Positions 1 to 64,000 of a stretch of DNA of 64,000 nt are shown here, one piece after another. The position numbers and the translations under genes are program-made. The notes below the pieces were generated by a model. The model did not search any database and had not been told where the DNA came from. It worked only from the letters and a program-made list of their open reading frames with translations. The DNA comes from Devosia pacifica. Its GTDB lineage: Bacteria > Pseudomonadota > Alphaproteobacteria > Rhizobiales > Devosiaceae. Position 1 is the first letter of the stretch, and the number at the start of each line of letters is the position of its first letter. Location: positions 1,078,680 through 1,142,679 of the forward strand of contig NZ_BMZE01000002.1 of assembly GCF_014652635.1 (NCBI RefSeq), read 5' to 3'.

Positions 1-48
1 AACGGAAACGGCGGCAACGGCAATGGCGGCGGCAACGGAAAGGGCTAG
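1..48 (+). CDS. C-terminal end of an Asn/Gly-repeat protein (partial)
   Basis: Frame 1 reads an uninterrupted run of Asn-Gly-Gly codons ending in Lys-Gly and a TAG stop at 46-48. Only 15 codons lie in the window, so no function can be given. Such low-complexity Asn/Gly tails occur at the end of various secreted or surface proteins. The open frame is short and the composition is repetitive, so a chance reading frame is possible. Confidence 0.4.
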   Translation, partial: NGNGGNGNGGGNGKG

Positions 49-241
49 CGGCTAAGCCTCCGCTTGCTGGATGCGAGCTTTAGCGTATGCTCACTGGTTG
101 CAGCCATGGGGTCGTCGGTGAGTGACGGGTCATCGAGACACTCAGTCCATAACGCCTGGCCCTATGCCCTCGATTGATAGGCTCGCCTTAGGCCTGCCAG
201 TCTGAATCCAGCCCATGTTTAGCCGCACGCCCGAACGTCAG

Positions 242-292
242 GCCGCGCCTATCCATGCAGGTCCTTGGTTGCTGTGCGCCCCCGCAACCAAT
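242..292. repeat. Dispersed hairpin repeat, copy A (51 bp)
   Basis: This is one of three copies in the first 4.4 kb. It contains a perfect 8-bp inverted repeat, TTGGTTGC (265-272) and GCAACCAA (284-291), around an 11-nt C-rich loop. It matches copy B at 50 of 51 positions. The right end, CCCCCGCAACCA, looks like the 3' acceptor strand of a tRNA. Confidence 0.75.
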
Positions 293-306
293 CCTCAAAA
301 AAACTC

Positions 307-378
307 AACAAAATCAGTTTGTTAGCTTCCGGCGACATTCGCATCGTGCAATAAATTCAGCAAAATCAGATACTTAGC
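307..378. repeat. Imperfect direct repeat pair and tRNA-like att remnant
   Basis: A 20-nt motif, CARCAAAATCAG followed by a TTAGC end, occurs at 307-326 and again at 359-378. The second copy leads straight into a tRNA-3'-end-like stretch. Similar A-rich TTAGC motifs next to a tRNA end are common at integrated islands, so this may be a decayed attachment region. That reading is an inference. Confidence 0.35.
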
Positions 379-405
379 CAGGTGGGTTCAAATCTGCCGC
401 AACCA
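379..405 (+). other. tRNA 3'-end-like remnant
   Basis: The segment contains GGTTCAAATC, the universal T-loop pattern, followed at tRNA-like spacing by CCGCAACCA. The flanking T-stem arms do not pair and there is no upstream D or anticodon arm, so it is not a functional tRNA. It looks like a tRNA 3' fragment of the kind left by site-specific integration. Confidence 0.4.
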
Positions 406-567
406 ATCTTCACGTAGCCGTCGTGCGCTCATTATGGCGTGCCACCGTGGCAGATCACGACCCCATTGCGGACGTTAAGTCCATTCTCACGAAGTACAAA
501 AGCGGACGCTACTAGTCTCTTCAGAGGACCAGGAAACGTTTCACTAAGCACCCCACCTCGGTGATAT

Positions 568-1488
568 TCATGATGAGGTTTTTGCAGATGCCTCCTCATG
601 AGGCAAACCAACGCTATGCAATAGATCTGCAAGAGGGGCAGGCTGGCCATAGATGAAGCCTTGAACCTCCGCGCAGCCTTCCTGAGCGAGTATGGTCAAT
701 TGGTCGACTGTCTCCACACCCTCAACCAGCACACTTACCTGAAGGCTCTTTCCGAGCGCCAAAATCGTGCGAAGCATAGAGTGGCTTCGTGAATTCTCAG
801 CTAGATTGGTAACGAAGCTGCGATCCACTTTAATTCGATCGAAGGAGAACGAATTCAACGTAGCCAACGACGAGTAGCCAGTACCGAAATCGTCGATCGC
901 AATGGTGACGCCGAGGCCGTGCAGTTGCTGAAGGACCGGAAGGACCCGCTCCCTGTCGGATATGATAGCGGTCTCCGTCACTTCAAGCTCTAGCTGCGAC
1001 GGATCGAGCCCCGACTTCTGCAATGCTTCTCGGACGTTGTCGACTAGGGTTGGATTGGTGAGTTGGAGCGGCGAAATATTGACGGCGATCTTCTGATGCA
1101 CCTGCCAGGTTACAGCTTCTGCGCAGGCTTGCTGCAGGACCCATGCGCCGAGATCCAAGATTAGGCCGCTCTCTTCGGCAATCGGGATGAATACATCCGG
1201 GGGAACCAGCCCTTTCTGCGGATGTCGCCAACGCAGTAATGCCTCGTATCCAACAATGGCGTTGTTGCGCACTGCGTGCTGCTGCTGGAAATTCAGATAG
1301 AACTGCCCAGTCTCCAGAGCCCGCCGCATCTCATGGGCCAGAACACGCCGCTCTCTTGCAGCGTCATCCATGGATTGTTCGAAAAAGCTCGGGGTGACAT
1401 CATTGGCGCCCTTGGCACGATACATCGCCAGGTCAGCGTTGCTGATCAACCGCTCGCTCGTCACGCCATCATCTGGAAAGATTGACAC
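568..1488 (-). CDS. EAL-domain phosphodiesterase, 3' part of a split GGDEF-EAL gene
   Basis: This 306-residue frame starts inside a GGDEF domain; residues 1-35 are its C-terminal end (SIFPDDG, ADLAMYRAK). A complete EAL phosphodiesterase domain follows, with EAL at 82-84, NIS at 137-139, TET near 171-173, DDFGTG at 199-204, KVDRSF at 220-225, EGVET at 256-260 and QGFIYGQP at 276-283. These are the residues used by active c-di-GMP phosphodiesterases. The upstream part of the gene (1531-2505) is in the same frame; only the TAG at 1528-1530 separates them. A GTG at 1486-1488 could act as a restart, but the GGDEF fold would be incomplete. This half may therefore be silent or make a free EAL enzyme. 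Confidence 0.8.
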   Translation of the reverse strand: MSIFPDDGVTSERLISNADLAMYRAKGANDVTPSFFEQSMDDAARERRVLAHEMRRALETGQFYLNFQQQHAVRNNAIVGYEALLRWRHPQKGLVPPDVFIPIAEESGLILDLGAWVLQQACAEAVTWQVHQKIAVNISPLQLTNPTLVDNVREALQKSGLDPSQLELEVTETAIISDRERVLPVLQQLHGLGVTIAIDDFGTGYSSLATLNSFSFDRIKVDRSFVTNLAENSRSHSMLRTILALGKSLQVSVLVEGVETVDQLTILAQEGCAEVQGFIYGQPAPLADLLHSVGLPHEEASAKTSS

Positions 1489-1527
1489 CCCGATACTCGT
1501 CTGCGGCAGGATCTCGATTTCATCAAG

Positions 1528-1530
1528 CTA
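1528..1530 (-). other. In-frame amber codon interrupting the GGDEF-EAL gene
   Basis: On the minus strand the frame reads Leu-Ala-Asp-Arg-Ala-TAG-Leu-Asp-Glu-Ile-Glu-Ile and continues in the same frame, with no base gained or lost, into the rest of the GGDEF fold (TSIGVSIF). A single change such as CAG to TAG would produce it. No other stop lies between 2505 and 568. Confidence 0.85.
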
Positions 1531-2505
1531 GGCCCTGTCTGCCAGACGTTCGGTTAGGGCGGAAAGGTACTGCCTGAGCTCGTCAGCGTTCTCGAACTCG
1601 AAGAAGCCGACAAACTCATCGCCCCCAAAACGACCGAATCCACCGCCAACAGCGCAGGCTTGACGCAAGCGATCAGCCACGATCTGCAATAGCTTGTCGC
1701 CAACTGCGTGGCCATGCGTGTCGTTGATATCCTTGAAGCGATTGAGGTCGAGATTAATGACTGCCAGTCGTTGAGATTTCACATCCTGGCAAAGGTCGAG
1801 TGCTAGATTGAGCCGGTCTATAAGCAAGGTCCGATTTGGAAGACCCGTCAGCGGATCATGCCCGGCCAAATGTTGGATGCGGTCGGTCGCTGCCTTCTGC
1901 TCGGTTCGATCCCGCGTGATCTTCGCGTACCCCACGTGTTCTCCGCGGTGGCCGAAGACCGGCTCGATCAATACCTGAGCCCAGAATCGTGTTCCGTCCT
2001 TCCGATAACGCCATCCTTCTGTCTCGAACCTGCGGTTCGCCAGCGCTGTGGTGAGGGCAGCTTGTGCAGAGCCGGTGGTCGCAGCGTCGGCTCCCAGAAA
2101 GATGGAGAAGTGCTGACCAACAACCTCGTCCGCGCAATACCCCTTCAGGCGCGCGGCGCCGGCGTTCCATGTGCGAATATTTCCCATAACATCGAGCATG
2201 TAGATGGCGTGGTCGGTGACACCTTCCACTATGAGCCGATACTCATGGTCACGAGCGTGGCTTTGTTCGGCGGCAAGAACGCTGCGATCGCGTTCCGCGC
2301 CAAGAACAGCAAAAACCCCGCCAAGGACTATCGGAGCGAGCAGAATTACGAAATGGAGGGGGTTGTTGGAAATCAGCCAGCCCGGCTCGAATTTTTCCAT
2401 GCCCAGCGACCAATGGTCGATGAGGAGAGCTATCGCGGGAAAACATGCGCCGAACAGCACTCCTGCTATCCCATACTTCTCGATGCTTTGAGTTGGTGAT
2501 CGCAT
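1528..2505 (-). CDS. Membrane PAS-GGDEF diguanylate cyclase, 5' part of a split gene
   Basis: The product begins with two predicted membrane segments (about residues 10-32 and 46-70), then a PAS sensor domain with the PAC-like end GYAKITRDRTEQ, then most of a GGDEF domain with an intact active-site motif FGRFGGDEF. It stops at an amber codon about 35 residues after GGDEF, before the last strands of the cyclase fold. Together with the 3' part it would be a normal PAS-GGDEF-EAL protein of about 640 residues that makes and breaks c-di-GMP at the membrane. ATG at 2505 is chosen; a TTG six codons upstream is also open. Truncated here, it probably lacks cyclase activity. Confidence 0.8.
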   Translation of the reverse strand: MRSPTQSIEKYGIAGVLFGACFPAIALLIDHWSLGMEKFEPGWLISNNPLHFVILLAPIVLGGVFAVLGAERDRSVLAAEQSHARDHEYRLIVEGVTDHAIYMLDVMGNIRTWNAGAARLKGYCADEVVGQHFSIFLGADAATTGSAQAALTTALANRRFETEGWRYRKDGTRFWAQVLIEPVFGHRGEHVGYAKITRDRTEQKAATDRIQHLAGHDPLTGLPNRTLLIDRLNLALDLCQDVKSQRLAVINLDLNRFKDINDTHGHAVGDKLLQIVADRLRQACAVGGGFGRFGGDEFVGFFEFENADELRQYLSALTERLADRA

Positions 2506-3491
2506 GCACACGTCCGTCTTCAAGCGAGTACATCTAACGATGAGACGTAAACGGCTGCCTAACCTATCGATCCTTGGGCAGTTGAACTTCGACGATCGCC
2601 TGAAAGCTAACGCGGCAAATGGGCTTTTGCCCGTACCGACAGCCCTATTGTGCAGTCAGTTCGTGTGAGCGGCGATCTTAAGCGTGAAGCAAACCGGTCT
2701 TGGTTCGATCGAGCTGAACAGCCGGTGCGGTCAGTGCCTTATCGGCATAGCTTATCATCGGCAGCGGGTCAGCTAGGCCCAAGCCGAGGATAAAATCAGA
2801 CTTGCAGGAAGCCACCTCATGGCGACCGCACGCCGACATGTCATGCCGCGCCTATCCATGTAGGTCCTTGGTTGCTGTGCGCCCCCGCAACCAATTCTTG
2901 GAAAAATGCAGCGAAATCGTTGCGCGCTGATAATTGCGTGGCAGTTCGCGGCCCCGCTTCGGTCATTTCGATTCCCCACAGACTTACCAACGAGCAGACA
3001 TTTATACGTCGCTCTCTCCTGCAAGGGCCTGTCCGGCAATGGTCCTTCTCTGGCGCGTTAACGGGTATATGAGGCAACCGGTTCTCGTACGACTGCCGCA
3101 AAGCCGAATACGGCTTGCTGAAGAAGCGCTCTCCGAATGGTGTTACGGCCACTTGCACCTCGAGATGTCCCGAGGTCACAATGATCCTGATCGGTGGTCA
3201 CCTATCTCGCACGGCGGCCGCCAGCTTGAAGCCCCATGGATCCAGTCATATCTACATCGGCGAACAATACCTGAATATCCTGCCTCGCATCCAGCAATGT
3301 CGTGGCTTTAGGCTAAGGATAAACATCGGTTGGCGTAACGCGCCTTAAATCCAACGCAATTGTGGTAGAACGTTGTAATACGTTTACTGCCTCTGTTGGC
3401 TGAACTCATCCAGCCGGTATTTCCGGTGCTTGGCTTTTTCCTGCAATTTGCAAACGTCTTAGGCCTCCGCAGCATTCTGCTGGGAGGAAAC
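2506..3491. other. Nearly 1 kb with no convincing gene
   Basis: This gap holds repeat copy B (2845-2895) and several short overlapping frames with no family features. A 112-residue minus-strand frame at 2841-3179 ends inside the repeat and is not supported by a good start site. The last ~150 bases are probably the 5' region of the cold-shock gene. Gene decay in an integration-prone segment would explain the emptiness. Confidence 0.5.
2845..2895. repeat. Dispersed hairpin repeat, copy B (51 bp)
   Basis: It is identical to copy A at 50 of 51 positions, with the same TTGGTTGC/GCAACCAA stem. It is followed by unrelated sequence, so the unit ends at about CAAT. Confidence 0.75.
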
Positions 3492-3539
3492 ATGCTCGTT
3501 TGCCTTGCTTCGAGCGAATATGGAAGGGCGCCAGGATGA
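3492..3539 (+). CDS. 15-codon leader ORF coupled to the cold-shock gene
   Basis: The Shine-Dalgarno GGGAGGA at 3482-3488 is followed by ATG at 3492 and an open frame encoding MLVCLASSEYGRAPG. The frame stops with TGA at 3537-3539, which overlaps the cold-shock ATG at 3536 as ATGA. The arrangement is typical of translational coupling or of a regulatory leader peptide. The peptide has no recognisable family. Its SD is stronger than the one directly before the cold-shock start. Confidence 0.45.
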   Translation: MLVCLASSEYGRAPG

Positions 3540-3742
3540 ATACCGGCACCGTCAAATTTTACAATTCAACCAAAGGCTTCGGCTTCATTACGCCCGACGA
3601 GGGCGGTCGCGACGCGTTTGTCCATGTGACCGCACTGGAGCGCGCTGGCATAGCTGGTCTGGGGGATGGCCAAAAGGTCAGCTACGATCTCGAGAACGGT
3701 CGCGACGGCCGCGAGTCTGCCATCAATCTGCAGCTGGCCTGA
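3536..3742 (+). CDS. cspA: Cold-shock domain protein (CspA family)
   Basis: This 68-residue protein is one OB-fold cold-shock domain, the normal length for the family. RNP1 is KGFGFI (residues 10-15) and RNP2 is the FVHVTAL segment; both bind single-stranded RNA or DNA. The product is expected to act as a cytoplasmic RNA chaperone that melts mRNA structure during cold shock or growth transitions. MNTGTVKF is the standard N-terminus, so the start at 3536 is preferred over an upstream GTG/ATG in frame at 3500. Its ATG overlaps the stop of a short leader ORF. The next two small genes run in the same direction and may be cotranscribed. Confidence 0.92.
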   Translation: MNTGTVKFYNSTKGFGFITPDEGGRDAFVHVTALERAGIAGLGDGQKVSYDLENGRDGRESAINLQLA

Positions 3743-3791
3743 ACCATAAAGAGAGCGCTCTCTGCGCTCTCTTCCAAACAAGGAGCCGAGC

Positions 3792-4046
3792 ATGCAGCAT
3801 CGTTTCAAAGCCGGCCAAATTCTGGCCCTACGTTCCGCGTCACGACAAAGCAATAGGCCCTCCGGGCCATGCGAGGTCATTTTCTGCCTTCCCCACGACA
3901 AGGGACCCATCCTCTATCGCGTGCGCTCAAGTAGCGAGACCGTCGAGCGCGTTGTTGAGGAGGTCGACCTGTCCCCGACCGATGTTATGAAGTCTCATGT
4001 TTTTGAGGCGGAGGCCGCCTTCAAGATCGCCGTCGTCAAGCGATGA
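3792..4046 (+). CDS. Small conserved protein downstream of csp
   Basis: This 84-residue protein has a strong AAGGAG site ten bases before its ATG. It contains a short beta-rich core (FKAGQILAL... CEVIFCLPHDKGPILYRVRSSSETVERVVEEVDLSP) that resembles small Hyphomicrobiales proteins often found next to cold-shock genes and described only as hypothetical. There are no membrane segments or catalytic motifs. Its stop overlaps the start of the next gene (ATGA), so the two are translationally coupled. A nucleic-acid or ligand-binding SH3-like fold is possible but is inference. Confidence 0.75.
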   Translation: MQHRFKAGQILALRSASRQSNRPSGPCEVIFCLPHDKGPILYRVRSSSETVERVVEEVDLSPTDVMKSHVFEAEAAFKIAVVKR

Positions 4047-4285
4047 GCACGATGGACTGGTCGACACCGGCGGACCTGTATTCCAGCGCTGAACTCAGAC
4101 CCCGCGGAAGTCGGTACAAACGGTTTCCATCCACTGCTGAAGCGGTCCGCTTCGCAGTCGAAGAACTGTCGTCAATTGCGTTGCGTTCGACATCCATCGA
4201 AAACGACTACATAAGACATGAGGGGGAAGCGATCCGGGCTTTATATTATTCTGCGGACTATCCTTTAAGGCGGCAGTCGCGCTGA
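4043..4285 (+). CDS. Small conserved hypothetical protein
   Basis: This 80-residue product starts within the stop of the preceding gene (ATGA overlap), a sign of an operon. It contains YKRFPSTAEAVRFAVEELSS and ends with an EGEAIRALYYSADYPL segment, a pattern seen in short Hyphomicrobiales hypothetical proteins. There is no signal peptide or known motif. Function is unknown; linkage to csp suggests a role in stress or growth transition. Confidence 0.7.
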   Translation: MSTMDWSTPADLYSSAELRPRGSRYKRFPSTAEAVRFAVEELSSIALRSTSIENDYIRHEGEAIRALYYSADYPLRRQSR

Positions 4286-4330
4286 ATAGGGCAACCTTTG
4301 AACTTGCCCCGGAAGAATGCCACACGCCAT

Positions 4331-4380
4331 GCCGTGCATATCCATGTAGGTCCTCGGTTGCTACGCGCCCCGCAACCAAT
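4331..4380. repeat. Dispersed hairpin repeat, copy C (50 bp, diverged)
   Basis: It differs from copy B at five positions and lacks one C of the loop. The stem is kept as CGGTTGC/GCAACC. It lies between the small gene pair and their terminator. Confidence 0.7.
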
Positions 4381-4414
4381 CGTTGGCTGCTAGCGATGGC
4401 CAAGAAGATGCCCG

Positions 4415-4444
4415 CCCGTGAGCCAAAGGCTTGCGGGTTTTTTT
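4415..4444 (+). terminator. Rho-independent terminator after the csp gene cluster
   Basis: A 10-bp stem, CCCGTGAGCC (4415-4424) with GGCTTGCGGG (4428-4437), includes two G-U pairs, has an AAA loop, and is followed by seven T residues. It ends transcription of the csp cluster on the plus strand. Confidence 0.85.
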
Positions 4445-4584
4445 GTTTCCCGATCCTATCGGGTGGTCTGCACTATTCAACGGCGCAGCATCAGATCGGC
4501 TAGTGAAACGCCGACTCTTGGCGAAGAGCTATGCACCAGTCTGACTTTGTGCAGGCACAAGCATCCCCACGAAGAAGAGTTTGG

Positions 4585-5304
4585 TCAGCGCGATAGATCG
4601 TGGATCGAGGAGACGTCATCGGCGAATGGCACATTCCGACGGCGAAAGGATGCGCCCTCAACACATTTCGGTTCGCTGATACGGTCCATCCGAAAATGGC
4701 GGAAGTCTTCACGCGCCGGATCCCATGCCACCAGGTACCAAACCGGTGGCAGTATGAGCATGGCTTGGGGCTCGACTGTCCTGCTTGTCAACGCGCCTTT
4801 TCTGTCGCGGTAGAGAAAGTTCAGGCAGAACTGCTTGAGAAACGCTGTTTCAAACGCTGGCAGCAGCGCAGCCTCCACAGGCTTCATGTCCGATATGTCC
4901 ACAAGCGGGGATAATTGCCCGACAAAGAGACAATCGAGAACTTTGCGCAGATCCCGCACCCGATCGGGCGGCAGAGCTTTTTCGAGCTTGGCAAGGCCAG
5001 AATTTGCAAGCTCGGCGAAGGGCAGGGTGCCCACGGCTCGCATTGACGCGACGCTGATCAGCAGGGCGAAGATCTCGGCGACCGAGAGTCGCGCTGTCGT
5101 CTGGACCGAGCGTGGATCCAATTGAAGCCCACCCCCGCGCCCCGGCTCGGAGTGAATAACGAAGCCTTGGTCGCGCAGAGCGCTGATATCGCGCAACAGC
5201 GTGCGTCGCGAGGCGCCGACGTCTTGTGCGAGCTGTGCAATTGTCGCGCTGCCGGTGCGGCGCAGGATACGCACTATGGCTTCATGTCGAAGGCGGATGT
5301 TCAT
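4585..5304 (-). CDS. WYL-domain transcriptional regulator (YafY/DeoR-like)
   Basis: The 239-residue protein has an N-terminal winged helix (about 1-60, SATIAQLAQDVGASRRTLLRDISALRDQGF split around the recognition helix) and a C-terminal WYL domain. The domain carries the WYLVAWD motif near residue 190 and the basic FRMDRI strand that binds ligands or nucleic acid in this family. It is divergent from the epoxide-hydrolase-like gene at 5439 across a 134-bp gap, so that gene and its own promoter are the likely targets. The ligand is unknown. Confidence 0.85.
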   Translation of the reverse strand: MNIRLRHEAIVRILRRTGSATIAQLAQDVGASRRTLLRDISALRDQGFVIHSEPGRGGGLQLDPRSVQTTARLSVAEIFALLISVASMRAVGTLPFAELANSGLAKLEKALPPDRVRDLRKVLDCLFVGQLSPLVDISDMKPVEAALLPAFETAFLKQFCLNFLYRDRKGALTSRTVEPQAMLILPPVWYLVAWDPAREDFRHFRMDRISEPKCVEGASFRRRNVPFADDVSSIHDLSR

Positions 5305-5438
5305 CTCACACCCTATCGCGGAACAGTGCCAGTTTTTGGCACCATTACTCCTTAGTCAAGGCTTTGCCCCGATAGGCGGGACAGTGCAATGCCAATGACA
5401 AGCGCTTTGCTCTCTCCGCAAAGAGACAAGGAAAGACA

Positions 5439-6383
5439 ATGAAGACCCCGACCGATTTCCCCGAGCCCACCCTCATCGCCGTCAACGGCGTAAACCTCGA
5501 GGTGTTTGAAGCAGGCCGCGAGAATGCAGGAAACCCGATCGTGCTCTGCCATGGCTGGCCCGAACTGGCGTATTCCTGGCGGCATCAGATTCCCGCGCTG
5601 GTCGATGCTGGATATCACGTCATCGCGCCCAATCAACGCGGCTACGGAAACTCGTCCAGTCCTACTGAGGTAGCCCAATATGACATCGAGCACCTCGCCG
5701 GTGATCTCGTCGCACTGCTTGACCACTATGGATATCGAGACGCGGCTTTCGTTGGCCATGATTGGGGCGCGATGGTCGTCTGGGGCCTGACGCTTTTACA
5801 TCCCGAACGGGTCGCCAAGATCGTCAATTTGAGCCTGCCCTATCAGGAGCGGGGCGAGACTCCGTGGATCGAACTCCTCGAGATGCTGCTGGGCGGTGAC
5901 TATTACTTCGTTCACTTCAATCGGCAGCCGGGGGTTGCGGAGGCAGTGCTGGACGAGAACGTATTTCGCTTTTTGCGCAACCTTTACCGGAAGAACCTGC
6001 CGCCTCAGCCGCCCGAGCCCGGCATGGCGATGATTAATCTGGCTCGGGCGAAAGAGCCGCTAGGGGAGCCGGTGATGCCTGACAGCGAGCTTGCCGTCTT
6101 CGTTTCCGCATTCGAGAAGACCGGCTTCACGGCAAGCATCAACTGGTACAGAAACCTCGACCGCAACTGGCACAGGCTGGCCGCGGCCGATCCGATCATT
6201 CGCCATCCCGCGCTCATGATCTATGGCGACCGCGATGTCATCCCGAAGTTTGAAAAGCTCGCAGACTTCGTGCCCAACGCCGATATTGTCAGCCTCGATT
6301 GCGGTCACTGGATACAGGAAGAAATGCCGCACGAAACGAACCGCGTCATCCTGACCTGGTTGGCGCAGGAGACTTCCGGCTGA
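5439..6383 (+). CDS. Epoxide hydrolase-like alpha/beta hydrolase
   Basis: This is a 314-residue alpha/beta hydrolase of the epoxide hydrolase/haloalkane dehalogenase group. HGWPE at 39-43 forms the oxyanion hole, and the nucleophile is Asp108 in GHDWGA rather than Ser, which points to an epoxide or halide substrate. Asp265 in YGDRD and His290 in DCGHW complete the triad. Tyr154/155 and Tyr237 in the cap region are placed like the epoxide-polarising tyrosines. An AAGGA site precedes the ATG. It is cytoplasmic, with no signal peptide, and is probably controlled by the divergent WYL regulator. The substrate cannot be told. Confidence 0.87.
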   Translation: MKTPTDFPEPTLIAVNGVNLEVFEAGRENAGNPIVLCHGWPELAYSWRHQIPALVDAGYHVIAPNQRGYGNSSSPTEVAQYDIEHLAGDLVALLDHYGYRDAAFVGHDWGAMVVWGLTLLHPERVAKIVNLSLPYQERGETPWIELLEMLLGGDYYFVHFNRQPGVAEAVLDENVFRFLRNLYRKNLPPQPPEPGMAMINLARAKEPLGEPVMPDSELAVFVSAFEKTGFTASINWYRNLDRNWHRLAAADPIIRHPALMIYGDRDVIPKFEKLADFVPNADIVSLDCGHWIQEEMPHETNRVILTWLAQETSG

Positions 6384-6672
6384 TCTCACTGCTGCCCTTC
6401 ACGAGAATCTGGCGGACGCTGACGGGCGAGGACTTTCTGTGACGCGGTCTGCCGGGGCCCCACACTTCCGCGGGCCAACCAGTCCGTGATGCACTCTTAC
6501 TGTTCCATTCCCGCTTGATGCGACAGTGCTGCGGCAAAAAATCTTGGCCTATCCCTTGAGAATGACATTCGTCGCCTATATGTCTGCGGGCTCCGCGCCT
6601 GTTCGGTCAAAAAGCTGACGGCGCCATTTGCTATGCGACACGGGTTGTCCCACGGAGGTTCGAGCGCAAAGA

Positions 6673-7773
6673 TTGACGCTAGCTACGCCCTATTATCTTG
6701 TCGACAAGTCGATACTCCTCAAGAATCTCGAGAAAATATCGTATTTGCGTCAACGCTCGGGCGTGAAATGCCTGCTGGCCCTCAAATGCTTTGCGACCTG
6801 GAGTGTGTTCGACCTGATGGCCGAACACATGGATGGTACGACCTCTTCCTCACTTTTCGAAGTCAGGCTTGGCCGCGAGAAATTCGCGGGTGAGACGCAC
6901 GCCTATTCCGTGGCCTATGCCGATGATGAGATCGATGAGGTTCTGGCCAATTCCGACAAGATCATCTTCAACTCCATCGGGCAGTTGACGCGGTTCGCGG
7001 ACAAGAGCGCCACCCATGTGCGCGGACTGCGGGTCAATCCGCAGATCAGCTATTCCAGCTTCATCATAGCCGATCCGGCGCGGCCCTATAGCCGGCTGGG
7101 CGAGTGGGATGTCGAGCGCATCGATACGGTGATCGACCAGATCAGTGGCTTCATGTTCCACTGCAATTGCGAGAACGCCGATTTCGACAGCTTCTCAGAC
7201 ATCCTCGATACGATCGAGGAGCGGTTCGGGCACCTGATGGAGCGGCTTGACTGGATCAGCCTTGGCGGCGGCATTCACTTCACCGGCGAGGGCTATCCGC
7301 TCGACGCGCTGGCCGATCGGCTCAGGGCGTTCGGCGAGCGCTATGGCGTGACGGTCTATCTCGAGCCCGGCGAGGCTGCGGTAACCAAGTCGACGACGCT
7401 CGAGGTCACTGTCCTCGATACGCTCAACAACGGCAAGGATCTGGCGATCGTCGACTCCTCGATCGAGGCGCATATGCTCGATCTGCTGATTTATCGCGAA
7501 AGCGCGAAGCTGCATCCGAACGCTGGCGCGCACGAATACATGGTCTGCGGCAAGTCCTGTCTTGCCGGAGACATTTTTGGAGAATTCCGGTTCGAGACCG
7601 AACTGAAGCCCGGCGATCGCATTTCCATTGCAGATGCCGCTGGCTACACGATGGTGAAAAAGAACTGGTTCAACGGAGTCCGCATGCCGTCAATCGCCGT
7701 ACGGCAGCTGGATGGTCGGGTGGAACTGATGAGACAGTTTACATTCGACGACTACGTCGCGAGCCTCTCCTGA
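6673..7773 (+). CDS. nspC: Carboxynorspermidine/carboxyspermidine decarboxylase
   Basis: The product is a PLP-dependent fold-III (alanine-racemase-like) decarboxylase of about 366 residues, the usual NspC length. The PLP lysine lies in LLALKCF near residue 38, the phosphate loop in SLGGGIHFTGEGY, and CGKSCLAGD carries the active-site Cys. It removes CO2 from carboxyspermidine or carboxynorspermidine to give the polyamine. TTG at 6673 is chosen because the conserved TPYYLVDK N-terminus follows at once; GGAGG at 6654-6658 is upstream at a long spacing. A further in-frame TTG at 6628 would add 15 residues. The dehydrogenase that makes its substrate follows. Confidence 0.9.
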   Translation: MTLATPYYLVDKSILLKNLEKISYLRQRSGVKCLLALKCFATWSVFDLMAEHMDGTTSSSLFEVRLGREKFAGETHAYSVAYADDEIDEVLANSDKIIFNSIGQLTRFADKSATHVRGLRVNPQISYSSFIIADPARPYSRLGEWDVERIDTVIDQISGFMFHCNCENADFDSFSDILDTIEERFGHLMERLDWISLGGGIHFTGEGYPLDALADRLRAFGERYGVTVYLEPGEAAVTKSTTLEVTVLDTLNNGKDLAIVDSSIEAHMLDLLIYRESAKLHPNAGAHEYMVCGKSCLAGDIFGEFRFETELKPGDRISIADAAGYTMVKKNWFNGVRMPSIAVRQLDGRVELMRQFTFDDYVASLS

Positions 7774-7898
7774 TGGAGGCGGCGTAGACGCAACCGCTGC
7801 TGGAGCCGCTCAGGCGCCAGTTCCGATTGTCGCGCGATCAGAAGGCAAGGTTGGAACCCGACTTGTCGATCGTGCTGTTAAAAGGTGTTTCGTGCGAA

Positions 7899-9185
7899 GT
7901 GAAAAAAAATGTCCTGATTATCGGGGCCGGGGGTGTCGCGCAGGTCGTCGCCCATAAGGCCGCAATGAGCAACGATGCGCTGGGTGATATCCATATTGCC
8001 TCGCGCACCGTCGATAAGTGCCACCAGATCGTTCAGAGCGTGCTCGAAAAACGGTCGCTGAAGATGCCTGGCGTGCTGCAAGCACACCAGCTCGACGCGC
8101 TCGATATCGCAGCCACCAAGGCCCTGATCGAGAAGACGCGGGCGCAGATCGTCATCAATGTCGGTTCGGCTTTCATCAACATGTCGGTCCTTGAGGCCTG
8201 CATGCAGACCGGCGCTGCCTATATTGACACCGCGATCCATGAAGATCCGAAAAAGATCTGCGAAACGCCGCCCTGGTACGGCAATTATGAGTGGAAGCGG
8301 GCCGAGCTTTGCGAGAAACGCGGGATCACCGCCATTCTCGGTGCCGGTTTTGATCCGGGCGTCGTCAACTCCTATGCCGCGCTTGCGGCAGAGCAGTATT
8401 TCGACACGATCGAGTCGATTGACATCATCGATGTCAATGCGGGCAGCCACGGCAAGTACTTCGCGACGAACTTCGACCCGGAGATCAACTTCCGCGAGTT
8501 CACGGGGCGTGTCTGGAGCTGGCAGGACCGGCAATGGACGCAGAACCAGATGTTCGAGGTCAAGCGCACCGACGACCTTCCGGTCGTTGGCGAGCAGACC
8601 ACCTACATGACCGGCCACGACGAGATTCATTCGCTTTCGAAAAATCTCGACGTGCCCAATATCCGGTTCTGGATGGGCTTCGGCGAGCGCTACATCAACG
8701 TCTTTACGGTGCTGAAAAATCTCGGTCTTCTGTCCGAGCAGCCGATCACGACTGCCGAGGGCCAGGAAGTTGTGCCACTCAAGGTCGTGAAGGCCGTGCT
8801 TCCTGATCCATCATCGCTGGCTCCGGACTATTCCGGCAAGACCTGCATCGGTGATCTGGTGAAGGGCACTAAGGACGGCGTTGAGCGTGAAGTGTTCATC
8901 TACAACGTCGCCGATCACGAAGAATCCTACGGTGAAGTCGGCAGTCAGGCGATTTCCTACACCGCAGGTGTCCCACCAGTGGCGGCGGCACTGCTCATCG
9001 CCAACGGCAAGTGGGACGTCAAGCGTATGGCGAACATCGAGGAACTGACGCCGCAGCCATTCATCGAGTTACTGGACGGCATGGGCCTGCCGACCCGCAT
9101 TCGTGACGAAAACGGTGATCGTGCGCTCACGATCGAAACGCCCGAGCCAGCCGCCGCCAAGGCGAAGCTTGCAATGGCGCACTGA
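7899..9185 (+). CDS. Carboxynorspermidine synthase/dehydrogenase (saccharopine dehydrogenase family)
   Basis: The protein has a Rossmann start, KKNVLIIGAGGVAQVVAHKAA, and a saccharopine-dehydrogenase-like C-terminal domain. In this family (CANSDH/CASDH) the enzyme condenses aspartate semialdehyde with a diamine using NADPH, giving carboxyspermidine or carboxynorspermidine. GTG at 7899 is preferred because it gives the typical MKKNVLIIGAG start; an ATG-equivalent at 7827 would add 24 untypical residues. The gene follows nspC by about 125 bases and ends at a strong terminator, so the two form a polyamine operon. Whether the end product is spermidine, norspermidine or homospermidine cannot be read from the sequence. 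Confidence 0.9.
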   Translation: MKKNVLIIGAGGVAQVVAHKAAMSNDALGDIHIASRTVDKCHQIVQSVLEKRSLKMPGVLQAHQLDALDIAATKALIEKTRAQIVINVGSAFINMSVLEACMQTGAAYIDTAIHEDPKKICETPPWYGNYEWKRAELCEKRGITAILGAGFDPGVVNSYAALAAEQYFDTIESIDIIDVNAGSHGKYFATNFDPEINFREFTGRVWSWQDRQWTQNQMFEVKRTDDLPVVGEQTTYMTGHDEIHSLSKNLDVPNIRFWMGFGERYINVFTVLKNLGLLSEQPITTAEGQEVVPLKVVKAVLPDPSSLAPDYSGKTCIGDLVKGTKDGVEREVFIYNVADHEESYGEVGSQAISYTAGVPPVAAALLIANGKWDVKRMANIEELTPQPFIELLDGMGLPTRIRDENGDRALTIETPEPAAAKAKLAMAH

Positions 9186-9189
9186 CCTG

Positions 9190-9222
9190 ATGGGCCCGGC
9201 CAAGCGCCGGGCCCATCTTTTT
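9190..9222 (+). terminator. Rho-independent terminator after the polyamine genes
   Basis: A perfect 11-bp stem, ATGGGCCCGGC (9190-9200) with GCCGGGCCCAT (9206-9216), has a 5-nt loop and is followed by CTTTTT. Confidence 0.92.
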
Positions 9223-9227
9223 GGTCG

Positions 9228-9509
9228 CTAGCGCGAGACGTAGCTGGGGAACTGCTGCTCGAAATCTGGGAAGTAGCGTGAGATATCGCTGATGTCGAAG
9301 CGCTCGAGAATTGCCCCAGGCGGCTCCCGGTCCAGTAAAAAGCGGAACGCGGCCTCAACGCAATCGACCGGCGCCGCCTTGCCAGCACCGAGCCGTTCAG
9401 CATCGGCTCTCGACAGTGTCACCCGGTGATGCGTCTGGGTGGATTCTCCGTCGAGTGTAACGCTAAAGACCATCGGGTCGGCCCCTTCGGACTGGGTTAT
9501 CTCGATCAT
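9228..9509 (-). CDS. Small conserved hypothetical protein
   Basis: The 93-residue protein is acidic and soluble. It has a pattern shared by small proteobacterial hypotheticals: an N-terminal beta-rich part (HHRVTLSRADAERL) and a C-terminal helix segment (CVEAAFRFLLDREPPGAILERFDISDISRYFPDFE). GGGAG nine bases upstream supports the ATG at 9509. It is transcribed toward the polyamine terminator. No function is known to me. Confidence 0.75.
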   Translation of the reverse strand: MIEITQSEGADPMVFSVTLDGESTQTHHRVTLSRADAERLGAGKAAPVDCVEAAFRFLLDREPPGAILERFDISDISRYFPDFEQQFPSYVSR

Positions 9510-9539
9510 CGCGTTCTGGCTCCCGAAACTTGCGATCGT

Positions 9540-10298
9540 TTAAACACTGGTCTCGATCAGGCGTACGTCGTGTTCACTGCATAACTGGGCAATCTGAGCA
9601 GGGCATCTGTCGGTCACGAACGTATTGATCTGCTCCATGCGAGCAATGCGCACTGGCGCGCTGCGTTCGAATTTGCTCGAATCCGCAACAAGGATCACAT
9701 GGCGCGCATTGGCGATGATGGCCTGCGCGACCTTCACCTCTCTGAAATCGTAATCGAGCAGCGCGCCTTCCGTGTCGAGTGCAGAGGCGCCGATGATGGC
9801 GTAATCGGCCTTGAACTGCCTGAAAAAATCGACGGCTGCCTCTCCCACGATGCCGCCATCAGATGCGCGCACAACGCCCCCCGCGATGACGACCTCCATG
9901 CCGGACTGGATGCGCATGCGGTTCGCCACATTGATGTTGTTGGTGATCACCATCAGCGTCTTGTGTTCGCTCAGAGCCTGACTGACCGCTTCGGTCGTCG
10001 TGCCGATATTGACGAAAACCGACGCGCCCTCCGGGATCAACGCCGCCGCCGCCTTGCCGATTTCGGTCTTCTGCTCCGCCGCGAGCTGCCGGCGTGCCTC
10101 GTATTCGAGGTTTTCGACGCTCGAAGGATATACGGCCCCACCGTGAACGCGCCGCAACTGGCCGGTCTCACACAAATCCGCAAGATCCTTGCGGATTGTT
10201 TGAACGCTGACGCCGAACTTGCGCGATAATGCATCGACTTCCACCTGGCCCTGATGGCGAGCAAGCAACAGGATTTCAGCTTGGCGATTGATGGACAT
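9540..10298 (-). CDS. DeoR/GlpR-family transcriptional regulator
   Basis: This 252-residue repressor has a DeoR-type helix-turn-helix (about 5-57, VDALSRKFGVSVQTIRKDLADL) and a DeoRC sugar-phosphate sensor domain (about 75-230) with the NIGTTTEAV phosphate loop and DYAIIGASALD. Family members sense a phosphorylated sugar or glycerol-3-phosphate. It is most like GlpR, but no glp genes are in the window, so its target is unknown. It precedes the 93-residue gene at 9228 on the same strand. Confidence 0.87.
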   Translation of the reverse strand: MSINRQAEILLLARHQGQVEVDALSRKFGVSVQTIRKDLADLCETGQLRRVHGGAVYPSSVENLEYEARRQLAAEQKTEIGKAAAALIPEGASVFVNIGTTTEAVSQALSEHKTLMVITNNINVANRMRIQSGMEVVIAGGVVRASDGGIVGEAAVDFFRQFKADYAIIGASALDTEGALLDYDFREVKVAQAIIANARHVILVADSSKFERSAPVRIARMEQINTFVTDRCPAQIAQLCSEHDVRLIETSV

Positions 10299-10368
10299 CT
10301 GACGCTTTGGGTTGAGGCTCCCAAACTCTAGCGGTGTCAGGTGCGCGTGGAAAGTGCAGAAGGCTCAG

Positions 10369-10671
10369 CTAGTAGCGGATCGGACGTCTGGCCTTGATCT
10401 CAAGGATTCGCGAAATGTCCGATGCCTGCAGGTGCCGCCCGCGTTCGAGCAATTCAAGGACGTATTCGTCATAGCTCAATCCGAGGCTGTCGGCCTTGCG
10501 CGCATATCGTATAGCTATATCTGCAGGGAATTTCCGGGCGGCTATACGTGTGGCTTTCCACTCGAAATAGGTGCCGACAGGTCCATTGCCCCATTCGTGG
10601 GCAGGCTCGTCGAGCGGCGGGCCGCCATTATGGCCAAGCCCTGCACGTATATCTGGCGTGAAGCGTGTCAT
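10369..10671 (-). CDS. Small conserved hypothetical protein (GLGHNGGPP type)
   Basis: The product is about 100 residues and starts MTRFTPDIRAGLGHNGGPPLD, a motif common near the N-terminus of small alphaproteobacterial proteins. The rest is mainly helical (AIRYARKADSLGLSYDEYVLELLERGRHL). A longer upstream start would run through the promoter of the divergent regulator, so ATG at 10671 is chosen. The start codons of the two divergent genes lie only about 36 bp apart. Its function is unknown; the pairing with an XRE regulator resembles antitoxin-type modules, but no toxin motif is visible. Confidence 0.6.
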   Translation of the reverse strand: MTRFTPDIRAGLGHNGGPPLDEPAHEWGNGPVGTYFEWKATRIAARKFPADIAIRYARKADSLGLSYDEYVLELLERGRHLQASDISRILEIKARRPIRY

Positions 10672-10699
10672 TGTATGCCCAAGCGTTCGTCTGCTATAA
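10671..10699 (+). promoter_or_regulatory. Sigma-70-like promoter giving a leaderless XRE-cupin mRNA
   Basis: TTGTAT (10671-10676) and a perfect TATAAT (10694-10699) are separated by 17 bp. The predicted start of transcription, 6-8 bases after the -10, falls on or just before ATG 10708, and there is no SD sequence. The mRNA would therefore be leaderless. Confidence 0.55.
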
Positions 10700-10707
10700 T
10701 GGTACAT

Positions 10708-11280
10708 ATGGACACTATAGAAGACAACCAAGATGCTCGGCTAGGAGAGCGCATTCGCATCGAGCGGCATGCCCGGGGCTGGTCGCTTGCCGAACTCGCT
10801 GCGCGCTCAGGGGTCTCGAAGGCGATGATTCACAAGATCGAGCGGGGCGACAGCAGCCCGACAGCCGCGCTGCTCATGAAGCTGTCCGGCGCCTTCTCAC
10901 TGAGCATGTCGCGCCTGATCGCGCGCGCAGAATTGGCGCCGTCCGGATTGTTGTTGCGCGAAACGGATCAGCCCCGCTGGCGGGACCCACAATCCGGATA
11001 TGTGCGTCGGCAGGTATCACCAATCTCGGACATGCCGGTCGATCTTGTGCGGGTCGAGCTTCCGGCGGGCGCCACTGTCAGTGCGCCAGCCGCTTCCTAC
11101 GCCTTCATACGCCAGCTGATCTGGGTGCTGCAGGGCCAGCTCGTATTCTGCGAAGGCGAGACCCGTCACGTCTTGGACAGTGGCGACTGTCTCGAGCTCG
11201 GGCCACCGCAGGATTGTGTCTTTCGCAATGAGAGTGATGCGCCGTGCACTTATGCAGTGGTGGTGCTGCAGACGAAATAG
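10708..11280 (+). CDS. XRE-cupin transcriptional regulator
   Basis: This 190-residue protein has an XRE helix-turn-helix at about 10-65 (LGERIRIERHARGWSLAEL, GVSKAMIHKIERGDSSP) and a C-terminal cupin (about 105-185, LIWVLQGQLVF, LDSGDCLELGPPQDCVF). This architecture is common in regulators of amino-acid, polyamine or sugar-acid catabolism. ATG at 10708 is chosen because a TATAAT box lies directly before it; ATG at 10699 is also in frame. Its target is unknown. The convergent neighbour is sdaA. Confidence 0.85.
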   Translation: MDTIEDNQDARLGERIRIERHARGWSLAELAARSGVSKAMIHKIERGDSSPTAALLMKLSGAFSLSMSRLIARAELAPSGLLLRETDQPRWRDPQSGYVRRQVSPISDMPVDLVRVELPAGATVSAPAASYAFIRQLIWVLQGQLVFCEGETRHVLDSGDCLELGPPQDCVFRNESDAPCTYAVVVLQTK

Positions 11281-11283
11281 CGC

Positions 11284-12678
11284 TCAGCAATCCGGAAAGT
11301 TGACGGCCAGTCCGCCGCGGCTGGTCTCTTTGTAGCGGTCCGACATGTCGAGACCTGTCTGGCGCATCGCCTCGATACAGTTGTCGAGCGGCATGGCATG
11401 GGTGCCATCGCCTTTGAGTGCGAGGGACGCGGCTGTGACGGCCTTCACCGCGCCAAAAGCGTTGCGCTCGATGCATGGTATCTGGACAAGGCCGGCCACA
11501 GGATCGCAGGTCATCCCCATATGGTGTTCGAGGGCGATCTCCGCCGCATTCTCGATCTGTGCCGGGGTGCCACCCATCACCGCACACAGCCCGGCGGCCG
11601 CCATTGCAGACGCCGATCCGACCTCTCCCTGGCATCCCACTTCTGCGCCCGAGATCGAGGCACGATGCTTGATGATCCCGCCAATCGCGGCGGCCGTCAG
11701 CAGAAAGTTGCGGGTATCGGCCGCGCCGGCGCCGGATGTGAATTTCAGATAATACTTGATGACTGCGGGAATGACGCCGGCGGCGCCGTTGGTCGGGGCG
11801 GTAACGACGCGGCTACCAGCGGCGTTCTCTTCGTTCACCGCCATCGCGAAGACGCTCAGCCAGTCATTGGCCATCAGCGGGTCGACATCGTTGCGCTGCC
11901 ATTTTTCGAGGAGACTCTCGTGAATGGCCTTAGCCCGGCGCCTGACGTTGAGGCCGCCCGGCATGATGCCATCGCGCTCGAGACCCCGCTCGATGCAGGA
12001 GTCCATGGCCTCCCAGATCTCATCGATGCGCCTGTCAAATCCGGCACTGCTCAAGGCAGCATCCTCGTTGGCTCGCTTCATCGCGGCGATCGAGAGACCG
12101 GACTGGTGCGCCATGTCGAGCATGCTGGCGGCATCGGCGAACGGGTAGGGGACATCGGCATCGGCAGGAGAGGCAGTCTTGAACGCCTCGAGCTCTGCTT
12201 CGGAAACAACGAAGCCGCCGCCGACAGAATAATAGACGCGGCGCAGCAGCAGCTGGCCGTCGGCATCGAAGGCACTGAACTGCAGCCCATTGGGGTGGCC
12301 GGGCAGAGGGTGCTGCTTGTCGAAGACCAAATCGCGCACCGGGCGAAACCGATAGCTAGGATGGCCGGGCGGCGACACTGTGCCACTCGCCTCGACCTGT
12401 GCGACGCGCGCGTCCATCGTATCGGGATCTATGGTGTCGGGCGCTTCACCACAAAGGCCGAGGATGACCGCGCGGCCGGTGCCGTGCCCTACGCCTGTAA
12501 ACGCCAGCGAGCCGTGCAGGCTGGCCGTAAGCGCGGTGGGGCGTGCGTTGCGGGCGCGAGGATAGTCACCGCTCTTGAGTTCGTCGAGAAACCGGTTCGC
12601 GGCACTCATCGGTCCCATCGTGTGGGAGCTCGAAGGGCCGATACCAATTTTGAAGATGTCGAAGACCGACAGGAACAT
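11284..12678 (-). CDS. sdaA: L-serine dehydratase, iron-sulfur type
   Basis: This is a full-length (464-residue) single-chain [4Fe-4S] L-serine ammonia-lyase, converting L-serine to pyruvate and ammonia. The N-terminal beta domain starts with [21 protein letters not shown]; the alpha domain (about 190-455) carries [19 protein letters not shown] and [24 protein letters not shown], with the cluster cysteines. AAGG lies seven bases before the ATG. It follows acyP by 53 bases and uxaA before that, so it probably belongs to the same minus-strand operon, giving a pyruvate-forming link. Confidence 0.95.
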
Positions 12679-12731
12679 GCGTAACCTTGGACCGTGGCGC
12701 GTTCAACTGCAAGCTGAAGCGCGCAAAACGC

Positions 12732-13007
12732 TCATGCGGTAGGACGCACCGAGAACCCCGTGGGGATGTCTCCGGACCAGCACTGGTTGACGACGCCACT
12801 CACGCCCGCTGCGTGCGGACCGATCCGGCAGTCATCCACCATGGTTTCTACCTTCTCGCGGTCGCCGTGAAACATCGCCTCTACGCGTCCGTCCGCAAGG
12901 TTGCGAACCCAGCCATCGAGTCCACGCGAGAGTGCTTCCTCGTTGATCCAGGCGCGATAGCCAACACCTTGGACCCGGCCGGAGATGAAGACATGTGCTG
13001 TGAGCAT
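12732..13007 (-). CDS. acyP: Acylphosphatase
   Basis: The 91-residue protein has the acylphosphatase signature GRVQGVGYRAW with catalytic Arg18, and Asn36 in WVRNLADGRVE. Family members hydrolyse acyl phosphates such as acetyl phosphate or 1,3-bisphosphoglycerate. GAGGAG precedes the start. It sits 17 bases after uxaA and before sdaA, an unusual place that suggests operon membership. Confidence 0.93.
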   Translation of the reverse strand: MLTAHVFISGRVQGVGYRAWINEEALSRGLDGWVRNLADGRVEAMFHGDREKVETMVDDCRIGPHAAGVSGVVNQCWSGDIPTGFSVRPTA

Positions 13008-13024
13008 TGAGAGCTCCTCATGGC

Positions 13025-14575
13025 TTACATGGTCGCGCCAACCTGCCAGGGGACGAATTCATTGTCGCCATAGCCCAGCAGCTCGGATTTGGTCTTCTCA
13101 CCGGAAGCGACCCGCAGCAGTAGCTCGAATATCTCCCGGCCCTTGTCCTCTATGCTAACGCCTTCGACGATGTCGCCGCAATTCACATCCATGTCTTCGC
13201 TCATGCGCGCGTACATGTCCGAATTGGTTGCGAGCTTTATCGAGGGCACGGGCTTGCAGCCATAGGCCGATCCGCGGCCGGTGCTGAAGGTCAGAAGGTT
13301 TGCACCGCCTGCAACCTGCCCGGTGGCTGATACGGGGTCGAAGCCGGGTGTATCCATGAATACGAAACCCTTTTCGGTGACCTGCTCGGCATATTCATAA
13401 ACAGCCGTCAGCGGCGTGCTGCCGCCCTTGGCAGCGGCGCCGAGCGACTTTTCGAGGATTGTCGTCAGCCCGCCGAGCTTGTTGCCTGGGGATGGATTGT
13501 TGTTCATTTCCCCCTTGTTGCGCTCGGTATAGTCCTCCCACCAGTGAATCCGCTCGATCAGCTTTTCACCGACTTCGCGTGAGATGGCACGCCGGGTCAA
13601 CAGATGCTCCGCGCCATAGATCTCTGGCGTTTCAGAGAGAATTGCCGTGCCGCCATTGCGCACGAGAATATCTGCCGCAATCCCGAGTGCCGGGTTTGCG
13701 GTAATGCCGGAATACCCGTCAGATCCGCCGCACTGCAAAGCCAGTGTGAGTTCGCTGGCCGAGACGGTTTCGCGGCGAGCGCGCTGGGCGACATGCAGCA
13801 TCTCGCGGACGCGCTCGAGACCCTTTTCGATGCTCTTTCGGGTGCCCCCGGATTCCTGGATGGTCATCGTCTGGAAGGTTTCGGAATCGGTGATGTTGTA
13901 GATCTCTTTCATCCGGCCGATCTGGAAGACTTCACAGCCGAGCCCGACAAGCAGCACCGCGCCGACATTCGGGTTGGTGGCATAGCCCCACTGGGTCCGC
14001 TTGAGGATGTCGAAACCCTCACCCTTGCTTTCCATCCCGCACCCTGTGCCGTGGACGAAAGGCACCACACCGTCGACGCCGGGAAACTCGTCAAGCATGC
14101 CCGAGCGGTTGACGGCGTCTGCGATGAATTTAGCGACGGTCGCCGAGCAGTTCACGGATGTCAGGATGCCGACATAGTTGCGGGTACCAACCTTGCCGTT
14201 GCTGCGCCGAAACCCTTCGAATGTCGGGCGCTCGGTCTCCGGAACCATTTGTGGCGCAATGGCTGCGGCGCCGAAGTCATAATCGCGGGCGAAGGCACCG
14301 TTCTCGATGCCCATCCCACAATTGTGCTCATGCACCCACTCGCCGGCCGGAATGTCGGTGGTGGCAAACCCGATGATCTGACCGAACTTGATCACCGGCT
14401 TTCCGGTCTCGATGGCGCGGGTCGCAAACTTGTGGCCCTTCGGGACGCGCTTGCTGGTTGTCACCCCCTCGGGCGTCTCGGTGCCAACATCAAGATTGGC
14501 AAGCGCCACTGCGACGTTGTCTTCGGCGCTCAGCACCAGGGTGCGCGGCTGTGGGCGGGTCATGGTTTCGGACAT
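13025..14575 (-). CDS. uxaA: UxaA-family altronate/sugar-acid dehydratase
   Basis: The 516-residue protein has the complete two-part UxaA architecture: an N-terminal SAF domain (about 10-90) and the C-terminal dehydratase domain with RSNGKVGTRNYVGILTS, HGTGCGM, GGSDGYSGITANPALG and FMDTPGFDP split along it. Family enzymes dehydrate D-altronate or D-galactarate to a 2-keto-3-deoxy acid using iron. The substrate here is uncertain, because fucU, FAH and lldD nearby favour a 6-deoxy acid pathway. MSETMTRPQ at 14575 is taken as the start. It is divergent from gntR and shares a CTAACATGTTAG operator about 100 bp upstream. Confidence 0.9.
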   Translation of the reverse strand: MSETMTRPQPRTLVLSAEDNVAVALANLDVGTETPEGVTTSKRVPKGHKFATRAIETGKPVIKFGQIIGFATTDIPAGEWVHEHNCGMGIENGAFARDYDFGAAAIAPQMVPETERPTFEGFRRSNGKVGTRNYVGILTSVNCSATVAKFIADAVNRSGMLDEFPGVDGVVPFVHGTGCGMESKGEGFDILKRTQWGYATNPNVGAVLLVGLGCEVFQIGRMKEIYNITDSETFQTMTIQESGGTRKSIEKGLERVREMLHVAQRARRETVSASELTLALQCGGSDGYSGITANPALGIAADILVRNGGTAILSETPEIYGAEHLLTRRAISREVGEKLIERIHWWEDYTERNKGEMNNNPSPGNKLGGLTTILEKSLGAAAKGGSTPLTAVYEYAEQVTEKGFVFMDTPGFDPVSATGQVAGGANLLTFSTGRGSAYGCKPVPSIKLATNSDMYARMSEDMDVNCGDIVEGVSIEDKGREIFELLLRVASGEKTKSELLGYGDNEFVPWQVGATM

Positions 14576-14677
14576 GGTGTAATAGCTTTCGCTGTGTCTC
14601 AACTCGATTGACGCTTCGCACACCTGCCATCATCCTCGGCGGGCGGCGGCGCAGCTTGTCAATCATCACGGCTCTAA

Positions 14678-14689
14678 CTAACATGTTAG
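14678..14689. promoter_or_regulatory. GntR operator, copy 1 (gntR/uxaA)
   Basis: This is the perfect palindrome CTAACATGTTAG. It ends one base before the gntR ATG and lies about 100 bp upstream of uxaA on the other strand. FCD-type GntR proteins bind such short palindromes, so autoregulation is likely. Confidence 0.75.
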
Positions 14690-14690
14690 C

Positions 14691-15446
14691 ATGAATTCGG
14701 AAGCCGGTCCTTATGAATTTCTTGTGCGTCCCGCCTCCATGGCGCGAGGCAATGTCACCAATGACGTGACGGCGACACTGCGTCAGGCGATCGTACAACT
14801 GACGCTTGCGCCCGGCGAGGTCATCGACAAGAACGCGATCTGCACCCAGCTCGCTGTATCCCGGTTCCCGGTCAGCGAGGCTCTCGCACGGCTGTCCGCA
14901 GAGGGCCTCGTCGATATCCTGCCGCAGCGCGGGTCGCGCGTATCGCTGGTACGGATTGCCGATGCGCGCGAATACATGCTGATCCGCAAGGCGCTCGAGA
15001 GCGAGGCGCTGCGGGTCCTCATCGGCACCCATCAGCCGGATCTGGTGGCGGCGCTTCAGCGCAACATCGCCGATCAGCGCGAGGCTGCCCGGCACGACGA
15101 TGCGGGTACCTTCCATTATCTCGATGTCGACTTTCACGACATCATGTTTCGAACCATGCATTTCTCGAAGATCCGAACGATCATCGACTCGGCGCGCGCC
15201 AATCTCGACAGGGCGCGGCGGCTGATCATCACGCCCCGGCGCCTCGCGGTGACCATTTCCGAACATCAGGCAATCTTCGATGCCATTCTCGCGGGAGATG
15301 CCGCGGCCGCCTCGAAGGCGGTGCGCGCGCATATCGATGCGGTGATGGTCGAGTTGTTTGCTTTCGCGCGCCAGCAACCACAGCTCTTCGCCGATGGCGA
15401 CACACTGGCTGCAACTGCTGAGCAGGACATATTTCCCTTCGGCTGA
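14691..15446 (+). CDS. GntR-family regulator (FCD subfamily)
   Basis: The 251-residue protein has a GntR winged helix (about 22-88, LTLAPGEVIDKNAICTQLAVSRFPVSEALARL split across its helices) and an all-helical FCD ligand domain (95-220) with the metal-binding pattern DVDFHDIMF and FDAILAGDAAAASKAVRAHID. FadR/FCD members sense sugar acids or other carboxylates. It is flanked by uxaA (divergent) and fucU (downstream). The operator palindrome sits directly at its start codon, with no SD visible, so the mRNA may be leaderless. Three more copies of the palindrome precede other catabolic genes in the window. Confidence 0.9.
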   Translation: MNSEAGPYEFLVRPASMARGNVTNDVTATLRQAIVQLTLAPGEVIDKNAICTQLAVSRFPVSEALARLSAEGLVDILPQRGSRVSLVRIADAREYMLIRKALESEALRVLIGTHQPDLVAALQRNIADQREAARHDDAGTFHYLDVDFHDIMFRTMHFSKIRTIIDSARANLDRARRLIITPRRLAVTISEHQAIFDAILAGDAAAASKAVRAHIDAVMVELFAFARQQPQLFADGDTLAATAEQDIFPFG

Positions 15447-15469
15447 TCGAGGGACACGAGGAGACACTT

Positions 15470-15907
15470 ATGCTCAAAGGCATTCCGCCAATTCTTTCGC
15501 CCGATCTGCTGAAAATCCTGAGGGCCATGGGGCATGGCGACGAGATTGCCATCGTCGATGCGAACTACCCGGCCGAGAGCGCAGGACCCCGGCTTGTGCG
15601 CCTTGACGGACAATCTGCAACCGATGTCCTCGATGCCATTCTCGGCCTGATGCCGCTCGACAGCTATGTCGAGCACGCCGCCTTTTGCATGCAGGTGGTC
15701 GGTGAACCCGATCGCGTCGAGCCAATCATGGAAGAGTTCTCGTCGATCATCTCGCACCATGAGACTGGTTTCGATCTCGGATCGATTGAGCGGTTCGCCT
15801 TCTATGATCGCGTCAGATCGGCCTACGCCATTGTCCAGACTGGCGAAACACGACTTTACGGAAACGTTTTGCTGAAAAAGGGCGTGATTTCGCCTGACGA
15901 CAAATGA
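15470..15907 (+). CDS. fucU: RbsD/FucU-family sugar mutarotase (L-fucose mutarotase type)
   Basis: The 145-residue length and sequence fit FucU: MLKGIPPILSPDLLKILRAMGHGDEIAIVDANYP carries His22 and Asp30 (read in two halves), and the C-terminus has YANV-like YGNVLLKKG. The enzyme speeds conversion between alpha and beta anomers of L-fucose or a related pyranose. A GAGGAG site precedes the ATG, 24 bases after gntR. It is probably cotranscribed with the regulator and shows that the pathway starts from a free sugar. Confidence 0.88.
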   Translation: MLKGIPPILSPDLLKILRAMGHGDEIAIVDANYPAESAGPRLVRLDGQSATDVLDAILGLMPLDSYVEHAAFCMQVVGEPDRVEPIMEEFSSIISHHETGFDLGSIERFAFYDRVRSAYAIVQTGETRLYGNVLLKKGVISPDDK

Positions 15908-15985
15908 TGCCGCATGGCTGAAATGGTGGACGCTTGTGCCGAAGCCTGCCTTTTATCAAAGCGACTGCCGGGTCTATAGCACCAA

Positions 15986-15997
15986 CTAACATGTTAG
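15986..15997. promoter_or_regulatory. GntR operator, copy 2 (FAH gene)
   Basis: Perfect CTAACATGTTAG. Its last G starts the GAGGAG ribosome site of the FAH gene (ATG 16011). Confidence 0.75.
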
Positions 15998-16010
15998 AGG
16001 AGATGGACGA

Positions 16011-16865
16011 ATGAAGCTGCTGCGCGTCGGAGCCAAGGGTGCCGAAAAGCCTGCGATACTGGACAATAATGGCACGATCCGCGATCTGAGCGGCGTAGTC
16101 GATGATATCGCCGGAGAGGTGCTGACGCCCGATGGGCTGTCGCGTATCTCTGGCGCGGATTTGTCGAGCCTGCCGGAACTCGATGCAGGCCAGCGGATCG
16201 GTCCGTGCGTCGGCTCTGTCGGCAAGTTCATCTGCATCGGTCTCAACTATGCAGACCACGCTGCTGAAACCGGAGCGGATATTCCCAAGGAGCCGATCCT
16301 GTTCATGAAGGCCACCAGCGCAATCTGCGGCCCTAATGATGAAGTGATGATCCCGAAAAATTCGATCAAACCGGATTGGGAAGTCGAACTCGGCATCGTC
16401 ATCGGCAAGGAAGCGCGCAATGTCGAGGAAGCCGATGCAATGGAGCATGTGGCCGGCTATTGCGTCGTCAACGATCTGTCCGAGCGGCACTTTCAGATCG
16501 AACGCGGTGGCCAGTGGGTCAAGGGCAAGTCGGCGGACACGTTCGGTCCGATCGGGCCCTGGATGGTGACGCGCGATGAGGTCGCGGATCCACAGAATCT
16601 CAAGATGTGGCTCGAGGTCGATGGCCATCGCTACCAGGACGGCTCGACACAAACGATGATCTTTGGGGTTCAGCACCTCGTTCACTACATCAGTCAGTTC
16701 ATGAGCTTGCAGCCGGGTGACATCATTACCACCGGCACACCTCCAGGGGTCGGCATGGGGATCAAGCCGGAGCCGGTGTGGCTGAAGCCCGGCAACGTGA
16801 TGCGCCTCGGGGTCGAGGGGCTCGGCGAGCAGCAGCAGACCGTCGTGGCATACGCCGCAAAATAG
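16011..16865 (+). CDS. FAH-family hydrolase, probably 2,4-diketo-3-deoxy-L-fuconate/rhamnonate hydrolase
   Basis: The 284-residue protein has the FAH fold: an N-terminal cap domain to about 65, then KFICIGLNYADHAAETG, KATSAICGPND, and the metal-binding WEVELGIVIG and VVNDLSER. GTPPGVGMG closes the active site. This size and these motifs match hydrolases that cleave 2,4-diketo-3-deoxy sugar acids to pyruvate plus L-lactate, though ureidoglycolate lyase is a common alternative annotation. FucU upstream and an L-lactate dehydrogenase under the same operator favour the first. The GntR operator lies 13 bp upstream of its start. Confidence 0.87.
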   Translation: MKLLRVGAKGAEKPAILDNNGTIRDLSGVVDDIAGEVLTPDGLSRISGADLSSLPELDAGQRIGPCVGSVGKFICIGLNYADHAAETGADIPKEPILFMKATSAICGPNDEVMIPKNSIKPDWEVELGIVIGKEARNVEEADAMEHVAGYCVVNDLSERHFQIERGGQWVKGKSADTFGPIGPWMVTRDEVADPQNLKMWLEVDGHRYQDGSTQTMIFGVQHLVHYISQFMSLQPGDIITTGTPPGVGMGIKPEPVWLKPGNVMRLGVEGLGEQQQTVVAYAAK

Positions 16866-16882
16866 GCGTCTAGTCGAAGGTC

Positions 16883-16911
16883 GCGTGGGAACACATAGGC
16901 TGTTCCCACGC
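16883..16911. repeat. Perfect inverted repeat, 11-bp stem
   Basis: GCGTGGGAACA (16883-16893) pairs with TGTTCCCACGC (16901-16911) around a 7-nt loop. There is no T-run on either side, so it may be a factor-dependent terminator or an RNA-stability hairpin for the FAH transcript. Confidence 0.6.
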
Positions 16912-16925
16912 TAACGTCCCGTTAA
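16911..16925. promoter_or_regulatory. CtrA-like site CTAA-N7-TTAA
   Basis: CTAA (16911) and TTAA (16922) at 7-base spacing, one mismatch to the CtrA consensus. It lies 19 bp upstream of the small GNAT gene, directly after the hairpin at 16883. Confidence 0.3.
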
Positions 16926-16943
16926 CGTCTCGCTGAGGGTGTC

Positions 16944-17243
16944 ATGAGCAAACTTGATGTCACTGTCGAACACACACGCGAAGAAGCTGGCGGACGCTAT
17001 TGGGCGACGCTCGACCCTGATCATGAAGCGGAGATGACCTATCGCTGGGTCTCGGAAGGCGTGATGTCGATCGACCACACGCTGACCCCGCCGAAATACG
17101 AGGGCCGGGGGGTTGCCTTGCAGCTTGTTGAAGCCTCGATAAAGGATGCGCGGGAGCAGGGGTTCACGATCATTCCCCGCTGTCCCTATGTCGCCGTACA
17201 ATTTCGCCGTCATCCCGAATGGGGCGACCTGCTGGCACGCTAG
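16944..17243 (+). CDS. Small GNAT-like N-acetyltransferase (YjdJ/COG2388 type)
   Basis: The 99-residue protein is the short acetyltransferase form: a beta-sheet (YWATLDPDHEAEMTYRWVSEGVMSIDHT), then PPKYEGRGVALQLVEASIKDAREQGFTIIPRCPYVAVQFRRHPEW read as the acetyl-CoA loop and final helix-strand. EGRGVALQL corresponds to the Q/RxxGxG/A loop of GNAT enzymes. Substrates of these small members are unknown. A CTAA-N7-TTAA site, near the CtrA consensus, is 19 bp upstream. Confidence 0.82.
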   Translation: MSKLDVTVEHTREEAGGRYWATLDPDHEAEMTYRWVSEGVMSIDHTLTPPKYEGRGVALQLVEASIKDAREQGFTIIPRCPYVAVQFRRHPEWGDLLAR

Positions 17244-17246
17244 AGC

Positions 17247-18242
17247 TTACCAGCGTATATCGTCGGCGCCCTCTGCGAGCATCGGTTCGAGCATGGTCCA
17301 GGCAATCTCTGCTTTCGGCGCTCCATAAGCGTAGGCGGAGACTTCGTAGGGATTAAACTGGACGCTGAGAGCATAATCGCCAAAATTCCAGCGGGCCGGA
17401 TCGACAGCGATCTCGGCGATGTCCTGCTCGAAATCATCCCAAAGAGCGTCACCATGCTGGTCGCGCAAGGCCTGTGCAGTCAATTTGACCAGCCGTTGCT
17501 CCCATCCCTCGCCAGCGAACAGATCCGATGCCCGCATCTCGCGCTTCTCGTCGATCAGGTAGTGGATATAGGTGCCGAGGTAGTTTCCGTGTGCGGCGCC
17601 ATGCCCATACCAGAACAAATTGTCCGACAGGGTGATGCGGTTGGCGGTGACCGTCTCAACGGTAATGCTGACATCGACATCCTCTGAGGATGAAGCGCTT
17701 TCGTCGCTACCTGCCCAGCTTTGCGCACGGTGTGCCATCATCACGTCGTTGAACGAGCCAGACAATTCGCTTCCATCTATGAGCGGCATCGAGAAGACGT
17801 GGCTGGCGATACGCCAGTACGAAATCGGCTCGGCGTCAGGGTCGATCTCGGCGGAATAGTCGGACTGCAGGTAGAAGCGATGGCCCCCGATCATGCGACT
17901 GGTCTCAAGGACCTCGATGCGGTCGCGATAGGCGCCGAGCAAGCAGTCGGGCGTCGTCACCGGGCTTTGTGGCGAAGGCAAAGCGATGCAGCTGCGTTCG
18001 GCGTAGGACAGCCAGTCGCGCTGATCAGCCTGCATGCTCGCGCGCGCTTCATCGCTCAAGCCGCCGAGCGCGGTGGCGTAGGCCTTGGCCAGCGTTTCAT
18101 CGGCTCTCGAGAGGTCTGGCGTTTCACACACTGCCTGTTCGAACTGCGTTTGTGCAGCCGAACAGTCAAAGCTCGCCGATTGGGCAGGCAACGCTGGAAT
18201 GAAAAAGGCCGCGAGACAGAAAGGCAGGATGAGGGCACGCAT
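17247..18242 (-). CDS. Secreted LprI/DUF1311 plus RsiV-like (DUF3298) protein
   Basis: The 331-residue protein starts MRALILPFCLAAFFIPALPAQSA, a clear Sec signal peptide. The N-terminal mature part, SFDCSAAQTQFEQAVCETPDLSRADETL, is a lysozyme-inhibitor LprI-like domain with paired cysteines; the C-terminal part has YGHGAAHGNYLGTYIHYLIDE and the end typical of DUF3298. Both domains occur in periplasmic proteins of Gram-negatives. A GGGAGA site supports ATG 18242. Its role is probably periplasmic defence or sensing, but this is not established. It converges on the GNAT gene with a 3-base gap. Confidence 0.82.
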   Translation of the reverse strand: MRALILPFCLAAFFIPALPAQSASFDCSAAQTQFEQAVCETPDLSRADETLAKAYATALGGLSDEARASMQADQRDWLSYAERSCIALPSPQSPVTTPDCLLGAYRDRIEVLETSRMIGGHRFYLQSDYSAEIDPDAEPISYWRIASHVFSMPLIDGSELSGSFNDVMMAHRAQSWAGSDESASSSEDVDVSITVETVTANRITLSDNLFWYGHGAAHGNYLGTYIHYLIDEKREMRASDLFAGEGWEQRLVKLTAQALRDQHGDALWDDFEQDIAEIAVDPARWNFGDYALSVQFNPYEVSAYAYGAPKAEIAWTMLEPMLAEGADDIRW

Positions 18243-18337
18243 CGAAAGGTCTCCCGTTTGCCGGCAGAATAGCATGGTTCGAAGCGGGCGCCAGAGCATG
18301 GAAGGCAGGGTGGGCTGATCAGCCCACCCTGCAATCA

Positions 18338-19357
18338 TCAGGGTTCGAGGTGGCCCTGGCCGGGATCTTGACGCGCGCTGATATCGGGCTCGTTGCGGGT
18401 CTTCCACAGGGAGTAGAGAACCCCTGCCGCCAGAATGCCAATCGTCACGCCCAGAGACAGCAGCGTGTCGATATGGATACCGACCGGCACAAGGAAAATC
18501 TTGATGCCAATGAGTACGAGAATGATCGCCAGCGAAACCTGCAGATAGCGGAACCGGTTCATCGCCGCCGCCAGCGCGAAGTAGAGCGCACGCAATCCGA
18601 GAATAGCGAAGATGTTCGAGGTGTAGACAATGAAGGTGTCCTGCGTCACTGCGAACACGGCAGGAACGGAGTCGACGGCGAATATGACGTCGACGATCTC
18701 AACCATGATCAGCGCCACCGCCAGAGGCGTCAGGAACAGCGCCATCTTTCCGGTCTTGGGGTCTTCCTGGCGCACCGTGAAGGCGCGGCCATGCAGCTGA
18801 TTGGTGATCGGCAGGTGGCGGCGCAGGAAGTTGAGGATCGGATTGTTTTCCATATCCCCCTCATCTTCTTCGTGCACGAACATGCGGATGCCCGTGAAGA
18901 CGAGGAAAGCGCCGAATATGAACAGGATCCAATCGAAAGAATGGACCAGCGCTGCCCCAACCCCAATCAGCACCGCGCGGAACAGGATGACGCCGAGAAT
19001 GCCCCAGAACAGCACTCGGTGCTGGTAGAGCCGCGGAATGCCGAGAAAGCCGAAAATCGTCGCGATGACAAACATGTTGTCCATCGCAAGGCTCTGTTCG
19101 ATCAAATAGCCGGTGTAAAATTCCAGCCCGGCCTGCGAGCCTCTCGAGACCCACACCCAAACGCCGAAAGCCAGCGCGACCAGCACATAGAACCCGTAAA
19201 GGGTCAGGCTCTCCTTGGCTGAGATTTCGTGTTCATCCCGGTGCAGAATCCCGAGGTCGAACACCAGAATGATCAGGACGATAGCGATAAAGGCGACCCA
19301 GAAATAAACTGGTGTGCCGAGCAGATCGCCCATAAGGGCGCCAAAAAGCGGTTCCAT
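18338..19357 (-). CDS. TerC-family integral membrane protein
   Basis: The 339-residue protein has eight to nine hydrophobic helices and the TerC signatures FDLGILHRDEHEIS, EQSLAMDNMFVIATIF and VEIVDVIFAVDSVPAVFA, with membrane acidic residues expected to bind metal. TerC proteins such as Alx export Mn2+ and help metalate exported proteins. MEPLFGALMG at 19357 is chosen as the start. I looked for a yybP-ykoY manganese riboswitch upstream and did not find the core motif. It is not part of the surrounding catabolic set. Confidence 0.92.
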   Translation of the reverse strand: MEPLFGALMGDLLGTPVYFWVAFIAIVLIILVFDLGILHRDEHEISAKESLTLYGFYVLVALAFGVWVWVSRGSQAGLEFYTGYLIEQSLAMDNMFVIATIFGFLGIPRLYQHRVLFWGILGVILFRAVLIGVGAALVHSFDWILFIFGAFLVFTGIRMFVHEEDEGDMENNPILNFLRRHLPITNQLHGRAFTVRQEDPKTGKMALFLTPLAVALIMVEIVDVIFAVDSVPAVFAVTQDTFIVYTSNIFAILGLRALYFALAAAMNRFRYLQVSLAIILVLIGIKIFLVPVGIHIDTLLSLGVTIGILAAGVLYSLWKTRNEPDISARQDPGQGHLEP

Positions 19358-19505
19358 ACCGGACCATCTCCACAAAAGAATTGGGAGCAGCTCCGACATC
19401 ACGAGGCGATCTCTCGATCACGCTCGCCAGAGGGGCCCGGCGCCGCACACCTTCCTTACGCGCGTCCGGGCGAATTTCAAAGGGGGGCGTTGAAACTTGT
19501 GAAGC

Positions 19506-20126
19506 TCAGGCCTTCTGGATTGAGAATGGCTGCAGGGCCTGCTGCACCCGCAAAAGTTCTTCCTGCCGGATTTCGTGTCCGCCCTCGTGCCAGAAGAGAT
19601 CGACCTGCGCTTGCTGTTCGCGAAAATACCCTGCCAGCCCCTCTGTCGCCTCTGCAGGTGCGATGGGATCGCGGCGGCCGGCTGTAATGAGGACAGACTT
19701 TCCGGCGAGGTCTGGCTGTGATGGCGGTGCGAAGGGGATCAGCGGATGCATCAGCATCGTTGCGTCAAAAAGCTTCGGATGACTGAACTGCACCGACGCT
19801 AGAATATTGGCGCCGTTTGAGTAACCGAGGCCGATTACGGACGATGGAGCACGCTCGGCAAGCTGCGCCTTAACGAAGTCGGCCATTGTTTCCGTGCGAG
19901 CCTTGAGGTCCTCCATGTCGTAGACTCCTTCGCCGGTCCGACGGAAGTAGCGCAACGCGCCACCTTCGGACACGTCACCGCGCGGTGCGATGATTGCTGC
20001 GCCTGGCAGAAGCTGCCCGGCAAGCTCGAAGAACTGATCCTCATCTCCGCCCGTACCGTGAAAGACGAAGAACATCGGCGCAGTGTGATCTGCGCCTTCC
20101 GACCTGCGAAACTGATAGCTGGACAT
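19506..20126 (-). CDS. Carboxylesterase/phospholipase (YpfH-like alpha/beta hydrolase)
   Basis: This is a 206-residue compact alpha/beta hydrolase. HGTGGDE forms the oxyanion loop, GYSNGA carries the nucleophilic Ser, RRDPI the Asp and EGGHEI the His. It hydrolyses small ester substrates; family members are annotated as carboxylesterases or phospholipases. GAAGGA precedes MSSYQFRR, so ATG 20126 is used rather than far-upstream starts that overlap the divergent gene. It is cytoplasmic. Confidence 0.88.
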   Translation of the reverse strand: MSSYQFRRSEGADHTAPMFFVFHGTGGDEDQFFELAGQLLPGAAIIAPRGDVSEGGALRYFRRTGEGVYDMEDLKARTETMADFVKAQLAERAPSSVIGLGYSNGANILASVQFSHPKLFDATMLMHPLIPFAPPSQPDLAGKSVLITAGRRDPIAPAEATEGLAGYFREQQAQVDLFWHEGGHEIRQEELLRVQQALQPFSIQKA

Positions 20127-20246
20127 ATCTCTGATCCTTCTCTTGCAGCACAGGCCAATGTCGTGGCGCGAGACAGATGACGAAAGGCCAAGTTGTGTGA
20201 CTGTGTGTTGCCAGCGATCGAACGACGCGTATCGAAGGAGCGTGCG

Positions 20247-20963
20247 ATGACTATGACACTGTCGTCTTTCCCCCAAGGCGGTGCAGCCATCATTATCGGT
20301 AGCAGCGGGGGCATTGGCTCGGCGCTTCTCGAAGCGTTGCATGCATCGGCGCGTTTCGACGCTGTTATTGGCCTTTCCCGCACTTCGGAACCATCGATCG
20401 ACCTAGCTGAGGAATCGACTATCGCCGCTGCAGCCGAGCATGTTGCAGGGCTGCAAGTGCCGGTGCGGCTCGTCGTCGTTGCGAGCGGGATTTTGCAAGG
20501 GCAGGGGATTGCGCCGGAGAAGACCTGGCGCCACCTCGATGCTGCAGCAATGCAGCGCAGCTTTCTGGTCAATGCGATCGGGCCGGCGCTGGTCGCCAAG
20601 CATTTCCTGCCGTTGCTGCCGCGCGAGGGCAAGGCCGTGTTCGCGGCCATTTCCGCAAAGGTCGGCAGCATCGGCGATAACCGGCTCGGTGGCTGGTACA
20701 GCTACCGGGCATCGAAGGCGGCGCTTAACCAGTTGCTGCGCACCGCCGCGATCGAATTGAGCCGCACCCGCCCAGACGCAATCTGCGCAACGCTTCATCC
20801 CGGTACGGTTGCGACGCCGCTGTCGCAGCCGTTCCGGGGTTCTGCACCATCAGTTGTCGACCCCGATGAGGCGGCGGTTCGGCTGCTTCATGTCATCGAC
20901 AGACTGACGCCGGAGCAAACTGGACGGCTCGTTGATCATTCGGGAGAAATCCTGCCCTATTGA
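20247..20963 (+). CDS. Short-chain dehydrogenase/reductase (C-factor-like)
   Basis: The 238-residue SDR has the cofactor loop IIIGSSGGIGSALLE near residue 15, the VASG segment, and the catalytic YSYRASKAAL (Tyr-x3-Lys) preceded by Ser in AISAKVGSIGDN. An AAGGAG site lies seven bases before ATG 20247. The sequence is closest to C-factor/CsgA-type SDRs rather than to sugar dehydrogenases, so a role in the local sugar-acid pathway is uncertain. It converges with the SMP-30 gene, leaving a 2-base gap. Confidence 0.88.
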   Translation: MTMTLSSFPQGGAAIIIGSSGGIGSALLEALHASARFDAVIGLSRTSEPSIDLAEESTIAAAAEHVAGLQVPVRLVVVASGILQGQGIAPEKTWRHLDAAAMQRSFLVNAIGPALVAKHFLPLLPREGKAVFAAISAKVGSIGDNRLGGWYSYRASKAALNQLLRTAAIELSRTRPDAICATLHPGTVATPLSQPFRGSAPSVVDPDEAAVRLLHVIDRLTPEQTGRLVDHSGEILPY

Positions 20964-20965
20964 GT

Positions 20966-21880
20966 TCAGGGCCGCTGGGCGCCGGTCGCGCCGACGAACA
21001 CCGAATAGACGGCCTGCGTCGAGGTAATGAACAACCTGTTCCGGCGTTCACCGCCAAACGTCAGGTTGGAGACCGATTGCGGAAGGTTGATGCGGCCCAG
21101 GAGCGTGCCGGCCGGATCATAGCAATTGATTCCGGCCCCGGCGCTCGTCCACAGATTGCCGTTCGTATCGAAACGAAAGCCGTCCGGAATACCAGTCTCG
21201 AGTTCGCAGAAAACCCGGCCATTGCTTAATGTCTTGCCGTCGGTATCGTAGCAGCGGATCACCGAGGCGCAGTCCGGATCATGGCTCTTGCCGCTGTCTG
21301 CGATGAAGAGTTGCGTTTCATCGATGGAGAAGGCCAGCCCGTTCGGCTTGGTGAAATCCTTGGTCACCACATCGAGCGTGTCGGTCTGCGGATCGTAGCG
21401 ATAAACGAAGCACCCGTCCTGTTCCGGATCGGCCTTATAGCCTTCGTAGTCAGAGATGATTCCGTATGTCGGGTCGGTAAACCAGATCGTGCCGTCCGAA
21501 CGCACCACGACATCGTTCGGTGAGTTCAGGCGCTTGCCCTGATGATGGCTTACGAGCGTCGTGATCGTACCGTCGGGCTCGGTGCGCAGCACGGCACGCG
21601 CTCCGTGAGAACACGAAACCATCCGCCCCTCAAGGTCACGGGTATTGCCGTTGACGTAGTTCGAGGGCTGTCGATACACCGTGACGCCGCTCTCTGGCAC
21701 CCAGCGCAGCATTCGGTTGTTTGGAATATCGGACCAGATCAAATAGCCGCCATCATTGAACCAGACCGGTCCCTCTGACCATCGGCAGCCATCATATATG
21801 GTTTCGATCGCGGCAATCGGCACCGTCAGATCGTAAAACGCCTTCTCGTGAAATTCATACGTGTCGCCGGCGATCGCCAT
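20966..21880 (-). CDS. SMP-30/gluconolactonase family lactonase
   Basis: The 304-residue six-bladed propeller contains the metal site: RWSEGPVWFNDGGYLIWSDIPNNRMLRW (Glu of SEGP), RLNSPNDVVVRSDGTIWFTDPTYG (Asn) and KPNGLAFSIDETQLFIADSG (Asp), read as separate blades. It should open a sugar lactone such as fuconolactone to the free acid. MAIAGDTYEF at 21880 is chosen because GGAGGG lies eight bases upstream. It is divergent from lldD with a CTAACATGTCAG operator between them, so both are probably in the GntR regulon. Confidence 0.9.
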   Translation of the reverse strand: MAIAGDTYEFHEKAFYDLTVPIAAIETIYDGCRWSEGPVWFNDGGYLIWSDIPNNRMLRWVPESGVTVYRQPSNYVNGNTRDLEGRMVSCSHGARAVLRTEPDGTITTLVSHHQGKRLNSPNDVVVRSDGTIWFTDPTYGIISDYEGYKADPEQDGCFVYRYDPQTDTLDVVTKDFTKPNGLAFSIDETQLFIADSGKSHDPDCASVIRCYDTDGKTLSNGRVFCELETGIPDGFRFDTNGNLWTSAGAGINCYDPAGTLLGRINLPQSVSNLTFGGERRNRLFITSTQAVYSVFVGATGAQRP

Positions 21881-21968
21881 GCTTGTGCCCTCCGCTTTTG
21901 GCGCACATTGGCCAAGCCTGAGCAGGCTGGCAAGCACGATAAGAGGCTCTGGCGGCGCGGATTGACGG

Positions 21969-21980
21969 CTAACATGTCAG
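21969..21980. promoter_or_regulatory. GntR operator, copy 3 (SMP-30/lldD)
   Basis: CTAACATGTCAG differs by one base from the perfect palindrome. It lies between the divergent starts at 21880 and 22018. Confidence 0.7.
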
Positions 21981-22017
21981 TGTCTAGAGCAATTGCCAGC
22001 TTCAGGGAGGACGCGGC

Positions 22018-23232
22018 ATGCCACGGCTCGACAAGGTTTTGACGGTCGACGAGATGATGGCGCTCGCCAAGCGCCGGGTGCCCAAACAGTTCTTTCAATA
22101 TGCCGACTCAGGATCGTGGACGGAGGGCACCTATCGCGCCAACAGCGCAGATTTCTCGAAGATTCTGCTGCGCCAGCGGGTCGCCGTAAACATCGACAAC
22201 CGCGTTCATGAGACGCAGATGCTAGGAACAAGCGTCGCGATGCCTGTTGCGCTGGCGCCGACCGGGCTGACGGGCATGCAGTCGGCCGACGGTGAAATCA
22301 AGGCGGCGCGGGCTGCGGAAGCCTTTGGTGTGCCATTTACGCTATCCACCATGTCCATCTGTTCAATCGAGGATGTGGCCGAACACACAAGCGAGCCGTT
22401 CTGGTTCCAGCTCTACGTAATGCGCGATCGCGCCTTTATCGAGCGTCTTATCGATCGGGCACGGGCGGCAAAGTGTTCGGCGCTGGTGCTGACAGTCGAT
22501 CTGCAGATTTCAGGACAACGCCACAAGGATTTGCGCAACGGGATGACGGCGCCTCCGAAAATGACGCCGAGATTTGTTGCGGAAATGGCGCTCAAGCCGC
22601 GCTGGGCGCTCGAAATGCTGCAAACGCGCCGGCATACATTCCGAAACGTTGTCGGACATGTCGACAGCGTCGGCGACCTGTCGGGGCTCGCGGCGTGGAC
22701 GAACCGGCAGTTTGATCCGACGCTGCATTGGGGGGACATCAAGTGGATCAAGCAGCGCTTTGGCGGCCCGGTGATCGTCAAGGGCATTCTTGATGCCGAG
22801 GACGCGCGACAGGCGGTGGGGCATGGCGCGGACGCGATTATCGTCTCCAACCATGGCGGACGCCAACTCGACGGTGCGGCAAGCACGATCAGGGCGCTGC
22901 CTGAGATTGTCGATGCGGTCGGCAAGACCACGGAAGTTTATCTCGATGGCGGTGTCCGCTCGGGACAGGATATCATCAAGGCACTGGCCCTCGGAGCGCG
23001 CTCAACCTTTATCGGGCGGGCATTCTTGTGGGGGCTGGGCGCAGGGGGTGAGGCGGGGGTGACCCGCGTGCTCGAGATCATCCGCCGTGAGCTCGATATC
23101 ACCATGGCGCTTTGCGGAGAGCGGGACGTTCGCGAGATCGGCCGGCACAATCTTTATTCGATTGATCTGCCGCCACGCACACTCCCCGGCCAGAGCGGGA
23201 CCGCTCAGAAGACGGTCCCGCCCACCGGGTGA
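22018..23232 (+). CDS. lldD: FMN-dependent L-lactate dehydrogenase
   Basis: The 404-residue TIM-barrel FMN enzyme has the signature ADAIIVSNHGGRQLDGA with catalytic His near residue 280, YLDGGVRSGQDIIKALALGA for FMN phosphate, and the start LTVDEMMALAKRRVPKQFFQYADSG, split across helices. It oxidises L-lactate to pyruvate, feeding electrons to the respiratory chain. GGGAGG precedes the ATG. Under the same operator as the FAH hydrolase, it would use the L-lactate that enzyme releases. The last 20 residues are a non-conserved tail whose codons form a 9-bp hairpin. Confidence 0.93.
   Translation: MPRLDKVLTVDEMMALAKRRVPKQFFQYADSGSWTEGTYRANSADFSKILLRQRVAVNIDNRVHETQMLGTSVAMPVALAPTGLTGMQSADGEIKAARAAEAFGVPFTLSTMSICSIEDVAEHTSEPFWFQLYVMRDRAFIERLIDRARAAKCSALVLTVDLQISGQRHKDLRNGMTAPPKMTPRFVAEMALKPRWALEMLQTRRHTFRNVVGHVDSVGDLSGLAAWTNRQFDPTLHWGDIKWIKQRFGGPVIVKGILDAEDARQAVGHGADAIIVSNHGGRQLDGAASTIRALPEIVDAVGKTTEVYLDGGVRSGQDIIKALALGARSTFIGRAFLWGLGAGGEAGVTRVLEIIRRELDITMALCGERDVREIGRHNLYSIDLPPRTLPGQSGTAQKTVPPTG
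23195..23221. repeat. Inverted repeat at the lldD 3' end
   Basis: GCGGGACCG (23195-23203) pairs with CGGTCCCGC (23213-23221). It lies inside the last codons of lldD and lacks a T-run, so it may protect or end converging transcripts. Confidence 0.5.
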
Positions 23233-23234
23233 TG

Positions 23235-23651
23235 TTACTGGCTCATTGCGGGCTGAAGGTCGGCAAGTGCCGCGTTGATCCGCTCGATCAGTGCATCGTC
23301 TGCCTGGGCAACCTGAAGAATCTCGTTGTATTCGTCGACGGCAATCCCGGGCGTTCCTTCGACTGCAGTTTCGATTTCCTCGTTGGCGGCCTGCATGATG
23401 GCCTGCTGATCTTCGGCTGATTGCGCGCCTTGCAGCTCTTCCTGCATGCCCTGGCCGATCTGGACCACCTCGATATAAGCGGCTGCGAAGGCCGAAATCG
23501 TCTCGTCGCTGAAATCGGCGGACTGTGCAGTGGTGGTGGCAGGAGCCTGCTCAACCATGCCTTGCGCAAGGGCCGGGGCGGCGACGCTGCCCAACATCGC
23601 AACGCTGAGCGCAGTAACGATCGCAGATTTTACAGTCTTGTTGGCCTGCAT
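23235..23651 (-). CDS. DUF4168 periplasmic protein
   Basis: The 138-residue protein has a signal peptide (KSAIVTALSVAMLGSVAAPALA) and a DUF4168-type helical body: ETISAFAAAYIEVVQIGQG, then EEIETAVEGTPGIAVDEYNEILQVAQADDALIERIN (read as two helices). Members are exported small helical proteins of unknown function. It is 2 bases from the convergent lldD stop. Confidence 0.85.
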   Translation of the reverse strand: MQANKTVKSAIVTALSVAMLGSVAAPALAQGMVEQAPATTTAQSADFSDETISAFAAAYIEVVQIGQGMQEELQGAQSAEDQQAIMQAANEEIETAVEGTPGIAVDEYNEILQVAQADDALIERINAALADLQPAMSQ

Positions 23652-23870
23652 GATTATGAACCTTCTTCAGCTTTAAATAAGTTGTACCGCTTCTCGTCCC
23701 TTGCGTAAGCAAAGGGCGAGATCGTGTCTGACGCCAAAGAGCTAGCTGTCGAATTTGCTCACAACGTGTGCCGGAGAAGGCCATATTTTGACGCTCTTGG
23801 AGCATGCGATCACGGTTGAAACGCCGCAGGAGAGGTGAGGGCAAGCAAAAGTTAGGGTTAAGCCGCGCAG

Positions 23871-23885
23871 TTAATCCAGACTTAA
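23871..23885. promoter_or_regulatory. CtrA box TTAA-N7-TTAA upstream of an OMP gene
   Basis: TTAA (23871) and TTAA (23882) are separated by TCCAGAC, exactly seven bases, the full CtrA consensus. It lies 62 bp before ATG 23947. Another TTAA is just upstream, near 23858. Confidence 0.65.
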
Positions 23886-23946
23886 GACTATTGGCGGATA
23901 TTGGGCTAAGTTCGATGGCCAATTCTGCCAAACCCGAGGTATTCAC

Positions 23947-24717
23947 ATGCGCAAGTCTGTTGCGGCAATCATGGTGGCCGGCGCCGCCGTTTTCGCAGGC
24001 CCGGCATTCGCCGCCGACCTGCCATCGTATCCGCCTATCATCGAAGTTCCCGAACTGCCGCCCGTCGACAAGGATCTTGGCGGCGCTTTCTACCTGCGCG
24101 GCAGCGCTGCGTGGAACATCCACTGGACCAAGGACGTCGATGCCTATGACTGCGTCTGCGACGAAGTAAGCTTCCCGGTCGAGGATTGGGGATATGGCTA
24201 CAGCTTCGGTGGTGGTTTCGGTTACGAGACCGGTACCGGCCTGCGCTTCGACGCCACTGTCGATTATCTGCAGAACGAGGGCAGCTCGATCACCAAGACC
24301 GGCTTCGGTGCTGGGGTTGATGGCGATTACAGCCTGAAGCTGCGCAGCACTATCGCGCTGGCCAACGTGTACTATGATTTCTCGCTGGGCGACGGCTTTG
24401 GCGGCTACGGCCACCACAAGGGCTACTCCGCCGGCGGCGGCGCGTTCGCCTATGTCGGTGCGGGCGCTGGTGTGGCGTTCAACAAGGTTTCGGTCGATGG
24501 CCCTGCCGGCAACCCGATCCCTGGCGGCGACAATGTCAGCCTGGCTGCGGCGGGCATGGTCGGTGTCGGCTACGATTTCGGCGCCTTCACCACGGATGTC
24601 GGCTATCGCGGCCTTTATATCTCCGAGGTCACCAACGATCAGCCGGCTCCGGCGGGCTTTTCCTCGGACAACAATTTCGTGCACGAAGTGCGCGGCACGG
24701 TGCGTTACAAGTTCTAG
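23947..24717 (+). CDS. Outer-membrane beta-barrel protein (Omp25/RopB type)
   Basis: The 256-residue protein has signal peptide MRKSVAAIMVAGAAVFAGPAFAA and alternating beta-strands such as YSFGGGFGYETGTGLRFDATVDY, ending in VRGTVRYKF with the C-terminal Phe needed for BamA assembly. It resembles the small eight-stranded barrels abundant in Hyphomicrobiales outer membranes. The CtrA box upstream suggests cell-cycle-timed expression. A terminator follows. Confidence 0.88.
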   Translation: MRKSVAAIMVAGAAVFAGPAFAADLPSYPPIIEVPELPPVDKDLGGAFYLRGSAAWNIHWTKDVDAYDCVCDEVSFPVEDWGYGYSFGGGFGYETGTGLRFDATVDYLQNEGSSITKTGFGAGVDGDYSLKLRSTIALANVYYDFSLGDGFGGYGHHKGYSAGGGAFAYVGAGAGVAFNKVSVDGPAGNPIPGGDNVSLAAAGMVGVGYDFGAFTTDVGYRGLYISEVTNDQPAPAGFSSDNNFVHEVRGTVRYKF

Positions 24718-24744
24718 CACCCGCACACATCGCAGTTTTTGGAG

Positions 24745-24772
24745 CGGCGCCAATCGGCGCCGTTTCTCTTTT
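24745..24772 (+). terminator. Rho-independent terminator of the OMP gene
   Basis: CGGCGCC (24745-24751) pairs with GGCGCCG (24756-24762) around AATC, followed by TTTCTCTTTT. Confidence 0.85.
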
Positions 24773-24819
24773 GTGGCGCGTGCCGCTAGAGTGCAGGCGA
24801 TTCATGAAGGGGAAGAGGC

Positions 24820-25794
24820 ATGAAGGCACTGATCATTGGCGCTGCGGGCATGGTGGGACGCAAGCTGACCGAGCGTCTCGCAAACCAGCCTGTGCTCGCC
24901 GGGCAAGCGCTCGATGCGCTGATGCTCGTCGATGTGATCGAGCCGCAGGCGCCGCAAGGTGCCGATTTCGCGGTCGAGACCCGCGCGCTAGACCTGTCGG
25001 AACCCGAGGCGGCGACAGCGCTGCTCGAGGAGCGGCCGGACATCATCTTTCACCTGGCGGCAATTGTGTCGGGCGAGTCGGAAGCGGATTTCGAGAAAGG
25101 CTACCGCATCAATCTCGATGGTACCCGCTATCTGTTCGAGGCGATCCGGCAGGCGCATGGTGCGGACGGCTACTGCCCGCGCGTTGTCTTCACCTCCTCG
25201 ATTGCGGTGTTTGGCACACCGTTCCCCGAAGCCATAGGCGATGAGTTTCTCAACGCGCCGCTTACCAGTTACGGCACGCAAAAGGCGATCGGCGAGCTGT
25301 TGCTGGCCGATTATTCGCGCCGTGGTTTTTTCGATGGTATTGGCATCAGGCTGCCGACCATTGCGATCAGGCCCGGTGCGCCAAACAAGGCGGCATCCGG
25401 CTTCTTTTCAAGCATCATCCGCGAGCCGCTGGCCGGGCAGGAGGCAATCCTGCCAGTCGAGGAGAGCGTGCGGCACTGGTTTGCCAGCCCGCGCGCTGCA
25501 GTTGGCTTTTTGCTGCACGCGGCCGAGGTCGATACCACAAGCCTCGGCGCACGCCGCAGCCTCAGCATGCCGGGCGTTTCCGTGACCATTGCCGAAGAAA
25601 TCGAGGCGCTGCGCCGCGCAGCCGGTGATAAAGCCGTTGCCCTGATCCGGCGCGAGCCTGATCCAACCATCATGAAGATCGTCGCTGGCTGGCCGCAGAA
25701 CTTCGACCCACAGCGTGCGATTGGCCTCGGGTTTACGGCCGACCGGGATTTTGACGAGATCGTGCGCATCCATATCGAGGATGAGCTGTCCTGA
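24820..25794 (+). CDS. denD: NAD-dependent epimerase/dehydratase, D-erythronate dehydrogenase-like
   Basis: This 324-residue extended SDR starts MKALIIGAAGMVGRKL, has the catalytic YGTQKAIGE (Tyr-x3-Lys), the preceding SSIAVFG, and the RPGAPNKAASGFFSSIIREPLAGQ region typical of DenD. DenD oxidises D-erythronate at C2 to 2-oxo-tetronate. The usual partners OtnK/OtnC are absent here, so a different aldonate is possible. GGAAGAGG precedes the start. Confidence 0.83.
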   Translation: MKALIIGAAGMVGRKLTERLANQPVLAGQALDALMLVDVIEPQAPQGADFAVETRALDLSEPEAATALLEERPDIIFHLAAIVSGESEADFEKGYRINLDGTRYLFEAIRQAHGADGYCPRVVFTSSIAVFGTPFPEAIGDEFLNAPLTSYGTQKAIGELLLADYSRRGFFDGIGIRLPTIAIRPGAPNKAASGFFSSIIREPLAGQEAILPVEESVRHWFASPRAAVGFLLHAAEVDTTSLGARRSLSMPGVSVTIAEEIEALRRAAGDKAVALIRREPDPTIMKIVAGWPQNFDPQRAIGLGFTADRDFDEIVRIHIEDELS

Positions 25795-25798
25795 TCCG

Positions 25799-26413
25799 TC
25801 AGCCGATGGACGGACGCAGCATTTCGAAGGTCTCGGTCACCTCCGCGTAGTCGCCGCGATAGCCACAGCGGGCGATGGTGCCGGCTTTTGCGATGTCGAA
25901 GCGCCCGTCTATCAGCGCCGTTTCGGCGATATGGACGTAAACCACCTGGCCGAGCACCAGATGGGCCTCGAGGCCGTTGCCATCGAGATCGCTCAGGCGG
26001 TGAATGGCGGTAACCTTGCATTCGAGCGCGGCGAGCGCATTGGCAACGCGCGGCGCCGGAATGGCGCTGCAAGGCGTCTTTTCGAGTCCGGCCGCCTCGA
26101 ACTCATCAACTTCGGCCGGATAGGCGCCGGATGTCTGGTTGACGGCCTCGGCCATGGCGCGCGTTGCGAGATTGAAGCAGAACACGCCAGTCGCCTCGAT
26201 ATTGGCGAGGCTGTGCTTTCGCCCCTCGCTCGAAAAGCCGATGATCGGCGGGCTGCTGACGAAGGCGTTGAAAAAGCTGTAGGGCGCCAGATTGGCCACG
26301 CCCTCGCTGTCCGTTGACGAGATCCAGCCGATCGGGCGCGGGGCGACGATGGCCTTGAACGGATCATGCGGCAGGCCGTGCCCCTCTGCCGGGTCGTAGC
26401 TGTGAAATTGCAT
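25799..26413 (-). CDS. Flavin reductase-like FMN-binding protein
   Basis: The 204-residue split-barrel protein contains VAPRPIGWISSTDSEGVANLAPYSFFNAF, the FMN-binding loop of the flavin-reductase-like family, and GFSSEGRKHSLANIEATGVFCFNL. It probably reduces free flavin or acts on an aromatic or sugar-derived substrate with a partner. Its ATG shares a base with the stop of the GH43-like gene (TGATG), so it is translationally coupled and under the same GntR operator. Confidence 0.87.
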   Translation of the reverse strand: MQFHSYDPAEGHGLPHDPFKAIVAPRPIGWISSTDSEGVANLAPYSFFNAFVSSPPIIGFSSEGRKHSLANIEATGVFCFNLATRAMAEAVNQTSGAYPAEVDEFEAAGLEKTPCSAIPAPRVANALAALECKVTAIHRLSDLDGNGLEAHLVLGQVVYVHIAETALIDGRFDIAKAGTIARCGYRGDYAEVTETFEMLRPSIG

Positions 26414-27366
26414 CAGATCTGTTCGTATCCAGTCTCGAGGGCCGGGGCGTCGATATCGCGTTCGGCAACGAGATTGTCGTCGACCACAGTCAATCGCGCG
26501 ACATGAATGCTTGTGGCCCGCGCCTCGGGCGTTTCCGGCGCCTTGTCTTCGGCCTCGTTCCAGCGCGGATGCGTGAAATAGTAGAGCGCCGCCCAGTCCC
26601 CCTGGGTCACTACATCGGCGTGACGCGCAAATCGCAGATCGTCTTCATGGGCGCCGGGCGCGCCGAGAATGACGCCCTGGCGCGTCCAGTTCTGTGCATC
26701 GCTGGACCGGTAGACCGCCTGGCCGTGCCATTCGTCGGTGATCATCCAGATCCAGCCGCCGAGCTTGAAAACGTTCGGTCCTTCATGCGGCGGCGCATCG
26801 GGGCTTCCCGCAATCACCATGCCTTCAGCCTGCCAATCATAGAGATTTTCGCTAGTGGCCGAATAGGTGCCGGAGCCGCGTGTCTCATCCTTGTACCACA
26901 GCCTGTAAAGGCCATCCGGACACAGAGCCACGGCAGCATCGATGGCGTTCGTTGTCGGTAGCGGAAGGGCACTGCGCCGTGTCCAGCTCGTCAGGTCAGG
27001 GCTGGTGAAATGGACGATATCGCGCGCGACCCCGGTGAAGCCGGTGGGCGTGCCCGGCATATAGGTCAGATACATATGGTATTCGCCGCGCCCCCAGATG
27101 ACTTCCGGCGCCCAATGCGTGTTGAGGCCCTTATCCGCCGGCGCATCGAGCCCCTCGACCGTTCCGCGATAGTCAAAGCTCTGCCCGCCATCCACGGAGA
27201 CCGCCAGCCCGATCGGGCTGCCATGGATCCATGACTGGTCTGCGTCGGCCAGATGCGCCCGGCGATTGGTGTAGAACATCCACCATTCATCGGTGCCATT
27301 GCGGTTGATGACTGTCGGATCCGCGGCGCCGTCAAATTCCGGGTCGCGATAAATCGGTGCGGACAT
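26413..27366 (-). CDS. GH43-like five-bladed propeller glycosidase
   Basis: The 317-residue protein begins with [29 protein letters not shown], which carries the first-blade Asp (ADPT) of family 43/32-type glycosidases. HWAPEVIWGRGEYHMYLTY and GPNVFKLGGWIWMITDEWHG follow with possible catalytic acids. There is no signal peptide, so it acts on imported oligosaccharides or is a glycan phosphorylase relative. AAGGA precedes MSAPIYRD, and an operator lies 30 bp upstream of the start. Substrate unknown. A degraded copy of its 5' end lies at 29300-29385. Confidence 0.8.
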   Translation of the reverse strand: MSAPIYRDPEFDGAADPTVINRNGTDEWWMFYTNRRAHLADADQSWIHGSPIGLAVSVDGGQSFDYRGTVEGLDAPADKGLNTHWAPEVIWGRGEYHMYLTYMPGTPTGFTGVARDIVHFTSPDLTSWTRRSALPLPTTNAIDAAVALCPDGLYRLWYKDETRGSGTYSATSENLYDWQAEGMVIAGSPDAPPHEGPNVFKLGGWIWMITDEWHGQAVYRSSDAQNWTRQGVILGAPGAHEDDLRFARHADVVTQGDWAALYYFTHPRWNEAEDKAPETPEARATSIHVARLTVVDDNLVAERDIDAPALETGYEQI

Positions 27367-27395
27367 GTCCGTTCCTTGTCGAGCGTTTTGGTCGA

Positions 27396-27407
27396 CTGAC
27401 ATGTTAG
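27396..27407. promoter_or_regulatory. GntR operator, copy 4 (GH43/flavin reductase)
   Basis: CTGACATGTTAG, the mirror-image one-base variant of the palindrome, is 30 bp upstream of the GH43 start. Confidence 0.7.
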
Positions 27408-27519
27408 CGCGGGAGCGTGAGCAAACAAGAGCGCCGTTGGAGCGCAAGCCGGTTGAGCAGCTTTCAGTCTGCTATTCAAACTGCGCAGACGAGCCGATAT
27501 CGCACACCGAGTGCTTTGC

Positions 27520-27556
27520 TTTCCTGACCGATTGTTTCCAGCAATCGGTCAGGAAA
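27520..27556. repeat. Perfect 15-bp inverted repeat
   Basis: TTTCCTGACCGATTG (27520-27534) pairs with CAATCGGTCAGGAAA (27542-27556) around a 7-nt loop. It lies between the GH43 promoter and the catalase terminator. It could be a terminator, with T-rich and A-rich base pairs at its foot, or a protein-binding site. Confidence 0.6.
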
Positions 27557-27585
27557 AGCAGGTCGTCGGCAGTCGATAATTTGCA

Positions 27586-27612
27586 TTATGGCGCGCCGCG
27601 TGCGCGCCATAA
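27586..27612 (-). terminator. Probable catalase terminator hairpin
   Basis: TTATGGCGCGC (27586-27596) pairs with GCGCGCCATAA (27602-27612). The hairpin is 22 bases after the catalase stop. There is no clean T-run on the minus strand, so termination may rely on the hairpin alone or on the next one at 27520. Confidence 0.5.
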
Positions 27613-27633
27613 AAGAACTTGAACAGGCTTCAG

Positions 27634-29238
27634 CTATTTGCCGGGCGGGACGTCTCGCTCGTCCTCGATGGCATTCTTTTGGCCTTCACCCTTGGCGATT
27701 GCCGCCGTAGCGGGAATGCCATGGTAGCCGGAAATAGACTCGGCGCTCGCCATACCCGGAGCCTTGGATTCGCCACCGAGCATCTCGCGGGTGGCCTTCT
27801 CGATGCGATCGCCGATGGCTTTGTCGACATTGCGCCAATAGGCAAACGCGCGCTTGAGGATCGGCTCGCTCACCCCTTTGGCAAGGTGCCCGGCGACGTT
27901 GTCCACGAAACGGTCACGCTGAGCATCGTCCATGACCTCACGCACCAGCGCGCCGGGCTGGCTCCAGTCGTCGTCGTTTTCACGCAATGTATAGGCCGAG
28001 CGGACCATTTCGCCATCGGCCATCCAGGTGGCTTCGCCACCGACTTCCGGCTGTGCGCCTGGGCCGCCATAGGAATTGGGGGCATAGACCGGATCGACAG
28101 CGTTGACTGTCCGGCCCTGTCCCGCGCGCGAATAGGAATGCACTTCCGCGGCCTTGGCCTGATTGACGGGGATCTGCTTGTAGTTGACGCCGAGACGGGC
28201 GCGGTGGGCGTCCGCATAGGAAAAGCCGCGCGCCAGAAGCATCTTGTCAGGGCTAAGGCCGATTCCCGGCACCATATTGTTAGGCTCGAATGCCAGCTGC
28301 TCGATCTGTGTGTCCCAATCCATCGGATTGGTATCGAGCGTCAGCTTGCCGACCTCGATCAACGGATAATCCTCATGCGGCCAGGTCTTGGTGAGGTCGA
28401 ACGGGTTGATCCGATAGGTCTTGGCATCTTCGAACGGCATCACCTGGAACTTCAGCGTCCAGGTCGGGAATTCGCCTTTGGCGATGTGATCAAACAGATC
28501 GCGACGGTGATAATCACCGTCCTGCCCGGCCATGTTGTCTGCCTGCTCTTGTGTCAGGTGCGCGTTGCCGTCACCGAGATCGCTGTGGAAGTGCCACTTC
28601 ACCCAGAACTTCTCGCCCGCCTCGTTGATGAGCATGTAGGTGTGGCTGCCATAGCCGTTCATTTCGCGCCAGTTCTTGGGCACGCCGCGATCGCCCATCA
28701 GATAAGTAACCTGGTGCGCGCTTTCGGGGCTGAGAGTCCAGAAGTCCCACTGCATGTCATGGTCGCGCAGGCCATTATCGGCGCGGCGTTTCTGACTGCG
28801 GATGAAGTGCTGGAACTTCATCGGATCACGGATGAAGAAGATCGGCGTGTTGTTGCCGACCATGTCGAAATTGCCATCTTCCGTATAGAACTTCACCGAA
28901 AACCCGCGTGGATCCCGCCAGGTGTCGGGGCTGCCGCGCTCGCCCGCAACAGTGGAGAAGCGTACGGCCGTTTCCACTTTCGATCCGGGTTGCAGGAAAT
29001 TCGCCTTGGTATACTTGCTGACGTCCGCAGTGACCTCAAACCGGCCGAATGCTCCGCTTCCCTTGGCGTGCGGCTGCCTTTCGGGAATCCGTTCACGATT
29101 GAAGTTCGCCATCTGCTCGATCAGGTAATGATCGTTGAGCACGATGGGACCATTTGGCCCTATGGACAGTGAATGCTCGTCGCTTTGGGCCGGAATGCCT
29201 GCATCGGTGGTGGTTCTGGGGAAAGTCTTGTCAGCCAT
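27634..29238 (-). CDS. katA: Monofunctional haem catalase
   Basis: The 534-residue protein decomposes H2O2. It has the distal His in [12 protein letters not shown], the distal Asn in NTPIFFIRD, the signature [25 protein letters not shown] (read in parts) and the proximal haem Tyr in [17 protein letters not shown]. The C-terminal catalase-related tail is present. It is somewhat longer than clade-3 enzymes (about 480). AAGGG precedes [10 protein letters not shown] at 29238. There is no signal peptide, so it is cytoplasmic. Expression in oxidative stress is expected; no OxyR site was identified. Confidence 0.96.
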
Positions 29239-29299
29239 TGGGGTGCCCTTGTAATGCGCGCTTGAGGGAGAGCATGGCAAACGGAAGGCGAAGCGGCAA

Positions 29300-29385
29300 G
29301 TTCCGTTCCGATGACTTCCGTCGGCCATTGATCGGTGCCATCGCGGTTGATGACTGTAGGATCAGCTGGGTCGTCCGAACTGGGG
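29300..29385 (-). pseudogene. Degraded 5' fragment of a GH43-like gene
   Basis: On the minus strand one frame reads [20 protein letters not shown], matching the N-terminus of the GH43-like protein encoded at 26413-27366 ([16 protein letters not shown]). At DNA level 29325-29365 matches 27283-27323 at 37 of 41 positions. The frame then breaks. It is a remnant of a second copy of that gene, next to the catalase promoter. Confidence 0.65.
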
Positions 29386-29474
29386 TGGATACGGAATAGC
29401 CGCTCATGTTGCCTCGTGGCGCAGAAGCAAACCCCAGCGGCCTGCGAGGCAAAACCGCTCGGAGGGAAGTTATT

Positions 29475-30401
29475 TTGGATGCATTAACTGCCAACCGAGC
29501 CATCGCACCACTTGAGTTGGGCAAAATCTCAGCAGTCATACCGCTGGCTGGCGGCAGTGCGGACGTGTTCAGGCTCGACCTCGATACAGACATTGCGCTC
29601 GTCTTGAAAGTTTACCAAGACGACGAAACCAAGATCGTCGGCAGCGACAGTTACGCCACTGCGCGTGCACATGCCATCGGTCTCCCCGTGACCCGATACC
29701 TGCTGGTCGACTATTCCCGGACCCGTCTGCCATTTCGGTATGTGATCACCAACTTCCTGCCTGGCCAAGCCGCCGGAAGCCTGCGAAACCATCGCGACAT
29801 CGCCAGCCTTTATAAGCAAATGGGAAACCTACTGAGGTCTGTGCACACCATAGGCATGCCGGCCTACGGTCGTTTCGACGCAGACGGAATTGCTGACCCG
29901 GTCAGCACCAACGCTGTATTCGTTCGCAATCGGCTCGATAGCGCGTTGAGCCGATTTATGGACTATGGCGCGGATCCAGAGCTTGCATCGCGTCTGCGCG
30001 ACATTGCCGAATCCGATTTCGATGCCGTCGTTCCGCATAGCCGCGGCGCAGTCCTGGCACACGATGACCTGCATCCCAACAACGTCCTGGTCACCGAGAC
30101 CGATGGTCTGCTCCACCTCAGCGGCCTGATTGACTTCGGCAATGCTCACGCAGCCGATGCCATATCCGACTTAGCCAAATGCCTGTTCTGTTCGGAGCAC
30201 GACGCTCCCGGCAGCGCACCATATATCTTGGAGGGCTACGGCCCGATGGATCACCCCACCCCCTCGCGCGCCTTGGCCCTCTACACTTTGCTGCATCGCC
30301 TCACGATGTGGTCCTGGCTGCGCCGCGTCGGTGTGCTCCCGACGCCGGACGCGCCCATCGACATTATGGACGACCTCAAACGCACAGCCAGAGCGGGCTA
30401 A
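29475..30401 (+). CDS. Aminoglycoside-phosphotransferase-fold kinase
   Basis: The 308-residue protein has the kinase-like fold: a glycine-rich loop PLAGGSADVFRLDL, Lys in ALVLKVYQ, the Brenner motif VLAHDDLHPNNVLVTE with catalytic Asp, and LSGLIDFGNAHAADAISDLAK with the metal-binding Asp. Family members phosphorylate antibiotics, choline, homoserine or sugars; the target here is unknown. TTG at 29475 is preferred because GGAGGG lies eight bases before it; an ATG at 29406 would extend the protein by 23 residues. The stop is directly followed by the next ATG (TAAATG). Confidence 0.85.
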   Translation: MDALTANRAIAPLELGKISAVIPLAGGSADVFRLDLDTDIALVLKVYQDDETKIVGSDSYATARAHAIGLPVTRYLLVDYSRTRLPFRYVITNFLPGQAAGSLRNHRDIASLYKQMGNLLRSVHTIGMPAYGRFDADGIADPVSTNAVFVRNRLDSALSRFMDYGADPELASRLRDIAESDFDAVVPHSRGAVLAHDDLHPNNVLVTETDGLLHLSGLIDFGNAHAADAISDLAKCLFCSEHDAPGSAPYILEGYGPMDHPTPSRALALYTLLHRLTMWSWLRRVGVLPTPDAPIDIMDDLKRTARAG

Positions 30402-30764
30402 ATGACACCTGACATCGCAATGACATACGACACAACACTTGGTGCTGTGATCGTCCGCTTTCCGGACACGGTGACGGAAGAGCAAATGCGCCGGTGGGTA
30501 GCGGCGCTCCCGGGTGATCTAGCGGTATTAGAAGGAAATTCTTCAAGCATTCTTCTCGACACAAACCGCCACCAATTTGAAAACATGGAATGTCTCAGGC
30601 TCCTGCGCTGCGCGCTTGAGAGCGATCAGGTTCGAAAGGCGATAAGAAGGGTGGCGTTTGTCCAGCCCGAGTCGTTCAGGCTTCCCGCTGTGGTCAGCGC
30701 TGAGGAAGCCTACTTCTCTACCTTTCAAGACGCATATACTGCTCTCAAAAACGATGAATGGTAA
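30402..30764 (+). CDS. Conserved hypothetical protein coupled to the APH-fold kinase
   Basis: The 120-residue protein starts on the base after the kinase stop, so translation is surely coupled. It shows strand-helix alternation (GAVIVRFPDTVTEEQMRRWV, SSSILLDTNRHQFENMECLRLLRCALE, IRRVAFVQPESFRL) like a STAS/SpoIIAA-type fold, but I cannot assign the family. No signal or membrane segment. Likely partner or regulator of the kinase. Confidence 0.72.
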   Translation: MTPDIAMTYDTTLGAVIVRFPDTVTEEQMRRWVAALPGDLAVLEGNSSSILLDTNRHQFENMECLRLLRCALESDQVRKAIRRVAFVQPESFRLPAVVSAEEAYFSTFQDAYTALKNDEW

Positions 30765-30934
30765 TTCGCGGCTCAAACCCGCGAGCAGGACCTTGCCGGG
30801 CGGCACCGAGTGGATACGCGAGCGACAAGAGCAGGAAGCCGCAGAGCGCTAATCTGCTGCGGTGGGTACCGGCCCCAAGGCGCCTATGCATGCGGCGCAG
30901 CGCTTCACCACAACTCTACTCGCCTATTGCGCTT

Positions 30935-31008
30935 TTGAAGTGCCTCGGATACACCCGCCGGCAGGACACCTCTCCCTAACGAGAGGCATCGACCTGGGAG
31001 GGTCGCAC
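30935..31008 (+). ncRNA. serC leader RNA motif
   Basis: The 5' leader of serC contains CACCCGCCGGCAGGACA followed by the hairpin CCTCTC (30969-30974) / GAGAGG (30981-30986), then CATCGACCTGGGAGGG with the SD. This order and position match the alphaproteobacterial serC element (Rfam serC family), a leader thought to control serC-serA. Recognition is from memory of the motif, not from a covariance search. Confidence 0.55.
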
Positions 31009-32193
31009 ATGACAGAGATCTACGCTGCGCCGGCAGAATTTCCGGCCAATCCCAATTTTTCGTCGGGCCCCTGTGCCAAGCGTCCGGGCTGGACGGTTGA
31101 GGCGCTGGCCAATGCGCTTGTCGGGCGGTCGCACCGTTCGAAGCCGGCCAAGGAGCGGATCCAGCGGGCGCTGGACCTGACGCGCGAACTGCTCGCCGTC
31201 CCCGAAGATTACCTCATCGGCATTGTTCCCGCGTCCGATACCGGCGCGGTCGAGATGTTCCTGTGGTCGGCTCTTGGCGCGCGTGGCGTCGATATGCTGG
31301 CCTGGGAAAGCTTCGGCGAAGGCTGGGTGACGGATGTCGAAAAGCAGCTCAAGCTCGAAGATGTGCGCGTTCTCAAGGCGCCTTACGGCGAACTGCCCAA
31401 TCTGGCAGAGGTCGATTTCTCGCGCGATGTGGTCTTTACCTGGAACGGCACCACATCGGGTGTGCGCGTGCCGAATGCCGACTGGATTCCGGCTGACCGC
31501 GAGGGGCTGACGATCTGCGATGCGACCTCCGCCGCATTCGCTCAGAAGCTCGATTTCCCCAAGCTCGATGTCGTGACCTTCTCCTGGCAGAAGGCGCTGG
31601 GCGGCGAGGCTGCGCACGGCGTGCTGATCCTGTCGCCGCGTGCCGTCGAGCGGCTCGAAAGCTTCAAGCCTGACCGGCCATTGCCGAAGATCTTCCGCAT
31701 GACCAAGGGCGGCAAGCTCAACACGACGATTTTCGAAGGCGCCACCATCAACACGGTTTCGATGCTGTGCATCGAAGACGCGATCGATGCAATGGAGTGG
31801 GGCCAGGAGATCGGCGGGCTCGAAGCCATGCAGGCGCGTGCCGATGCCAACTACAAGGTTGTGGCGGACTGGGTGGAGAAGACCGATTGGGTCGATTTTC
31901 TCGCGAAGGATCCGGCGACGCGCTCGAACACATCGGTCTGCCTCGTCATCTCCGATCCGCAGATTACCGCGCTCGATGAGAAGAAGCAGGGCGAGGTGGC
32001 CAAGGCGATCGTCCGCCGGCTCGATAATGCCGGGGTCGCCTATGACATCGGCGCTTATCGCGATGCCCCCTCGGGGCTGCGCATCTGGTGCGGTTCGACG
32101 GTCGAAGCGTCGGATCTCTCAGCGCTGATGCCGTGGCTGGACCATGCCTTTGCAGTCGAGAAGTCGGCGATACTCGATACCCCTTCAGAATAG
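31009..32193 (+). CDS. serC: Phosphoserine aminotransferase
   Basis: The 394-residue PLP enzyme converts 3-phosphohydroxypyruvate and glutamate to phosphoserine in serine (and pyridoxine) synthesis. It has the start [28 protein letters not shown], and the PLP-lysine region [28 protein letters not shown], read in parts. This is the long alphaproteobacterial SerC type. GGGAGGG precedes the ATG. It is followed by serA after 100 bases, so both are expressed from the serC leader. Confidence 0.97.
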
Positions 32194-32293
32194 ACCCAGT
32201 TGAGTGCGGTTCTTGCCCGGCCAGAGCTTCGGCTCGCCGGCGGCCGCGTGATGACGCGCGTCCCAGCGCAGGCAAATTCCCAGGAAAATTCCC

Positions 32294-33883
32294 ATGCCCA
32301 AGGTTCTCGTTTCCGACAAGCTTTCCCCCACCGCCGTCCAGGTGTTCAAGGACAATGGCGTCGAGGTCGACTATCAGCCCGATCTCGGCAAGGACAAGGA
32401 CAAGCTGCTTGAAGTCATCGGCCAGTACGATGGTCTCGCGATCCGTTCCGCTACCAAGGTGACCGAAAAGGTCATTGCAGCCGCCACCAACCTCAAGGTG
32501 ATCGGCCGCGCCGGTATCGGTGTCGACAATGTCGATATTCCGCTGGCGACGAAGAAGGGCATCATTGTGATGAACACGCCCTTCGGCAATTCCATTACCA
32601 CGGCAGAGCATGCCATCTCGATGATGCTGTCGCTTGCACGCCAGATTCCGGAAGCGGATGCCTCGACGCGCGCTGGCAAGTGGGAAAAGAACCGCTTCAT
32701 GGGTGTCGAGGTCACTAACAAGACGTTGGGCATCATCGGTTGTGGCAATATCGGCACCATCGTCGCCGACCGCGCCCAAGGCCTCAAGATGCGCGTTCTG
32801 GCGTTCGATCCGTTCCTCACGGCGGACCGTGCGGTCGAGATTGGCGTTGAAAAGGTCGAGCTCGACGACCTCCTCGCTCGCGCCGATTTCATTACCCTTC
32901 ATACGCCGCTGACCGACCAGACCCGCAACGTGCTGTCGGCGGAGGCAATCGGCAAGGCCAAGAAGGGCGTCAGGATCATCAACTGCGCCCGTGGCGGGCT
33001 CGTTGACGAGGCGGCGCTGGCCGAGGCGCTCAAATCCGGCCATGTGGCCGGTGCTGCGCTCGACGTATTCCTCGAGGAACCGGCCACCGCCAATCCGCTG
33101 TTCGATTTGCCGAACGTCATCTGCACGCCGCACCTTGGTGCGTCGACCAGTGAAGCGCAGGAGAATGTCGCGGTGCAGGTTGCCGAGCAGATCTCGGCCT
33201 ATCTGATGACCGGCGAGATCACCAACGCCCTGAACTTCCCCTCGATCTCGGCAGAAGAAGCGCCGCGGATCACGCCGTTCGTCAAGCTCGCCGAGGCATT
33301 GGGCTCTTTTGCCGGGCAACTGACCGAAACCTCGATCACCGGGGTTCGGATCGAGTTCGAGGGTGACGTCGCCGACCTCAACACCCGCCCGATGGTCGCT
33401 GCTGCTCTCACCGGTGCGCTCAAGCCGCTGCTGGCGGATGTCAACATGGTCTCGGCGCCGCAGATCGCCAAGGATCGCGGCATGCAGGTCGAGACGATCA
33501 CCCGCGAACAGCAGGGCGCCTATGACAGCTATATCCGCTTCACGGTGATCACCGAGCGCCAGGAGCGCAGCGTTGCCGGAACGCTGTTCGCCAGCGGCAA
33601 GCCGCGCATCATCCAGGTCAAGGGCATCAACATGGAGGCGGAAGTCACCCCCTACATGCTCTACGTCACCAACCTCGACAAGCCCGGACATATCGGGCGT
33701 CTCGGTACGCTGCTCGGCGAACTCGGCATCAACATCGCCAACTTCAATCTCGGCCGCACGGAGCAGGGCGGCGATGCCATCGCGCTGGTTTCGATTGATG
33801 GCACTTTGACTGACGACCAGTTGAGCCGGATCTCCGCGCTCGAGGACGTCAAGCAGGCCAAGGCGCTGAAGTTCAACCTATAG
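32294..33883 (+). CDS. serA: D-3-phosphoglycerate dehydrogenase
   Basis: The 529-residue long-form SerA catalyses the first step of serine synthesis. It has the D-2-hydroxyacid dehydrogenase signature TLGIIGCGNIGTIVADRAQGLKMRVLAFDPF (NAD loop), the Arg in INCARGGLVDE and the His in NVICTPHLGAST. An allosteric substrate-binding domain (about 320-440) and C-terminal ACT domain (LYVTNLDKPGHIGRLGTLLGE onward) allow feedback by serine. GGAAAA precedes the ATG. It is second in the serC operon. Confidence 0.97.
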   Translation: MPKVLVSDKLSPTAVQVFKDNGVEVDYQPDLGKDKDKLLEVIGQYDGLAIRSATKVTEKVIAAATNLKVIGRAGIGVDNVDIPLATKKGIIVMNTPFGNSITTAEHAISMMLSLARQIPEADASTRAGKWEKNRFMGVEVTNKTLGIIGCGNIGTIVADRAQGLKMRVLAFDPFLTADRAVEIGVEKVELDDLLARADFITLHTPLTDQTRNVLSAEAIGKAKKGVRIINCARGGLVDEAALAEALKSGHVAGAALDVFLEEPATANPLFDLPNVICTPHLGASTSEAQENVAVQVAEQISAYLMTGEITNALNFPSISAEEAPRITPFVKLAEALGSFAGQLTETSITGVRIEFEGDVADLNTRPMVAAALTGALKPLLADVNMVSAPQIAKDRGMQVETITREQQGAYDSYIRFTVITERQERSVAGTLFASGKPRIIQVKGINMEAEVTPYMLYVTNLDKPGHIGRLGTLLGELGINIANFNLGRTEQGGDAIALVSIDGTLTDDQLSRISALEDVKQAKALKFNL

Positions 33884-33892
33884 GACACTCTT

Positions 33893-33921
33893 GCGTTGGC
33901 GGCTGGATGAGCCGCCAACGC
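33893..33921. terminator. Bidirectional hairpin between serA and the EamA gene
   Basis: A perfect 12-bp stem, GCGTTGGCGGCT (33893-33904) with AGCCGCCAACGC (33910-33921), lies between convergent genes. There is no T-run. The minus gene stops within its last bases, so the hairpin may end transcription on both strands. Confidence 0.6.
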
Positions 33922-34874
33922 TACCGACCGACCGATCGGCGCGCGGCCCATTCGGCCAGAACGATGCCGATGGCGATCAACGCTCCGGCGATCAGGTGGA
34001 AACCTTCGAGCTGTTCGCCGAGCACCAGCACTGCACCGAGCGTTCCGAATAGCGGGATCAGGTTGATGAAGAGGCTCGCGCGGTTGGGGCCGATGAGCTC
34101 AACGCCTCTGACGTAGAGCAACTGCGAGAAGATCGACGGGAAGATCAGAACGTAAACAACGATCATCCATCCCGTCGGTGTCGCGGCCAGGATGCCGGAC
34201 CACAACCCGCCAAGCCCGCCTCCGAGTAAAAATTGATAGACAAAAGCGCCGAGAAGCGCGCCGGAGAAGGTCGCGACCAGAAAGCTCAGCCAGCCGACAG
34301 CCGGCCGGAACCGCAGGGTCAGCGAATAGCTGGCATAAACAAGGCATGCGAGCAGCACGATGCCGTCGCCAATATTGATGTCGAGTTCCAGAAGCCTTGT
34401 CGGATCGCCGTGCGTCGCGGTGATCGCAACGCCGATAATGGTGAGAACCACGCCGACAATCTGCAGGAAGCGCACGCGCACGCGGAACAGCACGAAATTG
34501 CCGAGCATGACGATGATGTTCACCATCACCTGCTCGATCGCGATATTCACCCCTGAGGTGTAGTACGCCGACAAATAGATCAGAATGTTGAAGGTCGCGT
34601 AGCCGATCGCGCCGTAAAACAGCAGCAGCGGCCATTTCTCGCGGATACGGGGGAAATCCGTCCGCATCTGGCGCTGCGCGAACGGCAGAACGCATAGCAG
34701 GGCACCCGCCCAGCGCAGGACTGTTAGCGTATACGGGTCAATTTCGCCGACAGCGATCTTGCCCGCCACGGTGTTGCCGCCCCAGAACGCCGCCGTCATA
34801 CACAGAATCAACACCGGCTGATCGAACAGGCGGGCAAAAATGCCCTTGGGCTGGCTGGACGTCGGCTTTGTCAT
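33921..34874 (-). CDS. EamA/DMT-family transporter
   Basis: The 317-residue protein has ten predicted membrane helices in two EamA repeats (MTAAFWGGNTVAGKIAVGEI in the first; YLLGGG... GVELIGPNRASLFINLIPLFGTLGAVLVLGEQL in the second). Members export amino acids, metabolites or drugs; the substrate is unknown. It is convergent with serA. Confidence 0.9.
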   Translation of the reverse strand: MTKPTSSQPKGIFARLFDQPVLILCMTAAFWGGNTVAGKIAVGEIDPYTLTVLRWAGALLCVLPFAQRQMRTDFPRIREKWPLLLFYGAIGYATFNILIYLSAYYTSGVNIAIEQVMVNIIVMLGNFVLFRVRVRFLQIVGVVLTIIGVAITATHGDPTRLLELDINIGDGIVLLACLVYASYSLTLRFRPAVGWLSFLVATFSGALLGAFVYQFLLGGGLGGLWSGILAATPTGWMIVVYVLIFPSIFSQLLYVRGVELIGPNRASLFINLIPLFGTLGAVLVLGEQLEGFHLIAGALIAIGIVLAEWAARRSVGR

Positions 34875-35020
34875 GAGGAAACTTGTGATGTAAGGAACGT
34901 CGCACTTAACAGCAATTCGGCGCGTGGCAAACCGCGACGGGGGTTACGGAATCAAGTACGGAGGCGGCTGGGGGCATTCTTGCCGCCACACAGGTTGCGC
35001 CTTGAGGCAGGGAATTTGCA

Positions 35021-36310
35021 ATGGCAAATGTTGTAGTCGTCGGCTCCCAATGGGGTGACGAGGGCAAGGGTAAGATTGTCGACTGGCTATCCGAGCGGGC
35101 CGACGTGGTGGTGCGCTATCAGGGTGGCCACAATGCCGGGCACACGCTGGTCATCGATGGGGTGAGTTACAAGCTGTCCCTTCTGCCATCGGGCGTCGTG
35201 CGCGGCAAATTGTCGGTCATCGGCAATGGCGTGGTGGTGGACCCGCACCATTTCGTCGAAGAGGTGAAAAAGCTCGCCGATCAAGGCATCACCATTTCTC
35301 CCGAAGTGCTGCGCATTGCGGAAAACGCGCCGCTAATCCTGTCATTGCACCGGGAACTCGATGGCATTCGCGAGAACGCCAATTCCGGGCTCAAGATCGG
35401 CACCACTCGTCGTGGCATTGGTCCGGCTTATGAAGACAAGGTCGGACGGCGGGCTATCCGGGTGATGGATCTGGCCGAGCCCGACACGCTGATGTCGAAG
35501 ATCGAGCGTTTGTTGACCCACCATAATGCGCTCAGGCGCGGCATGGGGATTGATGAGCTTTCCGCCGATGCACTGCATGACGAACTGATGCAGGTGGCCG
35601 ACAAGATTCTGCCCTATATCGACCGTGTCTGGTACCAGCTCGACCAGCAGCGCCGCGCTGGCGCGCGCATCCTTTTCGAAGGCGCGCAGGGTGCTTTGCT
35701 CGATAACGACCACGGCACCTATCCCTTCGTCACCTCTTCGAACACAGTCGCCGGGCAGGCTGCCGCCGGCTCGGGGCTTGGTCCGACCGCCATCGACTAT
35801 GTGCTCGGCATCACCAAGGCCTATACGACCCGCGTCGGCGAGGGACCTTTCCCGACGGAAGATCATGGCGAGATCGGCAACTTTCTCGGCACGCGCGGAC
35901 ACGAGTTCGGCGTCGTTACCGGGCGCAAGCGCCGCTGCGGCTGGTTCGATGCGGTTCTGGTGCGCCAGACGGTGAAGACCTCGGGCATTACCGGCATTGC
36001 GCTGACAAAGCTCGATGTGCTCGATGGGCTGGACGAGATCAAGGTTTGCGTCGGCTATGAGCTCGATGGCGAGCGAATTGACTACCTGCCTGCCTCAATG
36101 GGAGCACAAGAGCGGGTTACCCCGATCTATGAAACGCTTCAGGGCTGGTCGGAGACGACTGCCGGCGCGCGCAGTTGGGCGGAGTTGCCGGCACAGGCGG
36201 TCAAGTATGTCCGCTATATCGAGGAGTTGATCGGTGCGCCCGTGGCGATGCTATCAACAAGCCCGGAGCGATTGGACACGATCCTGGTCCATGACCCGTT
36301 CCAAGATTGA
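35021..36310 (+). CDS. purA: Adenylosuccinate synthetase
   Basis: The 429-residue enzyme forms adenylosuccinate from IMP, GTP and aspartate in AMP synthesis. It starts [23 protein letters not shown] with the GTP loop, has [43 protein letters not shown] and [10 protein letters not shown] motifs, all intact. AGGGAAT-type SD precedes the ATG. The next gene follows by 46 bases. Confidence 0.98.
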
Positions 36311-36356
36311 GTTTTTTTGTTACAACTTGGCGGCGAGCGTGAGTATCAAGTAGCGA

Positions 36357-38612
36357 ATGGCAGACTACAAAGAGCTTTTACGCAAGGCCATTACGGCCCT
36401 GCCGGAGAATAACGGGGCTGCCAGGCGAGCCGTGTACGAGAGAGCGCGGTCGGCTCTCGTCGGCCAGTTGCGCAATCTTGATCCGCCACTGCCTGCGCGT
36501 GATATCACGCAGCATAGGCTTCAGCTCGAGGACTGCATCCGCCAGGTCGAGCAGGAAGCCAGCGAGGCCGCACTCGGTTATGGACGCGATGACCGCTCCG
36601 CCCGTCCGTCCCGCGCGCCGCGTTCCGAGCCAGAGCGCGCGCCGCCAATGCCACCACCTCCGCCTCAGCAGCAGGCTGAGCCGGACTATGAGGAGGTTGC
36701 CGAGGCCGAGCCAGAATATAGCTTGCCGGATCAACGCGATACCACGCCCGAGGAGCCTGCGGCCGTCGATGAGATGATCGTCGCGGACCCTGAGACAACG
36801 CCCGAACAGGACGCCACGGCCTACTATGAAGAGGACGAAGAGCCTCTTGAGGACGATCAACACGATTACGCGGACGATGAGCCCTACGAGGACGACCTCG
36901 ATTATGAGGACGACTCTGACTCCGATCCGCTGGAGTCGATAGAATCGATCATCGCTGCCGCTGAATCCGCGTCGGACTCGGATGGCCGCCGGAAACGCCG
37001 GGGCGAACTCGCGCCGGATGAGGCCGAAAGCGAGAACGAACAGGGGACGTCGAGCGAGCCGCCGCCAGTCGTTGAAGCGCAGACTATTGAGCCACAGCCC
37101 CAAAAGCAGGGGTTCAGGTTGTTCCCATCGCTTGCAGCGCGCGGTTCGAAAGCTCGTGGGGCGACACCTGTTGTGGCGCCGAATGGCGCAGACACACACG
37201 GCAGCGCTACACCTCGGGCGGGAATAGCGAATGGCAGCGAGGCCATTGTCGCGACTGAAGGCGCGCAGGTGCAGCCCGCGCTTTCGAGCGTCCGGGAAGT
37301 CGAGCCTGAAGCCAGCTACGATCCACTGGACGCGGAAGGCGCGATCGAACGCGCGATCCAGACTCTTGATCGTGAAGCCCGTGGCGAGCCGGCACCGCAA
37401 GCCCAGCAGCCTGCCGGCAAGGCAGCGGTGGCCGAAGATGTGCGCCCGGATGCCGAATATGCGCCAGCACCTGCCGGGGCAGGAGAGGCGCTTTCTTCCC
37501 TGCGTGCGCATGACGAAACACGTGGTGCGAACGACATCGGCACTCCCGATACGCAGGTGACCGAAGATGAAGGACGCGGCGGTGGCGGTGGCCTGACGAT
37601 CTTTTTGATTGTGTTTGCCCTGCTACTGGCTGGCGCTGGTGGTGCAGGCTACTGGGCGTGGCGCGAAGGCTATGTCGATCTCGACCAGATGTTCGGCCGC
37701 GTGTCGACCGACGATCCGGCTACGCCCCAGGAGACGGTCGATACCACCCAGATTCCGACGCTCGACGCGCCGCCGGCACAGCAGCCCGCGGAGGAGCCGA
37801 CGCAATCGCCGGTTGTTGACCAGACGGGGCCAGGAAATACTACCAGCGAACCGGTTTCGCCGGAGCCCACTGCCGCGCTCGAGGGACTTGAGCCGGATGA
37901 AGACGCAGATCGACTGCAGCCCTCGACTGACACGCTCGATCCGATCCCGGAGCCGGTTGACCCATCGGACGGCGCGAACGTTCTTAACGACGACCGGCTG
38001 CCGAGCGCTGATGACGCAGACACTTCTGCGCCCAATCCTGCCGCATCGGTCGACCCTGTCGACCTCGCCGGCAGCCAGTCGCTGTTGCTGGAGGCATCCT
38101 CTGACGGGCGCACGGGGGCTGTACCGTTCTCAGGCACCGTTGAATGGACGCAAGGCACCGATGAACTCGGCCTGCCGACCATCGAGGCCGAGGCGAGCAT
38201 TCCTGCGCGCAATCTCGACGTTTCGGTAGTGCTGCGGCGCAATTCCGACCCAAGCCTGCCGGCAAGCCATCTGATGGAAGTGACGTTCGACGTGCCGGAT
38301 TCGTTCATTGGCGGCTCGATCTCTTCGCTTCCGGGCGTCTTGCTGAAAAACGAGGAACTGGTGCAGGGCACGCCGCTCGAAGGCGCTTCCGCACGCGTGG
38401 TGGGCAACTCGTTCCTGTTTGCGCTCAGCCAGTCTGAAGAAGATCTTCAGACCAATCGCGATCTTCTCGGTAGCCGCAAGTGGATGGACCTGGCGGTGAT
38501 CTACGCTACCGGCCAGCGCGCGATCATCACGCTTGAAAAGGACACCGACGCGGAAGCCCTGTTCGATGAGGTGCTTGAGGAATGGCAGGCCGCCGGCAAC
38601 GGCGACGGCTAG
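36357..38612 (+). CDS. Large acidic single-pass membrane protein
   Basis: The 751-residue protein has a conserved helical N-terminal domain (1-75, ARRAVYERARSALVGQLRNLDPP), a Pro-rich and extremely acidic linker (95-210, with EEDEEPLEDDQ and DDLDYEDDSDSD), basic RRKRR at about 218, one membrane helix at about 411-436 (LTIFLIVFALLLAGAGGAGYWAW), another acidic Pro-rich stretch, and a folded C-terminal domain (580-745) outside the membrane. Homologues next to purA/rpoH occur in Hyphomicrobiales, without known function. The N-terminal domain would face the cytoplasm. Its stop shares CTAG with thiQ on the other strand. Confidence 0.85.
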   Translation: MADYKELLRKAITALPENNGAARRAVYERARSALVGQLRNLDPPLPARDITQHRLQLEDCIRQVEQEASEAALGYGRDDRSARPSRAPRSEPERAPPMPPPPPQQQAEPDYEEVAEAEPEYSLPDQRDTTPEEPAAVDEMIVADPETTPEQDATAYYEEDEEPLEDDQHDYADDEPYEDDLDYEDDSDSDPLESIESIIAAAESASDSDGRRKRRGELAPDEAESENEQGTSSEPPPVVEAQTIEPQPQKQGFRLFPSLAARGSKARGATPVVAPNGADTHGSATPRAGIANGSEAIVATEGAQVQPALSSVREVEPEASYDPLDAEGAIERAIQTLDREARGEPAPQAQQPAGKAAVAEDVRPDAEYAPAPAGAGEALSSLRAHDETRGANDIGTPDTQVTEDEGRGGGGGLTIFLIVFALLLAGAGGAGYWAWREGYVDLDQMFGRVSTDDPATPQETVDTTQIPTLDAPPAQQPAEEPTQSPVVDQTGPGNTTSEPVSPEPTAALEGLEPDEDADRLQPSTDTLDPIPEPVDPSDGANVLNDDRLPSADDADTSAPNPAASVDPVDLAGSQSLLLEASSDGRTGAVPFSGTVEWTQGTDELGLPTIEAEASIPARNLDVSVVLRRNSDPSLPASHLMEVTFDVPDSFIGGSISSLPGVLLKNEELVQGTPLEGASARVVGNSFLFALSQSEEDLQTNRDLLGSRKWMDLAVIYATGQRAIITLEKDTDAEALFDEVLEEWQAAGNGDG

Positions 38613-39268
38613 GACGAGCGGGCGATGGGCTCGACTGGGATCTGTTCGAGCCGCTTGTCGCGAATGACATAGTGCCGGTCCGCCAGTGCGCGGACATCAT
38701 CAGCATTGTGGCTGACAAGGATGGTTATCCAGTTCTGCTGCCGCGTCAGGCTGCGAACCAGTTGACGTGTAGCGGCGCGTGTTTCCTCATCGAGGGCGGA
38801 GAACGGTTCGTCGAGAAGCAGCAGACGCTTGTCGCGCAGCAGGGTGCGCGCAAGCGCGACACGCTGCTTCTGGCCGCCTGACAAGGCTGCGGCGCGTCTA
38901 TCCTCGAGGCCCTCGAGCCCGACCTGTTCAAGTGCCTCTCCGATTTGCTGCTTTGCCTTGCGGTCCGCGTTTGGCAGTCCGAGCGCGACGTTTCGGGCGA
39001 CCGTCAGGTGTTCGAACAGGCTCTCCGACTGCAGGAGCAAAGAAAGCGGCCGCCCTTCAGGCGGCAATGGCAGCAGGTCTTCGCCATCAAGGCTGAGACT
39101 GCCATCCGATGCCACGGCAAAGCCGCCAATCAAATCGAGCAGGGTGGATTTCCCCGAGCCGCTGGTTCCGGAGATCGCGGTGATCTCGCTAGCGCGCGCC
39201 TCCATCGTGAATGCGTAGCTTTCCACCTGCTCCGGATAAGCGAACCTCAGGTCTTCAAGAACGAGCAT
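38609..39268 (-). CDS. thiQ: Thiamine ABC transporter ATP-binding protein
   Basis: The 219-residue ATPase has Walker A GTSGSGKST, the Q-loop LLLQSESLFEHLTV, signature ALSGGQKQRVALART, Walker B LLLLDEPFSALDEET and the H-loop LVSHNADD. It powers uptake of thiamine and its phosphates with ThiP and ThiB. MLVLEDLRF at 39268 is taken as the start; it overlaps thiP by 14 bases. It is the last gene of the riboswitch-controlled operon. Confidence 0.95.
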   Translation of the reverse strand: MLVLEDLRFAYPEQVESYAFTMEARASEITAISGTSGSGKSTLLDLIGGFAVASDGSLSLDGEDLLPLPPEGRPLSLLLQSESLFEHLTVARNVALGLPNADRKAKQQIGEALEQVGLEGLEDRRAAALSGGQKQRVALARTLLRDKRLLLLDEPFSALDEETRAATRQLVRSLTRQQNWITILVSHNADDVRALADRHYVIRDKRLEQIPVEPIARSS

Positions 39269-40886
39269 CGAGCAATCTCTCGAACAGGCGTGGCAAGGCG
39301 ATGAAGGCAAGGATTGTCGCGACAAGCAGCAGCGCCGCGATGACCGCTGCGTCGTCGGAGCGGTAGGAGCCAAGGGCGCGATACATCATCAGGGGAAGAG
39401 TTTGGAAATCCTGCGTGCCGAACAGGGCAATGACGCCGAGATCGCCGAACGAGAAACAAAAGGCCAGGGCAAGCACCACACCGACTTCGCGTCGCAGTAG
39501 CGGCAATTCAATGTACCGCAGTTGTTGCCAACTGTTGAGCCCGAGGCTGCGGATCAGCTTCGCCTTATTCTGCACCAAGCCCTCGAGCGGTGGACCGAGC
39601 GTGGCGGAGGCGAAGGGTAGCGCCAGAAGTGCATTTGCAATGATGACGACGATCGGCGCTGCCTCTGCCGGCGCGATACCGAGATTGCGCACGCTGAGGA
39701 AGAAGCCGAGGGACAAGACCACCGCTGGCACCGCAAGATAGGCGAAGACCGGAAGGCCGAGTCCGAGTCTGAGTGTGCGCCGGGCTGATGCGGCGCGGCC
39801 GAGCCCAAGTCCAAGAGCGAGGATTAGCGTCAGTGCCGCTGAAGAGAGGCCGATGACAACGCTGGTTGTGGCAGCGCGCCAGAAGGTAGGACGCGTCAAC
39901 ACATCGGCAAGATCAGCAACGACGCCATCGAAGATCACAGCCAGCAGCGGAAGCAGGAATCCAGCGATGCCAAGGCCAAGTACACCCCATTGCAGGAGCC
40001 GCGCCGGGCCCCTGTCGTGCCAGTTCTGGCCTGTCGAAACGCCGGTGCTGATGGGCACGGGAGGACGTGCTGCAGCCGCGAGGATAACGAGGGAACATAC
40101 AAGGATCTGAACCAAGGCCAGATGCACTGCGCCCAGGAGATCGAACTGCTGGCGCACGGCGGCGAAAATCGCGACTTCCAGCGTCTGGTTTGCTGGCCCG
40201 CCGCCCAGCAGCAGGACAATGGGAAAGCTTGTGAACGCGAGGAGGAAGATGACCGCGGCAAGTCCGGGAACGCTGCCGCGAATGGCCGGCCAGTCGATGA
40301 TCGTGAAGCGTTGCCACGGACTGAGTCCAAGGCTTTGACCGATCTTCAGCCGCGCTGCCGGGATGGCATCAAGCCGCTCAAGCAGTATACGCGCGGCGAA
40401 CGTTGCATCGAGGATAAGGTGCGCAAAGATGATGCCCCATAGCCCGAACGCGAGGTTGCCGATGCTCTCACCGAACAGATAAGTCGTCGCAGAGTTGATC
40501 CAGCCGCTTCGCCCCCAGATGCTCAGCATGCCGAAAGCAACGACAATGCCTGGTGTGACGATGGCAGCCGCGAATACACCGATCACCAGATCGCGCCCGA
40601 AAAAGCGCAGCCTGTTCAACGCCCAGGCCAAGGCAATGCCTATTGCGATAGACAATACAGTTGTAAGCCCCGCCTGAATGCTGGTCATGCGCACCAGATG
40701 CCAGATATCGGTGCGAAGCGTACCGCCGGTGGTGCTGGCGGCGGTGACGAGGATGTTGGCAAACAGCCCTGCGATCAGCAAGGCGATCAATACGGCCAGC
40801 GTCGAGGCGATAATGACGCGCTTCGGACGGTGCGGCAGGTGACTGGCGCGCGCCGAATGGCGGCTCTCAAACATGGGAGGTGCCAC
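39255..40886 (-). CDS. thiP: Thiamine ABC transporter permease
   Basis: The 543-residue protein is the double-length permease with about twelve membrane helices and two binding-protein-dependent transport modules (EAA-like loops near AARLKIGQSLGLSPWQRF and KAKLIRSLGLNSWQQLRYIELP). It forms the channel for thiamine with ThiB and ThiQ. The start is a GTG at 40886 or the ATG at 40874. Eighteen bases separate it from thiB. Confidence 0.94.
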   Translation of the reverse strand: MAPPMFESRHSARASHLPHRPKRVIIASTLAVLIALLIAGLFANILVTAASTTGGTLRTDIWHLVRMTSIQAGLTTVLSIAIGIALAWALNRLRFFGRDLVIGVFAAAIVTPGIVVAFGMLSIWGRSGWINSATTYLFGESIGNLAFGLWGIIFAHLILDATFAARILLERLDAIPAARLKIGQSLGLSPWQRFTIIDWPAIRGSVPGLAAVIFLLAFTSFPIVLLLGGGPANQTLEVAIFAAVRQQFDLLGAVHLALVQILVCSLVILAAAARPPVPISTGVSTGQNWHDRGPARLLQWGVLGLGIAGFLLPLLAVIFDGVVADLADVLTRPTFWRAATTSVVIGLSSAALTLILALGLGLGRAASARRTLRLGLGLPVFAYLAVPAVVLSLGFFLSVRNLGIAPAEAAPIVVIIANALLALPFASATLGPPLEGLVQNKAKLIRSLGLNSWQQLRYIELPLLRREVGVVLALAFCFSFGDLGVIALFGTQDFQTLPLMMYRALGSYRSDDAAVIAALLLVATILAFIALPRLFERLLDARS

Positions 40887-40903
40887 GGCGCGCGCCTGTT
40901 CTA

Positions 40904-41905
40904 TCAGTTCAGTGCATTCAGCATTTCGTCGATCCAGGCATCGCGATTTGCGGTGATCTCCTCACCCGCGATGCTCAAGGTCGATGATGGCTGCTGGAGA
41001 TCCGAAAACGACGGATCGAGCTCGCTTTCGAGATCGACCACGGGGAACATCCAGTTGGTCGTCGGGATTACAGCCTGTGCCCCAGGCGATGCAAGGTAAT
41101 CGAGAAACTCGCGAGCAAGCGCCTTGTTGGGGGAGGATTCCAAAACGCCGGCAACTTCGATCTGGGCCAAGTGCCCCTCTTCGAACATTGCGGCATGGAT
41201 GCTGTGATCGTCTTCATCAAAGACGTGATATGCCGGAGACGTCGTGTAGGACAGAACCATATCGGCTTCCCCATCGAGGAACAGCGCATAGCTTTCCGAC
41301 CAGTCGCTGGTTACCGTCAGTACGTGCGGGGCGAGCCCTTCCCAGATCTCGGCTGCGTCATCGCCATAGGCAGCCTTGATCCACAAGACAAGGCCAAGCC
41401 CCGGCGTTGCAGACCGGGGGTCCTGGATGGCGATCTTGAAGGACTCCGGCCTATCTATCAGTTCCTCGAAGGACTGTGGCGGCTCGCTGACCACATCCTC
41501 GTCATAGACAAACGCGAAGTGCGAATAGTCAAACGGCACGAAGGTCGGATCGGTCCACGTTTCGGGCAGCGATAGCCCGTCGAGATCGAGCTGATGCTCG
41601 GCGAAAAGACCGGTCTGGCGTGCCTCACCGGCAATTGCCGTGTCGAGGCCGACGATCAGGTCGGCATCGGTGGTATCGCCTTCGAGCTGCACCCGGCGAA
41701 GCGCGCCAATCGAGGAATCGGCGGCGATGAACTCGACGATGCAATCGCACTGCGCCTCAAAGCCCTCTTTCAGCTGCGGGCCGGGCCCCCAATCTGCGGC
41801 GAACGCATCATATGTGTAGATCGTCAGGTTCGGCGTTTCCTGCGCGGTGGCTGCAGTCGCAGCTCCGGCAAGGACCGCAAGCGCCAATGGAATGGATTTG
41901 ATCAT
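40904..41905 (-). CDS. thiB: Thiamine-binding periplasmic protein
   Basis: The 333-residue protein has signal peptide MIKSIPLALAVLAGAATAATAQ and the ThiB-type start NLTIYTYDAFAADWGPG, with QCDCIVEFIAADSSIGALRRVQLEG and YSHFAFVYDEDVV. It binds thiamine, ThMP or ThDP in the periplasm for ThiP/ThiQ. AAGGGATG precedes the ATG. The TPP riboswitch lies about 90 bases upstream. Confidence 0.95.
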   Translation of the reverse strand: MIKSIPLALAVLAGAATAATAQETPNLTIYTYDAFAADWGPGPQLKEGFEAQCDCIVEFIAADSSIGALRRVQLEGDTTDADLIVGLDTAIAGEARQTGLFAEHQLDLDGLSLPETWTDPTFVPFDYSHFAFVYDEDVVSEPPQSFEELIDRPESFKIAIQDPRSATPGLGLVLWIKAAYGDDAAEIWEGLAPHVLTVTSDWSESYALFLDGEADMVLSYTTSPAYHVFDEDDHSIHAAMFEEGHLAQIEVAGVLESSPNKALAREFLDYLASPGAQAVIPTTNWMFPVVDLESELDPSFSDLQQPSSTLSIAGEEITANRDAWIDEMLNALN

Positions 41906-41993
41906 GGGATCATCCCTTTCACGCGGACCGTCTGGTCCGGGGTTGCGGTCATGAAAACGGGGATGCAAGCCAGTGGTCAGGGCAGGTGCCCTT

Positions 41994-42086
41994 GCCATCT
42001 CGAACTTCCTCCGCCAGCATGACCTGGTTCAGGTTCAATGGGTAAATCTCAGCTCCGGCAAGGCCGGAACACCCCAGCGAGATAGC
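41994..42086 (-). promoter_or_regulatory. TPP riboswitch (THI element)
   Basis: Read on the minus strand the element has the core features: GGGGTG, GCTGAGA, ACCC, TGAACCTGA, CAGGTCATGCTGGCG and GGAGGAA, closed by P1 GCTATCTCG (5', 42086-42078) with CGAGATGGC (3', 42002-41994). Binding of thiamine pyrophosphate should lower expression of thiBPQ, either by SD blocking or termination. No clear terminator with a T-run lies between it and thiB, so translational control is favoured. Confidence 0.95.
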
Positions 42087-42097
42087 GAAGACATAGT

Positions 42098-42817
42098 GTG
42101 AGCGTGCCGATCGTGCAAGATGGATCGATGGTTGAGCATGGCGATCCGCCCTTGGTCTATGAGCGGCCGATAGCAATTGTCGGGGGCGGGACGGTCGAGC
42201 CCGACATGCTGCGTCAGCTCGATCAGCAAGGCATCGCATTGATCGGGGCGGATGGCGGTGGCGATGTTATCGCGGATGCAGGACTGGTTCCGGCAGCGAT
42301 CGTCGGGGATTTCGACTCGCTCAGAGACCCCTCGGCCTGGTCATCACAAACCCGTCTCGTCCATCTGAAAGAGCAGATGACTTCAGATTTCGAGAAAGCC
42401 GTCTACAGCACATCCGCGCCGGTGACGCTGGCACTCGGGATGATCGGGCGGCGCTTCGATCACACAATGGCGGGGCTGCACGTCGTTCACCGTTATGCGA
42501 AAGAGCGCAGGATCATCCTTGTTGACGAGGTCGATATCGTCATGGGGGTTTCAGGGTCCTTCGATTTCACCGCCGAGCCGGGAGAGCGCGTCTCCATCCA
42601 TCCACTGGACCCAGTGTGCTTTCGCGCGTCGAGCGGTCTACTCTTTTCGCTAGACGGGTTGGCGCTTGCCTCCGGCGTCAGAACCGGCACCTCGAACTCC
42701 GCGACGCAGACTACCTTTTCGGTTGAAACAAGCGAGATCGGCATCTGGTTGTTGATCCTCGGCAAGGCGCGTCTTGCCGATCTCATACAGCATCTTGTGA
42801 CCAGAGATCGCCCCTAA
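42098..42817 (+). CDS. thiN: Thiamine pyrophosphokinase
   Basis: The 239-residue enzyme transfers pyrophosphate from ATP to thiamine, giving TPP. It has ALIGADGGGDVI, the signature AAIVGDFDSLRDPSAW, TSDFEKAV (TDxxKA-like) and LGMIGRRFDHTMAGLHVV. The C-terminal beta domain closes with GTSNSATQTTFSVE. GTG at 42098 or ATG at 42128 could start translation. Its start is only 12 bases from the divergent TPP riboswitch, so the thiBPQ promoter must overlap its 5' coding region. It pairs import of thiamine with activation. Confidence 0.93.
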   Translation: MSVPIVQDGSMVEHGDPPLVYERPIAIVGGGTVEPDMLRQLDQQGIALIGADGGGDVIADAGLVPAAIVGDFDSLRDPSAWSSQTRLVHLKEQMTSDFEKAVYSTSAPVTLALGMIGRRFDHTMAGLHVVHRYAKERRIILVDEVDIVMGVSGSFDFTAEPGERVSIHPLDPVCFRASSGLLFSLDGLALASGVRTGTSNSATQTTFSVETSEIGIWLLILGKARLADLIQHLVTRDRP

Positions 42818-42820
42818 CGG

Positions 42821-42842
42821 AAAACGCCGCCCATAGGCGGCG
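42821..42842 (-). terminator. Rho-independent terminator of rpoH
   Basis: Read on the minus strand, CGCCGCC pairs with GGCGGCG around TATG, followed by TTTT. It lies between convergent thiN and rpoH. Confidence 0.8.
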
Positions 42843-42875
42843 CTTGGTGCATGTGGCAGTAAATCCGGGATCCCG

Positions 42876-43760
42876 TCAGGCGGGCTCGCCTGCCTGCTGG
42901 CGGGCGGCGTCCTTTACGGCATCCTGAACCTTTTCAAAGGCCCGGACCTCGATCTGACGGATGCGCTCACGGCTGACGCTGTATTCCTGCGCAAGCTCCT
43001 CGAGGGTAGAGGGGCTTTCCTGCAGCCGACGCGCCTGGAAGATCGCGCGTTCACGATCGTTGAGCACGTCCATAGCATTGGTCAGCAGACCCATGCGTTC
43101 GTCGCGCTCCTGGGTCTCGCCCAAAGTGGTTTCCTGGTCGGGGGTTTCGTCCACCAGCCAGTCTTGCCACTCGGAACTGCCTTCATCGGCACGCATCGGC
43201 GAGTTCAATGAGGCATCACCCGAGAGCCGCGAGTTCATCGAGACCACGTCGTCTTCCGACACGTTCAGCGATGTGGCGATCTGCTTGATCTGCTCCGGAT
43301 GCAATGCACCGTCCTCAAGAGCGGCAATCTGTCCCTTCACCTTGCGTAGGTTGAAGAACAGGCGCTTCTGGGCGGCTGTGGTGCCGATCTTCACAAGCGA
43401 CCATGAACGCAACACGTATTCTTGAATCGCGGCTCGGATCCACCACATGGCGTATGTGGCAAGGCGGAAACCCTTGTCAGGCTCGAAGCGCTTAACAGCG
43501 TGCATGAGACCGACATTGCCTTCCGAGATGACCTCAGAGATCGGCAGGCCGTAACCGCGATAGCCCATGGCAATCTTGGCCACGAGGCGCAAATGCGATG
43601 TAATCAGTTTTTGAGCGGCACCGGGATCGGTATGCTCCTTGTACCGCTTGGCCAGCATGAACTCCTCATCCGGCTCCAGCATGGGGAATTTCCGGATTTC
43701 CTGGAGATAGCGGCTCAGACCTCCATCGGAGGTCAGGACAGGTAGATTGGATTGGGCCAT
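42876..43760 (-). CDS. rpoH: RNA polymerase heat-shock sigma factor RpoH (sigma-32)
   Basis: The 294-residue sigma-70-family factor has region 2 (LVAKIAMGYRGYGLPISEVISEGNVGLMHAVKRFEPDKGFRLATYAMWWIRAAIQ, read in parts) and the diagnostic RpoH box TTAAQKRLFFNLRKVK. Region 4 ends with SVSRERIRQIEVRAFEKVQ. It directs transcription of heat-shock genes. The gene lies next to rluD, a common alphaproteobacterial order. Confidence 0.97.
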   Translation of the reverse strand: MAQSNLPVLTSDGGLSRYLQEIRKFPMLEPDEEFMLAKRYKEHTDPGAAQKLITSHLRLVAKIAMGYRGYGLPISEVISEGNVGLMHAVKRFEPDKGFRLATYAMWWIRAAIQEYVLRSWSLVKIGTTAAQKRLFFNLRKVKGQIAALEDGALHPEQIKQIATSLNVSEDDVVSMNSRLSGDASLNSPMRADEGSSEWQDWLVDETPDQETTLGETQERDERMGLLTNAMDVLNDRERAIFQARRLQESPSTLEELAQEYSVSRERIRQIEVRAFEKVQDAVKDAARQQAGEPA

Positions 43761-43911
43761 TAGCGCACCCCTTTCATACTCCCCCGCTTTGCGGGCAGAT
43801 TATCCGCATCCATCCTTTGCGGCACAGACGCAGACGTAACGCTCAATATAAGCACTCGCTGCGCGATTGTAAGACCGACCAATGCACTACGTTTGAGCGG
43901 GTTGCGCTGGT

Positions 43912-44931
43912 TCACACCGGTTTCGCGCGATTATATCGGGCCATTGCGGCTGCAAGACGTTCGAGATCACTGGGCAGATCTGCGGTGAACGACATCAATT
44001 CGCCCGAGCGCGGATGCGCAAAGCCAAGCTCGCTGGCGTGAAGCGCCTGTCTTTTCAGCGCGTTTATTGGGGTTGCGGCGTCTTCGGGGAGACGATTGAT
44101 CTTTGTGGCATAACCGGAGGCATAGACTGGATCGGCGACCAGGGGATGGCCGATATGCGCCATATGCACGCGGATCTGATGGGTGCGGCCCGTTTCGAGC
44201 CGGCATGACAATTGCGTGACATCCCAGCCTTCCGCTCCGAAACGGCCGGTGACGGAATAATGCGTTATCGCCTCGCGGCCATCGCGCCGGACCGCCTGCT
44301 TCAGCCTGTTCTGCGCGTCCCGTCCAAGCGGAGCATCTACGGTGCCGCCAGCCGCCTGCGTCGCGCCCCAGGCGAAGGCCGTATAGATCCGGTGCAGATT
44401 GCCCTTGCGGCCGTGGTCGGCGAACTGAGCCGAAAGGTGCTTATGGGCGCGCTCGGTTTTCGCCGCCACCATGACGCCGGACGTTTCTTTATCGAGACGG
44501 TGTACGATGCCGGGCCTTTTTACCCCGCCAATGCCCTTGAGCGTATCTCCGCAGTGGTAGATGAGCGCATTGACAAGCGTCCCGGATGGCGAACCGGGTG
44601 CCGGGTGCACCACCATGCCGGCGGGCTTGTCGATGACAATCAGATGATCGTCCTCAAACAGTATCGAGAGGGGGATGTCCTCCGGTTGCGGCTCCGGATC
44701 CTCTGGCGGTGGGGCAACAAGGACAATTGTCTCATCGACTCGGACGCGGTATTTGGGCTCGACGACACTACGGCTGTCGATGCTGACTGCGCCTTCAAGG
44801 ATCAGATCCTTGAGGCGGGATCGGCTGAGGGCAGGGTAGGCAGCAGCCAACACGGCGTCGAGCCGTCCACCTTCGGCGTCGGAATCGACAACGAAGCGGA
44901 ATTCCTCCGCCGCATCGGAAATATCCTGCAT
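43912..44931 (-). CDS. rluD: 23S rRNA pseudouridine synthase RluD
   Basis: The 339-residue enzyme has an N-terminal S4 RNA-binding domain (about 20-80, GRLDAVLAAAYPALSRSRLKDLILEGAVSID in parts) and the RluA/RluD catalytic domain with GIVHRLDKETSGVMVAAKT carrying the catalytic Asp and RLETGRTHQIRVHMAHIGHPLVAD. It modifies uridines 1911, 1915 and 1917 of 23S rRNA helix 69. MQDISDAAEEF at 44931 is the start; its codon overlaps the divergent start at 44930. Confidence 0.94.
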   Translation of the reverse strand: MQDISDAAEEFRFVVDSDAEGGRLDAVLAAAYPALSRSRLKDLILEGAVSIDSRSVVEPKYRVRVDETIVLVAPPPEDPEPQPEDIPLSILFEDDHLIVIDKPAGMVVHPAPGSPSGTLVNALIYHCGDTLKGIGGVKRPGIVHRLDKETSGVMVAAKTERAHKHLSAQFADHGRKGNLHRIYTAFAWGATQAAGGTVDAPLGRDAQNRLKQAVRRDGREAITHYSVTGRFGAEGWDVTQLSCRLETGRTHQIRVHMAHIGHPLVADPVYASGYATKINRLPEDAATPINALKRQALHASELGFAHPRSGELMSFTADLPSDLERLAAAMARYNRAKPV

Positions 44932-45274
44932 GAATGACACATCCCGGTCTGATGAGAATGGCCCCGAAGAGCTTACGCCCGAAGCCCGCCAGGTCTTGCA
45001 GCGGGCTCGCCGGTCATTCGGCTTTTCGGTCGGCATATTGTTGCTGGGCTTTATCGCAATCGGTTTCGCGCTTGTCTATCGCGCTGTACGCGACGCGCCT
45101 CCGCCCGAAATAGCGGAGGCCGTTACCCTTGCGGGCGATGCGGAAATTTTGAGCGCTATCGTTTCCGAAGGGCGCATCAACATCACATACGTGTCCGAGG
45201 GCACGACCCGCCTCGCGTTGTTTGATGCAGCTACGGGCGAGCTGTTGAACGAAATCGCTATCGAGGCAGACTAG
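44930..45274 (+). CDS. Small single-pass membrane protein (DUF6476-like)
   Basis: The 114-residue protein has a charged N-terminus, one membrane helix at about 30-50 (FGFSVGILLLGFIAIGFALVY) and a small C-terminal beta domain (VTLAGDAEILSAIVSEGRINITYV). A similar gene divergent from rluD is widespread in Hyphomicrobiales; its function is unknown. Its ATG shares CATG with the rluD start and its stop shares CTAG with the convergent gene, so the whole gene fits between two minus-strand genes with 2-4 bp overlaps. Confidence 0.85.
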   Translation: MNDTSRSDENGPEELTPEARQVLQRARRSFGFSVGILLLGFIAIGFALVYRAVRDAPPPEIAEAVTLAGDAEILSAIVSEGRINITYVSEGTTRLALFDAATGELLNEIAIEAD

Positions 45275-46332
45275 CGCGAGCGGATTTCACGGGCCGCTGC
45301 ATCGCGGTCAGACTGCCCGTTCGGCGAACCTTCACCATCGTCCGGTTCGGCAAAACGCTGTATTCTCTCAAAGAGACTTTCCGGCTCGTTTTCCGGACTG
45401 TTCGTTTGTGGCGCCGGTCCACGAACCACGTCTCCGACCGTCTCGGCAATGTCGAGCAACCGCCGCCGCATTTCCGGCGCGTTCTGTCTGACAGCATGCG
45501 GATCGTCGGCAATATCCGCCTCGAACGCTGCGATCTGTCGTTGCAGATTATCCTCGATATCTTCGCGGCCCAGGCGTTCCGCAAGCAATTCATCGCGGTT
45601 GCGGTCTCCGGCTGACGGTGCTTCTGCTTCGATGAAAGAGTCCAGCCGATCGGCTGCAGCGGACAGGTCCGATCCGGCCGTTTCAGCATCGTGCGTCTGA
45701 GAGTCGGCAATTGGAGGCTGCCGGGTGCCGGGGTTATCCGTCTCCATCTCCGCTGAAGCGATGTAACGTCGCAGCGCCGACAACTCGTTGAGAAGGCGGC
45801 TGACATCATGTTCATAGTCGCCGCTGAGCGAGCGCTCTATGCCTTCAGGGGGTATGTCGGCTTCGAGAATCTGGTGCAGCTGCGCAAGTTCCTCGGATCG
45901 TTCCGCATCGACTTGAGCGCGTTGTTCGAGATCCTGCAGCAATTCGGCGATCTCGCTCTCGCGCACGCTCAGTTGCTGTTGTGTGTCCTCAAGCCGGCTT
46001 TCCAGCGCTTCTATGATTTCTGCGCTGTCTCTGTGCTCGGTGCGAAGGCTAGTGAGGTCCGTGCGCTTGCGGTCTGCCTCACCCATCTCCTCGGCCAGGC
46101 GCTCGCGCAGATGTTCGTTTTGCTGCTCTAGCCGGCGGACAGTCAGGGCGAATTCCGAACGCAGCTGATCCTTGTCGGCACGAAACTCAGCAAGCGTCAT
46201 TGGTGTCGCCGCTTCGATGCGACGGCGGGTGAGCCGGACCGCGCGGCGCCAGACCGCAGGCATGATGATCAGCGCCATCAGTGCCGAAGCCAGCGCCCCG
46301 AGCGCGAAATACATGATGTTCTCGATCGGCAT
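45271..46332 (-). CDS. Membrane-anchored coiled-coil protein
   Basis: The 353-residue protein begins MPIENIMYFALGALASALMALIIMPAVWRRAVRLTRRR, a membrane anchor followed by a positive stretch, then a long coiled coil (about 45-175, LRSEFALTVRRLEQQNEHLRERLAEEMGEADRKR and beyond, in parts) and an acidic, disordered C-terminus. A similar Hyphomicrobiales family with the motif IEAATPMTLAEFRADKDQLR is known only as hypothetical. It may be an envelope scaffold. Its stop shares CTAG with the gene at 44930. Confidence 0.83.
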   Translation of the reverse strand: MPIENIMYFALGALASALMALIIMPAVWRRAVRLTRRRIEAATPMTLAEFRADKDQLRSEFALTVRRLEQQNEHLRERLAEEMGEADRKRTDLTSLRTEHRDSAEIIEALESRLEDTQQQLSVRESEIAELLQDLEQRAQVDAERSEELAQLHQILEADIPPEGIERSLSGDYEHDVSRLLNELSALRRYIASAEMETDNPGTRQPPIADSQTHDAETAGSDLSAAADRLDSFIEAEAPSAGDRNRDELLAERLGREDIEDNLQRQIAAFEADIADDPHAVRQNAPEMRRRLLDIAETVGDVVRGPAPQTNSPENEPESLFERIQRFAEPDDGEGSPNGQSDRDAAAREIRSR

Positions 46333-46491
46333 TGACTGCTCCGCCTTTCGCAAGCCCAGCTCCTGGCCAGCGACATGGGTATTCAACTAACGCGCATCCG
46401 CCGTTCCTGGTCGCGCGTCAAGTCTACCTCTTAGCGTGTTGTGTGCCATCGCACCAACAAGCGGCGTTCCAGCGGAGAAGGCGAACCCTGA

Positions 46492-47061
46492 TCAGAAGGG
46501 ATTCCAGGTCGGCTGCTGGGTAAAGTTCAAATACCCGAGATTGACGCCGAGCCGGGCACCCACACCCGAGCGGATCGGCACCATGACGACAGTTTCACCG
46601 CGCAGAACTGTCATGCCAAAGCCCCCAACTACGTAGGCGGAACCGGCGATGCCGCCGAAGCGGCCATAGACGTCCTGGATGGAACTGAGATTGTAGACCA
46701 GAACCATCACCCGGGAGCCGTCACCGCCGACATCGAAGCCGACGCTCGGCCCTTGCCAGAAAAGCGGCACCTGACCGGCATTGCGTGTGTAAAGCATGCC
46801 TTCGCCGTATCGTGCGCCCGCGAACAGAGCGCCACCGGCTTCTTCTCCAAGGATGTAGCCGTTCGGCAGGCCGAACTGAGAGACGGCGCGCTCGACGACA
46901 GAGGCGAGGCCCTGAGAAATGGAGCCGAAAAACGCACTGCCGCGCTGGACGAGTTCATCGCTCGAATAGCTGTCGCTGACCGAGCCCTGAGCCATTGCAG
47001 GCGCGAGGCTGCCGAACACAAGCGTGAACAGGATGAGCAGGCGGACGAGTGCAATGCGCAT
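46492..47061 (-). CDS. eipA: EipA-type envelope integrity protein (DUF1134)
   Basis: The 189-residue protein has signal peptide MRIALVRLLILFTLVFGSLAPAMAQ and the DUF1134 barrel: GSAFFGSISQGLASVVERAV, SVGFDVGGDGSRVMVLVYNLSSIQDVYGRFGG, ending in GARLGVNLGYLNFTQQPTWNPF (in parts). In Brucella EipA is a periplasmic barrel protein needed for envelope integrity and is linked to CtrA control. Location next to chpT and ctrA agrees with this. Convergent neighbours are absent. Confidence 0.9.
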   Translation of the reverse strand: MRIALVRLLILFTLVFGSLAPAMAQGSVSDSYSSDELVQRGSAFFGSISQGLASVVERAVSQFGLPNGYILGEEAGGALFAGARYGEGMLYTRNAGQVPLFWQGPSVGFDVGGDGSRVMVLVYNLSSIQDVYGRFGGIAGSAYVVGGFGMTVLRGETVVMVPIRSGVGARLGVNLGYLNFTQQPTWNPF

Positions 47062-47148
47062 GCGGCGGCTCCTTGTTTATCGCGGCAGGCTTTACGAAGC
47101 GCTCAAGTTTCGGCTCTAGAATGGCCGATACCTCTGTTGGCAGCCTGC

Positions 47149-47655
47149 ATGTCGATTGGTGCGATGATGCCTCAAATCTCTAAACAAATCTTAACCATGG
47201 TGCTGATTGGCTGGGCTTTGTACATGCCAGGCGTCAGCATGGGGCAGACGAAGTTTCCTCCGGTCGATACCAACCCACTAACGGGGGTTGCGCTCGATGG
47301 GTACGACCCCGTTTCGTATTTCACCGAGGCCGAGCCGCTATTGGGCAGCGAGGAGTTCGAGTTGATGTGGGCTGGTGTGCCATGGCACTTTGCCAATGGT
47401 GCCAACATGGCGATTTTCGAGCGGGCACCGGAGGTTTACGCACCGCAATATGGCGGGCACGGCGCAATGGGAATGGCGCGCGGTTTTCTGGCGCAGGGGG
47501 ATCCGCGCTATTACGCAGTGTTCAAGCAGCGATTGTTCATTTTCTATTCTGCTGCCAACCGCGAGGCCTTTCTGCTGGCGCCGGACGCCGCCGCCCTTGA
47601 AGGGCAGGTGAAATGGCGCGACCTGACCGGTGCCGAGATTGCTGCAGAGCGTTGA
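47149..47655 (+). CDS. YHS-domain secreted protein
   Basis: The product is about 168 residues with an N-terminal hydrophobic segment (ISKQILTMVLIGWALYMPGVSMG) that acts as a signal peptide. The mature part contains a YHS domain: GVALDGYDPVSYFTEAEPLLGSEEFELMWAGVPWHFANGANMAIFERAPEVYAPQYGG (in parts), known to bind metal in other proteins. ATG 47149 is chosen, with 47164 and 47167 as alternatives. It lies between eipA (divergent) and chpT. Confidence 0.82.
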   Translation: MSIGAMMPQISKQILTMVLIGWALYMPGVSMGQTKFPPVDTNPLTGVALDGYDPVSYFTEAEPLLGSEEFELMWAGVPWHFANGANMAIFERAPEVYAPQYGGHGAMGMARGFLAQGDPRYYAVFKQRLFIFYSAANREAFLLAPDAAALEGQVKWRDLTGAEIAAER

Positions 47656-47723
47656 TTGCCCCGTAACCCTATGTGGCTAATCTTGGTCCACTGATTCTAT
47701 TTCATGAGCTTGCGGAGAGCAGA

Positions 47724-48398
47724 ATGGCTGAAATCATCACGCTGGGGGAAACGGATCTGGCGGCCATGCTGTGCTCCAGGGTGTGCCATGACCTGATCAA
47801 TCCGATTGGCGCGATCGGGAATGGGCTGGAAGTTCTCAGCGACCCCGAACAGCAAGAGATGGCGGACAGTGCGCGTGACCTTATTGCCAGCGCCGCACGT
47901 CAGTCGCGGGCCAAGCTCGAATTTGCCCGTCTGGCCTACGGCGCTTCTTCTACCGCGGGCACCGATATTGATACGCGCGAGTGCGAGCGCGTGGCGCGCA
48001 TCCTGTTCGACATCGAAAAGGCGGAACTCGACTGGCAGGTGCCGCTAATCCTGCTGCCGAAGCATAAGGCGAAGCTGTTCATGAATATGCTGCTGATCAC
48101 CTCGGCCTCCGTGCCGCGCGGCGGTGACGTCACGGCCGTGATCGAGGGTGCAGAAGGGCAGGAGACCTTCAAGTTCACGGCTACCAGCAATCCTGAGAAA
48201 CGTCAGCGCACCGTGATCCCGTCAACCGTTCCGGAACTGCTCGCCGGTTCGCCGCCCGAGGGCGTCGACGCGCGAGGCATCCAGCCCTTCTACACCGGGC
48301 TGTTGGCACGCATGACCGGTATGGAGCTCGATATTGGTATCGAAGACGGCCGTTTTCACTTCACCGCATCGCCGAAGGCGACAGAAGGCGGCGAATGA
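47724..48398 (+). CDS. chpT: Histidine phosphotransferase ChpT
   Basis: The 224-residue protein has the ChpT helix LAAMLCSRVCHDLINPIGAIGNGLEVL with phospho-accepting His22, followed by a degenerate Bergerat-like domain. In Caulobacter and rhizobia ChpT passes phosphate from CckA to CtrA and CpdR. GGAGAGC precedes the ATG at 47724. ctrA is about 2.2 kb downstream on the opposite strand. Confidence 0.94.
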   Translation: MAEIITLGETDLAAMLCSRVCHDLINPIGAIGNGLEVLSDPEQQEMADSARDLIASAARQSRAKLEFARLAYGASSTAGTDIDTRECERVARILFDIEKAELDWQVPLILLPKHKAKLFMNMLLITSASVPRGGDVTAVIEGAEGQETFKFTATSNPEKRQRTVIPSTVPELLAGSPPEGVDARGIQPFYTGLLARMTGMELDIGIEDGRFHFTASPKATEGGE

Positions 48399-48405
48399 GG
48401 GTGCG

Positions 48406-48420
48406 TTAGCCTGATGCTAA
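48406..48420. promoter_or_regulatory. CtrA-like half-match TTAG-N7-CTAA
   Basis: TTAG (48406) and CTAA (48417) are spaced by seven bases, one mismatch in each half of the CtrA consensus. It lies 81 bp before the response regulator gene. Confidence 0.35.
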
Positions 48421-48500
48421 CCATTCGGTAGCGACATTGCCTCATTGTGAGGCAATGGCGTCTATCAAGGTCCAGGGGCCAGCGTCCAAGGGGGCAACTC

Positions 48501-48860
48501 ATGAAATCTTGTCTCATCGTCGATGACTCGAGCGTCGTGCGTAAAGTCGCGCGCCGCATTCTCGAAGAGATGGATTTCGTAATCGACGAAGCCGAGGACG
48601 GTCAGGAGGCGATGGATAAATGTCGCCGCGAAATGCCGGACTGTATCCTGCTCGACTTCAATATGCCGATCATGAGCGGGCTGGAATTCTTGAAGCTGTT
48701 GCGCGCCTATGAGGGCGGGACTAAACCACGCGTCGTCTACTGCACGATCGAACATGATATCGGCCAGATCGCCCTGGCGCTGAAGGCGGGGGCGAACGAC
48801 TACATGATGAAGCCGTTCGACCGCGCTATTCTGGAATCAAAGTTCGAGGTAGGCGCCTAG
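48501..48860 (+). CDS. CheY-like single-domain response regulator
   Basis: The 119-residue receiver has acidic pocket Asp8/Asp9, phospho-acceptor Asp52 in CILLDFNMP, Thr in VYCTIEHD and Lys in YMMKPFD. There is no output domain. Being next to chpT, it may be an alternative phosphate acceptor or a chemotaxis-type regulator; it is not CpdR by sequence. It converges with a coiled-coil gene. Confidence 0.9.
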   Translation: MKSCLIVDDSSVVRKVARRILEEMDFVIDEAEDGQEAMDKCRREMPDCILLDFNMPIMSGLEFLKLLRAYEGGTKPRVVYCTIEHDIGQIALALKAGANDYMMKPFDRAILESKFEVGA

Positions 48861-48866
48861 GCCCTT

Positions 48867-50390
48867 TTACTGCTGGGCCTCGGCGTTCGCTTCGTCTTCA
48901 GCGGGCGCGCGGACAAATACGCTGCCAGCGAGAATGCAGTTGTCACCTTCCGAAAGCGTGAACCGGCCATCGTCGCCAAGCTCGATCAGGCAGACCATCG
49001 GGAACACCGCGTCACCAATGTCTCCGCTGACGTCGGTCAGACTCAACTGATCCTCGGCGACCAGATAGTTCCCGGTTACCTCGTCACCGGACTGATCCTC
49101 AAGCATCGTGAACGTGCCGTCTTCCGTAAACGTCGCGCTCAGCCCGTTGCTCTCGAGAAGGTAATCTCCGGCAAACTGATTGCCCTGGACCTGCGGTTCA
49201 ACAGCTTCGCCTGACTCATTGGCAGCCTGCTCCTCAGCAGGCTGCTCTTCCTGATTTACGGCCTGATCGGCAGAACCCTGCTGCTCGTCTGCATTATTGC
49301 CATTTTCCTGCTGACCAGCCTCGGTAGCGTCTTCGCCCGAGTCATTAGGCGCGAGAGCCGCCGGCTGTTCAGCCTCCTGCTGTTCACTGGAAGCTGCTTC
49401 GTCTTCCTCGACAGCGGCCGCCTCATCGGTCTCGACAGCCTGTTCATCTGATGGCTGCTGCTGCTCACCCTGTGTACGCTGCGCTTCGCCCTCAGAGGTC
49501 TGCTGGTCCTCATTGGTGGTGGCAGTGATTTCCTGCTCGACCTGTTCCAGCTGCTGACTGCGCATTGCGAGATTCTCGGCGAGATCGTTGACCTGCTCCT
49601 GAAGCTGGTCACGCTGCTGGCGGTACTCCGATACTTCGCTCTCAAGACCGGCACGCTCAGCCTGGAGGTCTGCGACCGCCGCATCCAGCTGATCACGCTC
49701 AGCTGCCAGTTGGTCACGCGTAGCCTGCGCTTCGTTAAGAGCAGAGCGTGCCTGTTCCTCAGCCTGCTGCGCTTCCTGCATGCTCGTCTGCATCTGCGCG
49801 AGGCGCTCGGAATTGGTGGCCGCCTCCTCATTCAGTTGCGCAACCGTCTGCCGGATCTGTGCTTCCTCATTGCGAAGAGTTTCCAGCCGTTCGCCCACTG
49901 CCGACAGCTGATCGCGAGATTGGGCAAGTGTTGCCTGTGCATCTTCGGCTTCTGTAACGGCCTGGGTGCGGCGCTCTTCAGCGCTTTCCATGTCCTGGCG
50001 CGCCTGAGCCAGTTCTTCCTGGCGCGCCGTCAGAGTGTCAGTGACCTGAGCCAGTTCAGTATTCGCGCTCTCGAGCTCGGTCATTGCCTCGTCGCGCTGA
50101 GCGCTGACATCATCCAACTCGGTCTGGGCTGTCTCAAGCTGCGTCTGAAGTTCTTCGTAATTGGTGCCGGCGTTTTCCATCTCGGTCAGCTGGGTCTGCA
50201 ACTCGTCTCGTTCGCCTTCCGCCGATGTCAGAGCGGATTGTGCGTCCGCCAACTCGGTCTGGACCGCGCTTTGCTGCGACGCCGAGCTGCCCCAGAAGAT
50301 TAGAAAAACCAGCCAGCCGACAACGGCGGCAACGGCCAGCCCTAGAACCAGTGGATCGCGAAAGCGCTGCGAGGTTGAGTTTTCAGCCAT
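48867..50390 (-). CDS. Membrane-anchored coiled-coil protein with Gln/Glu-rich linker
   Basis: The 507-residue protein has one membrane helix (about 13-35, PLVLGLAVAAVVGWLVFLIFW), then a long continuous coiled coil (about 40-290), a disordered Gln/Glu/Ala-rich linker (290-405), and a small beta-rich C-terminal domain (GNQFAGDYLLESNGLSATFTEDGTFTMLEDQSGDEVTGNYLV, in parts) that resembles a small lipocalin-like beta module. It should project into the periplasm. I do not recognise the family. Its setting between chpT and ctrA suggests an envelope or cell-cycle role. Confidence 0.83.
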   Translation of the reverse strand: MAENSTSQRFRDPLVLGLAVAAVVGWLVFLIFWGSSASQQSAVQTELADAQSALTSAEGERDELQTQLTEMENAGTNYEELQTQLETAQTELDDVSAQRDEAMTELESANTELAQVTDTLTARQEELAQARQDMESAEERRTQAVTEAEDAQATLAQSRDQLSAVGERLETLRNEEAQIRQTVAQLNEEAATNSERLAQMQTSMQEAQQAEEQARSALNEAQATRDQLAAERDQLDAAVADLQAERAGLESEVSEYRQQRDQLQEQVNDLAENLAMRSQQLEQVEQEITATTNEDQQTSEGEAQRTQGEQQQPSDEQAVETDEAAAVEEDEAASSEQQEAEQPAALAPNDSGEDATEAGQQENGNNADEQQGSADQAVNQEEQPAEEQAANESGEAVEPQVQGNQFAGDYLLESNGLSATFTEDGTFTMLEDQSGDEVTGNYLVAEDQLSLTDVSGDIGDAVFPMVCLIELGDDGRFTLSEGDNCILAGSVFVRAPAEDEANAEAQQ

Positions 50391-50539
50391 AGGAATCCTG
50401 CCCCAATTTTGTCACTATTATGCAACGCCCGGTTTCGGGCCTTGGTTCCGAGCAAAGCAGAAAACCGGGGCGTGGTCCATCAGCCTCGCACAACTGGTTT
50501 GTCAGGGCGATGACAGCGGGGCGTTTGAGGCGCGTTTGG

Positions 50540-50577
50540 TGCAAAAGCAAAAGCGCCGTGCCTGAGGCACAGCGCTT
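50540..50577 (-). terminator. Rho-independent terminator of ctrA
   Basis: On the minus strand AAGCGCTGTGCC pairs with GGCACGGCGCTT (12 bp with one U-G) around TCA, followed by TTGCTTTTGC. It is 28 bases after the ctrA stop. Confidence 0.82.
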
Positions 50578-50604
50578 GCAAAGTTCAGCGATTTCGGAAC
50601 GCCC

Positions 50605-51306
50605 TCAGGCGCTTTCAGAATACTCGTTCTCATCGGGTTCGCGCAGCACATAGCCGCGTCCCCAGACAGTCTCGATGTAATTCTTCCCGCCTGTCGCCAC
50701 TGAAAGCTTCTTGCGCAGCTTGCAGATGAACACGTCGATAATCTTCAGTTCCGGCTCGTCCATGCCACCATAGAGATGGTTGAGAAACATCTCCTTGGTA
50801 AGCGTCGTGCCCTTGCGCAGGCTCAACAGCTCCAGCATCTGGTATTCCTTGCCGGTCAGGTGAACGCGCTGACCCATGACCTCGACAGTCTTCGTATCAA
50901 GGTTAACGTTCAGGTCGCCGGTCTGGATGACAGACTGTGCGTGACCTTTCGAACGTCGGACGATCGCATGGATGCGTGCCACAAGCTCGTCCTTGTGGAA
51001 CGGCTTGGTCATATAGTCGTCTGCACCGAACCCAAGGCCACGAACCTTGTCTTCGATCCCCGCAAGACCGGAGAGAATAAGGATCGGCGTCTGGACCTTC
51101 GCAACCCGCAGCGTGCGCAGAACCTCATAGCCGCTCATGTCCGGCAGGTTCAGATCGAGCAGGATGATGTCATAATCATACAGCTTGCCGAGATCCACAC
51201 CCTCCTCGCCGAGATCGGTGGTGTAGACGTTGAAGCTTTCCGACTTGAGCATGAGTTCGATGCTCTGCGCGGTTGCGCTGTCGTCCTCTATCAGGAGTAC
51301 CCGCAT
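50605..51306 (-). CDS. ctrA: Cell-cycle master response regulator CtrA
   Basis: The 233-residue OmpR-type regulator has receiver Asp51 in [13 protein letters not shown] and the CtrA-specific [11 protein letters not shown]-like segment [31 protein letters not shown] (in parts), and a winged helix with [30 protein letters not shown] and GRGYVLREP. It controls division, flagellum and envelope genes and blocks replication origins in related species. The C-terminus ends Ser-Ala rather than Ala-Ala. AAGGGGA supports ATG 51306. It is divergent from fliI. Confidence 0.97.
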
Positions 51307-51411
51307 AATATTCCCCTTGCCAATCGTTCCCTGCTGGAACCGGTGAGGCCGCTTCCGCCGAGACAGCCTCGCAACCCGTACTGGGCATGGACACAATCTA
51401 GGCCCTAATAG

Positions 51412-51425
51412 TTAACAAAGTTTAA
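51412..51425. promoter_or_regulatory. CtrA-like site TTAA-N6-TTAA
   Basis: TTAA (51412) and TTAA (51422) separated by six bases, one short of the CtrA spacing. About 106 bp upstream of the ctrA start, suggesting autoregulation. Confidence 0.4.
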
Positions 51426-51461
51426 TTCTGATCCGCAATACGCGAAAACGGGTAACCTTGA

Positions 51462-51476
51462 TTAAATGTAACTTAC
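51462..51476. promoter_or_regulatory. CtrA box TTAA-N7-TTAC
   Basis: TTAA (51462) and TTAC (51473) at the exact 7-base spacing, one mismatch. Same form as the box before fliI. Confidence 0.5.
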
Positions 51477-51641
51477 TGAAAGTATTAATAAAAATGGCCA
51501 ATTAATTTTTAAGAAATTGGTTTAAGAAGCCCTTTTAAGCGACTCTCGGGACTCTGCCATTCGGGCTCACGTGGGGGAGTGGGGCGGTTGAAGCGTCTCG
51601 CGCAGACAAATGGCCCCAAATGTGCCATTAGCCAAAAATGC

Positions 51642-51656
51642 TTAACGCCGCGTTAC
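51642..51656. promoter_or_regulatory. CtrA box TTAA-N7-TTAC before fliI
   Basis: TTAA (51642), CGCCGCG, TTAC (51653). It lies about 38 bp before the fliI start, a position typical of CtrA-activated early flagellar genes. Confidence 0.6.
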
Positions 51657-51693
51657 CAAGTGATTCGTTGGCTGATCTGGCAAAGGGGGCAAG

Positions 51694-53052
51694 GTGACGA
51701 TGTCAGTCGGCTCGGGTCCTTTGGATATTCGCCCGCTTATCGCCAGCGTCGATGCTATCGATGAGGTGACTGTCTATGGGCGCGTTAAATCGGTGCAGGG
51801 CCTTCTGGTTGAAATCGTCGGGCCGGTGCGCGAGCTCAAGGTGGGCGGCCGGGTGGTGATCGAGACCAGTGGCGGCGAGAACCTCAAGTGCGAGATTATC
51901 GGCTTTCGCGATGGCCATGCGCTGTGTCTGCCGTTCGGGCAGCTCGATGGGGTCAGGCTCGGCTGCAGGGCGGTGTTCCAGCGGCACGCGGGTGAAATCT
52001 ACCCGTCGCACAACTGGCTGGGTCGGGTGGTGAATGCCGAGGGCCTGCCGATCGACCAGAAAGGTGCGTTGCCATCAGGTGCGGCGCCCTATCCACTAAG
52101 AGCGGATCCTTTGCCCGCCCATGAGCGCGTGCGTGTGGGCGACCCGATCGACCTCGGGGTGCGCTCCCTCAATACCTTTACGACGATGTGCGATGGCCAA
52201 CGCATGGGGATTTTTGCCGGCTCGGGCGTCGGCAAGTCTGTGCTTATGTCCATGCTCGCACGGAACACCGAAGTCGACGTCGCGGTCATCGGACTGATCG
52301 GCGAGCGGGGCAGGGAAGTTCACGAGTTTATTCAGGAATACCTCGGTGAAGCCGGACTCTCCCGTGCCGTCGTGGTTGTCGCCACTTCGGATGAGGCGGC
52401 GCTGATGCGCCGTCAGGCAGCGCTGATGACGATGACCATCGCGGAATATTTCCGCGACCAGGGCGAGCGCGTGCTTTGCATGATGGACAGTCTCACCCGC
52501 TTTGCCATGGCACAGCGCGAAGTGGGCTTGTCGATCGGGGAGCCGCCGACGGCAAAAGGATATCCACCGACAGTTTTTACCGAGTTGCCGCGGCTGCTGG
52601 AACGTGCCGGACCAGGGCGGCAGAACTCCGGTTCCATTACCGGCTTATTTACCGTTTTGGTGGAAGGTGATGACCACAACGAGCCGATCGCGGATGCCGT
52701 ACGCGGTATTCTCGACGGGCATATCGTGATGGAGCGCGGTATAGCCGAGCGGGGACGCTACCCGGCGGTGAACGTGCTCCGGTCCATTTCGCGGACCATG
52801 CCGGGATGCGTGCCGAAAGACTTTCGGCCCGTCCTGTCTCGCGCCCGCGAATTCATGTCGGTGTATGCCGATATGGAGGAACTGATCCGTCTCGGGGCGT
52901 ACCGGAAGGGGTCGGATCCGAAGGTGGATCAGGCGATTGCATTGACGCCGGATCTGGAGGCCTTTTTGAGCCAGGATCCGGACGATCAGACCTCGCTGGC
53001 GGAAGGCTATCGCCGCTTGGCGGCAATCGTGGGGGCGGAAGGCTCTGGCTAA
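51694..53052 (+). CDS. fliI: Flagellar export ATPase FliI
   Basis: The 452-residue F1-like ATPase has Walker [14 protein letters not shown] at about 173-185, the [10 protein letters not shown] catalytic Glu region, Walker [23 protein letters not shown] and [20 protein letters not shown]. It energises the flagellar type III export gate with FliH and FliJ. GTG 51694 follows AGGGGG well; ATG 51700 is an alternative. fliJ follows. Confidence 0.96.
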
Positions 53053-53108
53053 GACTATTCGGTGGGTGCCAGCCCGCCGGGGACCTTGGGGTGTAAGGAG
53101 TACAGGTC

Positions 53109-53519
53109 GTGAAATCGCGTAGCGAGAGCCTCATTCGGCTCAAGAAATTTCAGGTCGATGAGAAGCGTCGGCAACTGACGCAGATTGAAATGATGGTCGC
53201 CGACTTCGAGCGCATGGCGACCGAGCTCGATCAGCAAATCGAGATCGAGCATCAAAAGACCGGTATCTCCGACGTCGCGCATTTTGCGTATTCAACCTTT
53301 GCCAAGGCCGCTGCCCAACGTCGCGACAATCTCCTCGCGTCGGCGAACGACATGCGTCACAAGCTCGAAGCAGCTCAGGACGCGCTTGCCGAGGCTGTCG
53401 AGGACCTCAAGAAGGTCGAACTGCTGGATCAGCGCGAAACCCAGCGCGAAAGCGATGAACGGGCGCGCGAGGAACAAGCCGGCTACGACGAAATTGCCCG
53501 CCTGCGCCAGTTCAAGTAG
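53109..53519 (+). CDS. fliJ: Flagellar export chaperone FliJ
   Basis: The 136-residue protein is almost entirely helical and charged, as expected for the FliJ coiled coil that sits in the FliI hexamer and links it to FlhA. It begins with GTG (MKSRSESLIRLKKFQVDEKRRQL) preceded by AAGGAG. It follows fliI by 56 bases. Confidence 0.9.
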   Translation: MKSRSESLIRLKKFQVDEKRRQLTQIEMMVADFERMATELDQQIEIEHQKTGISDVAHFAYSTFAKAAAQRRDNLLASANDMRHKLEAAQDALAEAVEDLKKVELLDQRETQRESDERAREEQAGYDEIARLRQFK

Positions 53520-53525
53520 CTCCGA

Positions 53526-54452
53526 TTAAGGCTGAATCAACATCCGTTGCGTTGCCCGCTCCTGTGGGTATGTCTGCGGATTGTAGGTCGGCTGTGCCTC
53601 GAGAGCCTGGCGCGACGTATTGAGGTAAAGGTATCGGTCGCCGGTAATGTCGGCACCGAAGCTCAGGTTTTCATAGGCAACCGCCACCGGCTTTGCCCCA
53701 AGGCCGAGAAATCCACCGACGTCGATGACCAGCGCGTCGATCTGACCGTTCGGGTCAGCCAACACTTCATTGATGGTACCGATTGGTTCGTCATTGACCC
53801 CGTATACCCCCATACCGCGCAACTCTTCGGGCTGCGGGTCGACCGCTGCGCCGCTTTCCTCCAGGCCAGGAGCAGCGTTTTCCGCTTGATCGGTGGTCAT
53901 CGTGGGGTCGATGGTCTGGCCCGTCTGCTCTTCCTCACCAACCATCTGCTGCTGCTCCTCGGCGGGTGTATCGGGAACCTGCGGAGAAGCGTCTGAGGTT
54001 TGCGGCCATTGGAATTCGGGCGCGCCTGCGAGTGAATCGCGCGTGGTCTCCAGTACCCATCGTGTCGTGCCGTCCGACACCGGCGTGCGTGAGAGATCCT
54101 GAAAATCGATTGCGACAAATTTGCTAGAGACCCCAAGATAGGCGCCGACATCGACGATTGCCGCGCTGACATCACCCAGGGGGCCGATCACCAGATCTTC
54201 AACGGTGCCGATGAGTTCGGCCTGTGCGTTTGTGCTGTCATGAATCTGCTGGCCAAAGATGACGCTGGCGAGGGTTTCCTCTGAAGTGACCTGATGTCCC
54301 TCCGACATCACCGTGGGCGGGGTCAGGCCCACTTGCTCAAGCTGGCTCGAGGACCGTGTGTCACCGGGCAGATCAACCTCCGGCACCTGCGCAACTGAGA
54401 TCGATGTCGCAGCAGCCAATAGTCCTAGGGTGATTGGAATATTGCGGATCAT
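53526..54452 (-). CDS. Exported double PRC-barrel protein
   Basis: The 308-residue protein has signal peptide MIRNIPITLGLLAAATSISVAQ and two PRC-barrel repeats: about 60-145 (DLVIGPLGDVSAAIVDVGAYLGVSSKFVAIDFQDL) and about 210-300 (EVLADPNGQIDALVIDVGGFLGLGAKPVAVAYENLSF), joined by a Gln/Glu-rich linker. Such exported PRC-barrel proteins are common in Hyphomicrobiales and may bind RNA or protein, or help the envelope; no role is proven. It is followed on the same strand, upstream, by a sister gene. Confidence 0.87.
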   Translation of the reverse strand: MIRNIPITLGLLAAATSISVAQVPEVDLPGDTRSSSQLEQVGLTPPTVMSEGHQVTSEETLASVIFGQQIHDSTNAQAELIGTVEDLVIGPLGDVSAAIVDVGAYLGVSSKFVAIDFQDLSRTPVSDGTTRWVLETTRDSLAGAPEFQWPQTSDASPQVPDTPAEEQQQMVGEEEQTGQTIDPTMTTDQAENAAPGLEESGAAVDPQPEELRGMGVYGVNDEPIGTINEVLADPNGQIDALVIDVGGFLGLGAKPVAVAYENLSFGADITGDRYLYLNTSRQALEAQPTYNPQTYPQERATQRMLIQP

Positions 54453-54532
54453 GTTCACGGCCTCGTTTACCTGGAATGAGAAAGGCCGGCCCGCGGACGG
54501 GCCGACCCAAGAACTCAATAGTAGCGCGTAGC

Positions 54533-55450
54533 TTACTGTGCGGGCTGCTCGGCAGGAGCCATGTCGCCTTCAGCCGGCGCCATTGCACCGCCATCGGCAG
54601 GGGCCATTGCACCCCCTTCAGCCGGAGCCATTGCGCCATCAGCGGGGGCCATTGCACCAGCCGGATCTGCGGGGGCCATTGCACCACCGTCAGCCGGGGC
54701 CATTGCGCCAGCTGGGTCAACTGGCTGGTCTTCCGCCCAGACGAACTCCGGAGCACCCTCAAGGGCTTCGGCATTGGTCTCAAGGACCCAACGCTCGGTG
54801 TTATCCGCAGCGATGGTGAAGTTCAGCAGCTCGAAATCGGCCGCAACCTGCTTCTCACCAATCCCGAGGAAACCGCCTACGCCGATGACAACTGCCTCGA
54901 GCTGGCCGTCTGCAGTGAAGACGAGATCATTGATGTCACCAATATTCTCGGCATCGTCAGCTGCCGACGAATAGACCGGCATGCCCAGCATTTCGCTGAT
55001 CAGATTGTCGGAATCCGCCGCAGTGTAACCCTGCGAGACGTCCCACGGCTCATCGACCATTTCGTCCTCAGGGGCGTCGGTGTTGAGCTCCTGATCTTCG
55101 CTCAGGATTTCTTCGCCTTCAACGGCCATGGCGTCATCGCCTTCGGCAGGAGCCATGGCATCGCCCTCAGCAGGGGCCATTGCATCGTCGCCTTCGGCAG
55201 GGGCCATGGCGTCATCGCCTTCGGCCGGTGCCATGGCACCGCCTTCAGTGGTCAGCTCGCCATCGGCCGGAGCCATGGCATCTTCGCCTTCTTCAGGGGC
55301 GGCAGCATCATCCATTGGCTCCATGCCTTCGGCCGGCGCTTCCATCTCGTTCATGGGAGCTTCGGTGTCTACGGCAGGCGCATCTTGGGCGATTGCGGCC
55401 GAACCCAGAAGAGCTGCAATGGCAGTGGTGGTCAAAAGGGTGCGGATCAT
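54533..55450 (-). CDS. Exported PRC-barrel protein with MAPAEG repeats
   Basis: The 305-residue protein has signal peptide MIRTLLTTTAIAALLGSAAIAQ, then an acidic repeat region (about 49-113, units of DAMAPAEGD), one PRC-barrel (about 150-230, LVFTADGQLEAVVIGVGGFLGIGEKQVAADFELLNF) and a second repeat region (about 244-305, units of GAMAPADG). It is a paralogue of the downstream gene 53526. The repeats are low-complexity, probably disordered, and nearly identical at DNA level. Confidence 0.87.
   Translation of the reverse strand: MIRTLLTTTAIAALLGSAAIAQDAPAVDTEAPMNEMEAPAEGMEPMDDAAAPEEGEDAMAPADGELTTEGGAMAPAEGDDAMAPAEGDDAMAPAEGDAMAPAEGDDAMAVEGEEILSEDQELNTDAPEDEMVDEPWDVSQGYTAADSDNLISEMLGMPVYSSAADDAENIGDINDLVFTADGQLEAVVIGVGGFLGIGEKQVAADFELLNFTIAADNTERWVLETNAEALEGAPEFVWAEDQPVDPAGAMAPADGGAMAPADPAGAMAPADGAMAPAEGGAMAPADGGAMAPAEGDMAPAEQPAQ
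54536..54721 (-). repeat. C-terminal GAMAPADG tandem repeat
   Basis: About eight 24-bp-type units encode GAMAPA(D/E)G at the end of the PRC-barrel gene. Unit number is likely to vary by slippage. Confidence 0.85.
55112..55306 (-). repeat. N-terminal DAMAPAEGD tandem repeat
   Basis: Four or five 24-27-bp units encode DAMAPAEGD just after the signal peptide. They use the same core (AMAPAEG) as the C-terminal array. Confidence 0.85.
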
Positions 55451-55624
55451 AGTAATCTCCAGCTGTTCATTGTTTTGAACAGGGTCGTGCGACATCTAAC
55501 TTCCCGGTGAGCTGTCGCGCGGCCCATTATGCTGGAATGAACGCCAAAGCAGATCACTCGTTCCCGCAGTTTTCACGATTCCTTGACTTCGCCATATTCT
55601 GGCCAGCAGCAGGCCCCTACACGG

Positions 55625-56071
55625 TTACTGTTCATCGAGATCATAGGTGCGCATGGCCCGGTGCGGCATGCCGCCATCCATGAACTCTCCGCCGAATGCC
55701 TGAAACCCAAGCCCTTCATAAAGGCCCAGTTTATCGATTTGCGCGGCGAGATAGAAACGGTCATGGCCATTTCGCCGACACTCCTGCATGGCGGCCATCA
55801 ATAGCGCTCGAGCAATGCCTCGCCGGCGCCAGGCCTTCGAGACCGCCACCCGGCCAATTTTGGCGTGTTCAGGCTTGAAGACGACCCGCAGTGTTGCGAC
55901 CACTTCGCCCTCGGCGATGGCAACATGGTGCTGCGCGACCAAGTCATCTGCATCCAGCTCAATCTCTTCTGGTACACCTTGTTCGGCTACGAAAACCTCT
56001 CGGCGCAGACGGAAGGCAGCTTGCGAAAGGGTTGAGAACGCTGGAACCCGCAGGTAGTGCAGCTCGGTCAT
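55625..56071 (-). CDS. GNAT-family N-acetyltransferase (ElaA-like)
   Basis: The 148-residue protein has the ElaA-like start LSQAAFRLRREVFVAEQGVPEEIELDADDL and the acetyl-CoA loop KAWRRRGIARALLMAAMQECRRNG (RRRGIA), ending LYEGLGFQAFGGEFMDGGMPHRAM, in parts. Substrate unknown. It is cytoplasmic and stands between the PRC pair and the zinc peptidase, on the same strand. Confidence 0.9.
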   Translation of the reverse strand: MTELHYLRVPAFSTLSQAAFRLRREVFVAEQGVPEEIELDADDLVAQHHVAIAEGEVVATLRVVFKPEHAKIGRVAVSKAWRRRGIARALLMAAMQECRRNGHDRFYLAAQIDKLGLYEGLGFQAFGGEFMDGGMPHRAMRTYDLDEQ

Positions 56072-56104
56072 TAGTACGGCTCCATTTTTGGCGCAGCCGT
56101 ACCC

Positions 56105-57178
56105 TTAACGGGCGTTGCTGTCACCCGCGGTGTTGCCGTGAACAATGCGATGGACGAGCGCCAGCTTCTTGATGACTTCTGGGGTGAGGACGAAGGGATA
56201 GGCGTCGGCGAGACCCATCGACCGGTTGAGGGAGTTGGTCAGGCCCGCCAACGGGATCCAGCTTGCGGCGATCTGCTCGAAGCTTTGTGCCTGATAAGGA
56301 TCGTATCCAGCCCTCAAGGCGGTGTCGCCTCCGTGCGGCGGGTGAACCTCAACCTGATACTGTGAAGCAGTTTCCAGCGTATCGGTGATGTGGAGGTAAT
56401 GCGCCCAGCACTCCGCGAAGTCTTCCCACGGGTGCGAGGTCGCGTAGGCGCTGATGAAGTTCTGTGGCCAGTCGGCGGGGGCACCGTTTGCATAGTGCCG
56501 CTTGAGCGCATCGCCATAGTCTTCCGTTTCGTCGCCGAATACCCTGCGGAACTCCTCAAGGACTAGGTGACCCTCCACCAGCAGATCCCAGTAGTGATGG
56601 CCGATCTCGTGCCGGAAATGCCCGAGAAGGGTCCGATAGGGTTCGCCCATCGCAGCACGCCGACGTTCCCGTTCAGCGTCATCGGCCTCGGCAAGTGCCA
56701 GGGTGATGTAGCCGCGGTCATGCCCAGTCATCACCTGCTCGCCATTTCCCCTAGCTTCGGCGAGAAAATCGAAAGCCAATCCGTGCTGGGGGTTCTCGGC
56801 GCGCGTTTCCAGCGGAAGCCCGAGACGCAAGAGCGAATAAAAGAGACGCTTTTTTGCCCGCTCGATGACCTGCCACTGATGCAAATGGTCGGGAACTGAA
56901 AGATCGGGCACCGTCTCGTTGTGCCGACAAGCGAGACAATAAATGTCGCCGTCCGGCTGCGCGTCGATCAGCCAGTTGCAGGCGTCGTGGCGCGCATTGT
57001 CACAATAGACATAGGTGTTGTCGGGAACCGTCACGGAGCGATAGACCCCGTTATCTGCCTTAAGGGCGATCATCATGTTTTCGCGTGGCAAATAGCCCAG
57101 CAGGTGACCGCAGGCTTCGCAAAGCGCGTTCTCGAAATAGACCGTATTGCCACAGTGATCGCAGGTGAAGAGTTTCAT
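56105..57178 (-). CDS. Zinc-ribbon putative zinc peptidase (COG4307)
   Basis: The 357-residue protein has an N-terminal zinc ribbon (FTCDHCGNTVYFENALCEACGHLLGY, Cys pairs), a second Cys set (DNARHDACNW, DIYCLACRHNE) and the gluzincin motif FRHEIGHHYWD near residue 195 with a downstream Glu (HPWEDFAECWAHYLH). It is an unusual soluble zinc metallopeptidase family found in proteobacteria; substrates are not known. MKLFTCDHCG at 57178 is chosen. Confidence 0.88.
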   Translation of the reverse strand: MKLFTCDHCGNTVYFENALCEACGHLLGYLPRENMMIALKADNGVYRSVTVPDNTYVYCDNARHDACNWLIDAQPDGDIYCLACRHNETVPDLSVPDHLHQWQVIERAKKRLFYSLLRLGLPLETRAENPQHGLAFDFLAEARGNGEQVMTGHDRGYITLALAEADDAERERRRAAMGEPYRTLLGHFRHEIGHHYWDLLVEGHLVLEEFRRVFGDETEDYGDALKRHYANGAPADWPQNFISAYATSHPWEDFAECWAHYLHITDTLETASQYQVEVHPPHGGDTALRAGYDPYQAQSFEQIAASWIPLAGLTNSLNRSMGLADAYPFVLTPEVIKKLALVHRIVHGNTAGDSNAR

Positions 57179-57271
57179 TTTGGGCCCCGATGAGTGCGGT
57201 AGTAAATGCGCCACCGGGGTTGCTGTTCCGTCAGATCTTCGATGCGTGTGACGCGATGGTGGAATTGACCG

Positions 57272-59398
57272 CTAGACGCTTCCGACGGTCTTCAGCCGGA
57301 TGCGTGGATGCACCTCGTTCTGGCTCATTACCACGGTCTGTGGGCGGAAGCGCTCGATGATGGCGCGCACATGCGGGCGCAGGCCAGGCGAGGTGATGAG
57401 GACAGGCAATTCGCCCTGTTGCGCTGCTTTTTCGAATCCGGCCTGCACCGCCCCGATAAACTGCTGCAGGCGCGACGGCGCCATCGCCAGGTGACGCGCT
57501 TCGCCTTCGCCGACCATGGCTTCGGCGAAATCCCGCTCCCATTGCGGCGAGAGCGTCAGAAGCGGCAAATTGCCTTCCATGTTGAGATTGGCGGCGCAAA
57601 GCTGGCGCGCGAGGCGTGATCGCACATGCTCGGCAATGGTCTGCGGCGAGCGGCCAGGCCCTGCGATCTCGGCGACGCCCTCAAGAATGGTCGGCAGATC
57701 GCGGATCGAGACGCGCTCGTTAAGGAGTGCCTGCAGAACGCGCTGGATCCCGGACACGCTGATCTGCGAGGGGACGATATCCTCAACAAGTTTCTGCTGG
57801 TCCTTGTCGAGCCCGCTCAGCAGAGATTGCACATTCGCGTAGCTCAAGAGGTCAGCGACATTGGCTTTGAGGATTTCGGTCAGGTGCGTTGAGATCACCG
57901 TCGAGGGATCGATGATCGACAGCCCCTCAAACTCTGCTTCGTCACGCAGGCCCGGCTCGATCCAAGCGGCAGGCAGGCCGAATGTCGGCTCGGTCGTGTG
58001 GTGGCCCGGCAGCGAAATCGAGTTGCCTGTGGGGTCCATCACCATCAGCAGGTTGGCATGCACTTCGCCGCCGCCCGCTTCGACTTCCTTGATGCGCACC
58101 TTATAAAGGTTCGGCTCAAGCTGCATGTTATCGAGGATGCGCACCGGCGGCATGATGAAGCCGAGATCGACAGCAAGCTGGCGGCGCAGAGCCTTGATCT
58201 GGTCGGTCAGCCTGTCGGAACCGTTCTCGTCTTCCTTGACGAGGCTCAAAAGGCCATAGCCGAGCTCGAGCTTGAGTTCATCGATCTTGAGGCTGTCGGT
58301 GATCGGAGGCTCCGGGGCTGTTTGCGGCTCGCCGGCCGGGCCCTGCTGGGCCTGGGAAATCGCTTCTTCGACAGCTTCCGATTTGCGGGCCTTGCTCGCC
58401 CGGTAGGCGACGTAGCCGACGCCGCCGGCCAGTGCCATGAATGGGATGAACGGCATGCCCGGTAGCAGCGCCAGCAGCGCCATCACCGCTGAAGACATAC
58501 CGAGCGCCTTGGGATAGCCGCTGAACTGCTTGCCGAGAGCCTTGTCGGCACTACCGGTAACGCCGGACTTGGAAACGAGGATACCGGCGGCCGTCGAGAC
58601 GATCAGCGCCGGGATCTGGCTGACGAGGCCGTCGCCGATCGTGAGCAGCGTATAGACGTTCCCGGCCTCCGAGAACGACAATCCCTCCTGCATGACGCCG
58701 ATGACCATACCGGCAATGACGTTGATGAAGGTGATGATCAGGCCGGCAACAGCATCGCCACGCACAAACTTGCTGGCACCATCCATGTTACCGAAAAAGG
58801 CGCTTTCGCCCTCAAGCTCGGCGCGGCGGGCGCGTGCCGTCGCCTCGTCGATCAGGCCGGCGGAGAGATCGGCATCGATCGCCATCTGCTTGCCGGGCAT
58901 GGCATCGAGGCTGAAGCGCGCCGCAACTTCCGCGATGCGGCCCGAACCCTTGGTGATGACGATGAAGTTCACCAGCACCAGGATGGCAAACACCACCAGA
59001 CCGATGATGAAGTTGCCGCGCATGATGAAATTGCCGAACGCCTCGATGACGTGCCCGGCGGCATCAGTACCGGTGTGGCCGTTGGACAGAATAAGCCGGG
59101 TACTCGCAAGGTTGAGGCCGAGCCGCAGCATGGTGGCGATCAGCAACACCGTCGGAAACGACGAGAACTCCAGCGGCTTGTGGATGAACAGCGCCGTCAT
59201 CAGGATCAGCACCGAGAACACGATGGAGATCGCCAGCAGCCCATCGAGCATGATCGAGGGCATTGGCAGGATAAGGACGACGATTAGCGCCATCACCCCT
59301 GTCGCGAGGGCAATGTCGCCGGAGCGCAGCGTGTCGATCACGCTCTTCGTGCTGGGGAGCGTGAACTTGCGATCTGAAGTGTTCGGGGTGTCGGTCAC
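57272..59398 (-). CDS. flhA: Flagellar export gate protein FlhA
   Basis: The 708-residue protein has eight N-terminal membrane helices (to about 330), with the FHIPEP-type loop SRFSLDAMPGKQMAIDADLSAGLIDEATARARRAELEGESAFFGNMDGASKFVRGDA (in parts) and a large cytoplasmic domain that docks export chaperones and FliJ. Length and motifs are complete. It is the last gene of the fliF operon, 23 bases after flbD. Confidence 0.97.
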   Translation of the reverse strand: MTDTPNTSDRKFTLPSTKSVIDTLRSGDIALATGVMALIVVLILPMPSIMLDGLLAISIVFSVLILMTALFIHKPLEFSSFPTVLLIATMLRLGLNLASTRLILSNGHTGTDAAGHVIEAFGNFIMRGNFIIGLVVFAILVLVNFIVITKGSGRIAEVAARFSLDAMPGKQMAIDADLSAGLIDEATARARRAELEGESAFFGNMDGASKFVRGDAVAGLIITFINVIAGMVIGVMQEGLSFSEAGNVYTLLTIGDGLVSQIPALIVSTAAGILVSKSGVTGSADKALGKQFSGYPKALGMSSAVMALLALLPGMPFIPFMALAGGVGYVAYRASKARKSEAVEEAISQAQQGPAGEPQTAPEPPITDSLKIDELKLELGYGLLSLVKEDENGSDRLTDQIKALRRQLAVDLGFIMPPVRILDNMQLEPNLYKVRIKEVEAGGGEVHANLLMVMDPTGNSISLPGHHTTEPTFGLPAAWIEPGLRDEAEFEGLSIIDPSTVISTHLTEILKANVADLLSYANVQSLLSGLDKDQQKLVEDIVPSQISVSGIQRVLQALLNERVSIRDLPTILEGVAEIAGPGRSPQTIAEHVRSRLARQLCAANLNMEGNLPLLTLSPQWERDFAEAMVGEGEARHLAMAPSRLQQFIGAVQAGFEKAAQQGELPVLITSPGLRPHVRAIIERFRPQTVVMSQNEVHPRIRLKTVGSV

Positions 59399-59421
59399 CA
59401 GCGACGTATCCTTTTAGGGGC

Positions 59422-60789
<1,368 letters not shown>

Positions 60790-60801
60790 GGTCAGATTTC
60801 C

Positions 60802-61137
60802 TCAGTGCGGCTTGATGATTTCGGTCATGGTCACGCCCAGCCGGTTTTCGACCAGGACGATCTCGCCGCGTGCGACCAGACGGTCATTGACAAAGATTTC
60901 GACGGCCTCGCCGACCTGCCGGTCGAGTTCGATGACGGTGCCGACATCGAGGCGCAAGAGATCGGATACCGGCATGCGGGTACGCCCGAGAATGACCGAG
61001 ATGCGCACCGGCACGTCAAAAACGGCTTCGAGATCGGCAGCGGTCTTTTCAACGTGCGCGCCGCTCTCGGGCTCAGCCATCTGAGCGGCCATTTCTTCGA
61101 GGTTCATGCTGTTGGGATTATCAGAGTCATTGCTCAT
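60802..61137 (-). CDS. fliN: Flagellar motor switch protein FliN
   Basis: The 111-residue protein has an acidic N-terminus and the SpoA C-ring domain VFDVPVRISVILGRTRMPVSDLLRLDVGTVIELDRQVGEAVEIFVNDRLVARGEIVLVENRLGVTMTEI (in parts). It is part of the rotor C-ring. The start at 61137 overlaps the stop of fliH by 4 bases (ATGA). Confidence 0.95.
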   Translation of the reverse strand: MSNDSDNPNSMNLEEMAAQMAEPESGAHVEKTAADLEAVFDVPVRISVILGRTRMPVSDLLRLDVGTVIELDRQVGEAVEIFVNDRLVARGEIVLVENRLGVTMTEIIKPH

Positions 61138-61784
61138 GGCTCTTGCTCCTCGTTCTGGACAGCCTGGCTGGCCTGCAGATAGTTGCGGATCGAAGCGTCG
61201 ATGGCTCCGGAAACTTGTGAGATGTCGCGCACGAGCCCGCCATCGACCCATTCAAGCCGGCCATCGCCAATGCGGATCTCGGGGTCGCCCATGACGATCA
61301 ACCGGCCGGCAAAGCCGGCGGAACGAATATGCTGTTCGGCCTTCTCGCGCATGGCATCGGCGAGCTCCGGATTGCAGCGGATGACAAGGTGCGGTGCGCC
61401 GTCCAGCCCGGTCAGGCATTCCGCCAGCAAGGCCTCGAGTTCGGCCGTGGGGTTGCGGGCGATCAGGTGCAGAGCGAGCTTTCGCCCGACACTTGCCGCG
61501 AGTTCGACTGCGCTCGAAAGATGCGCCTTGATCGCGGTATCGAGCGCCTCGCTGGCGCGTGCAGCGTCGGTGGCGAGCGTGGCAGCCGCTGACGCCAGGG
61601 TTTGCTCGGCCATCGCCGCAGCGTTCTGCTCTCCGGCCTTCATACCTTCGGCATAAGCCTGCTGGCGGGCCTCGGCGATACGGCGCTCCACTTCGTCTTC
61701 CGGCACGCCGCGCGGCGCGGGGCGCGCTTCTGGTCGCCTGCGTCCCATATCGACATCGAAGGTGAATCGTGCGGGTTGTGTCAT
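61134..61784 (-). CDS. fliH: Flagellar export regulator FliH
   Basis: The 216-residue protein has a Pro/Arg-rich N-terminus, a central helical segment (VERRIAEARQQAYAEGMKAGEQNAAAMAEQTL, in parts) and a C-terminal domain that binds FliI (GDPEIRIGDGRLEWVDGGLVRDISQV). It regulates FliI at the export gate. It overlaps fliN and is 3 bases from fliG. Confidence 0.9.
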   Translation of the reverse strand: MTQPARFTFDVDMGRRRPEARPAPRGVPEDEVERRIAEARQQAYAEGMKAGEQNAAAMAEQTLASAAATLATDAARASEALDTAIKAHLSSAVELAASVGRKLALHLIARNPTAELEALLAECLTGLDGAPHLVIRCNPELADAMREKAEQHIRSAGFAGRLIVMGDPEIRIGDGRLEWVDGGLVRDISQVSGAIDASIRNYLQASQAVQNEEQEP

Positions 61785-61787
61785 CGC

Positions 61788-62837
61788 CTAGGCCACCATC
61801 TGCTCGTCGCCGCCGGACTTGACGATGATGATCTCGCCGCGTGCTGCGAGATCCTTGGCATTGGCGACCATGCGCGACTGCGCCTCGTCGACATCCTTGA
61901 GACGCACGGGGCCCATGGCCTCCATGTCCTCGCGCAGCATTTTCGAGGCGCGCGCCGACATGTTGGAGAAGAAGAATTCCTTGATCTCGTCCGAGGCGCC
62001 CTTGAGGGCGAGCGCCAGTTCGCTCTTTTCCTGCGCCTGCAGCAGCGTCTGGATTGCCGAGGCATCGAGCTTCGTGAGGTCTTCAAAGGTGAACATCAGT
62101 GCCTTGATGCGCTCGGCATCGTCACGGCTTTGTTCTTCAAGGCCGGTCATGAACCGCGCCTCGGTCTGGCGATCGAAGGAGTTGAAGATTTCCGCCATCT
62201 GCTCGTGGCTGTCGCGGCGCTTGGTATGGCTCAGTGTCGACATGAATTCGGTGCGCAGCGTCGACTCGATCTTGTCGAGGATGTCTTTCTGCACGGCATC
62301 AAGACTAAGCATGCGGTGCACGACGTCCATCGCCAGCTCTTCCGGCATCTCGGCGAGAACACGGCTTGCGTGGTCGGTGGCGAGCTTTGAGAGCACTACG
62401 GCGATCGTCTGCGGGTACTCGTTCTTGAGATAGGCGGCGAGCACGTCCTCTTGAACGTTTGAGAGCTTCTCCCAAATGTTTCTGCCGGCGGGACCGCGGA
62501 TCTCCTCCATGATGGCATCGACCCGCTCGGACGGGAGAAAACCCAGCAACAGGCGCTCGGTTGTGTCCGCGTTGCCGGCGATGCCGCCATTGGTCGACAT
62601 GGTGGTGACGAAGTTCACCAGCAGGTCATCGAGCATGGCAGGCGTTATCGGGCCGAGCCGCACCATGGCGCGCGACAGCGCCTTGATCTCGAGTTCGTCC
62701 AGCTCCTCGAAGATCGGTTTGCCGTAGTCTGGACCGAGCGCCAGCATCAACACTGCGGCACGCTCATCGCCAGAGAGCGGGCGATGATCGGCATTGTCGC
62801 CGATGACCAGTTGAGCGGATCTGTTTTCCTCAGCCAT
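61788..62837 (-). CDS. fliG: Flagellar motor switch protein FliG
   Basis: The 349-residue protein has the three FliG domains; the middle EHPQ-like segment reads [27 protein letters not shown], and the C-terminal torque helix [37 protein letters not shown] (in parts) carries the charged residues that meet the stator. It transmits torque and forms the C-ring with FliM/FliN. fliF lies 8 bases upstream. Confidence 0.96.
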
Positions 62838-62845
62838 TGATATCT

Positions 62846-64000
62846 CTACGCGGCGTCATTGAGCCAGTCGCGAACGATCATCGCGGCTTGCTTGGGGTTT
62901 TCTTCGATGAGGGCGCCAACTGTGCGAAGGGTTTTCACCTGGGCCTCACCCATGTTCTTGGCGTCGGTCAGCCGGCTGTCATGCTCGGCAAGGGGAACTG
63001 CATCGGATCCGCCGTGCGCGCCTGATGCACCGTCAGGACCTTCGAGAGTGCCGCCCTGTTCCGAGCCATCGGCAAGTGCCAATGGCTGCGGCTCGGGGGT
63101 CAGGACGCGCTTCAGAAGCGGACGCATGATGAACAGGATAAGAGCCAGCGCGATGAGAACCGTTACCGCCATTTCGGCAAACTGCATCAAGTCGTCCCGG
63201 GTGAAATCGAACAGGCCAGGCTCGTCCGTGCCGATCTGAAGATCGGGACGTTCGGCGAACTGCATGTTGACGACTTCCACCGTGTCGCCGCGCTGCTCGG
63301 AGTATCCGATGGCGGAACGAACGAGAGTCGCGATCTGCTGCAGTTCCTCGGCCGTACGAGGCTGATAGACGGAGCTGCCATTACCATCATCGGCATAGAT
63401 GCCATCGACGACTACGGCAACGGAGATGCGGTTGATGCCACCGGCCTCGTTCACCACCGTCTCCGTGGTGCTCGAGATCTCGTAGTTCGTGGTTTCCTCG
63501 GTCGTCGAGCCTTGCTCGACCATCATCCCGTTGACCGGCGTGTCGGTGGTCGCGCCGGGCAGTTCGTTGGCAACGGAAACCTGCTCGCTACCGCCATCGG
63601 TCGACGAGCTTTCCTGTTCGCGAAGCTGCGTCGAACGGACAACCTGAGACTCAGGGTCATAGGTTTCGGAAGTCGTCGTCGAGCGGCTGTGGTCGATATC
63701 GGCATTGACCTCGACCCGCGCGCGGCCTGGGCCGACAACATTTGCCAGCAGGTCTTCAAGGCGCGTCCTAACGCGGTTCTCGTAGGCCATAGCCAGTTCC
63801 GAGGCTTCGCCGGCGATCAGCGCGTTCTCGTCGCCGTTGCCCGAGGCGAGCAGGCGGCCGGTCGAATCGACGAGCGAAACACGGGTGGTCGCAAGACCAT
63901 CGATTGCCGATGCCACGAGCTGCTGGATGGCGCGTACTTCGCCGCTCGACAGCTCCCCGCGCGTGGTGACGACGATCGAGGCCGATGGCTCGCGGCGTTC
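62846..64000 (-). CDS. fliF: Flagellar MS-ring protein FliF (5' end beyond window)
   Basis: The visible 384 residues are the middle and C-terminal parts of FliF. They start with [35 protein letters not shown] (in parts), the RBM3-type domain, followed by the loop with [13 protein letters not shown], a membrane helix ([22 protein letters not shown]) and the FliG-binding tail [29 protein letters not shown]. FliF forms the ring in the inner membrane. No stop occurs before position 64000 on this strand, so the gene continues off the edge. Confidence 0.96.

Follow-up and report, generated by a model that had tools for sequence, protein, structure and literature searches.

The window analyzed here, a stretch of 64 kb of Devosia pacifica DNA, contains four exact matches to the 12-letter palindrome CTRACATGTYAG, at positions 14678, 15986, 21969 and 27396, as the first-pass annotation had claimed. 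The form CTAACATGTTAG was found at 14678 and 15986, CTAACATGTCAG at 21969 and CTGACATGTTAG at 27396. The first site (14678..14689) lies between gntR (14691..15446, + strand), encoding an FCD-domain regulator of 251 amino acids, and a divergent gene for a sugar-acid dehydratase of the uxaA/garD family (13025..14623, - strand, frame as listed; PF20629, 1.2e-102). Directly 3' of gntR is fucU (15470..15907, + strand), which encodes an RbsD/FucU mutarotase (PF05025, 9.6e-43). The second site (15986..15997) precedes the gene of an FAH-family hydrolase (16011..16865, + strand; NF053535, 1.1e-128) that would split a 2,4-diketo-3-deoxy sugar acid into pyruvate and lactate or glycolate. The third (21969..21980) separates an SMP-30/gluconolactonase-type lactonase gene (20966..21937, - strand; PF08450, 6.9e-50) from the divergent gene of an lldD-like FMN-dependent L-lactate dehydrogenase (22018..23232, + strand; PF01070, 1.3e-136; NF008398, 440.8 bits with a cut-off of 376). 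The fourth, operator-like site (27396..27407) is found at a GH43-like gene (26413..27447, - strand, frame as listed with a TTG start at 27447; PF04616, 1.3e-8), whose stop adjoins a flavin-reductase-like gene (25799..26413, - strand; PF01613, 5e-22).

The genome-wide promoter search proposed in the first-pass annotation was then carried out with the exact motif. Seven places were found in the 4.02-Mb genome and none for a reversed-pattern control; the composition (60% GC in the window) predicts 0.52 exact matches in 4.02 Mb. The Poisson probability is 1e-6 for at least seven matches in the genome and 2e-10 for at least four in 64 kb. All seven sites were at the 5' ends of genes rather than being equally common inside them, a placement that for the aldo-keto reductase, FAH-like and GH43 sites requires a start later than that of the longest frame. 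The three sites outside the window, elsewhere on C1 and C2, precede an aldo-keto reductase gene, a gene for an FAH-fold dehydratase-like protein accompanied by an aldehyde dehydrogenase gene, and a gene for an FAD/Fe-S 2-hydroxyacid dehydrogenase. The set of scattered units is therefore larger than had been claimed from the window. With two mismatches, 7 matches were counted in the window, where shuffled sequences averaged 3.8 and 7 of 100 shuffles reached 7; with one mismatch, the genome gave 14 places and the control 9. The seven additional places, read manually, comprised five inside genes, one at the start of an open reading frame and one in a gap. Since the two-mismatch count in the window is unremarkable, only the exact motif is informative, and loose matching at either level was abandoned because background dominates, with the exception of the FAH-like gene. 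The one-mismatch places at C1:406005, 527491, 884794 and 1414300, C2:806549, C3:58738 and C4:234269 were discarded as targets.

The regulator has an N-terminal GntR winged helix-turn-helix (PF00392, 1.6e-14) and a C-terminal FCD domain (PF07729, 8e-23). A perfect CTAACATGTTAG ended 0 to 1 nt 5' of the gntR start (1 nt before the ATG in the window) at 60 of 60 gntR loci of at least 50% identity, representing 50 distinct sequences, and the best-kept copy of the palindrome is the one at the gene of the proposed repressor. A predicted -35 box, TTGTCA (14656..14661, + strand), was found 17 bp before TAACAT (14679-14684), a predicted -10 box contained in the operator; in an alignment, TTG occurred at the -35 place in 47 of the 50 distinct upstream sequences. 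This site was correctly placed in the first-pass annotation, with the correction that it would serve the divergent uxaA as well as gntR. Among 56 aligned regulators from loci with an exact or one-mismatch site, D145, H149, H192 and H214 were invariant; they match the pattern D-x3-H, H, H, which we take to be that of the FCD metal-site ligands. With FadR residue numbers assigned by our own mapping, anchored on Ser57-Arg58, the Glu34 equivalent was Lys in 56 of 56 rows, the Arg35 equivalent was replaced by N, T, S, G, A, P or L, and the Arg49 equivalent was replaced by S, T or A.

At lldD, the operator lies in the spacer between a predicted -35 box (TTGACG, 21962-21967) and a predicted -10 box (TAGAGC, 21985-21990). 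A site was found at 28 of 32 lldD orthologs, with the upstream consensus ATTGACGA-operator-TTGCTAGGGCA, and within 250 bp of 7 of 30 SMP-30 orthologs, the other 23 being without one. The site before the FAH hydrolase gene was present at 32 of 58 orthologs and absent from 26. For the FAH-like dehydratase gene, an exact or one-mismatch site was found at 15 of 30 loci, always 7 to 26 nt before the inferred start; only four of the 30, including that of D. pacifica, had an exact site, and one shared change recurred among the one-mismatch sites. A 2-keto-3-deoxy-D-arabinonate dehydratase was the second of two structure hits for this protein, which we assume to belong to COG3970. Sites were present at 7/7 aldo-keto reductase, 9/9 FAD/Fe-S dehydrogenase and 6/6 FGGY kinase loci, ratios that are biased upward because all of these loci were fetched for lying near a site. 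In eight relatives whose sites were completely fetched, a manual tally put 43 of 50 sites beside candidate target genes (gntR/uxaA, FAH, lldD, aldo-keto reductase, FAD/Fe-S dehydrogenase, FGGY kinase and SDR/amidohydrolase) and left the remaining seven unassigned. The FGGY kinase, SDR (L207:3097-3837) and amidohydrolase genes of D. pacifica are elsewhere in its genome and have no site; with no match within two mismatches in the surrounding 8.5 and 10 kb, the FGGY kinase and SDR/amidohydrolase were rejected as members in this genome. The fucose branch would need both the SDR, as 2-keto-3-deoxyfuconate 4-dehydrogenase, and the amidohydrolase; an SDR/amidohydrolase pair has a site in the relatives L171 and L176.

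We also examined the distribution of the motif. It was present in 60 of 61 Devosia genomes, at 427 places versus 7 for the control. Across the wider class, a copy was present in 57 of 387 genomes, with at most three per genome outside that of D. pacifica, and the control reached four in one genome; this scarcity indicates that the enrichment is lineage specific. Among family members of other genera, the 34 genomes with the regulator (a GntR match below E=1e-40) had a mean of 4.1 sites, one having none, versus 0.44 in 18 genomes without it, 13 having none (one-sided Mann-Whitney p=4e-7, a value that overstates independence since the genomes are related). A reduced genome of 2.0 Mb, G053, in which the ortholog is the only GntR match, had four sites; another genome, G476, had three sites and no ortholog match. 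The genus g276 has a relative of the regulator (41 to 49%), and no exact or one-mismatch site was found within 14 to 15 kb of it at 10 of 10 fetched loci; these proteins were therefore ruled out as site-bearing orthologs. Their genomes were kept in the group with the regulator, a choice that weighs the comparison against the proposed link between regulator and site. Devosiaceae genomes with the regulator outside g276 had 1 to 13 copies of the motif. In Rhodobacterales, the same genes form clusters preceded by an identical or nearly identical site. L124 (Rhodobacteraceae KLH11) has a single run, uxaA-gntR-AKR-fucU-amidohydrolase-FAH-like-ALDH-SDR-FAH, behind CTAACATGTTAC (the amidohydrolase and ALDH being only 29% and 26% identical, respectively), and L125 (Octadecabacter) has uxaA-gntR-AKR-fucU-amidohydrolase behind CTAACATGTCAG. 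Two Rhodobacterales had the same or a one-mismatch site 5' of a regulator relative with 35 to 37% identity.

From these results, we consider it likely that the FCD-GntR protein is a repressor of its own gene and of dispersed genes for the nonphosphorylative oxidation of L-fucose and D-arabinose, acting through the CTAACATGTTAG (CTRACATGTYAG) operator. All of the scattered units are very probably switched by this one repressor. Control of scattered units by a single regulator, as the first-pass annotation had suggested, is supported by the site at all 60 gntR loci examined, by the site number that tracks the regulator across the family and by the recurrence of the motif 5' of the corresponding pathway genes of other species. 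Behind one operator sequence, D. pacifica has fucU (with gntR) and the aldo-keto reductase, SMP-30, UxaA-type and FAH genes. The FucU mutarotase and the aldo-keto reductase would produce a lactone, SMP-30 would open it, and the UxaA-type dehydratase would give a 2-keto-3-deoxy acid. The latter would be converted by the SDR and the FAH hydrolase to pyruvate plus a hydroxy acid, L-lactate in the case of fucose and glycolate in that of arabinose, D-arabinose being handled as the C5 analogue of L-fucose; the FAH-fold dehydratase and aldehyde dehydrogenase would lead to 2-oxoglutarate, and LldD and the FAD/Fe-S dehydrogenase would burn the hydroxy acids. The operator would sit within the core promoter, overlapping the -10 box and the start at gntR and falling between the -35 and -10 boxes at lldD, so that a bound dimer would exclude RNA polymerase. 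The repressor would be released when its FCD domain, whose D-x3-H/H/H metal site is kept, binds an acid of the pathway.

The same operator and regulator could serve another substrate (L-rhamnose, L-galactose/L-galactonate or a hexuronate/aldarate), the fucose enzymes being mere relatives, although we regard this as unlikely. The FAH protein scored best against a rhamnonate-pathway hydrolase (structure 8gsr, L-2,4-diketo-3-deoxyrhamnonate hydrolase, 4.9e-96; its 428 bits against NF053535 are below the cut-off of 500), the dehydratase against galactarate dehydratase (structure 6u7l, 1.7e-103) and the aldo-keto reductase against L-galactose dehydrogenase, its nearest solved structure. However, FucU, whose nearest solved structure is FucU/L-fucose mutarotase, gave 132.6 bits with the NCBIfam L-fucose mutarotase model (below its cut-off of 141) versus 41.5 bits with D-ribose pyranase. 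Excerpts of PMC6336799 describe a UxaA/GarD-family enzyme whose substrates are D-arabinonate and, to a lesser extent, L-fuconate; they also describe a COG0667 aldo-keto reductase that uses D-arabinose and L-fucose. Similarly, the Campylobacter jejuni fuc cluster, with similar proteins, leads from fucose to lactate and from D-arabinose to glycolate (PMC11365321, in excerpt). A single joint regulon for both sugars is not a given, since in P. mimosarum each of two clusters, one for D-arabinose and one for L-fucose, responds to its own sugar (PMC6336799, in excerpt).

It is improbable that the palindrome serves as operator for some other regulator, an FCD-GntR paralog or an unrelated factor, that happens to control gntR as well. 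D. pacifica has 15 GntR-family matches, and the assignment of the operator to the gntR product is a prediction; the g276 relatives lacking a nearby site and the sites of G476 also fit such a factor. Against it are the position of the site 0 to 1 nt before gntR at all 60 loci, the covariation with the ortholog across the family, the four sites kept by G053 and the site at the distant relatives in two Rhodobacterales. Still more remote is the possibility that the palindrome acts as a promoter element, as a target of methylation or as a signal in DNA structure rather than as a protein operator: it does contain the predicted -10 box at gntR, but the same sequence takes up different positions relative to the predicted -35 and -10 boxes at gntR and at lldD, and it goes with a single pathway. 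Coincidence has to be taken more seriously for the GH43/flavin-reductase unit, the weakest of the members named in the first-pass annotation and a doubtful one. The sites do lie at 5' ends, but the listed GH43 frame covers that at 27396, which is upstream of the gene only if translation starts at ATG 27366, the likely start (residue 28, the Met of MSAPIYR). This site is found in this species only, with an exact match at 0 of 29 other fetched orthologs, one of which (L272) has only about 59 bases upstream; a one-mismatch match in L284 was not counted, as it falls on the start codon of that gene. That the window mixes true operators with one chance match here is possible at somewhat below even odds, with about 0.5 chance matches expected per genome and GH43 having no clear pathway role. 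On the other hand, the motif is matched exactly there, at a 5' end near three conserved sites, and species-specific recruitment is common in regulons.

No report of such a regulon or operator in Devosia was found among the literature matches listed; those for the motif strings were off topic by title, and none joined TAACATGTTA and GntR. The repressor reading would name a likely pathway and its switch for Devosia. Beyond this, it may be, though we put it at slightly less than an even chance, that a subclade of FCD-GntR proteins left the GT...AC code, having lost the Arg35 and Arg49 contacts, and reads an inverted AC-AT-GT palindrome inside core promoters (as the -10 box of gntR, which would be leaderless and self-controlled, and as the lldD -35/-10 spacer). 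The Rhodobacterales cluster, the 1 to 13 copies in Devosiaceae and g276 with no site near the gene would then form a natural series in which the dispersal of a regulon, or its gathering, can be placed in order along a tree.

Known systems resemble this one in different respects. The predicted FucR regulons of Leyn et al. 2017 (PMC5507952; Rhodobacteraceae bin08 and Halomonas) are similar by pathway, with oxidative L-fucose loci and predicted FucR sites, and by lineage, as the clustered relative found here is also in Rhodobacterales; Devosia is not treated in the excerpted parts. The C. jejuni fuc cluster (Cj0480c-Cj0489) likewise encodes an altronate-dehydratase-type protein, a short-chain dehydrogenase, an amidohydrolase and an epimerase/mutarotase, handles both L-fucose and D-arabinose and is controlled by a repressor, but according to the excerpts (PMC11365321, PMC12566272), which give no operator sequence, it is a single cluster with an IclR-family regulator. 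The Route II and III pathways for pentoses and fucose in Herbaspirillum and Paraburkholderia share the UxaA/GarD-type dehydratase, COG3970 proteins, an SDR and the COG0667 aldo-keto reductase, whereas their genes are clustered and such a regulator or operator is absent from the excerpted parts of PMC6336799. The regulator itself resembles the FadR (FCD) subfamily (members such as LldR, DgoR, GlcC and UxuR) in its GntR helix-turn-helix and FCD domain, in its conserved Asp/His metal-site residues and in its predicted action through palindromic operators on genes for sugar acids and hydroxy acids. That FCD-type regulators bind such palindromes, called established in the first-pass annotation, was wrong in detail: the published consensus is TKGT/ACMA, with GT before AC and published exceptions (PMC4494728, in excerpt), whereas the predicted Devosia operator is AC-AT-GT. 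The TKGT...ACMA operator is a common trait and not a condition of FadR/FCD membership. The two DNA-contacting arginines of FadR (the Arg35 and Arg49 equivalents) are absent from the Devosia regulator, so that a predicted FCD operator of reversed polarity is paired with changed contact residues.

An exact motif search recovered all four copies of the palindrome CTRACATGTYAG that the first-pass annotation had placed in the window, at 14678, 15986, 21969 and 27396. The genome-wide promoter search that it had proposed, covering 4,015,906 bases in 9 contigs (the window being C2:1078680-1142679), gave 7 exact places, against 0 for the reversed pattern used as a control and 0.52 expected from base composition. 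The three sites outside the window were upstream of an aldo-keto reductase gene (C1:646219, locus L015), a gene for a FAH-fold dehydratase-like protein followed by an aldehyde dehydrogenase gene (C1:936048, L016) and a FAD-oxidase/4Fe-4S dehydrogenase gene (C2:495249, L017). All seven sites were at 5' ends of genes, three of them given a later start: in the aldo-keto reductase, FAH-like and GH43 genes the longest frame opens within the site or upstream of it, and the later start was picked from its position and a candidate ribosome-binding site. With one mismatch allowed, 7 further places appeared, 5 of them inside genes by our reading, and the control gave 9. One such site, CTAACATGTCAT at L018:3006 (C1:406005), is intergenic, next to a short gene on the minus strand.

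Devosia supplies the closest relatives of the regulator: of 42 loci with 65-74% identity (80 of 113 loci kept), 39 carry the Devosia label, and the site precedes gntR in all 42. In 61 genomes of the genus, our own included, the regulator was matched at E below 1e-99 in 58, the other three being 55, 62 and 78% complete. The motif was present in 60 of the 61, the exception being 62% complete, with 427 places in total versus 7 for the control. Site numbers follow the regulator across the family outside the genus as well. The mean was 4.1 sites in 34 genomes with the regulator (1 with none) versus 0.44 in 18 genomes without it (13 with none), with a p value of 4e-7 that rests on genomes that are not independent and a "with regulator" group that takes in 12 genomes of genus g276 (0-3 sites each). 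One genome (G476; 750 contigs, 7% contamination) had 3 sites without an ortholog match, and in a 2.0-Mb genome (G053) with 4 sites the single GntR match was the ortholog. The top count seen was 13 exact sites in the 3.3-Mb genome G484 of genus g270, three of which were read (L254). Across the class as a whole, at least one site was found in 57 of 387 genomes; more than 3 were found in our genome only, and the control reached 4 in one genome.

We then considered which genes carry the site. When all sites of eight relatives were fetched, 43 of 50 adjoined orthologs of gntR/uxaA, FAH, lldD, aldo-keto reductase, FAD/Fe-S dehydrogenase, FGGY kinase or an SDR/amidohydrolase pair; the other 7 were left unassigned (L165, L178, L179, L183, L191, L197 and L200). 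Among loci fetched by the regulator, or mixed, the site was found at uxaA in 60/60 (in the gap shared with gntR), lldD in 28/32, FAH in 32/58 and SMP-30 in 7/30. It was also present at the aldo-keto reductase (7/7), FAD/Fe-S (9/9) and FGGY (6/6) genes, in loci fetched by the motif and hence biased. At GH43 it was confined to our own genome, with no exact site in the 29 other loci (one with little upstream DNA). The FAH-like dehydratase gene was matched in 60 of the 61 genus genomes. Among 30 fetched loci, our own included, the exact site was present in 4, and another 11 shared the one-base form CTRACATTTYAG. These 15 sites were all 7-26 nt before the inferred start, and these loci had no further match within one mismatch; counting by the strict motif thus makes the regulon look smaller than it is. 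CTRACATTTYAG (L309-L328) breaks the centre of the palindrome and may be a weaker operator that selection has maintained. Two neighbourhoods of our genome lack a site. One (L206:2926-5905, at about 32 kb of C3) has an FGGY kinase gene adjoining an NDH-2-like gene, and orthologs in six relatives carry a site. The other (L207:1940-8541, at about 1.22 Mb of C1), with SDR, amidohydrolase_2, second lldD-like, epimerase and ABC ATPase genes, may be a second branch of fucose type, controlled by another regulator.

The position of the site was examined in 60 loci that have enough upstream DNA and a gntR ortholog at 50% identity or more; the count takes in family genomes and loci that overlap. The perfect form CTAACATGTTAG stood 0-1 nt before the gntR start in all 60 (50 distinct sequences), leaving no room for an ordinary Shine-Dalgarno sequence beside the start. 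Upstream, a TTG was found at a fixed place in 47 of the 50 sequences (TTGNNA in 35), its hexamer exactly 17 bp before the TAACAT inside the site. Given a -35/-10 pair there, the mRNA would begin at the A of the ATG, and gntR would be a leaderless gene whose putative operator serves as the -10 box. At lldD, the consensus of 26 distinct sequences was ATTGACGA, the site and TTGCTAGGGCA, with TTGAC immediately before the site in 25; here the site occupies the predicted -35/-10 spacer. Both positions would suit a repressor.

As annotated from sequence, these genes together amount to a non-phosphorylative oxidation. FucU resembled L-fucose mutarotase in profile and structure matches, and structure matches related the aldo-keto reductase to L-galactose dehydrogenase and the FAH hydrolase to L-2,4-diketo-3-deoxyrhamnonate hydrolase. 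For the L016 protein, the best match was a FAH-family structure without a named activity, and the second was 2-keto-3-deoxy-D-arabinonate dehydratase. In Paraburkholderia, D-arabinose and L-fucose are oxidised by a COG0667 aldo-keto reductase (PMC6336799). The UxaA/GarD dehydratase encoded here shares its superfamily with an enzyme that accepts D-arabinonate (100% activity) and L-fuconate (5.6%) (PMC6336799). In C. jejuni, L-fucose and D-arabinose are reported to yield lactate and glycolate as signature products (PMC11365321); here LldD and the FAD/Fe-S enzyme would act on these acids. KLH11 (L124) and one Devosiaceae genome (L252) keep most of the genes in a single cluster, an independent link between the genes that are scattered in Devosia. 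However, the D-arabinose and L-fucose clusters of P. mimosarum respond each to its own sugar (PMC6336799), which counts against a joint regulon.

Beyond the family, the gntR/uxaA gap beside a 35-37% identical protein contained CTAACATGTTAC in KLH11 and CTAACATGTCAG in Octadecabacter, and in Fluviibacterium CTGGCATGTCAG lies before both uxaA and the leading gene of a tandem GntR pair; the order Rhodobacterales was checked for the latter two genera. In Fluviibacterium, the tandem FCD-GntR pair lies between uxaA and the aldo-keto reductase gene (L126:9285-10645). Exact CTRACATGTYAG occurred 0, 1 and 1 times in the whole genomes of KLH11, Octadecabacter and Fluviibacterium, so by that measure the regulon is not dispersed in these three. 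Around the 41-49% identical GntR relative of g276, no exact or one-mismatch site was found in any of 10 fetched loci of 14-15 kb each. Seven of these ten (L257-L264, L268, L269) have an aldehyde dehydrogenase gene nearby, its product 34-37% identical to that of L016. A quick tree, in which 14 of 38 inner branches were weak and two long branches meet, needed two changes between rows with and without the site, consistent with the loss of an old site in g276. As a side reading, the g276 protein may be a sister regulator with another operator.

The regulator has the GntR domain, the FCD domain and the metal ligands. Its putative operator departs from the consensus of the FadR subfamily; in FadR, Arg35 makes a specific contact and Arg49 a backbone contact (PMC4494728). 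Both positions were changed in 56/56 aligned rows with an exact or one-mismatch site at the locus. They were changed in the g276 rows without a site too, so the changes here are not enough by themselves to set the motif. Literature searches with the motif strings, Devosia plus fucose and Devosia plus GntR returned nothing on such a regulon among the matches listed. For microbial-mat genomes, one of them a Rhodobacteraceae bin, predicted FucR sites in fucose loci have been described (PMC5507952).
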